This document shows, one piece after another, positions 1 through 64,000 of a DNA stretch of 64,000 nucleotides (position 1 is the stretch's first letter; each line of letters starts with the position of its first letter). This stretch comes from Brachycybe producta (taxonomy: Eukaryota; Arthropoda; Diplopoda; Playtdesmida; Andrognathidae), in assembly GCA_036925085.1 (NCBI GenBank), contig JAUPFP010000004.1, forward strand, positions 6,343,413 to 6,407,412, given 5' to 3'. The translations under genes and the position numbers were made by a program. The notes under the pieces are model-generated. The model did not search any database and was not told the DNA's origin. It was given only the letters and a program-made list of their open reading frames with translations.

Positions 1-644
1 TTTATTTTTCATATTAAGTTTTCAAAGTGCAATGCCCACCTTAAATATATGCTGATCGAGTGATAGAATGACAAAAAAAAATGGTAAGTGCGGTTATATT
101 TTTAAAAACTATTTCAAAATCGCGAATTTCTAACTCTTATGTTAAACTCCATTGAGTACGCACTCATAAACAAAAGAACATCTATTACAATGCTCGTAAA
201 AATATCTAAAATAAATTTAAAAAACTACAATTGAACCACAGTGAAGCCCACACATTGGCGCACGTGCTGAATTTTTTAAAAATTGTTTTCACGTATTTTT
301 ACGAGCATTTTAATGGATTTTTTTTATTTGGGGCGTACTCAATGGAGTTTAACATAAAAGAAAGAAAGTCGCGATTTTGAAACAGTTTTTAAAAAATATA
401 ACAGCACTTAATAATTTTTTGGTCATTCTATCACTAGATCAGCATATATTTAAGGTACATATTGCAGTTTGAAAACTTAACATTGGACAACTTTAATTAT
501 AAAAACTAAACATATTGCCGCGACTGTGTATTTTAAAAATTAACATTAGGTCTATGTCTATGTTAACATTGGGTCTATGGGCTCAATAGAAAAATGATTC
601 TAGCGCTCTTTGCGGAGATTTCTCGAAGTAATTTAGTGATGTAG
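1..644. repeat. Foldback family A, copy 1 (left end outside window)
   Basis: Long palindromic repeat. The left arm (about 1-250) and right arm (about 262-644) are near-complementary: the block reading GAGTACGCACTC near 155 returns inverted as GGGGCGTACTC near 340, and the GATCGAGTGATAGAATG block near 53 returns near 422-440. The right end is GTGATGTAG at 636-644. By comparison with the copy at 33400, about 120 bp of the left arm lie upstream of the window. There is no open frame of note. Seen directly: the palindrome and two further copies (10427-11014 and 33400-33876). Inferred: a non-autonomous foldback or MITE-like DNA element. The superfamily cannot be assigned because the target duplication is outside the window. 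Confidence 0.8.
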
Positions 645-680
645 GTTTCTGAATAGATACTCATTTTGATATTGTCCTTA

Positions 681-896
681 CGGATGGCGCCACTGCCAGT
701 AGCTATGTGTTCTATAGGAGGTCAGTACCCTCACACCGCAATTTTGAGAAAATTTATGTTTTTCAAGGCGACGTTTTTCAGGAATTGCAAAAAACGAAAG
801 GGTTTTTAGAAACTGGAATACTTGGTGATAATGCTAATAGTTTTTTTTTGATGATGATATCTTTTAAAATAAGCTTTTTATGACATTTTAAAAAAG
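681..896 (+). repeat. Dispersed repeat R, copy 1
   Basis: This stretch is homologous, in the same orientation, to 55692-55878. Shared landmarks in the same order are CGGATGGCGC, AAATTTATGTTTTTCAAG, ACGTTTTTCAGGA, GATAATGCTAAT or its variant, and AAGCTTTTTATGACATT. The two copies differ by many substitutions and small indels, as expected of an old transposon-derived repeat. The segment TTTTTAGAAACTGGAA resembles the end of the TTTTAGAAACTAG MITE family seen at 43498 and 49843, so R may be a relative or a composite. No protein-coding content is visible. Confidence 0.55.
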
Positions 897-1917
897 ATGT
901 AGTTTTTCATGATAATATCAATAGAAAAACCAAAAAAGCGGTTCATTTTTCAAATTGAAATTTTTTGTAATGTGTGTTTCTAAATAAGCTAGCTCACTTG
1001 ACATTTTCCGCTTCCAAATTTTCTAAAAACCATCTATGGAACTTAGTATTAGAAACTGCATTGAGACAAAAATAATATACATAATTATTCAGCTACCTTA
1101 AGCTTTAAATTATATAAGGCAAAACGTCACGCACGTCTTAGGACACTGAAAAAGATGCCAACCACCTAAAGCATATGCGGGTGGGGGGGGGGGGGGGTTA
1201 TATATATATATATATCCAGATTGCTAAACATCTTTTAGCTGAATTTCTTACTTGAGATTATAAATTGCAATGTTTGCATTGTAAAAAGGAATCCTTAGGG
1301 TCCAACATTAGAATATATGAACTATAGTATGTATGCATACTACACCATCATAAGATGCCACTATAAGATTTGTTAGTTTAGTGTATTATTGGCTCAGTAG
1401 ACCACTTTAATATGCAGACATGTCCGAAATTTTGTTCTTTGTGAATAATTTATAATATTCAGTTTTATGAGATCAATGTTTGAATTGCCTGCTACATTGG
1501 TTTTATAAGCGGGTTCTTTCTATACATTATACATTTTTTTATGTCTTAGGTTTTGAAAAGCAGCTTTTATTTTAATAAGAAATTTAGTTTGTAAGAAAAT
1601 ACGAATAATAAATGAAGGATTAGTTCAAGTCCTTATTTTATTGGTTTTATCTTTTAAAAGTAAACATTTTTTTCCTTATTTAAAAATTTGAAATGTCGAA
1701 GTTTCGTAGGTTCGAATGAAAAATGAAAACGAAAAAGTAAAAAGCAATTTTCACATGCTTCCCTCACATCAGCAAAATACTTTTTCTAGTTTTTTGTTTG
1801 AAGAAAAATAAACTCATTTATTTAAGCCTATATGTGCATTTATGTTAGTTGTGTTGCAAGTTGTGCAAATTTATTATCACAATAGGAATCACAATTTATT
1901 GAAAAAAATGCACAACA
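897..1917. other. AT-rich DNA without recognisable gene; poly-G/(TA)n tract
   Basis: No open frame, RNA gene or repeat end was recognised. The one notable feature is a G-run at 1183-1197 followed directly by alternating TA at 1199-1215, a juxtaposition likely to be unstable in replication. Confidence 0.5.
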
Positions 1918-2034
1918 ATTGGGGTGAAAATTTGAACGTTTTGAAAATTTCAACTGGTGAAAAATAGAACGCACGTGGTCTCGCCTATGATAACATGATA
2001 ATGATAACTATGACAACGTGTGTTCTATTTTTCT
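1918..2034. repeat. Palindromic MITE family C, copy 1 (truncated)
   Basis: The left portion begins ATTGGGGTGAAAATTTGAAC and matches the start of the element at 62966-63126. Around the centre near 1996, the segments GAAAAATAGAACGCACG and its complement (ending near 2031) form inverted arms. The outer right arm expected from the other copy is missing, so the copy is truncated at the right. The element is too short to encode anything. Confidence 0.6.
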
Positions 2035-2424
2035 TGAACAGAAAACGTACAAAAAATGCTTCCATCTTGCAGAAAATTTAAAAGGATATAGAAGGGGATG
2101 TACCATATGAGTGACCCTTGCCATGACCTCATTTCTGGGGCAACCCTTCCTATTGGTTGCTTTTTTTTTAACAGAAACCGTAAACTGAACAAAAAAAAGT
2201 TGAAACAGTTTCAGCTTTTTTGCAGTTGTTGTAAAACGAAAAGTTTTATGACTTTCATTTTTGTTGACGTTTTACGCATGTGGGACCTTAGCTTTAGTTT
2301 TATTTATGTCAAGATGAAGTTGTTGCAAACAATAAAAATCAATATCTCATTTATGATTGGCCCTTGTTGTCCCATAGAGAAAGTGAAATTCTTGAGTACA
2401 AGTTAGTTTGCAGCATGAGTTATG

Positions 2425-2596
2425 CCAGGGACACATGTGCAGAAAACGTAAAAGAAAGCATGTAAGAAAACAGAAAACAGACAATTCTCCTGTTTTCAAA
2501 TACAAGAATGCAAAACATGCAAACAGAAAAAGAAAACCAACAGAATTTCTTTTGTTGCAGTGGTTTTCTTGTGTGCTTTCTGCATGTGTGGCCCTG
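2425..2596. repeat. Short inverted-repeat element (MITE-like)
   Basis: The ends CCAGGGACACATGTGCAGAA (2425) and TTCTGCATGTGTGGCCCTG (2578-2596) are inverted near-copies, and the arms continue inward (AAAGAAAGC against GTGTGCTTTC). Small open frames run through it on both strands, as expected of a palindrome, and are not taken as genes. No target duplication could be read, so the superfamily is unknown. Confidence 0.5.
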
Positions 2597-3576
2597 ACTT
2601 TACATATAGCAATGTACAACAACTTTTATTTTTACTAATGTGACCACTGAAGTCAGTGTTACTGTTAAATGTATAATGTACTCATTTTACATAGTTCCTT
2701 ACTTGAAAAGTTTATCACTTGTGGTTGGTTATATTGCAAAGTTTTAAATAATTAATTCCAACTTGATAAATCTAATGCACAATTTCTGTCCACTACATAA
2801 TTGTAAGAAAGTTATTCTTGGTTTTTAAAAAGAATGTTTCATATAAATGCATAATTTATTATGAAATGTTTCTTTTGCCAAACTCTGCTAACTTTTAATT
2901 ATTCAGTTTGCAATTTCCAATGTGACTGTATTATTTTCTATTTGCGTTTATTTTGTACAATCGATAAAAAAAAGTGGATGATGCATCACTTCGTCCAATT
3001 CCAGTATGTCAACAAATAAAACGCTTATGGTATAAGTAGATGGAGCAAGGGATGCACAAAGACCAATATAGTTAATTTCGCATTCATTATGTACTATAGA
3101 TAGAATTTGAAATTGTTCTTGTCAGTAACATCTGTTAAAGAGGTCATTTTTAGGGCTCTATAGCTCTTCCTATTTGACTTGACGTGGGCTTTATTTTTAT
3201 GTAAAAGGAAATTTAGCAAAGTTCTACTAATAAAAAAAAGATGGTCCATTTATAATTTCCTGTTGGCTAGTAACTAATATATTTATGCATAGGTACACAT
3301 CAGGAAACATTCTCATGAAGTTTTGTGGTCAAAAGGGTCGTATGTTACATATTAAAAATATCTTAGGTCAACTACATCCTAGGTTTAGCTTATTTTTTTT
3401 TTGTTTTATCTATGCTAAATATCTCTTCAATCTCCGCCATATACTCTGTAGAGGCAATGTGCACAGTACATGCACATGCTAGCGTCATCTAGTAACCAGA
3501 TAAATAATTCTCAGTAGGGAAAGTAGCCGTTGTTATCCATGTTATCTATGCATTGCATTAGTTGCATGATCGTAAT
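2597..3576. other. AT-rich DNA, nothing recognised
   Basis: I see only scattered short open frames without family resemblance. No repeat partner inside the window was noticed. Confidence 0.5.
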
Positions 3577-3640
3577 CAGTAGCGTAGCTAGGTTTTTGGC
3601 GCCGACAGCAAAACTCTTCAGTGCGTCCCCTGATCCTGAG
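3577..3640 (+). mobile_element. Terminus of a hAT-like element (remnant)
   Basis: The sequence CAGTAGCGTAGCTAGG at 3577-3592 resembles hAT terminal inverted repeats of the CAGTGGCGTAGC type found in many invertebrate genomes. No matching right terminus (CCTAGCTACGC orientation) was found nearby, so this is at best an orphan end. The assignment rests on resemblance of one 16-bp end only. Confidence 0.35.
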
Positions 3641-4082
3641 GCGTTTTTGAGCTTTTAGAGCATTTAAATATTTTTCGACTTTTGGCCGTTTTTTTTAAAG
3701 CCAAAGATATCAAATTAAATGGTACCTTAAAATGCTAGAGAAAAGTCTCGAAAAAAATCGCAAAAATCATGAAAAACGTTAAAAAACCACCACCTCCATA
3801 CATTTTCTTAAAAAAAAATTAACATAACTCATTAAAGAAGAAAAAAACGTGCAAGCTTTTTTTTCTTTGTATTATTATATAGATGAACAATTATGGCGTC
3901 TGAACACTGTGCATATTATAATGTTAACGCCATGTATATACACTTAATTACTTCAAATTCTTACTTCCTACATGTATACACTATATATGGAGCAAGCTTT
4001 ACTATATTCCCTTATTGCTCGTCTTTGCTTATAGCCCAGTTTACAGCTTTTCTCTTGAGTATAGTCCCTTTTTTGGGGGCGA

Positions 4083-4620
4083 CTGAATAAGCGCCAAATT
4101 GAACAAACGCAAAACTGAATAACCGCCAAATTTTTGGCTTTTATTCAGTTTGGCGTTTCTTCCATTTGGCGCTTATTCAGTTTGGCGTTTGTTCCATTTG
4201 GCGCTTATTCAGTTTGGCGTTTGTTCCATTTGGCGTTTATTCAGTTTGGCGGTTATTTAGGTTTTTTGTAAATTGTGATGGTCCAAATATTGTGAGCTTT
4301 TATAGACGTCAGACTGTGCAGATTTACAGCTAACCAAACCTAACCTAACCTAACCTAACCAATCCTAACCAATCCTAACCTAACCTAACCTAACCTAACC
4401 ATGTGTTTATCACATTTTGGCGGTTATTCAGTTTGGCGCTTGTTCAGTTTGGCGCTTGTTCCATTTGGCGCTTATTCAGTTTGGCGTTTGTTCCATTTGG
4501 CTTTTATTCAGTTTGGCGTTTGTTCCATTTGGCGTTTATTCAGTTTGGCTTTTATTCAGTTTGGCGTTTGTTCCATTTGGCGTTTATTCAGTTTGGCGTT
4601 TGTTCAATTTGGCGCTTGAT
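4083..4620. repeat. 16/32-bp satellite (TTTGGCG units) in two blocks
   Basis: Tandem units of about 16 bp alternate between a TTTGGCGYTTATTCAG form and a TTTGGCGTTTGTTCCA form, giving a 32-bp higher-order period. The first block opens with inverted units (4083-4130) and then runs forward to about 4258. A spacer and a telomere-like tract follow, and a second forward block runs from about 4416 to 4617. Because 16 is not a multiple of 3, all three forward frames stay open and read as pseudo-repeats of the type FGVCSIWRLF. These are not genes. Confidence 0.9.
4331..4400. repeat. Interstitial telomere-like (AACCT)n / (TTAGG)n tract
   Basis: About 13 consecutive AACCT pentamers, with two AATCCT variants, lie between the two blocks of the TTTGGCG satellite. 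(TTAGG)n is the ancestral arthropod telomere repeat, which supports an arthropod source. Seventy bases inside other satellite sequence is interstitial, not a chromosome end. A chance microsatellite expansion cannot be excluded. Confidence 0.75.
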
Positions 4621-6069
4621 CAGTGCCACCCTTTTTTGTGCAAGTTGCATGAGGGGTTTACTAGTATGATTTAATAGAAAAACAACAAACAACATTACTC
4701 AACAAATTACTGTATGGAATAGTGCAATGCCACACAATACCAATTGTTATAGAAGAATGGTATACTTTATCCCTTTACTCATCAGTAATGAATGTCACAT
4801 CAAATTGTTGAGTATAATATAATTTATTTGGTGTGAACCTTTCTAAGCTTTACAGCACAGTTTGCACAGCATTTTTCAACAGTTTACATTATTAATGTGA
4901 CTCCAGCTTTAGTTGAATTTTCTATGGTGATGTGGAGGGGGGGGGGGGTTGCTTAATTGAGAGAATTGTCAAAATACTTACTACGTTATAAATTCTTACT
5001 GTATTTCGATTTTATACACATGAAGCAGCTATTATGAGGAAAGAAAGAGCCAAAGAGTTTATTGTGAACCTGTGTGTACATGTTAGACGTATACAAAAGC
5101 TATTCAACTTTTTAAATGCACAGAAATTATAGCAGCCATTGCAACAATTCTTGTTAATAAAGTAGAGGGGAAAAAAAAGGAAATGAGGCCATATATAGCC
5201 TCTGCTGATAGCAATAAAAAATCTCCAAAAAAAAATATTTCTATGAATGACCAGACCGGATTGGAACTTTATAAACGTTTTTAAACACTAAAAGCTTTTT
5301 ATTCTTTATTTATCAAATAAAAAAAAAAGAATCTAGGGGTTCCGTAACTTATGTTCAACAATAAAACGTACACAATTTTGAAAATGAAATTTACCATTTC
5401 CTTTAGAAATGGGGACTATATTTTTTTTTTGTGATATAACTATAATTTATCACAATAGATTATGTTTAAAGAGTTATATATAAAAATAAAACCCAAAATT
5501 GCATGAAATTGGGGTGCCCCATACCATGGTAGGCAAACATAAAAACGAATGATAAAATCTGCAGTAATTTTTTGTAAAATAATGTAGTAATTGTAGTAAC
5601 ATTAGTTGTTCTGAAATAATTTTGAGTTATATATAAAAAGAAATCTTACACTGTTTACTTTAAAATTTACTGAAAATTAATTTTATAAGTAATTAAATAA
5701 GTCGAAATAAATTTAATAATTGATTTTATTTTACTTCTGTTGTAGGTTTTTATTAGGTTTGTTTATTTGCACTATTTAAAATCAGCATAGTTTTTATTTA
5801 TCAAATAAATTTAAAAAATGCCAATAATATACATTCTATTGTATAATGTATGCCTAAAACCAATCGATGCTATGAAAATTTGTGACTATCGTTGAGAATT
5901 GTCAGTTTTACAATTATGCAATAGAAGAAAAAAAAAATTCATAAAATTTTCACATTACGAGCTCGTATATTTAAAGGCAAATATTCCGAAATCATAAAAT
6001 GCTTATTCATTTTTTAAAATGAATTCTGGTCATTTTCATTTAGTTTTTTTTTTAAATTATTAAACCTTA
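4621..6069. other. AT-rich DNA, nothing recognised
   Basis: Very AT-rich sequence with homopolymer A and T runs and a G-run near 4937-4948. There is no coding signal, and no repeat partner was noticed. Confidence 0.5.
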
Positions 6070-6380
6070 TACCTTGTACATGTACGTACACACATGAGTT
6101 AAATGGATTCAAATTAAATGTGTTTAGGTGAATTATATGGAATCCAGTTAAGGATACGAACCAAATAAAAATTGACTTTATTATTAATATTTTAAATTTA
6201 AATACTAAATCAATATTTTGTCAATAGTTTATAAATTATATTTAAGTATTAACTCAATATTTTGAGATTATTAACTGAATAAATTGAATTCGACATATTG
6301 TTTGTTTGTCCTTCACAGGGCTCTGTAGAACAAGTTTATTATTTAAATGCATTTAAATTATCAGGTGTGTACCAGGTTTT
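6070..6380 (+). repeat. Dispersed repeat D, copy 1 (uninterrupted)
   Basis: This block recurs in inverted orientation at 24712-25552. Shared landmarks are ACCTTGTACA, AAATGTGTTTAGGTGAATTAT, the AATATTTTGTCAATAGTTTAT stretch, GAATAAATTGAATTC, TTGTCCTTCACA and ATTATCAGGTGTGTAC. Here the sequence runs through CATATTGTTTG at about 6294 without interruption. The other copy carries a 549-bp mariner-type insertion at the corresponding point, so this copy serves as the empty site. Nothing in it is recognisably coding. Confidence 0.8.
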
Positions 6381-8261
6381 AGACAATAACTTTCCTGTAC
6401 TGGCAACTTCCTATCTTTTCCATGTTAAGGCGTTGCATGACTGCTCTAAGGCGGACGTGCTGACAGAAGCTAGGCCATCTCCGTCTGGTGGTATTATCTG
6501 TACGTAAAATTTTAGCAAAAGTCTCATTTTGTTTTTTCTTAGACTATTACCTTCCGGTAGGTAATATTATAAGATATTCTCGCTAGAGTGTTTCAAAAAC
6601 GACGCCACATATCTGTCAAACACAAAATTTTGGGAGTTGCCAGTCCAGCAAGGTAATAGTCTTAGATTAAACATTAAGGGCTCTGTACAAGAACTGGAGA
6701 AAAATAAAATGGTGTTATTGCCCATCATGTCCAGATACAGGTTATTCACATTCTATTAACATTGTAGTTCCTATTGAGTATTATCATGAATTAGGCCTAT
6801 GTTAGATTATGCTCAGTTGGTGTTAAAAAAATAATGCAGACAAAAAAACAGATCACCACCCGGATTTCCATTTATCAGAAAACATATTTGCATGATGGAA
6901 TGTTGTGACTTTCACATCTGTGCATTGCTATTTTACAAATTAAGAGGGGCTTCATAGAAAAAAAAATACTTGTGTAAATGCAAGGTAGATGGCACCTGCA
7001 ACCTCCATAGGTGGCCAAGTACACATGCCAATTAGTTGAAAATAGGATAGCTTTTAGCTCTAAACAGCTCTAAACAACCTATTATCAGCACGTGACAAAC
7101 TTATCCAAAACATAGAACACCAGAGAGCACGTGTAGAAATAGTGACACAATTAAAAGTTTGCATTGAAAAAAGGATGGTGAGTCAGAGTTGAAAAATGTC
7201 AGTACATTTCTATGGGAGGAGGGCTAGTGGCGCCATCTAATGCTACAGTAACAAAATAAATGATCTACTTACATTCTTAATTGAACATTGATGGCGGTTA
7301 CTTTATACAGAGAAAAAATAAGCATTTTATTCTTTATGTAACTTTTAAATTTTTTTTATCATTTATTTTGTTGACCATCAAAAAAAAGGATGTTAATTGC
7401 ATTGAAATATAGCAATTGTTATTTTGTTGGCATTCTATTTGGGGGGGGGGGTGTTTTAGTCGATTACAATAATTGTGTTAGTGAACTTGATCATTAATCT
7501 TCTATCTCTGAATGAAGTTATGACAGGCTTTAAGACAACACATAGTTAAGACACTCCTTTATGTGAGGGTGAATGATTGGTCATAATAATGTAGAAACAA
7601 CAACCAATATACCAATGATGGTAGCTAGAACATCAATATCTTGCTTCCAAATGTTACAATTTTGGTATAAAGGATATTTTTCGGAGAAAGAGAGAGAGAG
7701 AGAGAGAGAGAGAATGAATAAGAAAGACTAAACCTAAGATGAAACCATGCGAATATTGCCTCCTTGAACATACTGTTGTCACGGCAACAAGAAAAGAGGG
7801 TTTTGTTTCTTTATACCAATATATGTAGTGCCTATAGTAAAAACAAGCAATTAGGAGGAAAAATACTACATCCTGACAAACAATCTAGGTTTTAGAAGGT
7901 TTTTTAGGCTAAAGCTTTATTTTAGCCTACTGCTAAGCTAGAATAATAATAAAAAGAAATGTGTGTTTTGTAAGGCAATCACATCTCTTTGCATTGCAGT
8001 GCATCAAACTAATAACAATTGATGTCGTCCAGTTACCTCACACTATGCAAACTTAAGTTGTTTCATAAATAGCCATTGCAAAAGCTGCAAATGAAGGAGA
8101 ACAATTAAATACAACTAAAGTTATTATAGATTTATGAAAGCAATATTAAGAGAAATAATTTTTTTTATAAACTAGAAAAGTAAATGTATGTCAATTTCGA
8201 ATTCTTGATTTTACAACCGATTTTTAAAAAATCAATGTCTTTAAATCATGATTTAAATCAG
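6381..8261. other. AT-rich DNA with (GA)n and poly-G tracts
   Basis: No gene recognised. A poly-G run lies at 7441-7450 and a (GA)n microsatellite at 7684-7713. Small open frames have no family resemblance. Confidence 0.5.
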
Positions 8262-8767
8262 TGAAATCTGGTAGTCCATAGTCTAGTTAGTTCATAGTCA
8301 AAATACATTTGGAAAGAAAAACCACAAACATGTATGAGTTCTAGCTCCTATTTCTCTAATGGCCTTTGGATGGCCATTTTTACATATACAGGGGTTTCTA
8401 GTAAGAATTCCATTTAACAATGATCTGTTGTCTGGAACTAGCAAGCGTTCAAGAAGGGCAAGGCTTTGTTCAGCTCTACAGTTTGCTAGTGATTCCCACT
8501 GAAGTTCATCTAGCATGAGAGTCACACTGTCAGAGTACATGTATTTACCCAAATTTTGCAGCCCTATGCTGTACCTTTTCTATTTCGCATGTTAGGTTAG
8601 CTCAATAAAAATTCCAAATTGGTGAGCAATATTCTAAGAGGTCTGACAAGATTAAAATAATGGACTTCTTTTACATTTTCTTTGCAATTTTTCAAAGCCC
8701 GCTGTACGAACCACAGAATTTGATTTGCTTTGATTACTGCTTTTGTTATCTTCCAAAAGAAGTCTTG
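8262..8767 (-). pseudogene. LINE (Jockey/CR1-like) RT C-terminal remnant
   Basis: On the minus strand the sequence reads, with stops and frame changes, through the segment that follows the polymerase domain in non-LTR retrotransposons. From right to left one finds a KAVIKAN-type stretch, NCKENVKE (near 8690), NLVRPL, EIEKVQHRAAKF, then an open stretch (8298-8552) with LMLDELQWESLANCRAEQS, LALLERL and a terminal FFPN box. The same order of motifs occurs at 42955-43420, so both belong to one or two related families. The copy is 5'-truncated and has internal stops, hence dead. Confidence 0.75.
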
Positions 8768-9734
8768 GATAAGGTTAAACCAAGATATTTATGTAGTAAC
8801 ACAAGAAGTCATTTTTGTTCACGTTATGCAGATTGCACGACGGGTTTATTAGTAGTTTTATATAATACAACTGTGGGGTGGGGCGTTGATTCTGGAACAT
8901 AGTGTACATTGTATAATGGAATTATGTATTCCTTGTTGTTACTGTTTTATTTATATTCATAGTTTTATATGTGTCACTTCAAGTTTAGCATTTTGAAGCT
9001 GAACATATTTCAGAACTCTGTTCAATATGTAACAGAATTTGTTTGGCACCAGCCAACAACAAATATATACATGGTTTTTTTTTGTTGTGTTGTTGTTAGT
9101 TTGTTATAAATTCAACATGTCACTCATCTTTCAAAGTGACGCAAATATTGGCTAAAGTTTTATATATTTTGAACAAAAAAGGGGGGCTCCTTATATTAAA
9201 GTACTTCAATGTAGTAATTTAGTAGATAATTTAAACGATCAAAGGCAAAAGTTATGAAAAAGACAATAGACAAGTTAGAAAGTATAAAAAGCATGTTGAT
9301 TGACGCAGGAAATGAGATCCTCTTCACACATCATCGTCATCATCATCACCATCGTCATCATCATCATAATCATCATGAGATTCATCACCATCATCATCAT
9401 CATCATTTTTTTTCTCGTTTGTTTGCATAAGCGTCTATTATAAAAACATTTTTGTTTGTGCTAATGAGAAAATATAAAAATGTGGTTTAATAACACGCAT
9501 GCGCACTTTATAAAATCACAATTACAGCAGGATTTTTTTATTGGCACTGACATATGTAACTTCAATAATGTTTTTTCATAGTGTTGGCGCCCCTATTTGT
9601 CCACTTTTTTTCTTTTTCTCATCTTTTTTTTTTCGTCTCTTTGCCCTGTCCTATTTTTTTGTGAAATTTATTTTAACGAGCAGATTATCTTTTCTTAGTT
9701 CCTCTGCATTCGAACTTGGGTCTTAAGATTTTTT
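8768..9734. other. AT-rich DNA; (ATC)n microsatellite
   Basis: No gene recognised. An interrupted ATC/CAT trinucleotide microsatellite occupies about 9329-9407, and a T-rich tract with short hydrophobic open frames lies near 9600-9680. Confidence 0.55.
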
Positions 9735-9940
9735 AAGGGCGGCTGCAGACGATGCGTGCACATGTCCACAGATGCAGTAAAAAAATACTGCACTTTATTT
9801 ACTTCCGGATCTAGGCACGCGGGCCTTAGACCGTCACGACTTTTTAGACAAAATTCGTCACGGTCCAAGGTCCGTGTCCAGATCCGGTCCCCGTCATTTT
9901 TTATGGGTTCAACGGGGCCGACAGTGGACGCCTTTCTCCC
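9735..9940. repeat. GC-richer palindromic element
   Basis: This 200-bp island is much richer in GC than its surroundings. CCGGATCTAGGCACGCGGG (9806) and the inverted CCGTGTCCAGATCCGG (ending 9883) form arms around a centre near 9845, with GACCGTCACGAC against GTCACGGTCC. The outer ends, GGGCGGCTGCAGACGATGCG and GACAGTGGACGCC, are only weakly inverted. Open frames on both strands follow from the palindrome. It is likely a MITE inserted beside or into the LINE remnant that starts at 9941. The superfamily is not determined. Confidence 0.5.
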
Positions 9941-10290
9941 ATAAAAACCAAGCTTCAAACTATAGGCCTGTATCTCTAACTTCAGTGGTTTGTAAAATTC
10001 TTGAGCATATCATACATTATACTCTGGCTGCATTAAGTTTCTCAAATCTCCTGAGAGGGGCACTCTTGTGAGACTCAACTTATCCTGGTAGTGGATGACC
10101 TCCAGAAAAGTTTAGACAATGGTAAACAGGTTGACATGGTGTTTCTTGACTTTTGTAAGGCATTTGACACTGTTTCACATTCAAAACTTCTGGCAAAAGT
10201 TGCAGCATATGGGTTGAAGGGGCAGGTAACCAAATGGGTAACTTCTTTTTTAAGTGATAGGAAACAAAGGGTAGGTTGTCACTTCCTGTT
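9941..10290 (+). pseudogene. LINE reverse transcriptase fragment (motifs 1-A)
   Basis: Two frames together give the N-terminal half of a non-LTR reverse transcriptase. SNYRPVSLTSVVCKILEHII (9947-10006 region) is the conserved motif before the fingers. After a frame change near 10060 comes GHSCETQLILVVDDL, then VDMVFLDFCKAFDTVSH around 10130-10180 (motif A with its catalytic Asp), then FLSDRKQRV at about 10245-10275. The frame is lost before the GVPQG and ADD boxes, so the fragment is truncated at its 3' side and shifted at least once. It is similar in type to the fragments at 17940 and 58355, which preserve later motifs. Confidence 0.85.
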
Positions 10291-10426
10291 AAACAGTTGT
10301 GCATTTTGTGACATTTTCACTCCTCATTCAGTCAAAAACTAAATACAGGTTCTCATTATTTGCTATGTTGTTTGTAGACTGTTGTGACTACCAGCATTGC
10401 ACGGGCCCCTGCATTTGAATATTTGA

Positions 10427-11014
10427 TATAACTCTATTGAGTACGCCCAAATAAGAAAAAAAAACATCCTTTAAAATGCTCGTAAAAATACCTAAAAATA
10501 ATTTTTAAAAAACTACAATTAAACCATAGTGAAGCCAACACACTGGCGTGCACGTGCTGAGTTTTTTTTTATGGTTTTTTAATTATTTTTAGGTATTTTT
10601 CCGAACATTTTAATTGTTTTTTTTTTCTTATTTTGGGCATACTCAATAGAGTTTAACATAAGAGTTAGAAATTCCCAATTTTGAAATAGTTTTTAAAAAT
10701 ATAACCACACTTACCAATTTTTTGTCATTCTATCACTCGATCAGCATATGCACATTGCAATTTGAAAACTTAATATTGGCCAACTTTAAATATGAAAAAT
10801 AAACATATTGCCGCGATTGTGTTTTAAAAATTAACATTTTTTCTTTAACATTGGGTCAAGGGGCTCAATAGAAAAACGATGCTAGCGCTCTTTGCAGATA
10901 TTTTTCGAAGTAATTTTGTGATGTAGCCTCTTAACATTGGATCAATGGGCTCAATATAAAAACGATACTAGTGGTCTCTGTGGAGATTTTTCGAAGTTAT
11001 TTTGCAATGTGTAG
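10427..11014. repeat. Foldback family A, copy 2 with duplicated terminus
   Basis: Homologous to 1-644 and 33400-33876. The left arm is truncated, starting at ACTCTATTGAGTACGCCC. The palindrome centre lies near 10560 and the right arm runs to GTGATGTAG at 10918-10926. A second diverged copy of the last 80 bp follows at once (10928-11014, from TTAACATTGG through GGGCTCAATA to GCAATGTGTAG). The element therefore has a tandemly duplicated end. Confidence 0.75.
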
Positions 11015-11627
11015 CTTCCACACATTTTCTACATGGTGTGCTCACCTTTACCTAGCCTTGGCAAATATGGGGCAAGTGTATGCATCGACTGGAGCCGCCC
11101 TATCAAACAAGCACACAAAAAAACCTCTGCTAGCTTCCATCTTATTTAGGATAGAAATAGGCAACAAACAAATTTTGTTTCTTGTATATTGTTCCCTCAT
11201 GACGGGGGCGACCCATTGTTAAGAGCTACTGGGAATACAAATTTATAGGTACCTTTTTTTCTGCAGAATGCATTTATGTATATAAAAAGCTTTACAGAAA
11301 TAGCGGCCCCTCATTCAATCTCCGCAATTTGACTCCTTCTCTTCTCACTCCCAACGAACACCACCCTAAAAATCTACCTACCTTCCATTTCATATAGCTT
11401 GTGCTAGACTGTTGTAAGCATGTATATAAATAAGCAACCCACAACTAAACAAAAATTGTATGTGGCTTAGCAATAGCATAAGCAATGAGTGGTTAGAAAA
11501 TGTATTGAAGAGCTGCTGAGCACTCTCTCTTGCAAGTCTTATCAACTCGTTCAATACTTTTTTTTTCTTTCATTCTCTCTCTCTTTCTCTCTCTCTCTCC
11601 ATTCGTTCCTTTTTCTCTTTCTCTCAG
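11015..11627. other. Low-complexity flank with long pyrimidine tract
   Basis: No gene recognised up to about 11565. From 11566 to 11627 the + strand is almost pure T/C with CT repeats, ending in CTCTCAG. It could act as the polypyrimidine tract and acceptor of the candidate exon that follows, or simply be a (CT)n microsatellite. Confidence 0.4.
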
Positions 11628-11746
11628 CATGGTTTGACAAATCTTTACTGACGGATACAAACTACAGTTTTTCTTGTCCTGAGGGAACCGTTATATCAGG
11701 CAGCAATTTGGTATCGCAACTATTGGAGCACAACCGCTGTGTTTGA
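11628..11746 (+). CDS. Possible terminal exon, unrecognised
   Basis: An open frame directly after a strong acceptor-like tract (CTTTCTCTCAG, AG at 11626-11627) reads about 38 codons to a TGA at 11744-11746. It starts WFDKSLLTDTNYSFSCPEGT and ends EHNRCV. Composition is mixed and protein-like, unlike the Ile/Tyr/Phe/Lys-rich background frames. I do not recognise a family. The acceptor may be a by-product of the (CT)n microsatellite, and no upstream exon in phase was identified. If real it would be the 3' end of a plus-strand gene. Confidence is low. Confidence 0.2.
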
Positions 11747-11784
11747 TTTGAATAATACACCCTTAATGTAATCAGCTTCTTTGA

Positions 11785-11788
<4 letters not shown>

Positions 11789-11842
<54 letters not shown>
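11789..11842. repeat. (TA)n microsatellite
   Basis: Uninterrupted alternating TA. It gives spurious Ile-Tyr repeat frames on the minus strand. Confidence 0.95.
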
Positions 11843-11843
<1 letters not shown>

Positions 11844-13197
11844 TGTCTATAAAAAAACATACTGTTTTCATATACACTTTTAAAAATTGCGGTAGCAATT
11901 TCATGTTTCTTAAGTTTAGGAATTTGTAGTATGCCATGGATGCAGTAGAATATAACATTATAATGTTTGAGAAAGAAAGAGAAAACTAAAAAATTTTCTT
12001 ATGGACATTAATATATAAAGGCTAGATGAGTATAGTATATTGTGTGTATTTCTGTTTGTTGAGAGTGGAGTGCACATAAATTAAAGACATGTGTGCGGAA
12101 ACATTTTTTAAGAATGAAGAATATAAAAAAAAAAAGAAAAAGTAGGAAGAAAAAAAATGTGATGAAAATACTGAGAAACAAGAAACAATCTCAAAGACAT
12201 GTATCATTTGGTTGTAAGGAAGAAGAAAGGCTAATGTAATCTTCCTCTCGGCACATGAATATTTTATGAAATATATATATTTTTTTAGAGAAGTTATTTC
12301 GTCTATAAGCTTAGGTTCTCAAGGTTTTTTTGTTGTTCCTGGGCACAGTATTCTTTGTTGTGAGAAATCGTTGCACACAACGAACTTTTCTAAAGCTTTT
12401 TTTGTGCAGACTTGGCGCATTTGCTCATAATTTAACTGCTTCCTTTGAATATAAGGTCATGATCCTTAGTGGCCCAACTATCAGCACTTACGGTAGTGCT
12501 GATACATAAATATGTTTCAGGACGAAATTTTAACAAACATAGGTCTTAAGTGGGTATTACAAAGAAGAAACATTGTGCAACGTGTAGCATGTGAAACTGT
12601 GACAATGTTTCCTCCGTGACTTGCGACAAATGTGACTCGTACATCATGTTGCACGTTGTCACCATTGTTTCCGATCCGAGTGCAGGCAGTGGTGAATGGG
12701 GATAATTTTGTTTTGTGGGATTGACATTTTTATATTCATTTTATTTTTATATATGTGCAAGTATGTGTGCTTGACAATGCTTAATGCTGCATGTGGACTT
12801 TTATGTCCCTCTGCCATAGGCCTATTTGGCTGCTTGCAGAGTACTAATTGTGTTTGTAATTGTAATTGAGTGGAAACAAGTGGAGGAAGCATGCCACTGT
12901 CTCTTTCATCTCTACAATAGAATGAAACGAACCGAAATGGTTTTTTATTGAAGATGATGATAGGAAAAGTGGATTGTTGCGGGTCATGTGGTAGCTTCTG
13001 GTGTAGTAGGAATGGCGAATGCTGCAAGAGTTTTTGGGTACCGCATGCAACATTATTGTATGCTACATGATGTTGCTTTCCACAATCTGCATTCCGCCAA
13101 TGCTTCCTTGGTATTATCCCGGGTTTAGACATGTGGACATGAAATGAACATTTCTTGTAGTATTGTAATATTCCCGTAAATCTCAGTGACAGACACA
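11843..13197. other. No recognised gene; long minus-strand open frame at 12659-13132
   Basis: The longest open frame of the window (157 codons, minus, 12659-13132) lies here. It shows no recognisable domain, signal peptide or motif, and a plus-strand frame of about 55 codons is open over part of the same DNA (about 12965-13129). The stretch is slightly less AT-rich than average. I treat it as non-coding or as an unrecognised repeat. Confidence 0.35.
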
Positions 13198-14251
13198 GGG
13201 GCAGACTAATCGTAGGTCACTAGGTGACCTATACTTTCAGATACCTATTTGGAGAAGAACTGTGGCTAACTCAGTAACCTATGTAACGTCCCGCCGGACC
13301 GTTACAATACGCGGTAAATAAAAACGCAAAACGTCCTTACTTACCGGTGACAGAGCTCCGACGACGGGGACGGGACCGTACCCGCAGCCGCCTCTCCCAC
13401 GGTGCACCCCTCGGGTGGTGTCGGCGCGGAGCTTTCCTCGACAGTGACACATGACGGTAAAACGCCGCCTCGCCGAGAATATCGCGGTGGAACCGGAGTT
13501 CCACCGCGAGCCGACACGATTTACCGGCCGAAAGAGGTCGAAATGGACGGTGGAGTTTCCCCAACCCGGAAACCCACCCTCCCGCGGTAAACCCCCAAAT
13601 AAAAACACACGACACAAGTGTAGATGATAAAAAGTGTTTAATTACACTTACGGCAATTGATGACAGTGTTATTTACATATTGGCTGGATAATTCATCCAG
13701 CCAACACCCATAAATAAGAAAGGCCAAAAGGCAAAGCAAAAAGATGAATCCAAGCTGGACAGTGGAGGTCTCCCTGACCTCCACCCACAGGTCTAGTCAC
13801 ATCAGCTGCCTTCAACCAACTGCCCAGATCCTGTGGCTGACCAGGCCACAGGAAACCTCCAGGCAACTCTACCTGGAGGGGACAGAGGTCACATCTGACC
13901 TCTCACCCATAGACTTCATAGTGAGAGGCCTGCTGGCACCAAAATGGCGTCTGTCCCCACAGACTATTGTAGCTGTCAGGCAGACCACCATAGGGAATTC
14001 GTCTGCTCAATCAAAAAATTAAAATTGAGCAGACCAGGTTGCCATACCTACACTTTTAGATATGAACTGTTGGTCACTCAGTGACCTACACTTCTACATT
14101 CTGGGGGCTGTGCCCTCCAGTTCTCCTACAACAAGCTTAATTTACCATAACTCCACCTAATCACTCATAAAAAAAGTTCTAAAGTGTAGGTCACTTAGTG
14201 ACCTACAGTTCTGAAGTGTAGTTCACCTAGTGACCTACTATTAGTCTGTTC
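13198..14251. mobile_element. Mutator-type MITE, copy 1, split by a nested insertion
   Basis: The left end (GGCAGACTAATCGTAGGTCA, from 13200) and right end (GTGACCTACTATTAGTCTG, ending near 14249) match the intact element at 22237-22490. Both copies share the inner stretch CTACAACAAGCTTAATTTA and repeated AGGTCAC...GTGACCT palindromes. A 764-bp unrelated segment (13282-14045) interrupts it after GTAACCTA. To the right of the insertion, a GATATGAACTGTTGGTCACT block repeats sequence already present to the left, so an internal tandem duplication preceded or accompanied the insertion. No matching flanking duplication remains. Confidence 0.75.
13282..14045. mobile_element. GC-rich LTR-like insertion (possible solo LTR)
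   Basis: This segment begins TGTAACGTCCCGCC and ends within one base of a CA (TTGCCAT). ACCTA occurs on both sides (13277-13281 and 14046-14050), consistent with a 5-bp target duplication of the type made by LTR retrotransposons. The first 330 bp are strikingly GC-rich, with CpGs, unlike anything nearby, and AATAAA motifs occur at about 13317 and 13596. Several overlapping frames of 60-110 codons are open on both strands in the GC-rich part, but none resembles a known protein. Solo LTR is the favoured reading. An unclassified insertion or foreign DNA is the alternative. Confidence 0.45.
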
Positions 14252-14642
14252 TACGAATATCAATGATAAGAACTCAGACCTGTGTTTTGTCTGTGTATAC
14301 AAATGTGTGCATACAAATAATTATTTGGCGTAACTCTAAATTGATAGATTAGAAAACTCCATAGACAGCTTTGTGTTATTTCTAATCTATGTGTAACATT
14401 TATTTTTGTGATTTATTAGCTGAAACTGAAAGTATTTTGCATAATGAAAAAGAATTGAATTATATAGCTGAAATATGATAATTGCGTGTGCGAATGCTGT
14501 CTTAATTTTTCATATTGTACAGTTTCTTAAGCTGTGGTCACATTACTAAATAAATTGTTGCAAAGTCTTCTTTCTATGTTGTGGGAGTTCAGTACTTCTG
14601 TTTTTAGTGTTGTAACCCGTCATAAATGACGGGAGCAAAATT
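14252..14642. other. AT-rich DNA, nothing recognised
   Basis: No open frame or repeat partner of note. Confidence 0.5.
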
Positions 14643-14786
14643 CACAGGCAATTGTGCGCAGCATTAGAATTTCTTTTCCTCCGCCCTTTTAGGACGTCAG
14701 ACCAAGTAACAAACCAGTTAGAAATTGATGACGTTCACAAAAGGGCGGAGCAAAAGAAATTCTAATGATGGGCACAATTGCCTGTG
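14643..14786. mobile_element. 144-bp MITE with long terminal inverted repeats
   Basis: The left arm CACAGGCAATTGTGC (14643) and right arm GCACAATTGCCTGTG (ending 14786) are perfect inverted copies. They extend inward with few mismatches for about 50 bp (CATTAGAATTTC / GAAATTCTAATG, CCGCCCTTTT / AAAAGGGCGG). The arms leave only a short loop. Target duplications are not evident, so the superfamily is open. Confidence 0.75.
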
Positions 14787-14982
14787 ATAAATTCTAGTCT
14801 AATTTTGCTACTATATCACAAATAAACATCAATTGAAATTAGGCAAATTTATTATTGTTATTTATAAGGCCAGATATACAGTATATGACTCATCCTCAAT
14901 GGCTTGTCTGTCTTCATAAACAACTATGGTAGCTTTTCCTATCTTAATTTGCTTTTCACGCTATTAGATGGCACTGAACAGT

Positions 14983-15830
14983 ATGTGCACGGGTGTCTAC
15001 AAAGCTGATGCAATACGTAGCAACAGTCAAACAACAATACTTGTTGTAGCAACAGTAGTATCTCATTTGTTGGTAGCAACACCTATGATACATGTAGCAA
15101 TTGTCATGAAACTTAACTATGTCAAATTTTAACTCATTCTTGAAAGCAACAACCAACCAATGAAACAAAGAGGTTGTGAGACAAAGATGGTGTTTTTTGT
15201 GCATAGAAAAGCTCCTGTTTTAATTATAATGGCTAGAAAATACTTCCTAATTGTGAATTAAACATACCTTTACGAAAATTATATCTGGAACAATTCCCTT
15301 TTTGCTAACCACATGTCTTTTTTTGTGTTGGTAGACATTTTTTTATTCTTCCTCTTCATTATAACTTATACTAGTCATATGATTATACAAACCATTTTAT
15401 ATTGGTTGTTGGCTGAAAATGGTTGCTTGAAAATAGAACCAAGTTCTATTTGAAAATTCTGTTGCCTTCAGTTTGTGACTTATGTTTGTTGCTAGTTATG
15501 GCAGGCATTTCAACTTTCATTAGGAAACCGAATGAGCGAGAGCAACCAGCAACCAAATTATGATCACTTGATAAGAAAGTGGTTGCTGGCATCCAATGGT
15601 TGCTTGTTCCCTCTGCTCACCATTACTGAGCAGAGCTAATTTGGTGCCTACAAATGCAGCAATGGTGCTAGTGTAGTGTCACCAGGAACAGTTGCTGGAA
15701 ACGGTTGCTAGTTGCAAGCTTGCATTGTTGCCTAATTTGCACCTGACCTAAAACAATAGAGCAACACGCCTATGTTGCTCTTAAGTTGCTGAATTGTTGC
15801 TTGATGTAGCATCGACTTTTACCTGTACAT
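14983..15830. repeat. GTTGC/GCAAC-rich element with imperfect terminal inverted repeats
   Basis: The stretch is saturated with GTTGC and GCAAC motifs. Its ends (GCTGATGCAATACGTAGCAAC near 15004 and GTTGCTTGATGTAGCATCGA near 15796) are weakly inverted. This is compatible with an old DNA transposon or a MITE with reiterated subterminal binding motifs. A short minus-strand frame (14956-15204) lies inside and is not considered coding. Confidence 0.35.
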
Positions 15831-17939
<2,109 letters not shown>

Positions 17940-18410
17940 CTCAGACTGAACAAATGTAACATCTGGTGTTTTTCAATGACCTACCCAATAATTCTAACAG
18001 CTCAACCCAAATGTTTACTGATGATGCTATTCTATACATTAAAATACAGGAAATGCTGGACCTAGTCAAATAATGGCGTTCTCAATGGCATTCATAAATG
18101 CAAGATTAAGCATGTTTCACAGTAGCAAAATTCAAATGAGGGAGTTTTGTGTATTGATGGATATTCTTTTTGATTATGTTGATAGTTTTAAATACATTTG
18201 TTTAACCCTTTCCAAAGATTTTCTTTTGAAATGAACATAAAATTAAATCTGTAAACAAAGCCAATTAAAGACTGCTCCTTCATACAGTACATTGGACATT
18301 AAACTAATATACAGACAATGAAAATTTGAACTATTTTTAATACTCTTGTCAAGACCTCTTTTAGAATATTGTTCTTCAATTTTGGTTTCATTTGCAGTTC
18401 ATTTTAATAT
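17940..18410 (+). pseudogene. LINE reverse transcriptase fragment (ADD box to C-terminus)
   Basis: Degenerate plus-strand frames give, in order, a VTSGV-type stretch (near 17970), SSTQMFTDDAILYIKI (about 18000-18045), DSFKYICLTLSKDF (about 18180-18225) and LLSRPLLEYCSSIL (about 18350-18385). These correspond to the catalytic ADD box (here TDD) and the downstream DSFKYLGV and VRPLLEYCS motifs of Jockey/CR1-like LINEs. Several frame changes and stops show it is dead. It begins roughly where the fragment at 9941-10290 stops, but the two are 7.6 kb apart and cannot be assumed to be one insertion. Confidence 0.75.
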
Positions 18411-18665
18411 CTTCTTCTCATGTCATAATTTGCTAAGGGCTGACTCTATCTCTCCCTCCTTCCCTCTCTTTGTGCATGAATGTTCTCGGGAGCTACACAC
18501 TCTAGAATAGGGAAAATAAACCAGTACGCACATCTTTAGATGGGACTTCTTAGTAGACTACATTAGAATTTTCATTTTTCTTCCATTTACCTGATTGACC
18601 TCAAATCCATTTAATGTGATTTTGCGAACATTTAGAAAAAAATGGTTTGTGATGTCATGTTCGTA

Positions 18666-18762
18666 ACAATTTTTTGCTAATAAATTTATTTGGACTTTTT
18701 TAGCATAATTAATATAAATTATAGCTAAAAAAGGTCCAAATAAATGTATTAGCAAAAATTGT
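18666..18762. repeat. Long hairpin, 39-bp arms with about 19-base loop
   Basis: The left arm 18666-18704 (ACAATTTTTTGCTAATAAAT then TTATTTGGAC) and right arm 18724-18762 (GGTCCAAATAAATGTATTAG then CAAAAATTGT) pair with only a few mismatches around an AT-only loop. It is most likely a very short palindromic MITE. A transcribed hairpin RNA is possible because it may lie within an intron. Confidence 0.65.
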
Positions 18763-19335
18763 CTAACAAAAGTGTTAAATTTGCATTATAACGTTTTTTG
18801 TTCCTCTTGTAATATAAAATTTATATTTTATTAGTTACATGGTATCACTTCTCTTAAACGACGATATATTGCTTAAAATCTTGAACCAGAAACCCTGAAA
18901 AAACCGACCTGAGTTGTTTCCTTGTAGACAGTGTACAAGAATTGCTGCAAGAGCAGTAAGATTATTATCACGTTGGCAATCACAATTTACTGCAGGTTAA
19001 ATTGCAGTGAATTTTGCGGTATAAAATAGCTAGTGAAATCATCGCTTTCGATCTATCATTATTAACAATCCTCGTATACAAATATAAATTTGTATAATGC
19101 TAAGCTACCAGTGGTCACCATTTCTTGAAAGGATTTCTATCTTACAGTACATGTAGGTCATATGTAGCATTTTCTGAACAAAAACCAAATAATTAGTTTT
19201 TTTATATACATTTTTGCCTGACGAATACTAAGTGGTAACAATGATGAATTTTCAATTCAATTGCATCCAAACTAGAAACCTACAATAAAGCCCATGGGGT
19301 GGTGTTCTTGAATAGGTATTTTATGTTAAACGCCC
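18763..19335. other. AT-rich DNA, nothing recognised
   Basis: No supported feature. Confidence 0.5.
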
Positions 19336-19500
19336 AATGGGCCTGGTTGGGTTTGTGGGCCTGAACAGCTTCATGGCAATGGTGGGCTTTGTGATCCTGG
19401 TAGGCGTTGTGGTCCTGGTGGGCTTTGTGGTCCTGGTGGGTTTCATCAGTCTCATGGGCTTTGTGCGCTGGGTCCAGTATAAAGTCTCATGGGCTTGGCT
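19336..19500. repeat. 18-bp GC-rich minisatellite
   Basis: Imperfect tandem units of the form GTGGTCCTGGTGGGCTTT. Read on the plus strand they give a hydrophobic Val/Gly/Phe repeat. On the minus strand they give a Pro/Gly/Gln repeat that mimics collagen but breaks the Gly-X-Y register and meets a stop. I regard it as a non-coding minisatellite. Confidence 0.65.
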
Positions 19501-20685
19501 GGACTGGGCTTCAAATTTTTACACAATTGTAGGTATATCTAATCCAAACTAATGGCAACTATAACATGCTTTTGATTCTCGAGATTGACTGACAATATTG
19601 TCCAAATTTCTTGTTGTATTCATTATAAATAATAATAATAATAAAAACATTCTTGTCCATTTTTTTATTATGCCAATATTGTCAAGTGCCCTTTCAAATA
19701 CTGCCACAAGTCAACACAACAAATTGATACATGGCTCAGCAATTCAAACAAATGAACGTCATAAAACATTTGTTTGAAGATTGATGCTTTTGATAAGAGG
19801 CAAACAAAAAAATTGTATAGATTCATGTGACAAATAAGACCTCTAACGTTGACAATTTTTTTTTTGTCGTTTGTTGTCCTCGTCAAACTTTTTGAATGTT
19901 CTTCGCTCAACAACCTCATTAAATAACAATCAATATGGATTACAAAATAATGAACATTGATGGGTTGAAATAAGCCAAAGAAAAATATAATATATTGTGA
20001 AGCTAATTGCGGATTTTTTTTTTCATTAATCATTACATATTATAAATATATAGAATATTTTAGGCAAACAAAACATTCTAATATTAAAAAATGTAGTTTA
20101 TTTCTTATGTGGGAGAAAAGGTTAAAACAGAAAAATGGAGCAGTTTTTTTTGGTAATAATATAGAATCAAAAGAAAAGGACGTCAGTCATTAACAGTGGC
20201 ACCATAAACTTAGTTTTTGGACAATATTTATTTGAACTGGACAACTGCAAACATTCCTTTTCTGTGTGTAACCCTGAATGAGTCACAATAAAAAAGTTAA
20301 ATGCAAACGGTGACCGTCAAACTTAGAATGTTTTTTCTATTATGAACCACAACAAATGCACCCATATTACTCATTTTATTTAACTTTTCCATCTTGAGCA
20401 AGGCTTTGGAGCAACTTTTTTTAAAAAATTGCTCTGCATAAGCTCAGCTCTGGCTCTGCTACACGCTTCAGTTCAAATTACTTTTGAATTTTAAATATAA
20501 AACAGAATGTCTGTGTGTTTGGTGGTCACGCTAATAACTCGCGAACCCCTTAACGTGTAGGGAAGTGAAGTTTGCCTCAGTTGTAGCCCATAAACATTTT
20601 AGGTCAACTGTGTTACAAAGGTGTTAAACATGGACGTATATACTTTCAAGAAAGAAGTATACGAATAATTGGAATCGCAGCCATC
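19501..20685. other. AT-rich DNA, nothing recognised
   Basis: A 121-codon minus-strand frame (19668-20033) shows no recognisable domain, and its composition is that of AT-rich background. There is a short (AAT)n near 19629. Confidence 0.45.
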
Positions 20686-21075
20686 ACTTAAGGCTCGCAT
20701 ACACGACGACACTTAAGAGGCGACACTTGTGTATAGAGCAGTGCCTTTACTGTCTACATGTACCACAATTTTTGTTTGCTTGTCTTTCTACATATTCATT
20801 CGGTCTTTTAATGTGTTGCTGCTGCTGGTTATGATTGTATGGTGGTGATGGTTATTGTGTGTCGACGCTCGCAAAAAAATTTCCAGACAATTGAAAACTG
20901 GCTAGAGTGGTCTACGACACTAAATTGGGCCTGTCCACACCAGAGTTGCATCTAGATTGAGGACATTGCAAACTGGGTCTAGGGACACCAATCTAGGTGC
21001 TGTATACACACAGACACTTAAGTGTAAACACTTGATCTAGACACACGAGTGTTGTCATGTAGATGTTGCTTTATG
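20686..21075. repeat. Possible DNA-element remnant with ACACTTAAG inverted motifs
   Basis: TACACGACGACACTTAAG near 20699 and the inverted CTTAAGTGT and ACACGAGTGTTGTCATG motifs near 21017-21060 suggest eroded terminal inverted repeats enclosing about 350 bp. Pairing is partial, and no target duplication could be read. Confidence 0.3.
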
Positions 21076-22227
21076 CTCTATCATGCTAAGTTCTTTGAAA
21101 AAGATGTTGCAAGGATAATGCACAAGTGATAAGCATAGAAATACGTAATTTTAATACTTTAATAAATTTAGAAAATAATGTATATTTTTAGTCAGGCTGA
21201 GACAAGAAGTGGCAGATTAATTTGCCGATTGGATCGAATTTCTTAACAGTGAAAATGAAAGTTAATAAAAGTTATTTCTTTTAGTTAATTGTTTTACTTT
21301 CCCGAGAGAAGCCGGTTAGTAACGCTAGTTAAATTATAAAATGAATCTTGAATGTGTTTAAAAGAATTATTACTTTTATTCAAATGTTTTCATTCATTTT
21401 ATTGTTAACATAAATTGTAATCGCTACGTATTTAGTAACTCGTTAAATGTTACCACACTCATCAACATTAAAAAAAAATATTCATAACAGTTTATTTTCT
21501 GAAAAAAGAATCGCAGCTACCAAGTTTTCTTTCACACTCTGCTGCACATCACTCAAAATTAACTTTAAAGCAGAAAATAAGAGACTCAACACTGACTTGA
21601 GTTGTTGGCCTGTATGCTAGATTTCAGTAATTTTGACTTGGAATGTAAATTAAAAAAATTTGGAGCAGTGGTGCAGTCAAAAATATTACTGTCCCAGCTC
21701 CGTTCCAGTTCTAGACAAACACATGTCACTCCACTGCTCCGGGCTCCAGCTTCGGGCTCTGCTCGAAAGCTTCGATCTGATGTACTCAGGCTGTTTAGGT
21801 AGGGAGTGTATTCACACTGAGGTCACATTTATCAACAAATTGTTGAACAGTGTTGCACAATCTGTGCTTTGTAAACTAAAAATGCACACATTATTAAACA
21901 TTTTTGGATCTCTGTGTCATCAAAATCATCAATAATATTTATAGTAAACAAAATAATTAATGACAATCGTGTTAGCCACAATCGAATGGCATCATGGTGT
22001 TGACAGACTCCAAATATTCAAAGTAGTCTTTTTTCTTCTTAATCTTAAAAATATGGATATGTTTGGGAAGGTTTGTGTATTTACTGTTGTGCAAAAGTTG
22101 TTTTCGAAGCTGACTGAACATCAAAGTGTACCCAACTGAAGTGCTGGTTGGTTACTCTTTGTTTTGGAATTGTGTTTAAGATGATAGTATATAACCAATT
22201 TTTAAGTTTGTAGTCAATTTTTTGTTG
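21076..22227. other. AT-rich DNA, nothing recognised
   Basis: Small overlapping frames at 21602-21935 lie in a GC-richer patch (21690-21800), but no family or splice context is evident. Confidence 0.45.
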
Positions 22228-22236
22228 AATTTCAAG

Positions 22237-22490
22237 GGGACAGACTAATCGTAGGTCACTAGGTGACCTACACTTTCAGATAGCTATTTGGATAAGAACT
22301 GTGGGTTACTCAGTGACCTACACTTTTTTTACACTCTGGGGTGGCGCAGCCCCACAGACCCCCTACAACAAGCTTAATTTAATGTAACCACACCTAATCA
22401 CCTATTTAATAACGTTCAAAAGTGTAGGTCACTGAGTGACCTACAGTTCTGAAGTGTAGGTCACCTAGTGACCTACGATTAGTCTGTCCC
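22237..22490. mobile_element. Mutator-type MITE, copy 2, with perfect 9-bp target duplication
   Basis: A 254-bp element begins GGGACAGACTAATCGTAGG and ends with the exact inverse CCTACGATTAGTCTGTCCC, so the termini are near-perfect inverted repeats. AATTTCAAG stands directly outside both ends (22228-22236 and 22491-22499). A 9-bp duplication is typical of Mutator-like elements. Internally it carries palindromes of AGGTCA and TGACCT separated by 5 bp at 22253-22269, 22426-22442 and 22458-22474, plus a degenerate one near 22304-22320. It encodes nothing and would rely on a transposase elsewhere. The sharp duplication suggests a recent insertion. Confidence 0.88.
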
Positions 22491-22499
22491 AATTTCAAG

Positions 22500-22883
22500 T
22501 AAAAAAAAATGGAGAATTTGCAATTGCCATAAAAAAGTTTAATTTCAAAAGAACTATGATAAAGAAAAATACTGTCTAAATTATTGATTTACTAATCTAG
22601 TTTTTAATATACATTAAACTAATGAAATAAAGAATAAAAATAGTTCAATGGAATTGAAATTTCAAGTCGAATTTGAAATTTTTCTGTCGCTTAATTGCAT
22701 ATTTTGAAATGCCTTGATTTAGTAATAAAATCCATTAAGTAGCAGAGAGTTCTTTCGAATTAAGAATCAATTATCAAAATTACCATAATTGCAATAACTT
22801 CATGTAAGTAATATTCTATTTATAGTTTATTATTATTATTATTAGTTTTTTTTCAATTTCATCTTTTTGATGTGTTAACATAC
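22500..22883. other. AT-rich DNA, nothing recognised
   Basis: No supported feature. Confidence 0.5.
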
Positions 22884-23465
22884 TTAAAGAAACCATTACT
22901 TCCAGAAATGTCGTGTCAAAATATTGTCAAGAATAATTCAACGATTACCAAAACGATTTTTAAAATTTAAAATAAGTGATTAGTATAATTTAAAAAAAAT
23001 TAAAAATCAGTGTACTTCAATGTAAATGAAGTTTATCAGATAGATGCGCCACCAAACAACATACATTGGCAACAAAACCCCCCAAAGTCTACTACTCTAC
23101 TCGAATTTTGATGTGTTGTCACCTCACATTACCTTCATTTTGAATGTACCATGGATTTAATATTTGAATTATTCCACATGGAAGGTTGTATTGAGTTGAA
23201 TATGAATAGAGTATAAATATATTATATTAAGAAATTCTGGAAATGTGAGTGACAAACTTTGCCACAAAAACGGGGGATTGATTTTCGTTTTTGGAAATTT
23301 AAAATGGCGCCGTTTGGTGACTCGTGGAAAAGTCACTTCATTTTTAAGTTTTTTTTTATGGTTTTAATGACTTATTGTTAATTTTAAAAATCATTTTGAC
23401 AATCTTTGAGTAAGTCTTGACAATATTTTGAAAAATAAATTTCTGGAGGTAATGGTCTCTTTTAA
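22884..23465. mobile_element. TTAA-flanked foldback element, copy 1
   Basis: The ends are inverted copies over about 150 bp: AGAAACCATTACTTCCAGAA at the left, and TTCTGGAGGTAATGGTCTCT at the right. Both ends are bordered by TTAA (22884-22887 and 23462-23465), the duplication used by piggyBac-type transposases. The arms contain CAAAATATTGTCAAGA in both orientations and a GGTGACTC/GAGTCACC stretch. A homologous copy with the same TTAA borders lies at 51513-52091. There is no transposase frame, so it is non-autonomous. Confidence 0.75.
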
Positions 23466-24711
23466 CGGTTTTAATTAACAATATATGTTGTGGAAAATAA
23501 TCGACGTTTCAATTTTTTTTGTTTATTTTGTGTGTTTTTTTTTTTGCGTTTTCAGAAAGTGGCATCTTTCTTAATTTATTGTAGCAAAAAATAATCAATA
23601 ATTTATTTAACATTCTTAGAATTATATAGTAAAGATGATTAATTTTAATGCAAGGCACAAATCCAAGACTCAAATTTACTTTTGACTCAAATTGACTACC
23701 GGGCAGGTTATAACTTGTATCTAGTCAGTTGTAGACATTAAATATGATAAAAAGGATGAAGCACAAAAAATCCCAGTTTTTATTAAAAAAAAGAAATAAT
23801 ATGCAAATTAGTTCAAGCTACGCTTAGTAGAAAAAACACGCAATAGTGGAATTATTTCTAATTAGAAAAAAATAATAATAATTTACTGTAATTCAAGTTG
23901 GCACTCCATAGAGAATTACAACATATCCCTCCTTTGAGAGTTTACATGACAAATTCAATTGCTTTATATCAATTATAAATTCACCTCTATAGTCAACCTT
24001 CTTTTTCGCCCACATTATAATCACAAGTGCATCTTAATCAATATTTAACTTACTTTTTTTTTTGCTATTCTCTTCAATTGCAAAATATGCAAATGAAAGA
24101 AGAACAATGAAATAGAACTCAGTGCTGCTGGGCATGTGTGTCTTCAGAAATGTAGTCATTGTTGTGTAGTGTTTACAATATTTTCTTGAGCAGTGTGACC
24201 CCAGCTTTTTGTCATTGCAAAATAAACAAAAACAAAAGAGTAATGGAATAGAGAACTCAGGACTTTGATTTTGTTTTAGATGCGACATTAAGAAGAAATT
24301 AAGTGTTTTAGAAACTAGAAGAGTGAATGAATCACTTAACGGCTTTTTTTTTTCTTCTTGCTCCTATTTTGGATAATATGCTTTTTATGAAAGAGGTCTG
24401 AGATTATTTTTGCATTTTGATTTCATTTAAAGTTTTAAAGTGAAATTTTCAATTCGATTCGATTACTCGTCTAGATTTTAAAACATTTTCAAATTTTACT
24501 TAATGTTGCTTTTGAACTGCAAAAAAAAAAAAAGATGAGTATTGGAGACATTTTTAATTAAAAAAATCTTTTTGTTTTAGATTTTTTTATGAAATTGAAA
24601 TTTCATAAAGATTTCATGTTGATATACTTGAAAAAAATTTTTAATATTTGTTTGAACTTAAAACGTCAAAATAGTTTATTTTTGAAGATGTCAACATAAA
24701 AAAAAACATTT
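23466..24711. other. AT-rich DNA, nothing recognised
   Basis: Contains one isolated MITE end of the TTTTAGAAACTAGAAGAGTG type near 24308, without a clear partner. Otherwise there is no coding signal. Confidence 0.45.
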
Positions 24712-24797
24712 ATACCTAGTACACACCTGATAATTTAAATGCATATAAATAATAAACGTGTTCTACAGAACCATGTGAAGGACAAGCAAACAATATA

Positions 24798-25346
24798 CAG
24801 GGTGTCCATAAAGGCTTTCCCTCATTACAAAAATCGACTGTACAGAAACTATGCAAAGTACAAGCAAACAGTTTTCACCTATTTGTAGCCACACTCATGC
24901 AGTTTTTTTCCTGCCCGGTTTTCCAGCCTGTAAACAGTCCAGGTGGCGCTGCGGTCATCAACCTTGGCTTTAATTACAGTTGGTCTCCCAGTTTTTTTTT
25001 TTTTTTTGAAATCTCCAACACTGCCAGTCTCTTTAAACTTCAGATACCACTGTTTAATGCTTTTAACATACGGTGGTTCTCGTCGATATTCCGTTCTAAA
25101 GTATCGCTGAACCATAGTTGCCGATTTCGTTTCGTGAAACTACAAAACACATTGTGCTTTCTCCTGGAACGACGCCATTTTGTTTTTGTTGACCGCAGCG
25201 CCGCCTGGACTGCTTACGGGCTGGAAAACCGGGCAGAAAAAAAACTTTGAGTGTGACTACAAATAGGTGAAACCCGTTTGCTTGTACTTTGCAATATTTG
25301 TGTACAGTGGATTTTGTAATCAGGGAAAGACTTTATGGACACAATG
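24798..25346. mobile_element. Mariner-type foldback element nested in repeat D
   Basis: The ends CAGGGTGTCCATAAAGGC (left) and, inverted, CATTGTGTCCATAAAGTC (right) are terminal inverted repeats of the Tc1/mariner kind, bordered by TA on both sides (24796-24797, 25347-25348). The inverted arms are unusually long, about 160 bp (24798-24962 against 25185-25346), so the whole unit can fold back. Between them lies the N-terminal part of a mariner-like transposase on the minus strand. Most of the transposase, including any DDE/D catalytic region, is absent, so the element is non-autonomous. The uninterrupted homologue at 6070-6380 provides the empty site. Confidence 0.85.
24879..25178 (-). pseudogene. 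Mariner-like transposase N-terminal DNA-binding remnant
   Basis: From an ATG at 25178 the minus frame begins MASFQEKAQCVL, meets an in-frame TAG at 25142-25140 where related transposases have a Trp, and continues HETKSATMVQRYFRTEY, REPPYVKSIKQWYLKFKETG and SVGD. This is the helix-turn-helix module found at the N-terminus of many arthropod mariner-like transposases and domesticated relatives. A poly-T/poly-A expansion near 25005 then gives a Lys run before GRPTV. The last 25 residues are translated from the terminal inverted repeat and are not transposase. The catalytic domain is missing. Such a fragment could bind element ends but could not transpose them, and the nonsense codon makes even that unlikely. 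Confidence 0.8.
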
Positions 25347-25552
25347 TATATTGAATTCAATTTATTCAGTTAATAATCTGAAAATATTGAGTTAATACTT
25401 AAATATAATATATAAACTATTGACAAAATATTGATTTGGTATTTCAATTTAAAATATTAATAATAAAGTCAAATTTTATTTGGGTTTATGTCCGTATAAT
25501 TCACCTAAACACATTTAATTTGATTTCATTCAACTCATGTGTGTACAAGGTA

Positions 25553-26574
25553 TTTGTCTCGTTTGCCACTCGTCTACTTTCTATCACTTGTTCAAGTAGG
25601 AAAGTAGTCTAGTTCAGTAGGAACAAGAAAAGGCCTTTAAACCCTAAAATTTGGCCAAAAACCACTTAATTTAACAAAAAGTAGTAACATTTGATACTAT
25701 GAATATAGTCTACACAGTATCTTATTTTCTTAATGTTTCTCCCTTTTTTCCCCCTTTTCTTGTTCTTCCTCTTTCAATTTTTCATGTGTTTTTTTTCATG
25801 TCTTGTAAGTGTATTGCAGAATAAGAGATAATTGTGTTAAAAAGAAATACTCTGAAGTGTATGTGTGTGTGAATCGGAAACTCTAATGGAGTTTTGGGAT
25901 TGTAATTTGAGCCATTTTGTTTCCTGTTCCATGTTATTTAATGGGTACTATCCAACTTGTGGGGTTGGAATTTGTTCATGCATTGTAAATTGTTGAGGGT
26001 GGGATAACAATGTTAATGGACAAATGGTGAAAGTGAATGATAGAGGTGTTGGGGGAGGGTGAAAAGGACCTCCTGTCATTTTATGATGACTCTAACGCCA
26101 CGCGTTTATAGTTGGCTTTTCAAAAAGCATCCATGTCCTCTTTCTGATTTGTGTGCTATGTGAATATAAATCTGGGAGGACATCATTGCAAAAATACCGA
26201 CTATAAACGGTGGTATTCAAGAAGAAAATGGGATTTTAACTTCAGTTTTTCAACTCTCAGAACAGTGTTTGTTCCATCTCAAACAAAATCTTGCTTTATT
26301 AACTTCTTTTTAACTTGAGTTAACTGAGTTTTTTTCTGAGCAAAAGAACCCTGCTCTAAATTTTTAAGTTAAAGTTTTAGTGCTAAGCTTTTTTTTAAAT
26401 TTGTACTTAAGAAAATCTATAAAATAAAATGCTATATATTATGCTATTAGTACACAAACATGTATAGTAGACCTATTCTAAAAGATGCGGCCAAAAAGAG
26501 AGGGTGCTTTAAAGCTACAACTATTTCCGCTAAAAAATCTGAACGAATCTAGCTATACATGTAATCTCTCGAGA
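25553..26574. other. AT-rich DNA, nothing recognised
   Basis: No coding or repeat signal beyond background. Confidence 0.5.
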
Positions 26575-26748
26575 GACATGTTCTCCTTATCTCTCATGCA
26601 GCTAACGCACCACATATGACGTCACAACCGGTGCCTTGTACCACAATGCAATGTGGTACGTCATGGTGGTGGCGTCATTTTGAAATCACTTTTCTGTAAC
26701 GCCCGTATGCGGTGCGTTCGCTGCATGAAGATAACGAGAGCAACATAT
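26575..26748. mobile_element. 174-bp MITE-like inverted repeat
   Basis: The left arm (about 26577-26620, with CATGCAGCTAACGCACCACAT) and right arm (about 26702-26746, with TGCGGTGCGTTCGCTGCATG) are inverted near-copies of about 44 bp. The centre contains a further palindrome, TGTACCACAATGCAATGTGG. It is CpG-richer than its surroundings. A 66-codon plus frame overlapping the right half is incidental. Confidence 0.65.
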
Positions 26749-27324
26749 TTTCTTTCACGCTTTACTCCTGAAAGTAGGCAATCACTGCTAACGTTACGTG
26801 TCATTGCTAAGATAGACGTTTTTGTTGTAAATTATATCGAAATTTTATTTTAAATCTAGTTGTAAAAAACGTTTAAATTTAGTGTTAAATTTCATGATTT
26901 TGAAATTGAACATTTTGCACATTTTTTATACAAAAAAATGCTTTTTAGTCAGGAAAATTATAATTTGTTAGTTTTAATCAATTCTGGACATAAAGGTAAA
27001 ACCATACATCAATTACAATAAAAAAATGTACTGAAAACACAAATTAAGTAAATGACTAAAAAATTCAATTAGTAAAATTTAAATTGCTTGTCACTCAGCG
27101 CCATATAGTGATAATTAGTGAAAAAATTTAAATAATATTTTTTTACAATTTTTTTTTCCAGAAGCAAATTCAAAATTATTTTGTGCTTTTATTTCGATTA
27201 AGCAATTTTTTTATTTTGGAAAACTTGTGTTTTTGTTGAATTTATTTTCATGTGTTAGATTGTAAGGTGGTATCTGTGCTCATTTTCATTGCCATGCGTG
27301 TTGCATATTTTTATGCTAATATTT
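26749..27324. other. AT-rich DNA, nothing recognised
   Basis: No supported feature. Confidence 0.5.
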
Positions 27325-27820
27325 TTAAATAAAATTTAAATAAAATTAAATAAAGCTTAAATGAAATTAAATAGAACTTGAATAAAACTTAAATAAAATT
27401 AAATAAGATTTAAATAAAATAAAATGAAATAAAATAAAATAAAATAAAATAAAATAAAATAAAATAAAATAAAATAAAATAAAATAAAATAAAATAAAAT
27501 AAAAAATTAAATTAAATTAAATTAAATTAAATTAAATTAAATTAAATTAAATTAAACTAAATTAAACTAAATAAAATTAAATTAAATTAAATTAAATAAA
27601 ATTAAATAAAATAAAATTAAATAAAATTAAATAAAATTAAATAAAATTAAATAAAATCAAATGAAAGTAAATGAAAGGAAATGAAAGTAAATGAAAGTAA
27701 ATGAAAGTAAATGAAATTAAATGAAATTAAATGAAATTAAATGAAATAAAATTAAATAAAATTAAATAAAATTAAATACAATTAAATGAAATTAAATGAA
27801 ATTAAATAAAATTAAATACA
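27325..27820. repeat. Compound pentanucleotide tract (AAAAT, AAATT, AAATG units)
   Basis: Nearly 500 bp of A/T-only or A/T/G pentamer-based repeats. Successive domains are dominated by AAATAAAATT, then pure AAAAT, then pure AAATT, then AAATGAAAGT and AAATGAAATT. One microsatellite has drifted and re-expanded several times. Confidence 0.9.
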
Positions 27821-28877
27821 AGTGAAAATGTCATTTAAGTAATCTAGTCTATTCATTCTAGTTTCTTAATTACCAAGTTTAAAATTTTTTATCATTTGCG
27901 TATGTTACAATGGCTACTTTAAAACGTTTTAACTCTATAACTTATGCGGGTAGACCAAATAAACATCCTACAAGATAATAAATGTTTGACAAAGATGGTT
28001 TTTTGTAAGATTGACGTCATTACATTTCAGAACAATTGATATTAACATTTTTTTTTTAAAAACACCATTTGAGTTTTTTATTTTTTCTTAAAAAAAGTAA
28101 AGTTGCGCATGAATGCATTGTTTGAATTACACTGAATTGTTTGCTGTAAGCATAATTCACACAAATCCTCCAAAATGTGACGCCAATGTTGACGTCATTG
28201 ACAAATAAAATATTGAAATTTTCATACATGAACACCAACCAATGTTAAAAGTAACATCAATAGAATTTTAAGTTTTTGTTTGTCATCATGTTTTCTCTTA
28301 TATTAGACTTATAAAGAGAAAAACAAATATTAGAGCTTATAAATATATTTATATTGCAATATTTTTATGAGAAAATAAGTCAACCCGTGTCAAGGTTTGA
28401 CAGTATTTTATGTGTCTTTAATTTAGAATTGTATTTTTTATATATAATGGGGTTTAATTGTCAACACATTAAAAATTACCATAACAATGATGAAGATGCT
28501 AAAAATAGTCCTATTTAAACCTATGTAAAAAGTTTATTTTTAACATTTATCACTATAAGAATATCCTTATATAAACCAGTTAATCGTCTAATTTTTATTT
28601 TGTAGTAGCTAATTTTGTAATACAGTAAACACAAGCAGCAAACAAAGAGTTTGCGCATAGGAGGCTATTTTAAAATAAGAAGCAGGTATACTCTTGTCCA
28701 AATGCCATACTTTTTGACACTGCTTTCAAGAGTCATATCAGAAATGATTTAAATTTCTGATATATCACCAATCACATTTGTAATTTTTTTAAAATCCTTT
28801 TGTTGCATTTTTAATAAAAACAAAACACGTTTGTGCAATGGCACCATAACACCACACTTGTAACACATACTGTAAAA
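27821..28877. other. AT-rich DNA, nothing recognised
   Basis: No supported feature. Confidence 0.5.
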
Positions 28878-29127
28878 TCGCACCTCGGCTGGAAGAGTGG
28901 CACAACTAAAAAAAAAACACTTTTTGTTTGAGAAAATGAGTTTAATTTAAGTTCAGAGAAGGTTCATCGCTTATTTTGCTGAGCTTCTCAAATGCAAAAA
29001 CCGTTTTAACTATTCACAATATCGGTTTATATGGCGATTCTACATTAGATATTGAGATAGAAAGAATGTTAAAGTTTTCCCCCAAAAAGTGTTTTTTTTT
29101 TAGTTGGGCCGAGGTGCGAGGTGCGAT
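28878..29127. mobile_element. CGCACC-end foldback element, copy 1
   Basis: The left end TCGCACCTCGGCTGG is followed by AGAGTGGCACAACTAAAA, and the right end TTTTTTAGTTGGGCC is followed by GAGGTGCGAGGTGCGA, so the last 8 bp are repeated. The ends are inverted copies over about 45 bp. The interior matches copies at 30080-30357 and 31206-32171, including TTCATGGCTTATTTTG-like and CAATATCGGTTTAT blocks. No coding capacity and no clear target duplication were found. Confidence 0.75.
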
Positions 29128-29300
29128 ATGTGTGTGGCACTTGTGCATGCCAGATTATAAATCTTATATAGTTTAAATACCCCTTTTTCAATATAAAAGG
29201 CGATAGATTGGTTTAGAATAAAACATTCATTAATAATAAAATACACGCCTTTCAACAAAAGGCTCAATTCACGTTTCACGTTTAGTTTATTGTATTAGTG

Positions 29301-29358
<58 letters not shown>

Positions 29359-30079
29359 AGAGAAAACATTAAGCAGAGATACATGTGTTGTTGGCTATTT
29401 GTTGAGTCTGTGCAGTTTCTAAGCAATGTTCAGCAGCATCATTTTGCATAAATATATGCAATATACATGAAATTACACACTGGACTGCCTACAATAACAT
29501 TTCAGCTAAGACTAAAAAACAAATAGACCTTAGGTTCTTAAAGGGGGGGGGGGGGGTGGGATGTCCTTGATTGCACATTTATAAATAAGTTCTTCAATTA
29601 TTAACCACGCCATCTTTTGAATTCACAGCTGCAAACTTGGTAAATCAATACTAATTCATGCTTAAAATACAATTCTTAGAACAAATGCCTTTTTTCAAAT
29701 GACTTTTTTTTCTTCTTTTATGCATTATATGAACGAAATGTGCAATTACTGGCTACTTGAGGAATAAATAAAATAAAAAGAAAATTGCAACATTATATAA
29801 TACATACATAAATATAGTATATTGGGGGAGGGGGAGGGAAGGAGGGGGGGTTTGTACTTTCACAAATGTTTTTCAATGCCTTGCAATTTAAAAACACACC
29901 AAGAAGATATTTGGTCGAAATGCAATTTAAGCTTTCTGTTGGTTGACTTTGATAAATTGGATTCAAGCATCAACAATAAGTAGTGAGTTGGGTGGTAGTG
30001 GTGGTGGTGCTGGTGGGTGGATGGGTGGGATTGGCTAGTGAGTTTTGAAATATATAAACCTTTGTTGCATCATGCACAT
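29128..30079. other. Low-complexity DNA: (AG)n, poly-G and GGT tracts
   Basis: There is a (GA)n microsatellite at about 29307-29354, a poly-G run at about 29545-29556, a G-rich purine stretch at 29825-29850 and a GTGGTG-rich patch at about 29992-30030. No gene recognised. Confidence 0.7.
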
Positions 30080-30357
30080 ATCGCACCTCGGCGAGAAGAG
30101 TGGCACAACTAAAAAAACACTATTTTTGGGACATTTTCCCACCAAAAAAGTGTGTGTTTTTTTAAATTTGCAATTTTTTTTATCTCAATTTATTGTAGGG
30201 AAGCCAAATAAACAGATATTGTGAATAAGTAAAAGGGTTTTTTGCACTTGAAAAGCTCTCAGCAAAGTAAGCCATGGATCTTCTCTTAACTGTAAACTCA
30301 TTTTCCTCCCCAAAAATGTTTTTTTTTAGTTGTGCCACCCTTCTTTCCGCGGTGCGA
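30080..30357. mobile_element. CGCACC-end foldback element, copy 2 (interior inverted)
   Basis: The ends are TCGCACCTCGGCGAGAAGAG and the inverse CTTTCCGCGGTGCGA. Relative to copies 1 and 3 the interior (with GCCATGGATCTTC and GATATTGTGAATA) is inverted, so the element lies in the opposite orientation. Homology to the other two copies is clear across the interior. Confidence 0.75.
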
Positions 30358-31205
30358 CATGGCAAAATAATTCATCTTCAGCTAGAAAATGTTTTCATCT
30401 TCACTGTGCTACTAACAAGCCTTTAATATTTGGGCTGATAGCCTTTTTTTTATTGAACTTGCAACACTTCACAGCCTTTTTTGCTGTTAGTGATATGTTT
30501 GTTATATGGACACTGAGCAAGAGCATGCTTGGAGGGTGTTAATAAATGTACGAACACCTTAAAAGTTTCAACCACTATGTATACTGTAGTTATATAAGAT
30601 AAAAATCACTCTTATGTTTGTGAAAAGTGTCATGTGTCATAATCTGTGTTGCACTTAACTTGAAGTGCTATACTTCGGGATTGTGGCCACATTGAAACTA
30701 GATTGATGTCGCGACTCCCAATTGAAAATCTAAAACATGCAGAATCATCATACAAGCGTATATCATTTAGCAGCAAAGGATGGATTTTTTTTTGAAAAAA
30801 AAGGGGGGGGGGGATGATGGAAATTTTCCTTTAGCTGCAGTTGTGCCATCTATTGGTTATTTTTAAAAAATACATTGGCCATCTATTGGCTACTAAGGAT
30901 ACAAGATTGGCAACTCAATCAAGGCACCAGAAGCTATATAGGGGGGAAAGCTCTTAAAAGTGTTTGTATTAGTTTCCTTCCTCTGAAGAGAAGTGGTTTC
31001 AGTGATAAAAAGCCAATTGGCGAGAAGGGTGTATTGGTGGGTCTATTAAAATATTACAGATGGAACGCAATGTAATAGACACACGCATACACACATTCAG
31101 TAAACAAGCATATGCAGAGATAAATTTGCACGTGCTAACACGCACACAAGTGAAAACAAGCACAGAAATATGACACACAGTGAACATAGAAAAAAATAGC
31201 AAATA
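30358..31205. other. AT-rich DNA, nothing recognised
   Basis: Contains a poly-A/poly-G junction at about 30795-30813. No gene recognised. Confidence 0.5.
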
Positions 31206-31373
31206 TCGCACCTTGGCGAGAAGAATGGCACAACTCAAAAAACCACTTTTTTGGGAAAATGACTTTAAATTTAAGAGGCGATTCATGGCTTATTTTGTTG
31301 AGCTTTTCAAGTTCAAAGAAACCGTTTTGACTATTGACAATGTCGGTTTTTTTGGCTCTCTTAAGCCGGTATT

Positions 31374-32069
31374 ACACAACAACCTCCAATGCAATTGAGC
31401 TTGCAATGCAACCTATGATGTGATCATGTGACTTGCAACTAGAACTTTGTAATAAACTTCTATATCACACTATGCAACCTATAGTTGCCAATCAAGTTTT
31501 CAAAACTTCATTTATATCAAGGGACCAACATTCGGGTGAATCTCGTACGGTATCAGAAGCCATTTTACTTTTAATCCGCGTTTAACTGAATTTTGAAAAT
31601 TTCAGGTCTATTCTGGATATCCAGTAAAATGCAGCTAAAAAGTCTGCTGTGAATCTTAGTGAAAATCGTACATGCTTTTCTTCAATGTCTGCCCCCCCTT
31701 GGTTTGTGTCCACACTGTGATCAACTACAGTAACAGGAAGTTCATAAACCGAAAGTCATGAAACCCGGAATTAGTTTAATGTTACATATGTCATTTCCTG
31801 CAAACAACCTGATTGGTTGTTTGTCAGAAAGTTTACTTGAAAAGCCTCTCAAAGTTGAACCCGTTCAACTCGGTGAGACTTGAGTTTGACACTAGTTAAA
31901 AGGAAAGTTTTATCAAGTTGCATGTCATATTACACTATAAACAAGGGAGTTGCATGTCATATTACACTATAAACAAGGGAGTTGCATGTCATATTACACT
32001 ATAAACAAGGGAGTTGCATGTCACATTGCACATTTTATTGCATTAAACGTTGCTAGTGCAATACCCGCT
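31374..32069. mobile_element. PIF/Harbinger-type non-autonomous element (nested)
   Basis: The left end AGCCGGTATTACAC and right end GTGCAATACCCGCT are inverted near-copies, and both are bordered by TTA (31371-31373, 32070-32072), the 3-bp duplication made by PIF/Harbinger transposases. Comparison with the two uninterrupted CGCACC-end copies shows the host sequence continuing on either side. Internally a 32-bp unit is tandemly repeated at 31917-32030. No transposase frame is present. Confidence 0.8.
31917..32044 (+). repeat. 32-bp tandem repeat, three full units and a partial fourth
   Basis: Units start AGTTGCATGTCATATTACAC at 31917, 31949 and 31981. The fourth (32013) diverges after AGTTGCATGTCACATT. 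The repeats are contiguous without spacers, so this is a minisatellite within the Harbinger-type element and not a CRISPR-like array. Confidence 0.9.
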
Positions 32070-32171
32070 TTACAATAGATTGAAATAAAAAAATGCTACT
32101 TTAAACTCATTTCCCTCTCCCCCCCAAAAGCGTTTTTTTTTAATTGTGCCATTCTTCCAGCCAAGGTGCGA

Positions 32172-33399
<1,228 letters not shown>

Positions 33400-33876
33400 C
33401 TACATCACAAAATTACTTCGAAAAATCTCCGCAAAGAGCGCTAGCATCGTTTTTCTATTGAGCCCATAGACCCAATGTTAAAGGAAAAATGTTAATTTTT
33501 AAAATACACAGTCGCGGCAATATGTTTATATTTTTCATATTTAAAGTTGTCCGATATTAAGTTTTCAAAGTTGCCATGTGCATCTTAAATATATGCTGAT
33601 CGAGTGATAGAATGACAAAAAATTGGTAAGTGCGGTTATATTTTTAAGAACTATTTTAAAATCGCGAATTTCTAACTCTTACATTAAACTTCATTGAGTA
33701 CGCGCTCGTAAGCAAAAGAACAACCATTAAAATGCTCGTAAAATAATTTAAAAAAACCCAGCAACGTGCGCCAGTGTGTTGGCTTCACTGTGGTTTATTT
33801 GTGATTTTTTTTAAAATTATTTTGTTAAGTATTTTTACAAGAATTTTAATGGAAGTTTTTTTTTGCTTACAAGCGC
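33400..33876. repeat. Foldback family A, copy 3 (left end intact, right arm cut)
   Basis: Starts CTACATCACAAAATTACTTC, the exact inverse of the right ends of copies 1 and 2, which defines the family terminus. The left arm is complete to the centre near 33780. The right arm stops at GCTTACAAGCGC (about 33876), where a hAT-type remnant begins. Read with copy 1, this gives a full-length estimate of roughly 760-770 bp. Confidence 0.8.
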
Positions 33877-33881
33877 TTACA

Positions 33882-34114
33882 CAAACGTACGTTTATTTCG
33901 AAAAATACAGACTTATAAAAAAGAACAAGGACAACGGTAAAATTAATGTTTTCTTTCTGAGACTTTGGCATCTCTCTTCTCTGCTACAATCTTTCTTACT
34001 TCGGGGGAAATCTTGTTTGCAGTGATTACTTTAAAACTGACCCAAGTTATCCTGGATCTGACAGGGGCGGGACCGCAAAGATGTTCGTTGTGGGCCGCGA
34101 GTTTGACATGCTTG
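33882..34114. mobile_element. hAT-type MITE (TGTCAAAC end), truncated copy
   Basis: Homologous to 47411-47698. Shared blocks are AAAAAAGAACAAGGACAACG, TCTCTTCTCTGCTACAATCT, TCTGACAGGGGC and the terminus GGGCCGCGAGTTTGACATG. The first 90 bp, including the left inverted repeat, are missing, and the join with foldback A copy 3 lies at about 33877-33882. The minus frame through it (33943-34134) shares a KIVAEKRDAK peptide with the frame in the other copy, which reflects nucleotide homology, not a known protein. Confidence 0.7.
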
Positions 34115-34726
34115 CTGTAGAATATAATAGTCACGCTGGCAGGGCCATCAGGGGATTACAAAAACAGAAATATCCATTGAGCCACCTTAAATATATGTTT
34201 TATAGCGTCGAACAAAATTCATAATCTGCAATCTCATATTCTGTGTAATTAGATGAAAAATTATCTTTTATTCTCATCTATTTACAATATTGATAAAATG
34301 TGGCGAATTTTGTGTCAGCCACGCGGAAAATTCTCTTTGGATTATTTTTTTATGTTAATACAAACTGCAAGGGGTCTGGCATTTTTACTATTTAAATTAT
34401 TGTCAGTAATCGGTTTCAACTTTGCGCGAGGCACCCCCTGTATCTCTTCTTACAGTATGAGTTATATTAGCCGAAAGAAGAAATATGATGAAAATTTGAT
34501 GAAAAATGAATTTAATTTGAAGTGAAATGGGCTCTATATTGGATTTGAATGTTTTGAAATGAATGAATATAATTCGCATTGTCCCAATATTATACCAGAA
34601 TAATATAAAATACACATATAATATATAGAATTATAAAAGAAGAAAAAAATGTTTACATAAAAAAATAATATGTTAAGTTTGCATATGTAAAAATAAAGAT
34701 GAAGATGAAAGCTTCGTATTTATACC

Positions 34727-34728
<2 letters not shown>
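34115..34728. other. AT-rich DNA, nothing recognised
   Basis: Short frames near 34253-34615 have no family resemblance. Confidence 0.45.
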
Positions 34729-34788
<60 letters not shown>

Positions 34789-34810
34789 GAATAATAATAA
34801 TAATAATAAT
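34729..34810. repeat. (AAT)n microsatellite
   Basis: About 27 AAT units with a single AAG interruption. Confidence 0.95.
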
Positions 34811-35501
34811 GGAATTTTAAATATAAGACTTTATAATTTCAAAGTGAGTTTAGCTACCCATTATATGAGAGCTTGCTGAGTCGTGATGAAATTTCTACCT
34901 TTTTTTTTTAAAAAAAAATCCCAAAGGATAATTTCTTTGCTCATCACATCAACTCATAAGGGAACAAAAAGTAAGAAATGAGGATTAAGCTAAAGTCATC
35001 TTCCCTTATTAAAAGAAGTATTCTAAATGCAAATTGCTTGATCTTATTCACTATAGTTAGAGAGAAAAAAAAGTTGTAGTTTTTTTTTTCTCTTTTTGTA
35101 AAAGAAGCTGGACTTATGTAACAAGAATACAAATTTGTGGAGACATTTCTTAAAGCCATGAAAATGAAAATAGTTATTGACAAATGGTAGGTAGCTCTTA
35201 GAAATTTGAACTTTAAAAAAAAGGCAGAAAATTTATCATTCAACACACGACACCTCAACAAGCAATCAGTTTGTTGTACATGAGGTCGATATACAATAAG
35301 TAAATTTTTTTTTTCAAAAGTGGTGCAATTCAATCCACTAAAATTAGGTAATAAACAATGTTATTTTTTTATATTATAAATTGCATGGATAAAAATATTT
35401 TGATACAGACAAGAAAAAAAAAATCGCATTATCCTCTAAAAATGGTGTCATGGTGTCACCTTTGCAATACATTTGTAATTACTCTGCAATACCTTTGCAA
35501 T
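34811..35501. other. AT-rich DNA, nothing recognised
   Basis: A 129-codon minus frame (34944-35333) is rich in Phe, Ile and Leu but shows no domain, and sequence bias explains it. Confidence 0.45.
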
Positions 35502-35576
35502 TATTTCTGATAAGTTAAAAATAACCTTCATGTACGGGCTTGTCGTACATGAAGGTTGGTTTTAACTTTTAAGAAA
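35502..35576. ncRNA. Compact 75-nt hairpin (pre-miRNA-like or minimal MITE)
   Basis: AAGTTAAAA then AACCTTCATGTACG (to 35536) and CGTACATGAAGGTT then TTTTAACTT (35544-35568) form a nearly perfect stem around a 7-base loop (GGCTTGT). The innermost 14 bp pair perfectly, and the stem extends outward through ATTTCT/AGAAAT to about 75 nt in all. Stem and loop size suit a microRNA precursor, but so would a tiny palindromic transposon scrap. Nothing in the sequence proves transcription. Confidence 0.3.
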
Positions 35577-36407
35577 TAAAATTCACCACGTTATGCAGAA
35601 ATGTACTACGACCTGCAAGCAGCAATAAATACGTGACGTCTTTAGACTTTATTAATTAATTATCAACAGATAGATGTTAATTCATATAAAACAATAAAAT
35701 TCAAAGTCATGAAAATTCCTTGCAAAATGGACTTAGAAAAATACAAATGAATTCAAACAGCTGAAATTCGACCAGCACATCTAGCTCTTATTCGTTGTCT
35801 GCCTTAAGGTTTCCATTACCGGTCACTTTATAGCATTACCGGTTTTTCGGTAATGCAGCGTTACCGAAACCGGTGATACTGGTAAATTTCGGTAATGAAG
35901 CAAAAACTTTAATAAGTACTGTAAAAAAAACCCTCAAAAATTGAAAAAAGGAAATTCCCATGTTAAAAAAAATTTAAATCAGGTATATTTGATATATTTA
36001 AAATTTAACAAAATTCTCTATTATTAAATGAAAATTCATGCATGACAGACAAGGTGATCAATCAGTTTATCCACCAGTCAAGCACGCACAATATTATAAG
36101 AAATTCATTTCATGAAAAAGAAAATTGATTTTTTTAAAAAAAAGTGTGAAAAATTGTAAAAAAAAAAAATTAAGTTAAAATGTGATTTAAATAACTTGAC
36201 TTTTATGATGTTGCCAATTTTTTTGATTTAATTCGCACTAATATTATTGGGGAAAAAAACATTAAATCGATTTTAATCACAAATTTAAATCAATTTCATC
36301 AATCCACTCTTGATTGTAATACAGAATTTTCTTTACTATATTTATTAATGGAATAATGTGTAATAAACAGTTTTAATGTTCAAAATTCAACATTAAAGCT
36401 AGGAGTT
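35577..36407. other. AT-rich DNA with a cluster of TACCGGT-type motifs
   Basis: Between 35808 and 35905 the motifs ATTACCGGT, CGGTAATG and GTTACCGAAACCGGT repeat in both orientations, resembling the end of a hAT-like element rich in ACCGGT. No matching opposite terminus was found. The rest is featureless. Confidence 0.4.
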
Positions 36408-36578
36408 GAGTACACAATCAACTTTTCTGTTTGTCCAACTATTGAACAAATAGATATCAGAACGCTTAAGTTCAATTGCGGGTGAACAAGTCGGCTTAGT
36501 GTGCGCACCTCCATTCAACTAAATGGTTTCCATTTCTTCGTCCGATAGTTGGACAACTAAAAAGTTGTTGATGTGCTC
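36408..36578. mobile_element. 171-bp MITE-like inverted repeat
   Basis: GAGTACACAATCAACTTTTC, followed by GTTTGTCCAACTATTG at the left, is mirrored by CGATAGTTGGACAACT and AAAAAGTTGTTGATGTGCTC at the right. The arms are about 37 bp with few mismatches. No clear target duplication was seen. Confidence 0.65.
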
Positions 36579-37267
36579 CCGCCTCTCTAAAAAAAAAAGA
36601 CGTTTGGTTGTTAAGAAGAAGAAAAAGAAAAAAAAAACTGTGAGAAAATAAGAAGCAGCAACCGTTTTTTTTTTCAAATTAGATTAGACAATATGCAAAG
36701 GCAGCTGCAATTGGCAAGAATTATTCATATTATTTTATGCAAATTGATAGAAACATATTGCAAAGCTGTTTGCATAACATTATAGAAAGTTGAACTCCAT
36801 TAGAAATTCATAGAAGCAGACTTCTCAGGTAATTATTATGAAGCTATAGGCTTATTTTTTAATGTGACTCGAAGATTAAATCTTGATTTTTTTAAATATA
36901 TATATAAGAAGAAAGAAAAAAAAAAATGCGAAAGTATCCTCTCTCTGCATTAATGCAGTGCTATTTTATTTTATTTTCTCTCTCTCTTTACAATATGTGT
37001 ATATGGAAGAATATTTAGAAATGATTATATTATTATTCCAATAAAATGTCTGCATGTCAAGAGTTAAAGATTAGATGCTTTGCAAAATTTGACAGAAGTT
37101 TGTTTCTCTGCACTTTTTCAAACTGAAACTGATTAAAAAAAAATCATCTTTATAAAGAAAGAGAAGAAAAAAAAAGTTGATACATACATTAATAATAAGC
37201 ATCTTACTAAATTACTACCTGATTCATTATAAATTCAGCAGGCAATATAAAGTTTATAAGCTTTAGG

Positions 37268-37269
<2 letters not shown>
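36579..37269. other. AT-rich DNA, nothing recognised
   Basis: No supported feature. Confidence 0.5.
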
Positions 37270-37344
<75 letters not shown>

Positions 37345-37364
37345 TCTCTCTTTCTCTCTCTCTC
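37270..37364. repeat. (CT)n microsatellite
   Basis: About 95 bp of CT dinucleotides with two small interruptions, ending CTCTCAG. The final CAG mimics a splice acceptor but no open exon follows. Confidence 0.95.
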
Positions 37365-39363
37365 AGAAAATTAATAATGGAAATGATGTGATGTGATGCG
37401 ATGCGATGCTTTCTTATTGATAAAAGTGCATTGATATGAAATGAATTAAAAAATAAGCTTATAGTATGTATGTCAATTTGCATATTTCATATTAAGTAAT
37501 CTTAGGTTGCAATTGCATGTCTTTTGCAGTTGCAGTCTTAGTTTTTCTTTTATTATTTTCTTGCACCTTATTTGGCCTGAATTCAAAAGGAAAACTTGGC
37601 ACTTGAACTGGGTTCGGACACAATGAGTACTCAATGAAAAGGTTTTTTTGTTGTTGAAATCTTGTTCAGAGGGTTCAAGTGAAGCTGAAGTTTTTATTTT
37701 GTTCTTTTAACATTTTTCCCATTATGATGAAGGGGGTACCCTTCTTATGAGAAGGCCAATGACGAACTAACAATATTGCCAACCGTTGGAGTTTATGTAA
37801 AAATGTTGGCCTAATGATCCGGCCTGTGTTATGTTTGGCAATTCGTTGGTCTCACTAATGGCTTTACTTGTTGATCCCAAAGATAGCTGAGCCTGTTACC
37901 AACGACTGATATTATGCTTTTTGGGGTCATTTGTAAGTGGGCCATATGTATTTTTGCAACATTGGGCCACCAAGTGCTGAGCCAATAGATTGTTGCCAAC
38001 TGCCAATGTTTAACCAACTGTCATTTCTGCAGTTGCGTTTGAGTTGTGGCACTAATTACATTTGTTATCCTATCACAAAGAGTGAGTACAGGGTGAGATT
38101 GTGTGTTCCTTTCAGTTGCATTTTACATATTGTTTATCTTATTTATAAGTGATTACACATTGAAACTGGACAAGGCTTTTTATGAACACCCTGTCTTCAA
38201 TATTACCTTCTCACGTATTTAAGTCATAGTTAGCCAGAGAACGAGGATGATTAATTTGACTTTTTTTACAACAAGTATGGCATTGTAAAATACATTCCAC
38301 AATGCCAACAACTAACTGCAACTGGGCTGTTTTCATGTGCCTGGAGTTAGCATGTGCAGTAGTAGATAAAAAAAAAGTAAAACACTCATTAATATGTTGT
38401 ATATTAATTGCAGTGGTATATATTAACCAGATGCCTTCAGATCTCTAAAATATATATCATTTTATTGGTTAGAATATAATATTTAAATGTATTGCCTATG
38501 AAGACCATCACTTATTTGCTGGTCACCCTAATTTACTGTCAAAAATATTATATATGCTCTTTCATAGAACAAAACTCTTTAATATTTTTTCTTCTTTCTA
38601 ATGTCCATTTTTATGTGCAATAGAATTGCTGAGCATTTACTGTTAAATGACAATAAATATTTCAGAAGAGCAACTTGGAGCCTTCAAGTTAGAAATTTCA
38701 TACGAATTAGAATTGAAAGAGAAGGCCCTCCACCAATAAACATTCTCATATATACTTAATTAGGCCATGTTCTCGAGAAAAAAAAGACTTGTGAAAAGAG
38801 GTGGCAAATATTTGTGGGCCAAGGTAATAAGCCTTCCACATTAGAGAAAGAGAGAATGAGAGAGAGACTCTTTACTCTACAACCACCAAAACTCTTTTCT
38901 TCTTCTTGATCCTTCTTAAAAGATCCTTTTTCCTATACTAGCTGCGTCTATTTCTTAAGGTTTTTTGTCCAAAGTTTTCTAATCTCTCTTAGAAAACGGC
39001 TTAATTTTCGATTTTCTTCCCACATCTCCACCCATTTTATTGCCACATAAATCATGTCTTTTCATATTGGAAGCAATCTTTATACCGATTATCAATAAAA
39101 TACTTGCTTCATGAAGAGAGAGAGAGTGTGTAAATAGAGCTATTGCCAGTATTTGTATGTGTGTGTTCATGCTTTTTTCCACTATGTGCTCTTGTTATTG
39201 TGTGCTCTTTGGATGTGTGTGGATGTGGAAGGATGTTTTAAAGAGAACTTCAAGCAACACAGAAAGCATTTCTAAACAAAAATAACTAATATTAAGATAA
39301 ACAAAAACTTCTTTCTAAAGTCAGTCGAATCAAAATAAAAAGATACTTTTACATTTTTAGCAT
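37365..39363. other. AT-rich DNA, nothing recognised
   Basis: Several short frames (for example 37829-38152) with no family resemblance. A TTGTTGCCAAC-rich patch near 37770-38010 may be an old repeat. Confidence 0.45.
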
Positions 39364-39371
39364 CACTTAGG

Positions 39372-39654
39372 CAGGCCCGGATTAGCTATTGGGCTGCAGT
39401 CCAGGGCCCCGAATTTTGAGGGGCCTCCAAAATTGTGAATATTTTTTTAATGACTAATTACTGTAAATCGACAATTTGTTGCAAATGTTCAAAGAAGTAC
39501 ATTATCGTCACAGTTGTCAACTCCTAATGATGTGAAAATAACTGAAAGTCTGAAAGAGAAAACCAATACTAGTAAGTAGGGTTTAAGTCATTTATGGAAG
39601 TAGCTCTCATATATACATTAGCCCAGGGCCCACATGTTGGCTGATCCGGCCCTG
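39372..39654. mobile_element. hAT-type MITE with perfect 8-bp target duplication
   Basis: A 283-bp element starting CAGGCCCGGATTAGC and ending GCTGATCCGGCCCTG, which are inverted near-copies with the CAG-type terminus of hAT elements. CACTTAGG flanks it on both sides (39364-39371 and 39655-39662), the 8-bp duplication made by hAT transposases. Subterminal CAGGGCCC motifs are also inverted. It has no coding capacity. Confidence 0.9.
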
Positions 39655-39662
39655 CACTTAGG

Positions 39663-39881
39663 GTCCTTATCGTGAGAGGCAGTTGTCTGTTTAATATTAA
39701 GTTAAAAAAATAGGAAACAACCAAGTAATTATATTAATTATAAGAGTTTATATTCTTAATTCCTAAAAAAACGTATAATTTACAATCTACAGGTACGTAC
39801 ACTGTTATACATTACAGTGTTTAAAAAACTATATGACTTTTTTTTATATTTTGCAGCCTGCTGTGAGAGCACAGTTGCGAT
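39663..39881. other. AT-rich DNA, nothing recognised
   Basis: No supported feature. Confidence 0.4.
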
Positions 39882-40054
39882 GGAACACATAGACTACTTT
39901 TGGTGGTCAATTTCGACACCGAATTGAAGTCGGGTTGTTGCCAAAACCGACTACTTCGAATATTTCTATAAAAAAGGACATTACAACCACAGCCCCAACC
40001 GCCTTTAACTTCATTTTGCAGTCGATATCGACTACCAAACGTGGTCTGTGTGCC
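39882..40054. mobile_element. 173-bp MITE-like inverted repeat
   Basis: GGAACACATAGACTACTTTT and GGTGGTCAATTTCGAC at the left pair with GTCGATATCGACTACC and AAACGTGGTCTGTGTGCC at the right. The arms are about 50 bp with scattered mismatches. No target duplication was confirmed. Confidence 0.6.
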
Positions 40055-42954
40055 AAGGTTCGTATTGTTGACTTAGTGGACTATAATCTGTTTTATTTTT
40101 AAACTTCCATTGTGACAGTTGCAGTGTAAAAAAATGTGTTTCTATGGTCTCGTCTGTCGGCCACAGTTTGAAAAACACTGTTTTAAATTGTATATATTAA
40201 AATAAGTAGTGAAAATGTGATGGTCATGGAAAAAAGAACAATCAGATTCTGCTGGTCCTAGCTGGAACCATCACCCACTCTCTCAGCCAAGGTGGTTGGC
40301 CTTATTGCTGACACCACTCCTCAGGTGATATATACCTTCTAGACTATAAGGTAAACAGAAGAAGAAAAAAAAAACACCTAGAAAGGCGAAGTGTGCAAAT
40401 TAGCACACCTGCCCTCTAGCAATGGGGGCTAGGTTTAGGTTTTTGTTGTGGGTGATGGGGTGTCACCTTTTGAGCCGGCCCTGAGTGCCCTGAATACCAT
40501 TAGCTCGTTTTCAGCTTATACAAAATTCAATTATAAGCAAATAACTGTGTTAAAACATTTGCCTTTGAAACTTGATGTGTGCTTGAGGGGAGATGGCAGA
40601 TAAAATTTTCTTTTAAATAAAATCAATATACAGTAGTTCAGTAAGGATCCATTATGATACATTATGTCTGAGAACTAACGCCCAAGTCTACTTGAATATA
40701 TCAAAAATTGCAAATAATTCATACATCTGAAACTTATGTCAAAATCTAGCTAAATGTTGAAAAAATGAAATAAATTGGTTTCGTAATTAAAATAGTTGTT
40801 TCATTGAAAAAATGTAAAGTTTAAAATAAAATTTTGTTCTTCAAACATTTTTTTTTCAATTTTGAATTTAAAAGGAATCCAATAATTTTTTTAAATTATT
40901 TGCTAAATTAATTTTGTTATAGATGTTCTGTTTGATGGTTGCTAACAATCAACTTTAAATGTCTGGCAATTGTAATTTCTGAGGTATTTAATTTTAAAGG
41001 ATTTAGAGCTCTGTACCATTGTTTATACTTTGGTAATTGATTAGGAGGATATTGCTTCTGGAGGAAATATTCTATTAGTGTATAAAATGCCATAATATTC
41101 AGAAAAAAAGGTAAAAAAAACAAACAAAAATTGATTATGTAGCCGTGCATTGCATTATTCTGGAAATATTTTCTTATTTAAACTTTTTTTTCTCCATTTT
41201 TTTTTAACTTGCAACTATTTTTTGGGGGGAAGGGGGGTTTTGACAGTGAACCATTAGTTTTAATCAAATTGGATGAGTGATGACCCTGCAAAAAAACATT
41301 AATAATTCAAAACTTTGATATTCTCTATACATACATGTATATGCGATTACAATATTTCCCATATGAAAACATAGTTATCTTTGCATATTATCAAGTATCT
41401 TTACCTGCATGAGAGTTGGTTTTGTGACGTCATTGCAACAACAACAATAATGAAATTTAAATCACCACCACCACCACCATCATCATCAACATATGCTCCT
41501 ATCATCAGTAGTAATAAAGCAAAAACAGCTTCCATTCTATTTATCTATCTATACATGTATGTAGTAGAGAAGGCTACTACTTTTAATGTTGAGAAGAGTG
41601 TGTCATGCTTAATTGATGTTAAGTGCCAGTTGGACTGCATTATTGAGAGCTGAAATGTTCAGTGATAAAAAAAATGATTGTCAGTATTTTATCATTTTGG
41701 CTTATAGGCATGTTTCCGTAACCCGTGGCATCCTTTACAAAAATTGTTTTTAACAAGTTTTATTTAGTAGGTGTTGGGAGGCTGTTTATACCTCGCTAGA
41801 GTGCAAAATCAGTCATTGTGCAAATTCACGAGGCGATGTGCAGTGCGGCCAATTTGGTAGGAAGTGTAGAAGTATTCAGTGCTTGAAGTGGCTCGAGTAA
41901 ATTGCGGCTCATTTCAAAATTTTATTAAGAGCCTGGCCATTCCAGAGTTTCACGTGCCATGAGACATGGTCAAGGTAGTGGGTTCAAAAGTTGCCTAAAT
42001 GGCTCTAGCAACTAAACGGCAATTAGAAACATCTTGAATTTACCTTAATGTCTGTAGAACATATTAAGAAATACGTCCAATTTTTCTTTAAAGCTGAAAG
42101 ATGATTTTGTAAAATCATTTTTTTAAAATCATTTTTAAAATTTGCCTTTTTGAAGTCAATGGTCTTTAACATGCGTCAGGCAGATTAGCATAATTCAAAT
42201 TTGTGCAAAATAAAAACCATTTAAATATTGCAAGAAAACAACGATATTAATACCTAGACACAATACTCAAGAAGTGATTGCAACTTCAATTATTGTTAAA
42301 AATTCAATTTAAGACACCAAAGGTGGCTAGAATCGAGACCATGTTTTAGAGACATACAATTTCACGTAACATTGTGTCTATGGAGTCATGCAGCATATGC
42401 ACGTTGGATTGTGTAGGCTTTTAATTGATTAAAAAAGTTAATTATTTATTTGAAGAAAAAAAAAGAAATTGGCCTAGTTTTGGCATGAATTGTACCTCAT
42501 ACGTGACAAGCTCTTCCAGTTGCTTCAGAAGTGATTAGGAATTGAACGCACCCAGTGTTAAAATAGGATCGGAAAATGTGATGGGAAAATCTTACGTGAT
42601 GTCGGTCTTGCATGGTTGTGGTAGATGACGAGAACGTGTGAAAATGTTAATTCTGTATTTATTCATTTAAGGCTTGTTGACGTCGTTTTATTATCACTAA
42701 TATCTTATTAGTAAGATGTGAAAGTGTACACGCAGCTGTAGGCTTAGCGTGGGCTTTATAACAGCCATTTATTCTTGATAATGCCAATTTTTATTTGCCT
42801 GAATTGTAATTCAATTCAACTCAGTACACCTGCAATCAGCTTAAAAGCCATGTGGCAGAGGGGGATTGCTCCCGATCACAAATGATTGTCATTTAGGTAA
42901 AACAAGACATCATTGTTAAATTGAAATTGTCCTAACAAAGAACTGTCAACTAGA
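40055..42954. other. AT-rich DNA, nothing recognised; small (CCA)/(ATC) tract
   Basis: A CCA/ATC trinucleotide tract lies at about 41463-41490, and a short GTGTGCAAATTAGCACAC palindrome at about 40390. No coding signal was seen. Confidence 0.45.
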
Positions 42955-43420
42955 AGAGAATCCCATAGTCTAGTAACATTTGGAGGAAAAACGACCAAAA
43001 ATAGGCATCCGTTCTAGTCATTAATTCTTTTAAAGTTTTTGAATGCCCTTGTCTTCTCTTACGAGGATGTGTTTTCAATAAGTCATTAAGTAGGGCAATA
43101 TTTTCATCTGCCAGTAAACGTCCGAAAAGGGCAAGGCTTTGGTCATTTCTTCTTGCTGCTAATGATTCTCATTTTAATTCCTGAAGCATAAAAGATACAC
43201 TTCCTTTCACAAATCTTGCAGCCGTATGCTGTACAATTTCTATTTCGTGCTTTAAGTTACTTCTAAATGGGCTCCAAATTGGGGAACAATATTCTAATAT
43301 AGGTTTGACTAAGGTAAAATAACAGAACTCTTTTACATTTTTTTTACAATGTTTAAGGGTGTGTTGGAGAAAATGCAACCTGTGGTTAGCTTTACTAACT
43401 GCATCTTTCCAAAGCATGTC
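42955..43420 (-). pseudogene. LINE (Jockey/CR1-like) RT C-terminal remnant
   Basis: On the minus strand an open stretch (43169-43417) reads KANHRLHFLQHTLKHC, FCYFTLVKPILEYCSPIWSP and EIEIVQHTAARFVKG, the thumb-side motifs that follow the reverse transcriptase core in Jockey/CR1-like LINEs. After a stop it continues ESLAARRNDQSLALFGRLL, and near 42960-43030 TRTDAYFWSFF and a TRLWDSL box in a shifted frame, which is the normal 3' end of these ORF2 proteins. The order matches 8262-8767. It is 5'-truncated and carries stops and a frameshift. Confidence 0.85.
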
Positions 43421-43497
43421 GTTTGATTAACATGGGTTAGCGGAACATCCCCCGTTGTGTATGACCTTGCCCTGCAAGGTGGCCACTTTAAAAAAAA

Positions 43498-43702
43498 AAC
43501 ATAAGTTTTTTAGAAACTAGAATAGTTGGTTTTTATGCTGAAATTTTTTTTTCAGGATAATGTTTTTTTTTTAAAACAAACGTTTGAAAATGATCCGTTT
43601 TCACAATTTTTTTAAATTGTACTATAAAAAGTTTAAAAGTTTAAAAAAAATACCATAAAATTATTTTATTATTATCAAGTACTACTCTAGTTTTTAACAA
43701 AC
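43498..43702. mobile_element. MITE with TTTTAGAAACTAG ends, copy 1
   Basis: The left end TTTTTTAGAAACTAGAATAG and right end GTACTACTCTAGTTTTTAAC are inverted near-copies, and the interior is almost all A and T. The same end sequence occurs at 49843-49990 (both ends), 53702-53747 (collapsed), and singly near 801, 24308, 45880 and 51388. Confidence 0.6.
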
Positions 43703-43737
43703 TTAGAATGTATTTTTTTCTTCCTTAAGGATGTTTA

Positions 43738-44187
43738 TTAAAACATTTCTAATGAAATATGCAAATTGTTTCTAAAGAATCGCTGAAACGTTTTAGCACA
43801 TTGTCTAGTAATTATGTAGATTATCACATTTTCTACTTTAGCGGTGACATCAGTAGCAACTTCAGTAAATTCTATTAAATAATCAGCGCATTCATTAATT
43901 ATGATTGTACATGATATAAGCATATGTAGGCCACAGACACCATAACCCATACACATACAGTACATATACATAAGAATAAACACATTATATGCACATGATG
44001 CACATTGTTTGTTGTTCATACAAGCTAAAAATGTGTTCACAAGAAAAATACTGTATATGATTGAGGTCATCATTGCATTCAACTGTGAACGATTCATCCT
44101 GAAAACACTTTTCCTATATGTCCCTAGAGTAGTGGATGGAAAATCTTTGCTCATTACTGATGAGAGAGAGCATGTACACTTAGCCAA
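43738..44187 (-). pseudogene. 149-codon open frame, faint GPCR TM6-TM7 resemblance
   Basis: This is one of the longest open frames of the window. Two hydrophobic stretches (residues about 42-58 and 72-97) precede a segment (residues about 97-137) reading INECADYLIEFTEVATDV then ENVIIYIITRQCAKTFQRFF. Spacing and residues faintly resemble TM7 and the start of helix 8 in rhodopsin-like peptide receptors (a hydrophobic run, then N-x-x-IY, then basic and aromatic residues). There is no NPxxY, no upstream TM1-TM5 and no splice context. It could equally be a chance frame in AT-rich DNA. I give the family only as a possibility. Confidence 0.18.
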
Positions 44188-44752
44188 TTAGTTTACTTTG
44201 AATCTAAGTCAAAGACATTGTTTGCTCTTTTCCTAAATGGAAGTCCTTTCTTTTTCTTTTCTCTCCCCCTCCTCCTCCCTTCACCCAAAGTCTTAATTGA
44301 TTTATATTGTTTTGGCCCGTTTCTATTACAAAACATGCTTAGTCTTAAACTACTTAAAGAGACCTTAATTTCAAGTCGTTAGTAGGGAAGTTATAACAAA
44401 TATAAATTCGTTTTGTTTCAATTTGAGGTGTATTTTTTTTCCTTTTCTTAGAAAGGAGGCTAGATGAGTGTATTCGATTAGACTGGTTTTTAGCATGCTA
44501 GGCTACTGGCGACCACCTAGGTTTTAGTCTGAAGGTCAAAGGTCTTATGGCAATCAGCATGAAAGAAAAATATATGGCACAATATTGGTGGCCAACTTCT
44601 TCAGGCAACACTAGTTTGCCAGTTATTATCAAGGCTGTGATGAAACTACATTTAAATCTACCATCAAATTGATAGTTTTTTTAGCTTAGCATATGCAACA
44701 TCACTATTTTAATTTTCAGCCAAAATGGAGTGATTTTTGGTGCGCGCTTTGC
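44188..44752. other. AT-rich DNA, nothing recognised
   Basis: No supported feature. Confidence 0.45.
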
Positions 44753-45050
44753 CAGTGATCTCCAACGTGGGTTGCACGCCGCACCCCTTGGTGTGCGTGA
44801 GATGGTACATGGGGGTGTCAGAGATTTTCAATCAATTGATTAATTTTATTGATAATTGTGCGAGTAATTTACGAGAAAACAGTCAATTTTTTGTAGACTT
44901 CTTCTACGTTAAAGTGTCTTCTGCAACAGAAAGAGTTCACTAAACTAGAATACGGTGGCTGTCAAGTAGCCATTTATTTATTCCAGGGTTGCGTGCTCCA
45001 TTTTTTTTACTAAGTTGGGGTGCACGACCCACAATGTTTGGAGACCACTG
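44753..45050. mobile_element. hAT-type MITE, older copy
   Basis: The left end CAGTGATCTCCAACGTGGG and right end CAATGTTTGGAGACCACTG are inverted near-copies of a well-known hAT terminus type, with GGTTGCACGCCG against GGTGCACGACCC just inside. The flanking octamers CGCTTTGC and CGGTGGGC agree at 5 of 8 positions, consistent with an eroded 8-bp duplication. A 68-codon plus frame (44737-44943) lies inside and is incidental. Confidence 0.75.
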
Positions 45051-47311
45051 CGGTGGGCTAACAGCTATTACCTAGATACCTACGCATGTTTACCCTAAAA
45101 GACAATTCAAATGAATTATTTTGAGTTTCCAGACAGTTGCAGTTTTTTTTTCTCTCTAGGCGTCACTTTTTTTTATTCTTAAAAAAAAAGTAAATTAAAG
45201 AAGACACTTCACAAAAAAAATGATTCTAGACCTGCATCGGATTTTTTTTCTTGTATAGTATTGTGTTTTTTTTTTCAATCAAGTCTCTATACCAAGGTTA
45301 CTTGTCTAGAATGTGGATGAAACTGTGGGTTCTAATCATGAATCACAGCAACCAGATGGCATTTCCCCAAAGCCTAACATAAAATGTGAAATATAACATA
45401 ACTGAATTTGATAAATTGATCTGTTATACATGTTGGAGCCCTATGTCTAATAAATGTAAGAAATTGCAGTTGCATAAAAGTAACAAGCAAATTTCTTTTT
45501 CTTCTTCTTATTTCTGTAATATTGTTACGAACAAAATGGAGAATCAGACATTCCACGGACTCTCTAGCCAATGTGCAAATGTCAACATTTTAATAGTAGG
45601 CCTATATGGATGAGATATTTAAAGCTTAGAACTTTCTAGTCCTAGTTTTTTTTTAAATAAAAACTTAGAATGTAAAGGAGAAATTGAAATTATAATAAAT
45701 AGTAGAAAAGTGTAGTATTATTTATATTTATATCTTCAAAAATAAGCGTTTATGACTATTTTTTAAATGACCCAAGTTTGCTAATATGTTTACTTTAATT
45801 TTTTTTCTAACTTGACATAAAAAGTGATTTTGAATTTGATTGTCAACATGAAAAAACCTTTTAGCTTGTTTCAGATTGACTGTTCTAGTTTCTAAAACAT
45901 TTTTATAAAAGTTGTTTATGAATGGCTACAGCAATTAACGTTTTTGAGTAAGACATACGACAACCTTAACAAAAAATGCTGCAACCAATCTCATATTGCA
46001 GTTCTAGACAATATACAAAATGTCTTAAAAACGAGTTTCGTCAATATGAAGATGAGATAAATATTCAGATCAGATATTTTGCACCATTTTCTGAAACGCT
46101 GTTAAGTGAAAAAGATTTATTACCGAATTGGTGATTTTACTAAAAATGACTAGTAAGTCCGTGGACTGACTGATTTTTTCACTTTGGCAGTAACACATAC
46201 TAACTCAAAAAAGAGTTATATGTTTAACATGTCAAATGAATGAGTGGAAATCAATATTTACATTTGTCATTTTGTTCATTTGTAATTGTTTAACAAGAAC
46301 AAAATATAAGAAATGACAACATAGGTGAAAATCTATTCAATTTATATATTTTTTGTGTGTTTGTGTGCAGAACTTGTACTATTAATCTCTCATAGATTCA
46401 AACCCAAATGTCATATAAACAATACTAAATAGTAGATTCTGAAGTACAATTTCGTGCGGAAATAAATTATGTTATTATAGTGAAAACACTTATTTTTTGT
46501 TGTCTGAACATTGCTGTTTTTTTTTGTATGTGCGAACATTTTTTTCTTCTTCTTATTCTTCTTCTTCTGTAAATATTGCAATAGTAAAATACTTTTACTT
46601 GTAAAAAAAAAAATAGAAATCACCACAAACTAATCTTGTTAGGAATGTAACACAAGAAAATGGACAAAGAATTTACTACTGTCTGTGTGCTTGAAACTTC
46701 AATAACAACGAGAAAACAAAAGACAAAATCTTAGAACAACATAACAATAAACACTCTAACATATTACATTTGTTGTCACAAAAAATAATTACATGTACAT
46801 GAACAGGGTTTTTTATTTTACTTTTTTATTATTATATATAAAAGAAAGATTTAATCAACTTTAGCAATCTAGAAATATTACAAGAACTTTATTCTATGAT
46901 TATCTGGTAAAAAAAATAACTGAATTTGTAGCATAGAAATCAGATTAATTTCATTTTGTCTGGTGGAAAAAAACCCTCGTTTTGTAATGAATTTCATGTT
47001 AATACAATAGATGCTATCAGTGATTGCCTCCGTGCAGGGATTCAGCTACAGAAAGGTAAATGGCCGCAAAATGTGAAAAAAACCAACAAAAATATATTAC
47101 CATTATGGATCCTGTGAAGTTAATACATTTTAGAAGCGAATTTAAGACGAAGTTGCCACTACAAGATGTACAAATGAACAAGAAGATATTAATTTAACTT
47201 TTAATTAATTATTATGATGCGTTTCAGCAGCATCACATGAAGAAACTAAGACGAGTTCACGAATCATCTTCAGAATAATAATTTCATGTAGATAATCTTT
47301 AAAAACAAACT
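45051..47311. other. AT-rich DNA, nothing recognised
   Basis: An isolated TTTCTAAAAC MITE end of the TTTTAGAAACTAG family lies near 45885-45900. Short frames only. Confidence 0.45.
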
Positions 47312-47319
47312 TTTTATGG

Positions 47320-47698
47320 CCAGCATGTCAAACTCAAAGGCTAATATGGGCCAAATAAATAAGGTCTTAGTTTACGTGAGCCGCAAAAAAACAAAAACTT
47401 CAATTTTTATAGAAACGTATAGGTTTATTTAGAAAAGTGCACAGTATAAAAAAGAACAAGGACAACGTTAAAATTTAATGTTTTCTTCCAGGAAGAAAAC
47501 ATTAAATTTACCGGTGTTTTTGTCCTTGTTTTTCTTCCTGTGACACTTGGCGTCTCTCTTCTCTGCTACAATCTTTCCTACTTCGGAAGCAAATCGTTGT
47601 TTGCAGTGTTTACTTTCAAAAATGACCCAAAACTGACCCATCTGACAGGGGCTGGGCCGCAAAGATATGCGTAGTGGGCCGCGAATTTGACATGCTTG
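47320..47698. mobile_element. hAT-type MITE (TGTCAAAC end) with perfect 8-bp duplication
   Basis: A 379-bp element with ends CCAGCATGTCAAACTC and, inverted, CAAGCATGTCAAATTC. TTTTATGG stands on both sides (47312-47319, 47699-47706), an exact 8-bp hAT target duplication. The subterminal GGGCCGC/GAGCCGC motifs are inverted too. An internal palindrome, TTTAATGTTTTCTTCC against GGAAGAAAACATTAAA, lies at about 47475-47507. A truncated relative sits at 33882-34114. A minus frame (47468-47662) spans most of it but resembles no known protein. Confidence 0.9.
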
Positions 47699-47706
47699 TT
47701 TTATGG

Positions 47707-48716
47707 TGTTTTTAAATTCTCGATTAACATTTTTTTATTTTTAAGTTGGGCTAACAATTCTAAAACAATTATCTGATAGGTTGATACCGTTGAAAAAAAA
47801 TATAAAATATGGCCGTTTTTTCAAGCTAATAGAAAAAGTTTATTTATAAAAGATATCAAAATGATAAATTCTTTCCGATATTTAGTAATTTTTCTAGTAT
47901 TTAAAACGTTTTTTTACAAAATTCTTAACGATGTTTTCAAAATGTAGAACATCCAGAGTTCTAGAAATGTTTTTTTTTTAATATTTATAAAGCAGACTTA
48001 TTAAACATTCCTATAATCATTCCTCACAGCAGAAACTTTTTATCTGGCAACATTTTTTAAGTTTAGCTTTATTTAAGCAACGTTTTAGATTACGAGAAAT
48101 AGAAAACAAATTTAATACATGTACAATAAACCTTATTTTAATACAGAAAAAAAAAACAATAAACAGATTTCATGAATTTGCAGTTTTGCGAAAGTATTTT
48201 TTTTTCTCTTATGCTGAAGGAGTGGCATAATGAAGACGCCGCAAAATATTGCAAAGTTGTCATCATTGAATTTATTAATCTGAATGTCTTTGTGACTATG
48301 TACACTTTAAGTCAATGGGGCGTCAGAAAAGATCAAATATGTGGGCTATAAGAATCAAGGGAGGGAGAGAAAAAAAAATAGCCTTTATATACACACAGAA
48401 CTATAACAGCCTATACATGTATAGTATATGTCATAAAAATAGCATCTATACTGGTGCACACAGCATGACAGTTTCTATTATGAAAAACCTCTGACAATGG
48501 GTTACTATATGTAGTTCAACATATACAGAGAGGAGACATCATACAGACACTGTTCACACAATGATTGTGGATGGTCAAAGTTAAGCTGATGTAGCCAGAA
48601 TGGCAACAGAAATCGATTGTTGAATGTGTTTTCCGGTGTCCTTCTTCTTCTTCTTACTACTACTGTTCAAAAACTGTTTCAATATCCTCTATGGTTTCCA
48701 TGAAAAACATTTAGGG

Positions 48717-48755
<39 letters not shown>

Positions 48756-49842
48756 ATTCGAGAAAAAAAGGTTCAGTTACTCAATAAAATATAATTAAGA
48801 AGAAAAAAAAAACCACTGAAGTAGCAGGATGCAATAAAAATCTAACAAAAAATTGGATAGTTTTTGAATTAAGACAGAAAATACATTATAAAACAACGAT
48901 CATATAACGTTGAAATTTGAAATATATTATTAATTTAAATAGTCCATACAAAAAAAGCAAGTTATGCTATAACTGATACCATAATATGAGCTTTTCAAAA
49001 AAAGTTCATAGGGTTATATTCTTAATTACTGCTTAGCCAAAGTTAGAGCTAAACTCATCATCTCTTATGAGGAAACTGTCTGTCTAAAGTTAATGAGTTT
49101 AGCTCTATTTTGACGTGAAGGGTTTGTTGTACTAATAAGTTATAAATTTTAAGGCGAAATAAGCTTAAGAGGAAAAAATTGAGCTGAAGTAAGCTTTGTA
49201 ATTTCTGTAAAAGTTTTGCTATTTATGGAAATTCTGAAGGTGAATTGTTTGAGCTTTTGTTAAAATTCACTTTCAGCTAATAATGTCATAATCATGTGAT
49301 CATTTTCAACCAATTAGAAGTGGCCTTATTTTTCCATCGTATTGAAGAACAATAGAGAACATGGTAAAGAGTGCAATATAAATAATGTTTACATTTTTAA
49401 ATTCAATAAGTTAAATAATTTAATTACCGGTATAGTAAAATTACATCAGTTTCTAATTTAATTATAGTAAAATTAAATAATTAATAATTTAATTATATGG
49501 ATAGTAAAATTAAATAATTAATACAATTAAAATAAGATAATTAATTAGCACATTTGTTAGTATTAAAAGTGGTCTGTATCTTGTATGACAAATCATTTCT
49601 GTGTATTTAGTTTAGAATAGCTTCAGCTTGTCTGTGATTGATAAAAGACGACCATTTTTCTAAGCTTATTATTGAAGCTGATTTTTCCAAAATGTTTTTT
49701 TCATCTTCAGCTACATCTTCAGCAAAACAATTTCAGCTTACCTATATTTTAACCTTTAAGTTACCTACAGTTTTAAGTAAAACGTGTCATATTAGATCTC
49801 TGGAGAATTCTACGTTTTGAAAAGAAAAAAAAAAAGAAAACT
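47707..49842. other. AT-rich DNA; (TA)n at 48721-48753
   Basis: No coding signal. A TAATTAAAT-rich tract lies at about 49410-49545. Confidence 0.5.
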
Positions 49843-49990
49843 TGTTTTAGAAACTAGAAAAGTAAGTTCTCTGTAGCATTATTAGCATTGAAAATTGAGA
49901 ATTTAAATTTGCTGTAAACAGTTTATTTTCAAAGTTATCAATATATTTAATTTCTCGTATATTTACTATTCTAGTTTGTAAAAAACACTT
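49843..49990. mobile_element. MITE with TTTTAGAAACTAG ends, copy 2
   Basis: The left end GTTTTAGAAACTAGAAAAGT and right end TACTATTCTAGTTTGTAAAA are inverted near-copies enclosing an AT-only interior of about 100 bp. It is related to 43498-43702. Confidence 0.65.
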
Positions 49991-50851
49991 AATTTTATAA
50001 GAGGACTGACTGGTGGAAACAATTGTTTCACAAATCTCAAACATTTTTTTAAAGGTTTATTTTTAGTTGTACTTTAACTATGGCAAAGAGATTTTTCAAC
50101 ATTTTCATCATCTTTCAGACAGAATTTTGCCTAAAGAAAAATCTTTCTCTGCTGTTTTTTTTTTTCGTAAAAATGATATATATATATTAGAATATTGTGC
50201 AGGTTTTTTTGTTCGTTTTTCTTGTTTCTAAGTCGTGATGCCATCGTTTGTGGCATATAAGAAGAAGAAAAAACTCATAGTTCCTATGAAATCTGGTTAG
50301 TATTTTCCTAAAGGATAAAAGGAAAGAGAAAAATTGAAGAAGAAGGGGTTTACACACTCGAAATTTCAATAGAAAATCCTGACCATTTTTGAACGTGCTT
50401 AGACTATAACCTACATCTGTGTGCCCAATACAATGAGAACCCAAGGAAAAAAAATATTGTTTTTATACCCAAAAATAAGGTTTATGTGCATGTATGGGAT
50501 GGCAAATGGTAAATCAGAGTAAAGAGAGAGAGAGAGAGATAGAGAAAGAAAAAAAACTAGGAAGAATAGAAGGAGGGGGGGGGAGGGGAAAGTTGTTGGT
50601 TGTGTGGGTTTTTTTTTTTTTTTTCTTCTAAAGTCGACATTATCCTACCACCTGCCATTCAGTTCAGAAATCGGACGCTATATCACATCAAAAATGACAT
50701 CTTTCAAAGAGATTGGGACTGTAGAATGCTATTATTGGTTATATGGCAAAACTCCAAAATCTATGCCTTTAAAAACCGTTGCAATGAGTCCAGTATGAAA
50801 AATAATCTAAGGACATATTCTATTGTAATTCTATGCCCCTATATGTGTATG

Positions 50852-50904
<53 letters not shown>

Positions 50905-51512
50905 CCTAATATGCAAATTTGTCTTCCAATATTAAAGAAACGTTTGAAAATAAATTGCACTTTAGCAGATTTTTGCATAGGAAAGCATTATTACTTTCTC
51001 ATTGAATTTTTTATTCTTCTATACAAGAGCAGCTGGACTGTTCTTTTTTGTATTTTGGCTATCGATTTCTATATATGGGCTATATTATCAGTCTTTAATA
51101 AAAAGAAATCTAATGGTATAAGTTAGGCATAAGTTTTTGACTTTTGTAAAATGAATAATATTCTTATTAAGCGGCGATCTCACTGGTTTTTTTTACAGCA
51201 AGATTCACTACAAAATTATTGCTGTGGTATAGGCTTGCAAAGTCAAAGTCATTTTATCTTAATGGCAATATTTATTTGCCAATTACAGTTTTGTTTATTT
51301 CTGTGAATATTAATTATAATTTGAAGTAAAACATTTGAGTTGTTTTAAATAAAAAGGAGCAAAATTCGTGTAAGCTTAAGGTGATTTTAGAACTAGAAGA
51401 GGAAAGAAATCACTTAAAGGCCTTAAGTGACAATTTTCATTTTTGTAAAAATCATAATAATTAATTGGTCAGTTTGGTGTAAGTAATAAAAAGTTTATTT
51501 TTAAAGCTTATT
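49991..51512. other. AT-rich DNA; (GA)n, poly-G and (TA)n tracts
   Basis: A GA tract lies at about 50523-50540, a G-run at about 50574-50584, a T-run at 50609-50623 and (TA)n at 50856-50903. Open frames across 50600-50935 are low-complexity. Confidence 0.55.
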
Positions 51513-52091
51513 TTAAAGAGACCATTACTTCCAGAAATTTCTTGGCAAAATATTGTCAAGAATTATTCAACGATTGACAAAACGATTTTTAAAATTTAAA
51601 ATAAGTCATTAATATAATTAAAAAAAAAATTAAAAATCAGTTGACTTCATGTAAATTAACTTTATCAGATAGATGCGACACCAAACAACGAACATTGGCA
51701 ATAAAAACCCAAAATATACTCCTTATACTTCCTACTCGAATTTTGATTGTGTCAGTACTATGACTTTGATTTTTGAATTATACCACCTGCCACGTGGCTT
51801 TCCAGCTGATTGGAAGGTTGTATTGAGTTGAATGTAACTAGGGAATACAGGTATACGAATTAGAAATTATGGAAATGTGATTTGACAATATTTGCCACTA
51901 AATTGAGGGATAGATTTTCGTTTTTAGAAATTTAAAATGGCATTGTTTGGTGACTCAAGAAAAGTCACTTCATTTTTACGTTTTCATGATTTTATTGACT
52001 TATTTTTAAGTTTAAAAATCGTTTTGGTTATCATTGGGTAACTCTTGACAATATTTTGATAAGAAATTTCTGGAGGTAATGGTCGTTTTAA
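51513..52091. mobile_element. TTAA-flanked foldback element, copy 2
   Basis: Homologous from end to end to 22884-23465 and in the same orientation. It starts TTAAAGAGACCATTACTTCC and ends CTGGAGGTAATGGTCGTTTT with AA completing the TTAA (52088-52091). The conservation of TTAA at both borders in two independent loci supports piggyBac-type mobilisation. It is non-coding. Confidence 0.75.
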
Positions 52092-52545
52092 TGTCGCTTG
52101 TGAATTCATGCAAGTCCGTGCAAGAGTATTACAATTACAATTTATTGCAGAGGGCATATTGCAGTAAACCTTGCTGTAAAAATAGCTTCTTCGTAAAATT
52201 AAGTAAGGGCAAGAAATAAGTCAAATATAACTGTGAACCATATTTGGTATCACTGTGTAACGTTTTAGATGTTGGCCACCTGGACACACCCACCGTTCAC
52301 TAAGACTGTTTTATGTAATATTGCTTTTAAAATAATTGCCTATCTAGAAATGCAAATAATGTCAGAATATATTTTTGTTTTATTTTTAATATTTAATAAT
52401 ATTTCAATAGAAACAACAACAACAAAGAAAAAAATGAAAACGAAAAAAAAAACGTACTCAGGAAAAAAGAAATTTTAATATTTATGTTTTTTTTTTGTAG
52501 TTAGCTAAAAGGGACTTCTTTTTTTTTTGTCAATTTTCCTATCTG
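52092..52545. other. AT-rich DNA, nothing recognised
   Basis: No supported feature. Confidence 0.45.
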
Positions 52546-52650
52546 CACATTCTGTTATTCATCGATCTGTCAAACATTGTAGTGTCACCTCTATAGAAAC
52601 GTATAGACGTGACGTAACACTGCTTGACAAATCGATGAATAATGGAATGT
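52546..52650. mobile_element. 105-bp palindromic MITE-like element
   Basis: CACATTCTGTTATTCATCGA and TCTGTCAAACATTG at the left mirror ACTGCTTGACAAATCGATGA and ATAATGGAATGT at the right. The arms occupy nearly the whole element. Confidence 0.65.
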
Positions 52651-53079
52651 ACGGTAGGCCTGTGTGATCCTTCTTTTTATAAATGTTGTACAGAACTTGC
52701 AAATCTAAAAAAAAATATATAAAACAAATATTCAAAAAGTAAACATGACATTTGAGCTACATCTTGAACCCTCTGAACAAGGTTCTATAACGTAGAAAAT
52801 TTCTGTTCAAGTGTACTCAATAAAACCAGGCATCTTATGTATAGAAACAATGCTTAAAGAGTTCAATTTAAGTCCAAATGCTAAGTTTTCCTATCTTTGA
52901 CATTGTAAAGACAGTTAATGTTCTAGTTACTAGAATCTAGTGGAAGCAAACGTGGTTACTAATGTGAGCAGAGAGGATTCTTGGCTCTATTTTTGTAGCT
53001 CGTTTTTTTTTCTCTCTATCGCGTGTGGTAGCCACACGAAGAAGAAGATTGGAGCGATGCTAATAGGCGGATAGTGATG
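52651..53079. other. AT-rich DNA, nothing recognised
   Basis: No supported feature. Confidence 0.4.
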
Positions 53080-53607
53080 GATGGTTGGCAAACTCCTGAG
53101 ACGGGGTGAAATCTCTCAGAAGGATGGCGGCCATCCGTTTCTGATCGTCGACGTTGCGCTGAAGGGGTTGTTAGCCCTCTTGCCTTATGGTGTTCAAAGA
53201 AGAAGGTTAGTTACCAAACAAAGAGACCACGTAGCTTCTGATTATAATCACTTTATTCATTCTTGTGGCAGAAACATTAAGACATACAAGAATGAATGAT
53301 TAGAATTATAGATGTGTGTGTCTATGGGCTCATTGTTGTAATATAGATATAGTGTTTTACGTATTATAAAGTGTGAACTTGATCAAGAGAAATAGACACT
53401 GAACAAAGGGAAACGCGATCTTTTTATGCACTTGGACCCTTGTGTACACCTACGAGGTGTAATCAGGTCTAAGTGACTGTGGTCCGAGAGATATCTCTCT
53501 CCGCCCGATCAAGTTTAACACAGAGAGAGGGAGGGACAGTGAGGAGTCATGCACCCCCAGGCTAGCATTCTGGGGGGGGGGAGGATTACGACCTACCGGG
53601 TGTTACA
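53080..53607 (-). mobile_element. LTR-like segment (Ty3/gypsy-type start), minus strand
   Basis: Read on the minus strand it begins TGTAACACCCGGTAGGTCG at 53607, a typical gypsy LTR start. A TATA-like GCATAAAAAGATCG lies at about 53428-53415 and a GAATAAAGTG polyadenylation signal at about 53257-53248, the order expected within one LTR. It is GC-richer than its surroundings. The inner boundary and a target duplication could not be fixed, so the left limit is approximate. The integrase remnant at 55987-56643 is on the same strand to the right. The 2.4 kb between them holds unrelated MITEs, and no polypurine tract abuts the LTR start, so a single element is unproven. Confidence 0.5.
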
Positions 53608-53701
53608 ATAATAATTTATTCAATCTAATTAAAAGTTGAAAACGAGTTCTGATTATTTTGTATTTCAGAAGGAAACATTAAGAACACATTGACATTGTTT
53701 T

Positions 53702-53747
53702 ACAAATTAGAAGAGTAATTTGAAAATTACTCTTCTAATTCCTAAAA
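53702..53747. repeat. Collapsed MITE (TTTTAGAAACTAG family): both ends fused
   Basis: TACAAATTAGAAGAGTAATTT is followed immediately by GAAAATTACTCTTCTAATTC and CTAAAA. Two family termini thus stand head to head with no interior. This is an internal-deletion derivative or a minimal palindrome. Confidence 0.55.
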
Positions 53748-53845
53748 CAATTTCACTTAAAACGATTTTCTTATTCGATTTCTCTACAAAATCAACTTAT
53801 TTTAACGATATGGACATGAAAACACCATTACGCGACACACTTTTA

Positions 53846-54069
53846 GGCCAGCTTCACACGAATTACTTTGTGGAGTTGCTTATTGGTGTCACAAGATGTT
53901 TGACATGGACGCTTTTTTTTACATGGATCACCACTGAAAACAATGGCAATTTGTCAGTGCTAGACTAAAGGAATCGTTGCTGACAAACAGGCGGTGGTCG
54001 CCACTTGTGGCCAGACTCAACCATTCATAGCCATTTGTGATGCATAAAATGGTCCGTGTGAAGCAAGCC
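53846..54069. mobile_element. PIF/Harbinger-type MITE with TTA duplication
   Basis: A 224-bp element with ends GGCCAGCTTCACACG and CGTGTGAAGCAAGCC, inverted with two mismatches. TTA borders both ends (53843-53845, 54070-54072), as made by PIF/Harbinger transposases. Its right TTA overlaps the first base of the duplication of the adjacent hAT-type element. The 82-codon plus frame (53720-53968) overlapping it is incidental. Confidence 0.8.
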
Positions 54070-54079
54070 TTACTGTTTC

Positions 54080-54542
54080 TAGTGATGTTCCAATAGCGAT
54101 ATGAATAGGAATACTATCGTAATAGTCGACTACTCAATATTCAAACTATCGAGTGGTTTAGCAATCGATAGACCGCGATAGATAGCGATCGAAAAACCTA
54201 CAATCACGTATATTATAGTGACATTGGTGTTTAGTGAGTGTGTAGGGAGGTTGTGAATGTGACAATGTGGCATCATTTGGTATCATGATTTAAATTTTTT
54301 CATTATTTTCAATAAAAATCTCCAAAAAAACATTTATTTTCATTATTCAGATCAACAAGAATTTATCTTCAAAAACAATGGCTTTTCAGTTTGCAGTCGG
54401 TTTTGTAAAAGAAATATTTCCACCCATTGAGATCAGATGAAAACTATGTATAGTACTATCGATATTGATGCGACTATCGATACTATCCATCGGTCGTGTA
54501 AAATACTATTGATAGTTTATTTTTTACTATGGCACATTACTA
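54080..54542. mobile_element. hAT-type MITE rich in TATCGATA motifs
   Basis: The left end TAGTGATGTTCCAATAG and right end TATGGCACATTACTA are inverted near-copies of a hAT terminus type. The flanking octamers ACTGTTTC (54072-54079) and ATTGATTC (54543-54550) agree at 6 of 8 positions. ATCGATAG-like motifs crowd both subterminal regions in both orientations, as is usual for transposase-binding repeats. The element is 463 bp and non-coding. Confidence 0.75.
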
Positions 54543-54550
54543 ATTGATTC

Positions 54551-54644
54551 TAGAAGATTTTCAAATTCAAGCAAAAGAGCCACGGAGCATAGCCACCTAT
54601 GATATAAGGCCTGACTTGATGGCAATTTTTGTGGTCGTAAATTG

Positions 54645-54680
<36 letters not shown>

Positions 54681-55691
54681 GGCTATGTTTAAACACTCAT
54701 TTAACAAGCTTTACATCTTTATGACCAGTTACATCACTCAAGTAGGATGTTACATTTGAGATGTGACCTGTGGCATGTCTCTTGACTTCTGTTAAGTATG
54801 TTAAAATGCGTCCTATAGTGCCATAGTGATGCAAAATTTCCTAAATGAGTGACCACATTTTCTAATTGTTTTTGTTGTTTTCAGGGACATTTAAGAGTGC
54901 GTCAAAACTAGAACAGTACTTGCTCGCGTTGTTCTGTTTGCTGTGGCCAGTGTCCAAACTTTTAACAGAACACGTTTGCAAACATGTGTGCAACGTGTTC
55001 TCAGAACCACCAATGCGTTGTGTATTAAAATACATTCATTGAGGTGCTTAGAGCTAATTTTATGTGAACTGAAAAACTGAGTTGTTTTGTTGCAGCTGAA
55101 GATGGCTAAACACAATAGGTGAAACACATATTCATTTTCAGCTTACTGCTTCAATACAAGAATTTCATCTTCAGCTCACTAGTAAATGCACCTTAAGAAA
55201 ACAAGCTTTAAACAGACTTCAGGACTGCCAAGTATTGCCGTGTGTCTGTCTAGTGCTTGCCACGTTCTTATAACACCATTTAGTATCTTGTGACAAATTG
55301 CTTACATTAATTATCTAAAGTGTCAAACGAACTGACAAGAATCTTTTTCTAAGAATTTCGAATTGGAACTGAAAAAAGGTGATTCTTCGAATACATTAAT
55401 AGAGATTGGTTTTAATCACTAACATGAAGGTTTCTATTATACAGACTTGAATCTGGATTTTTTACATAAGCTAAATAAAACACAATGCAAGAGGTGCCTC
55501 AATACTTGACAAAAATCCTATTCATTTAAGGTGACTGTAGAGATATTTATTTTGTTTTTGTCCCCCTTCCCCTTCCCCCTCCCCCCCCCCTCTATGATGG
55601 CACGCCGACTGAAGAGATATTTATTATAAAAAATAAAATTGTCTTCACGAAAAACGCTTCAATATTTCTCGACAGCTTTTCCTCCCATTCT
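54551..55691. other. AT-rich DNA; (ATC)n at 54648-54678
   Basis: No gene recognised. An imperfect inverted repeat around GTGTTCTGTT and AACAGAACACG at 54932-54975 may be a MITE scrap, and a poly-C/T-rich tract lies at 55560-55592. Confidence 0.45.
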
Positions 55692-55878
55692 CGGATGGCG
55701 CGCCTGCATGGCTAATATTCCTCCACTGGCGCTTTTGAGGAAATTTATGTTTTTCAAGCGAACGTTTTTCAGGAGAAAAAACGCAAATTATTTTAGATAC
55801 TAAAATAATTGGTTATAATGCTAATTGTTTTTTCGTGATGACGTCTTTAAAAATAAACTTTATGACATTAAATCCATA
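55692..55878 (+). repeat. Dispersed repeat R, copy 2
   Basis: Same orientation and order of blocks as 681-896 (CGGATGGCGC, AAATTTATGTTTTTCAAGCG, ACGTTTTTCAGGA, TATAATGCTAAT, CTTTATGACATTA). The superfamily is unknown. Confidence 0.55.
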
Positions 55879-55986
55879 GTACTTTGAATCTTCTGACCAA
55901 TTTTGTACTCATAAGGTGCCGTATGTCGTTTGTCGTAGTACTTTTTGCGTCTTTCGTGCGTTTCTTTCAGGTTTCTTCTGGCTTTT

Positions 55987-56643
55987 CTAATTCTGCTTCT
56001 TGGTGTTCCTCTGCTTGCTGTCGACGAGGTTTCCGGCCTCTGCCTCTACGAATCTTGGTTGTTCTGGAACTAGGTTCTCGACTTTTTTTTGAAGTTCCCG
56101 TCCAAACATGAGTCTGTGTGGTGTAAACTTCGTAGATGAGTGTACCAACGAATTATATGCCTCTAGCACACTATAGAGTTTACTAGCCCAATCGGTTTGC
56201 TTCTTTCCTGGGGTTAGATAACTCTTCATCGTCTGTATGATGTTCTTGTTTGTTTGTTTGGCAAGACCATTACTTTGTGGATGGTACGCTGCCATTGTTT
56301 CATGCTCGATACCATACTTTTTGAAAAATGTCTGGGTATTTCCTGCAACGAACGGTGTTCCTTGATCCGAAATGATCTTCGTTGGTCTTCCGAAGGTTTT
56401 CCTCACTTTTTTTTAAGGAAGTTGATGACGATTTGTGCTGTCGTATTCTTGACTGCTGTTGTGACACAGCAGTAGAATGTGCTTGGTTCCTCTAACCGAT
56501 GACACTAATAGTCCAACAGAGTCCATTCCCCAGCATTCACAAGTTTCACCAATGGGCATCTCCTGGAGGAACCATTCAGGTTTCTCTACGCAACTTGTGA
56601 AGCTAACAAATCTCGCAAGAATTGGCATATTCAAAGATGTCAT
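55987..56643 (-). pseudogene. Ty3/gypsy retrotransposon integrase remnant
   Basis: The minus strand carries the integrase core. CWGMDSVGLLVSSVRG (about 56530-56485) holds the first catalytic Asp. IISDQGTPFVAGNT (about 56375-56335) holds the second. AAYHPQSNGLAKQTNK follows, where the third catalytic residue, normally Glu after NGL.A, is replaced by Lys. YNSLVHSSTKFTPHRLMFGR is the usual region after the core. The two parts are in the same frame but separated: about 20 codons near 56460-56415 are readable only in another frame, between a small indel and an 8-A run at 56407-56414, giving a TAA in the main frame. Two compensating frameshifts plus the lost Glu make it inactive. No protease, RT or RNase H was found nearby. 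Confidence 0.85.
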
Positions 56644-57588
56644 GTTTCATATTGTTCCAATAAAGAGGAGATGCCTGTCTATTAAGTTACATTAATTATA
56701 CACGGTGAGAATAAATGCAATTCGTCACAATAAGGAATTTTATTTTTCAAATGTTGGTGTAACAATTGGAGAAAAAGGTAAAATTGAAAAATTCCGAGGA
56801 GTACTGAGCAGTGAGTAGTACCCCTTAGAAAGTTTCAATGGGTGCTTGAGTTAAAGTGCACCCGCTCATTCGGTGCTTTTATAGCCACTCATTTGGGTGT
56901 TTTCTAAGTGTTTCCTGCATACACTAACACTATTTGAAAACGACAACATTCTTTGAAAATGGCTTCAAATACACCCAGGTTCGGATATGTAGCTGCTTTG
57001 AAATGCTCTGAAAAGGTCTCAGAAGGGCTCATCTGGTCCTAGACCTCTCAAAAACTTTCAAAAATTACAAAGATTCAAGAACTTTTTAAATTAAAAAATG
57101 TGAACTGTCATCGGTTGTTTCTCTTGTGTGGATGGTTGCAATTAAAGTCTTATAATTCCTGTTGACACTTGTCTCTTGATTATATTTCTTCAATAGTATT
57201 GTTACCCCTATGTGGACATTACATTTGAGAGAGACTTTGTGTCAGTAACATGTTTCACTATTACAGACACAATGTTTTTTCTTCTTGCTACATGTTTCGT
57301 GGTTATGGAAACATCTGGCGACATTGGCGAACATAAGTGTTTGAAACGATTTGCCTCTTTGTAGTACAGGCTTAAGGATTTACTTTGAAGAATCTCCCTC
57401 ATAGTGTTTTTGTGGATTTATTCAGTTAGCAAAATAGAGTATTTATATTAGAAGCTGGTGGTAGCCTTCAATAAATGTGTTGAAAGAGTTTAGAACTTCG
57501 TACGGTACATAGTACAATTCGTATTCGTACATAGTGGCTATTAATCGACAGAATTTCCTAAGAAAAAAAAATGATATCTCCGAATGTA
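56644..57588. other. No recognised gene
   Basis: Possibly further eroded retrotransposon sequence upstream of the integrase remnant on the minus strand, but no motif is readable. Confidence 0.4.
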
Positions 57589-57914
57589 GGGCGAGTCAGA
57601 ATAAACGGTATGGCTTCTTACAGGGCAACGACCACGGCCGACTAAATAGATGAACCGACAAAGAAGATGGGACATGTTCCATTTTTTTCCACAGATCCGA
57701 TTGTCGGCTGTGTAATGGAACCAGTACACGGCCGAGGACACGCGCACGAAGTACTTGTCCGGTGGTTTATAGTGTTTATATAGGTTCTAGACAGTACGCG
57801 TGCATGATGGCAGGCATCCACACACAAGCACAACAACAGACAAACTGACGGTCGTGTGCGCTGACCTGACTACAATCTAGTCTGTCACCGACTGTTTGTC
57901 GTCTGCGCTCGCCC
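57589..57914. mobile_element. PIF/Harbinger-like element with GGGCGAG ends
   Basis: The left end GGGCGAGTCAGA and right end GTCTGCGCTCGCCC are inverted near-copies. The right border is TTA (57915-57917) and the left border GTA (57586-57588), so a TTA duplication with one substitution is likely. The interior is GC-richer than its surroundings. A partial related right half lies at 58516-58640. Confidence 0.55.
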
Positions 57915-58354
57915 TTATACAAATGAAACCTGGCAAGGTTTTTTTTTTTACTATCTAGGCATAAAGAAGATATTTTTTTTTCGTTTCGAATTATTAGATA
58001 AGTGACATGAAAAAATTATTTTAAGATGCCGCTTTTTACATAAAACAATTTGCAAATATTTTCTAAATTTGCATATGTATATGTCTTCCACAACAGTACA
58101 GAAAACATTGATTGTGGGTTTCTTTGATGTATTCTGCATAGATGATACAGCATTCTTGTAACACTCTTGGTAGTTGTGATATGTCACTTGTGTGCAACCA
58201 GTGAAGTATTTTAACAGGGCTGTCATTGTCACTGATTTGCATTTGCAGTGATGATACAGAATACAATTGCTGACAACAATACACTTTTTTGTGTGTATTT
58301 TTGCAAATGCCACAAGAGGATACTGTGTGGGCTCTGTGACACTGTTCAGAAGAC
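57915..58354. other. AT-rich DNA, nothing recognised
   Basis: Two overlapping minus frames (97 and 120 codons) show no recognised domain. Confidence 0.4.
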
Positions 58355-58515
58355 ATGCACTAGGTTATTGTCAACAGTAGCTGGATAAGGATTTAAGTGA
58401 TAGGGTGTGTAATTGGATTCATTGTTAAACAATGGAAAACAAAGAGGTGTTATTGATGGTGCTGTATTAGATTGGGCAATGGTTACATTAGGGGTTCCTC
58501 AGGATAGTGATCTTG
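58355..58515 (+). pseudogene. LINE reverse transcriptase fragment (GVPQG box)
   Basis: The plus frame around 58420-58510 reads LDSLLNNGKQRGVIDGA then DWAMVTLGVPQDSDL. This corresponds to the LINE segment with the W-x-x-SFLxNRKQRV stretch, the VVDG turn and the GVPQGSVLGP box, with PQG changed to PQD. Upstream (58355-58420) stops interrupt a KLLS...YG-like part. Strongly decayed. Confidence 0.65.
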
Positions 58516-58640
58516 TTTCACGCACAACCACAAACAAACTGACGGTCGTGTGCACTTGCGTTTTGTCGACCTTAGACATCTGACAGACTGTTACAACCTG
58601 GTCCGTTACCAACTGTCTGTTGTCTGCACTCGCCCTAAAA
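58516..58640. mobile_element. Partial right half of the GGGCGAG-end element
   Basis: AACTGACGGTCGTGTGC, then CAACTGTCTGTTGTCTGC and ACTCGCCC followed by TAA, matches the right half of 57589-57914. No left terminus was found. The sequence abuts the LINE fragment directly, so one of the two truncated the other. Confidence 0.5.
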
Positions 58641-59922
58641 CTCAATGACTCACAACGTTGTACTCTAATATGGTGATGAGCTAGCTACCAGTAATTATCT
58701 TGTTCGGTAGCCGATGCTCGACTAGGTTTGCACTGATGCGACTTCAGGTGAGACACTCGAGTCACTCCTTAAGTCAGGGTAGGAATCAATGCTCCACACT
58801 GTTTTCGCCCTTATACAATTTGAAAACTCTTTCATAAATTGCTTCAAAAAGGCATTTTACCTGTTTTACTGCACCATAAACTAAAGCCTTTCTCAAAAGG
58901 GTGTTTTAAGGCTTTGTGTTTCATATAAAAACTATTTTTGACCTAATCTTTCATGTCTAACTTTTCTTGTAATGAGTCCTTTTGCTTTAATTTTATTAAC
59001 TAGAGTGACAGTAACGTGGAGAGAATTATGTTTTTCATTAATTTGTTGTAGACCTAATTGTTTTGTTTATAATTAATAACAAACAGTGTGAGTTTTTTTA
59101 GAACGCTTACACTGTTTAATTTGAAGATGTTTTAAGCTCCTTGTACTCTTTTTACATATATTTTTTAATAATATTTGAGAGCCTCTTATTCTTTTCTAGT
59201 TAGGTTAATCCTTTTAATTCTTTAATTTTAGTACAACAGATGTTATGCTTTTTTTTTTGCTTCATCGTTTCTTTAGTATTTTGATACTTTTTCTTGTTTT
59301 TAAGTGTTTAAGTGTTGCAGTTCATGCTTTGAATTAAAAAAAAAAAGATTAACATGAGAGAAAATCAATTTTAATTTCAAAATAACTATATGAATAATTG
59401 AATAGAAAATCATTATTAATTAATTTGCGCAAGTATTTTTTTTACTTTATTTTCTATAGTACATGTAAATATGTTGCCATCAAATTGAAACATTAGTAAT
59501 GTTGTGAAATCTTTAGTTAATTATAAAACTATTAATTCGTTAGTAAATCTGCGCATTAACTACAAATTGTCGGCAGATTGCAGAATACCTTTATCAACAT
59601 GCCAGTCTAAATAATAGATTGGCAACATTTTGTATTTTTTTATTATTATTAATTTACTCATTTTAAACATGTTTTTTTTTCATATGAATAAAAATGAGCA
59701 AAACCTTTTTTACTCCAGAATTTTTTAGTATTAGTGACAAGTTTGATGAATAAAACAAATTCTAATTGCATTATGCATGCTAGTGCTCTGAGATAGAACT
59801 TACTTATAAAAAAATTAAGTGTAATTTTTAAGGTGTTTTGAAAGTAATGGTGTCGTGACAAGTTACATTTAATAGTAAGTATAGTTACTTTTGAAAGCAA
59901 TTGTTCTAACACTGTCTTGTCT
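58641..59922. other. AT-rich DNA, nothing recognised
   Basis: TCGCCCTTATACAA recurs at about 58806, similar to the right flank of 57589-57914. Otherwise there is no supported feature. Confidence 0.4.
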
Positions 59923-60378
59923 AGGGCGCATGAAATCCTTTGCAACGGCCTAGTCATTGTCTAGAATTTTAACCTATCTGCAGCAGTGTTTTGAAGTTGA
60001 TGATTTTACAAATTGACTTGTATGACTTTGCAGAATGCCTGATTATTTCATTTTGCCAGTGCGACCAATACAAGAGGGCACGTGAAACCCTTGCTACGGC
60101 CTAGTCATTGTCTGGAATTTTAACCATTGTGCAGCAGTGTTTTACGGTTGATGATTTTTCAAATTGACTGGTCTTGCTTTGCGAAATGCCTGATTTTTTT
60201 TCATTTTGCCAGTGCGACCAATACAACAGGGCACATGAAACCCTTGCTACGGCCTAGTCATTGTCTAGAATTTTAACCAATGTGCAGCAGTGTTTTGAAG
60301 TTGATGATTGTACAAATTGACTGGTCTGACTTTGCAGAATGCCTGATTTTTTAATTTTGCCAGTGCGACCAATATATA
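59923..60378 (+). repeat. 152-bp tandem repeat, three copies
   Basis: Units start at 59923, 60075 and 60228 with AGGGCRYRTGAAAYCC and continue through CGGCCTAGTCATTGTCT, GCAGCAGTGTTTT, AAATTGACT and TTTTGCCAGTGCGACCAATA. Spacing is 152 and 153 bp, and units differ at roughly one base in ten. The array ends in a short TATATA run. No unit has an open frame through it. It is a small satellite-like array with a nucleosome-scale period. Confidence 0.92.
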
Positions 60379-61239
60379 TATGCTTGAATTATTTTGAATG
60401 TTAAGATATTTTTGCATCACTTGCATAAAGCATTTAGATTATATGTAATACTCAAACAAAAACTAAATTGCTTTTAAATAACTTTAGTCACATACGTGTA
60501 ATCTTCCTTTTTTAAAAAAAAAAAACAAGAAAAAAAAAACAAAATTGCTACCTATGCCTAGCATAGAATTTACAAAGGATTTTACTCATGACTCAAGAGA
60601 ATATTTTTAGGATCTTCTGTGGGATTCCATTTTTTCTGGTATATAAACGCTTATTTATTACTGATGACCAACTTAATACTCAAACGAGCCGCATTCCAGC
60701 AACGACAAAGATTACTGAGAACGTTTTTGATATTTTTTGTTGTTGTTGTTTGCTGTATTTTTTACTGAGCTCTTAAACTTTTTTTTTACAGTGTCAAGTT
60801 TCATTTGACTTCTGTTGCTTTTTTTACATAATTTTTTTTTTTTGAAAAAAAAAAAAGAGCCGCGTTTAGGAAACTTATACTGTGTAATATGACTTATCAA
60901 TGCGCAATGCTAAAAATACAAATAACATTTGTGGTATTTGATCCACTAAATTTCAGCTTTATCGAGTTCTATGAATTTGTGCATTACGGTAGAGTTATTT
61001 ATCATATAAAAACATACACATGGTGATACACTTTATATAGCCTGTTATATTTATACCTACAGAGTGAACACAAAAAATATTTTAAGCCAAGTTCTCACAT
61101 GCATAAAAAAAGCTAACTTAAAATGAAATTTGTTGTATCTCAATAATTTTATTCTATTTTTTTTGTCAGAAAGTAGACAGAAAAGAAAGCTGAACTGGTT
61201 TCAACTTTTTTTTACTTTGCCGAGCCGAATTACATTTTG
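60379..61239. other. AT-rich DNA, nothing recognised
   Basis: No supported feature. Short frames near 60588-60900 are low-complexity. Confidence 0.45.
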
Positions 61240-61557
61240 TCATCTAATACTAAGGTATCCTGCAGATGCACAATAGGTTATGTGACATGACTGGACTTCT
61301 GCCAGCCATTTCTGCTGATTTTGCTCGGCACCGCCACTCGCAACTCCAGTCTTTTGTGGCATGCCTGGACCTTCGTTTGGAGAGATCCAGGCAGTTCCTT
61401 TGTCTTGACTTTTCACTCCTCGTGGTCGAAATTCGTATTTAAAGAGAAAGTGAGAATCACTTGATCCTCCGAAAGTAGAAATAACTGAGACAACACCAGT
61501 TATGATACAGTAAATGTAACACTTGGTACATAAACCGACTTTACAAACTGTGATCAA
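61240..61557 (-). CDS. Unrecognised protein-like open frame
   Basis: The 105-codon minus frame contains a stretch with balanced composition (KYEFRPRGVKSQDKGTAW, ISPNEGPGMPQKTGVASGG, EQNQQKWLAEVQ) that stands out from the AT-driven frames around it. The start is hydrophobic and Cys-rich. A CTCAG acceptor-like site lies near 61500 on the minus strand. I do not recognise the family. It may be an exon of a minus-strand gene, a processed-gene remnant or a transposon fragment. Confidence 0.25.
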   Translation of the reverse strand: MITVCKVGLCTKCYIYCIITGVVSVISTFGGSSDSHFLFKYEFRPRGVKSQDKGTAWISPNEGPGMPQKTGVASGGAEQNQQKWLAEVQSCHITYCASAGYLSIR

Positions 61558-61630
61558 ATCTGAATGATCATAATATTTAAGTAACTTTGAAACTTAAAGA
61601 TATTTCTCTCTGCAGAAATATTTTTTAAGT

Positions 61631-61900
61631 TCAAAAAGAACTTAAATATATACTTTTCCAACATACTGTAGTAACTGTACTTAAAACTTCCAGATTTTCC
61701 AACTGCCGGAGGTTACCTTGCATGCCAGTTTTATTCTTTTGGCCCTTGGGAGGGACCACTGTCAACCACAGGTTAAACTGACCAATACTTTTTGGGACAA
61801 TATTCTTGAAAATCATTTTGGGATATTTCTTGCGCACTGGTTTTTCTGATTTTTTGTTATTTCGATTTTTATTTTCTGATTTCTTTTTTTTTTCAAGCAT
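61631..61900 (-). CDS. Unrecognised protein-like open frame, Lys-rich start
   Basis: An 89-codon minus frame. A Lys/Asn-rich head (residues 1-27) precedes KYPKMIFKNIVPKSIGQF, NLWLTVVPPKGQKNKTGMQG and NLRQLENLEVLSTV. Composition is more protein-like than background, and it lies next to 61240-61557 on the same strand, so the two could derive from one unrecognised gene or element. No domain was identified. Confidence 0.2.
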   Translation of the reverse strand: MLEKKKKSENKNRNNKKSEKPVRKKYPKMIFKNIVPKSIGQFNLWLTVVPPKGQKNKTGMQGNLRQLENLEVLSTVTTVCWKSIYLSSF

Positions 61901-62078
61901 GTGGGACCTAATCCTTACACTTGTAAAATTTTATAGAAAATTAACGAACTGTAGCGTGAAATTCGCGTTTACATCGGGTCAATGAATAAATTCTCAAAAC
62001 TCTCAATCGTAATATTGTAATTCACATGAGACTAGAATTGGTTCAAACTATAAAGTAATGCAGTAGCAATATACTCGT

Positions 62079-62154
62079 AAGGTGGCTTTCTACATGTGCA
62101 TGTGCTTTGTGCAGACTTAACTACATTCTGCGCGTGTGCAATGGAGAGCCACCT
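62079..62154. repeat. 76-bp palindromic element
   Basis: AAGGTGGCTTTCTACATGTG at the left and GTGCAATGGAGAGCCACCT at the right are inverted near-copies around a short loop. It is a minimal MITE or hairpin immediately beside the open frame at 62153-62503. Confidence 0.5.
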
Positions 62155-62503
62155 AGCATTGATGTTGCATTGCGTAAAGGTCTCTGAACCAGCTCTTATG
62201 CAGTGGATTTGTTGACATCGTGGCTGCTATGGCTGCTATGTCAAAGAGTGTGGCAGAGTCTGGATAAACGCTTTGGCCGGGTTCAGTTCCGTAGGATGTA
62301 CATGTTGTATTTTGCGAGCTTGGAAATGAACTCAATGCAGTCAATGAGATCGATGCTGACAAATTGATATTTTGTAGTTCGATAATCGGATTATTCCAAA
62401 AGTCTATATAGGCCTGACTCAATGTTCTTTGATCGAAATTGTGATATTTTTTTGTACACGATACATCGGCATTTAGCATAAGGCCTACTATTTTTTTTAC
62501 CAA
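62153..62503 (-). CDS. Unrecognised protein-like open frame
   Basis: A 116-codon minus frame with a balanced, Ser/Thr-rich composition (LSQAYIDFWNNPIIELQNIN, LSASISLTALSSFPSSQNTT, ATLFDIAAIAATMSTN, WFRDLYAMQHQC). The stop lies just inside the palindrome at 62079-62154. No family is recognised and no promoter or splice site could be tied to it. Confidence 0.22.
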   Translation of the reverse strand: MVKKIVGLMLNADVSCTKKYHNFDQRTLSQAYIDFWNNPIIELQNINLSASISLTALSSFPSSQNTTCTSYGTEPGQSVYPDSATLFDIAAIAATMSTNPLHKSWFRDLYAMQHQC

Positions 62504-62965
62504 AATTACTGTTTAGGGTGCAATTTTAATTATACTTTTATGTCATGTATGGCGGTTTTAAAGGCGATAGGCCTATATCGCCTGTGTATATCACGCGATT
62601 TATTACGTTTTTTTTAAATGTTAATTTTATTATTGTATACTTGATAAAACCGGGGCAGACTGGCCTATAAAAAAATCGAACATTTTCTCGGTGGGCCGGT
62701 TTTTTTCTTTCTCATTGAGTGCAGATTTTATAACGAAACTCGATTAAAGTTTCATAAAAGAAAAATAGCGGAAAGTTGATTTTTTTTTAATGAAATAAAA
62801 AAAAAATTTGCTCGCTACGCTCGCTGTACGTTAGTGAAAAACAATCAAAGAAATTGACACGTTTCTTGTTAGTAAAAATTTCTTTTGGTTCTATTATCAG
62901 AACCAAATGAAATTTTTGATGGAATTCTAGTAATTTCTGTGCTTCCTTTAATCCTTGCCTTGTTT
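62504..62965. other. AT-rich DNA with a possible transposon end
   Basis: GGGGCAGACTGGCC at about 62652 and GGTGGGCCGG near 62690 resemble a DNA-transposon terminus. No partner was found. Confidence 0.3.
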
Positions 62966-63126
62966 CCATTGGGGTGAAATTTGAACTTTTTTTAAAAATT
63001 CCAACTAGTGGAAAATATAACAAACGTGGCCTTCGCCTATGACAGTGACTGGGCGGGGCCAACGAGTGTGACGAGTGTTCACCAGTTGAATTTTTTTAAA
63101 AAAAGTTTAAATTTTCACCCCATTGG
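62966..63126. mobile_element. Palindromic MITE family C, copy 2 (complete)
   Basis: The ends CCATTGGGGTGAAATTTGAA and TTTAAATTTTCACCCCATTGG are inverted copies. The arms continue through TTTTTTTAAAAATTCCAACT against AGTTGAATTTTTTTAAAAAA. The truncated relative is at 1918-2034. Confidence 0.75.
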
Positions 63127-63655
63127 AAAGAAGGCCTTACGGCCAGTAAATCATTTTTTTCGGGCCGTTTCTTTTTTCTTCTCGCAAATTCGCGCTAAAG
63201 TTCTACCACTAGCTCATCTGATTTAACTTTTTATATAATTTTGAATTCGTTTGTATTCATCCTGTATTCGTGGTGCAAATGCCAAGGTGTGTGTGTGAAT
63301 AAATTTACAAATTTCAACTGTATAAGATACATATAAAAATATATCTCTAAAAAAAGGACCTATTGAGAAATATCAGAAAAAAAAAACTAAGTCTAACTTC
63401 TTCATTTCTTCTGCTCTAATGCAGTTGAATGTTGTTTAAAAACGTTCACGACAATGTAAGCTTTTAGCATACATAGCCTGTGACTGAAATCATTTTTGTT
63501 CAAATAATGTATTTTGAACCAAAAAAAATGCTTCTATTTTTTTTTTCTGGCAAAAAAAAAAGAACAATTTTTTATATTTTATCTAGACATAGGCGGTTGA
63601 AAAATAAATTGAACTCATTTTTTTTCTCTTCTTTCTATCTTGTTTATATATATAG
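63127..63655 (+). other. Intron end upstream of the Dpr-like exon
   Basis: AT-rich intronic sequence ending in a pyrimidine-rich tract (TTTTTTTCTCTTCTTTCTAT, about 63618-63640) and the acceptor AG at 63654-63655. No other exon was recognised between the MITE and the acceptor. Confidence 0.6.
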
Positions 63656-63869
63656 GTATCATGGATTCGTCGCAAAGATTATCATATCCTCACGAATGCA
63701 CAATACACATACACGACTGATCAACGCTTCCAAGCCATACATCAGGATCGTACTGATGACTGGACCTTGCAAATCAAATATGTTCAAAAGAGAGATGCTG
63801 GAATCTATGAATGTCAAGTGACGTGGGAAAAGGGTGTTACAAGCTGGTTTGTAACACTCAACGTTGTAG
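63656..63869 (+). CDS. Exon of a Dpr-like immunoglobulin-domain protein (partial)
   Basis: This internal exon encodes 71 codons plus one base, the second half of a V-type Ig domain. Residues 1-12, VSWIRRKDYHIL, carry the core Trp of strand C. DDWTLQIKYVQKRDAGIYEC (34-53) is the Dpr signature, with the D-A-G-x-Y-x-C motif and the F-strand Cys at 53. FVTLNVV (65-71) is strand G. The partner Cys and signal peptide must lie in upstream exons. Dpr proteins are cell-surface Ig proteins that pair with DIP receptors in insect neurons to guide synaptic specificity, and they normally have two Ig domains. The acceptor (AG at 63654-63655) and donor (GTAAAG at 63870) are good, and the exon ends in phase 1, usual for Ig exons. 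There is no internal stop. Family placement is secure. The individual member, and Dpr versus a close DIP/lachesin relative, is not. Confidence 0.92.
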
Positions 63870-64000
63870 GTAAAGTCCTATATATGTTTTTTATTTTTTT
63901 TTTTTTTACCAGTAGCACTAAAAACAGTATCAGTGGAACCTTACCAAATAGTGAAATATCAAATATATTAGACTTTATGCTGTGGTCAACTAATACCCCT
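63870..64000 (+). other. Start of the following intron
   Basis: The donor GTAAAGTCC at 63870-63878 is followed by AT-rich, T-rich sequence to the window end. The second Ig domain would lie downstream, outside the window. Confidence 0.7.

Follow-up and report, generated by a model that had tools for sequence, protein, structure and literature searches.

The stretch of DNA analyzed here (64,000 nucleotides, C4:6343413-6407412, from here on the window) carries towards its end an internal exon of a Dpr gene, E2, located on the plus strand at 63656..63869. It is 214 bp long, starts in phase 0 and ends in phase 1, and codes for strands C to G of the first Ig domain (Ig1); its 71 complete codons are followed by one base, the first of a Val codon that the next intron interrupts. 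The stop-free translation of 63656-63868 (+) is VSWIRRKDYHILTNAQYTYTTDQRFQAIHQDRTDDWTLQIKYVQKRDAGIYECQVTWEKGVTSWFVTLNVV. Ig1 is split by an intron of 141,940 bp, which ends in a pyrimidine-rich stretch and an AG acceptor (63611..63655, +), the junction itself being ...ttgtttatatatatag followed by GTATCATGG. At the other border ACGTTGTAG is followed by gtaaagtcc, with the donor site gtaaag at 63870..63875 (+), and the Ig2 exon comes after a 12,631-bp intron, beyond the window, at C4:6419913. The borders of the original prediction (63655/63656 and 63869/63870) were confirmed, with an AG acceptor, a GT donor and phases that match those of the homologous exon, of 211 bp, in three paralogues of the gene (B, C and D, see below). 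An open frame alone carries little weight here, because the whole window contains 111 stop-free segments of 71 codons or more in its six frames. The pattern W[ILV]R..W[TSD]L..DxGxYEC, picked when E2 was already known, occurs once in the window, at E2.

For this exon V-set, I-set and ig exceeded their Pfam cut-offs, and Ig_3 and Ig_2 stayed below theirs. In a protein search of E2 against 177,635 PDB sequences the six best matches were all fly Dprs: Dpr6, the closest solved relative (E 1.5e-26, far more than chance would give), followed by Dpr10 (2.5e-22), Dpr1 (7.1e-21), Dpr4 (5.9e-20), Dpr2 (8.5e-20) and Dpr11 (1.9e-16). The first match outside the Dprs was Robo2 at 7.9e-08, and zig-8 scored 2.3e-05. 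E2 has Tyr17 and Tyr19 in common with Drosophila Dpr6 (PDB 5eo9) and, in the phmmer alignment, the loop Val too.

We searched the assembly (295 Mb, 442 contigs) for the rest of the gene, hereafter gene A, with a fly Dpr ectodomain as the query. The first half of Ig1 was found at C4:6265032-6265133 and Ig2 at C4:6419906-6420211, both on the strand of E2. The original description of E2 as half of an Ig domain holds, the other half of Ig1 being in the upstream exon. Once delimited by splice sites, the first part of Ig1 (E1, +) ends at C4:6265127 in phase 0, 78 kb before the window, E2 occupies C4:6407068-6407281 (+) and the Ig2 exon, E3, C4:6419913-6420209 (+). A short predicted tail exon, coding for a hydrophobic C-terminal, was located by a scan at C4:6421902-6422041 (+). 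The four exons are on one strand, in order and with compatible phases, separated by introns of 141,940, 12,631 and 1,692 bp, and therefore the window up to 63655 (1..63655, +) is part of one single intron of ca. 142 kb. E2 was joined to an exon that far away because there were four matches to the first half of Ig1, one per Dpr gene. That gene finding based on ATG codons would miss E2, as had been claimed, is true, although it holds for any internal exon and is no peculiarity of this one.

The tail exon is the least sure part of the predicted architecture, two Ig domains and a hydrophobic C-terminus. The scan covered ca. 21 kb, looking for an acceptor followed by a frame with a hydrophobic end, and gave five candidates; the top one (GDKSAAMQH...IIVIWAIIWLMYSTYDDMR) was accepted because it is similar to the tail of paralogue B (GEKPGALQHG...), and it was absent from an earlier scan run with different thresholds. 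The genomic prediction has the arrangement of a Dpr, two Ig domains and then a hydrophobic C-terminus, and extends as far as the predicted tail exon. The arrangement of a DIP is three Ig domains. With Ig1 and Ig2 joined, the best PDB match was Dpr4 (PDB 6eg0, E 9.9e-62), followed by Dpr2 (1.6e-41), Dpr6 (2.8e-41, Ig1 only) and then Dpr10, 1 and 11. Beyond the Dprs, the best DIP scored 7.5e-20, zig-8 6.8e-10, and the IgLONs were weaker than the best DIP. Ig1 of gene A is therefore nearer to the Dprs than to DIPs, IgLONs or zig-8. As for the contents of the window, no Rfam match was found in it, and the Pfam search of its two longest open frames (both at least 150 aa) gave no match. The intron contains two tandem repeats, one with three copies of a 153-bp unit (59923-60374) and another with units of 16/32 bp (4133-4614).

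The genome contains at least three other Dpr genes, each with three Ig exons and phases as in gene A: paralogue B (C4 3,569,274-3,679,357, minus strand), paralogue C (C5:5526549-5663090, minus strand) and paralogue D (C8 6,573,803-6,624,160, plus strand). Dpr4 was the best PDB match for each of them (C without its first exon). Paralogue C is 66% identical to gene A over the part compared, C's first exon omitted. The differences between these two by codon position are 17, 16 and 40 (codon 59 of A omitted), and the same accumulation at position 3 appears in the six pairs of paralogues, as under purifying selection. Downstream of the Ig2 exon of paralogue C there is a further exon (C5:5504753-5504965, minus strand) with an in-frame TGA, within a 1,101-bp stretch that is 85% identical to the exon of paralogue B and its flanks; it is probably a dead copy of the Dpr exon of B, on a contig other than that of B.

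A tree built with nine Dprs and eight DIPs (17 rows, those of the DIPs covering just the exon-2 part, 35% of the columns) separated a Dpr side and a DIP side at 100/100 each. Gene A was found on the Dpr side, joined to paralogue C at 95/95, its position relative to the fly subgroups not being settled by this tree; Dpr4 grouped with Dpr1 and Dpr2 (92/94), without gene A. When the DIPs were omitted and fly Dpr8, 11, 12 and 13 (presumed sequences) were added, A and C came out next to Dpr8, 12 and 13 in a part of the tree without resolved forks, the A-C fork was lost, and B went with Dpr1/2/4 at 86/89. This second tree gave no resolved grouping of gene A with the presumed Dpr12 or Dpr13. The identity first read from the letters of E2, that of a Dpr, stands with the Dpr6 match for the exon, the Dpr4 match for the two Ig domains and the 100/100 of the Dpr side.

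We consider it almost certain that E2 belongs to an apparently intact Dpr gene, in which it would be spliced to E1 142 kb upstream, to the Ig2 exon 12.6 kb downstream and, after it, to the hydrophobic tail exon. A decayed or orphan exon copy, with no live gene around it, has a probable precedent in this same genome in the copy on C5, but E2 is open, keeps both splice sites and is accompanied by E1 upstream and by the Ig2 and tail exons downstream, all in consistent order and phase, besides a codon-position pattern that looks constrained; such a relic is very improbable here. Even less credible is that the exon comes from another Ig family, be it a DIP, an IgLON/lachesin-like or a zig-8 type protein. 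All of these have a common fold and score as relatives, but over the two-Ig region Dpr4 and the best DIP differ by ca. 42 orders of magnitude in E-value, with the IgLONs weaker still, and the tree places the gene among the Dprs with full values. We give equally little credit to E2 being one of several mutually exclusive exons for the binding face, an arrangement for which tandem, very similar Ig exons elsewhere in the genome offer a parallel; between E1 and Ig2 only one such exon appears among the matches listed in the genome-wide six-frame searches. E2 is a real exon, correctly recognized, of a new Dpr of a well-known family, and the function of the gene is most likely ordinary.

The stretch after the Cys had been singled out as differing from the Drosophila pattern, and this is so against five fly Dprs (Dpr1, 2, 4, 6 and 10) and the three paralogues. 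The F-G loop of E2 has one more residue after the Cys than all eight compared Dprs and is without the [SN]-[TS]-x-P common to the eight; this motif plus the standard loop length is a criterion drawn from these rows and no published defining feature. Trp appears twice in the stretch, and codons Asn14-Ala15 (63695..63700, +) are Val-Gly or Ala-Gly in 8/8. Compared to Dpr6 in particular, the F-G loop is longer by one residue and has no Pro, Trp stands at two positions, and residues 14-15 are Asn-Ala where Dpr6 has Val-Gly; the loop differences from Dpr4 are the same. The loop of paralogue C, SSDPPISHF, is of standard length, unlike that of gene A. The remainder of E2 is not unusual, since codons 1-54 contain two strictly private substitutions and the other rows between 0 and 2.

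The F-G loop, with the codons for T-W-E-K-G-V at 63821..63838 (+), is known to affect partner choice. It carries the interface positions 29 and 31 in the numbering of PMC7195491, where changes at these positions made Dpr11 bind its DIP more weakly. By mapping, with the Val164 of PMC6374074, these positions are the Gln and Val of STQPV in Dpr6, both in the F-G loop. The extra residue of E2 falls between positions 29 and 31 in the phmmer alignment and after both in the MAFFT alignments, and therefore which residue is the additional one depends on the alignment.

The loop need not be new. Fly Dpr12 presumably has the loop STPTGIISHF, with the length of that of E2 and Gly at the same place, and the two are the only ones of 13 alignment rows with the extra residue. 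The presumed Dpr12 sequence also resembles E2 in its WIRR-x-D-x-HIL start, and differs from it in a loop without Trp. Four strings from Dpr12 or like it had no match when the text of papers was searched, and the Dpr12 sequence used here is therefore provisional. An unprecedented loop was rejected on account of this Dpr12, equally long, and the loop of E2 is probably within the known variation of Dprs. That gene A gained the F-G residue, in the loop with the specificity positions 29 and 31, and changed codons 14-15 after the duplication that separated it from C is a scenario that we regard as rather unlikely. The longer loop merits a line in the annotation and no claim.

Dpr proteins are neuronal surface labels used in partner recognition. 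The larger part of the GFCC'C'' face, which Ig1 of a Dpr uses to bind the Ig1 of a DIP located on a different cell, would come from E2, and the tail exon would anchor the protein to the membrane, either by GPI or as a transmembrane segment. Neural expression of gene A and its binding to a DIP are what the family would lead one to expect, and the longer loop might have an effect on partner choice. We have found possible partners in the same genome. A search with a DIP-like exon listed 13 matches, a lower bound, of which six are pieces of DIP-like Ig1, all on C4, that form at least five genes, four are Dpr exons and the dead copy, and three are weaker matches on C110, C47 and C48 (E 0.003 to 0.4) that were not counted. 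In the tree all five DIP-like genes grouped with the DIPs, and for the two compared to PDB the best matches were DIPs. In one of the five (loci L048 and L049, C4:6576104-6578922, minus strand) the second half of Ig1 is spread over two exons, separated by an intron of ca. 2.6 kb that has a plausible donor and acceptor. The match on C110 (115242-115385, plus strand) is a weak DIP-like Ig half-domain with 35% identity, E 0.003 and a CQIST motif. All five of the DIP-like genes that were found lie on contig C4 (9.76 Mb), together with two of the four Dprs.

Clusters of Dscam-like Ig exons were also found in this genome, at C11:293146-424956, C11:1733042-1828865 and C37:1573796-1655389 (loci L035-L041 and L043). 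Four of these loci (L035, L036, L037 and L043) were read and have very similar sequences. One of the exons matched residues 617-707 of the PDB chain 3dmk (E 7.9e-29), titin being first by summed domains; we take these residues of Dscam to be Ig7. The clusters are similar to the sDscam arrays described for Chelicerata (PMC4835542), a likeness that by itself would suggest a chelicerate.

Published work has Dprs in every major arthropod group. The fly has 21 Dprs and nine DIPs (PMC6374074), and a spider gene named dpr6 was expressed only in the CNS by in situ, according to PMC10848406; a dedicated study of chelicerate Dprs was not found among the literature matches listed. Established knowledge of the family is unchanged by our results. 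What is gained is a nearly complete model of one Dpr gene and a list of at least four Dprs and at least five DIP-like genes. If these counts are near complete, a set as small as this, in which one loop is odd, could suit the study of how recognition networks diversify.
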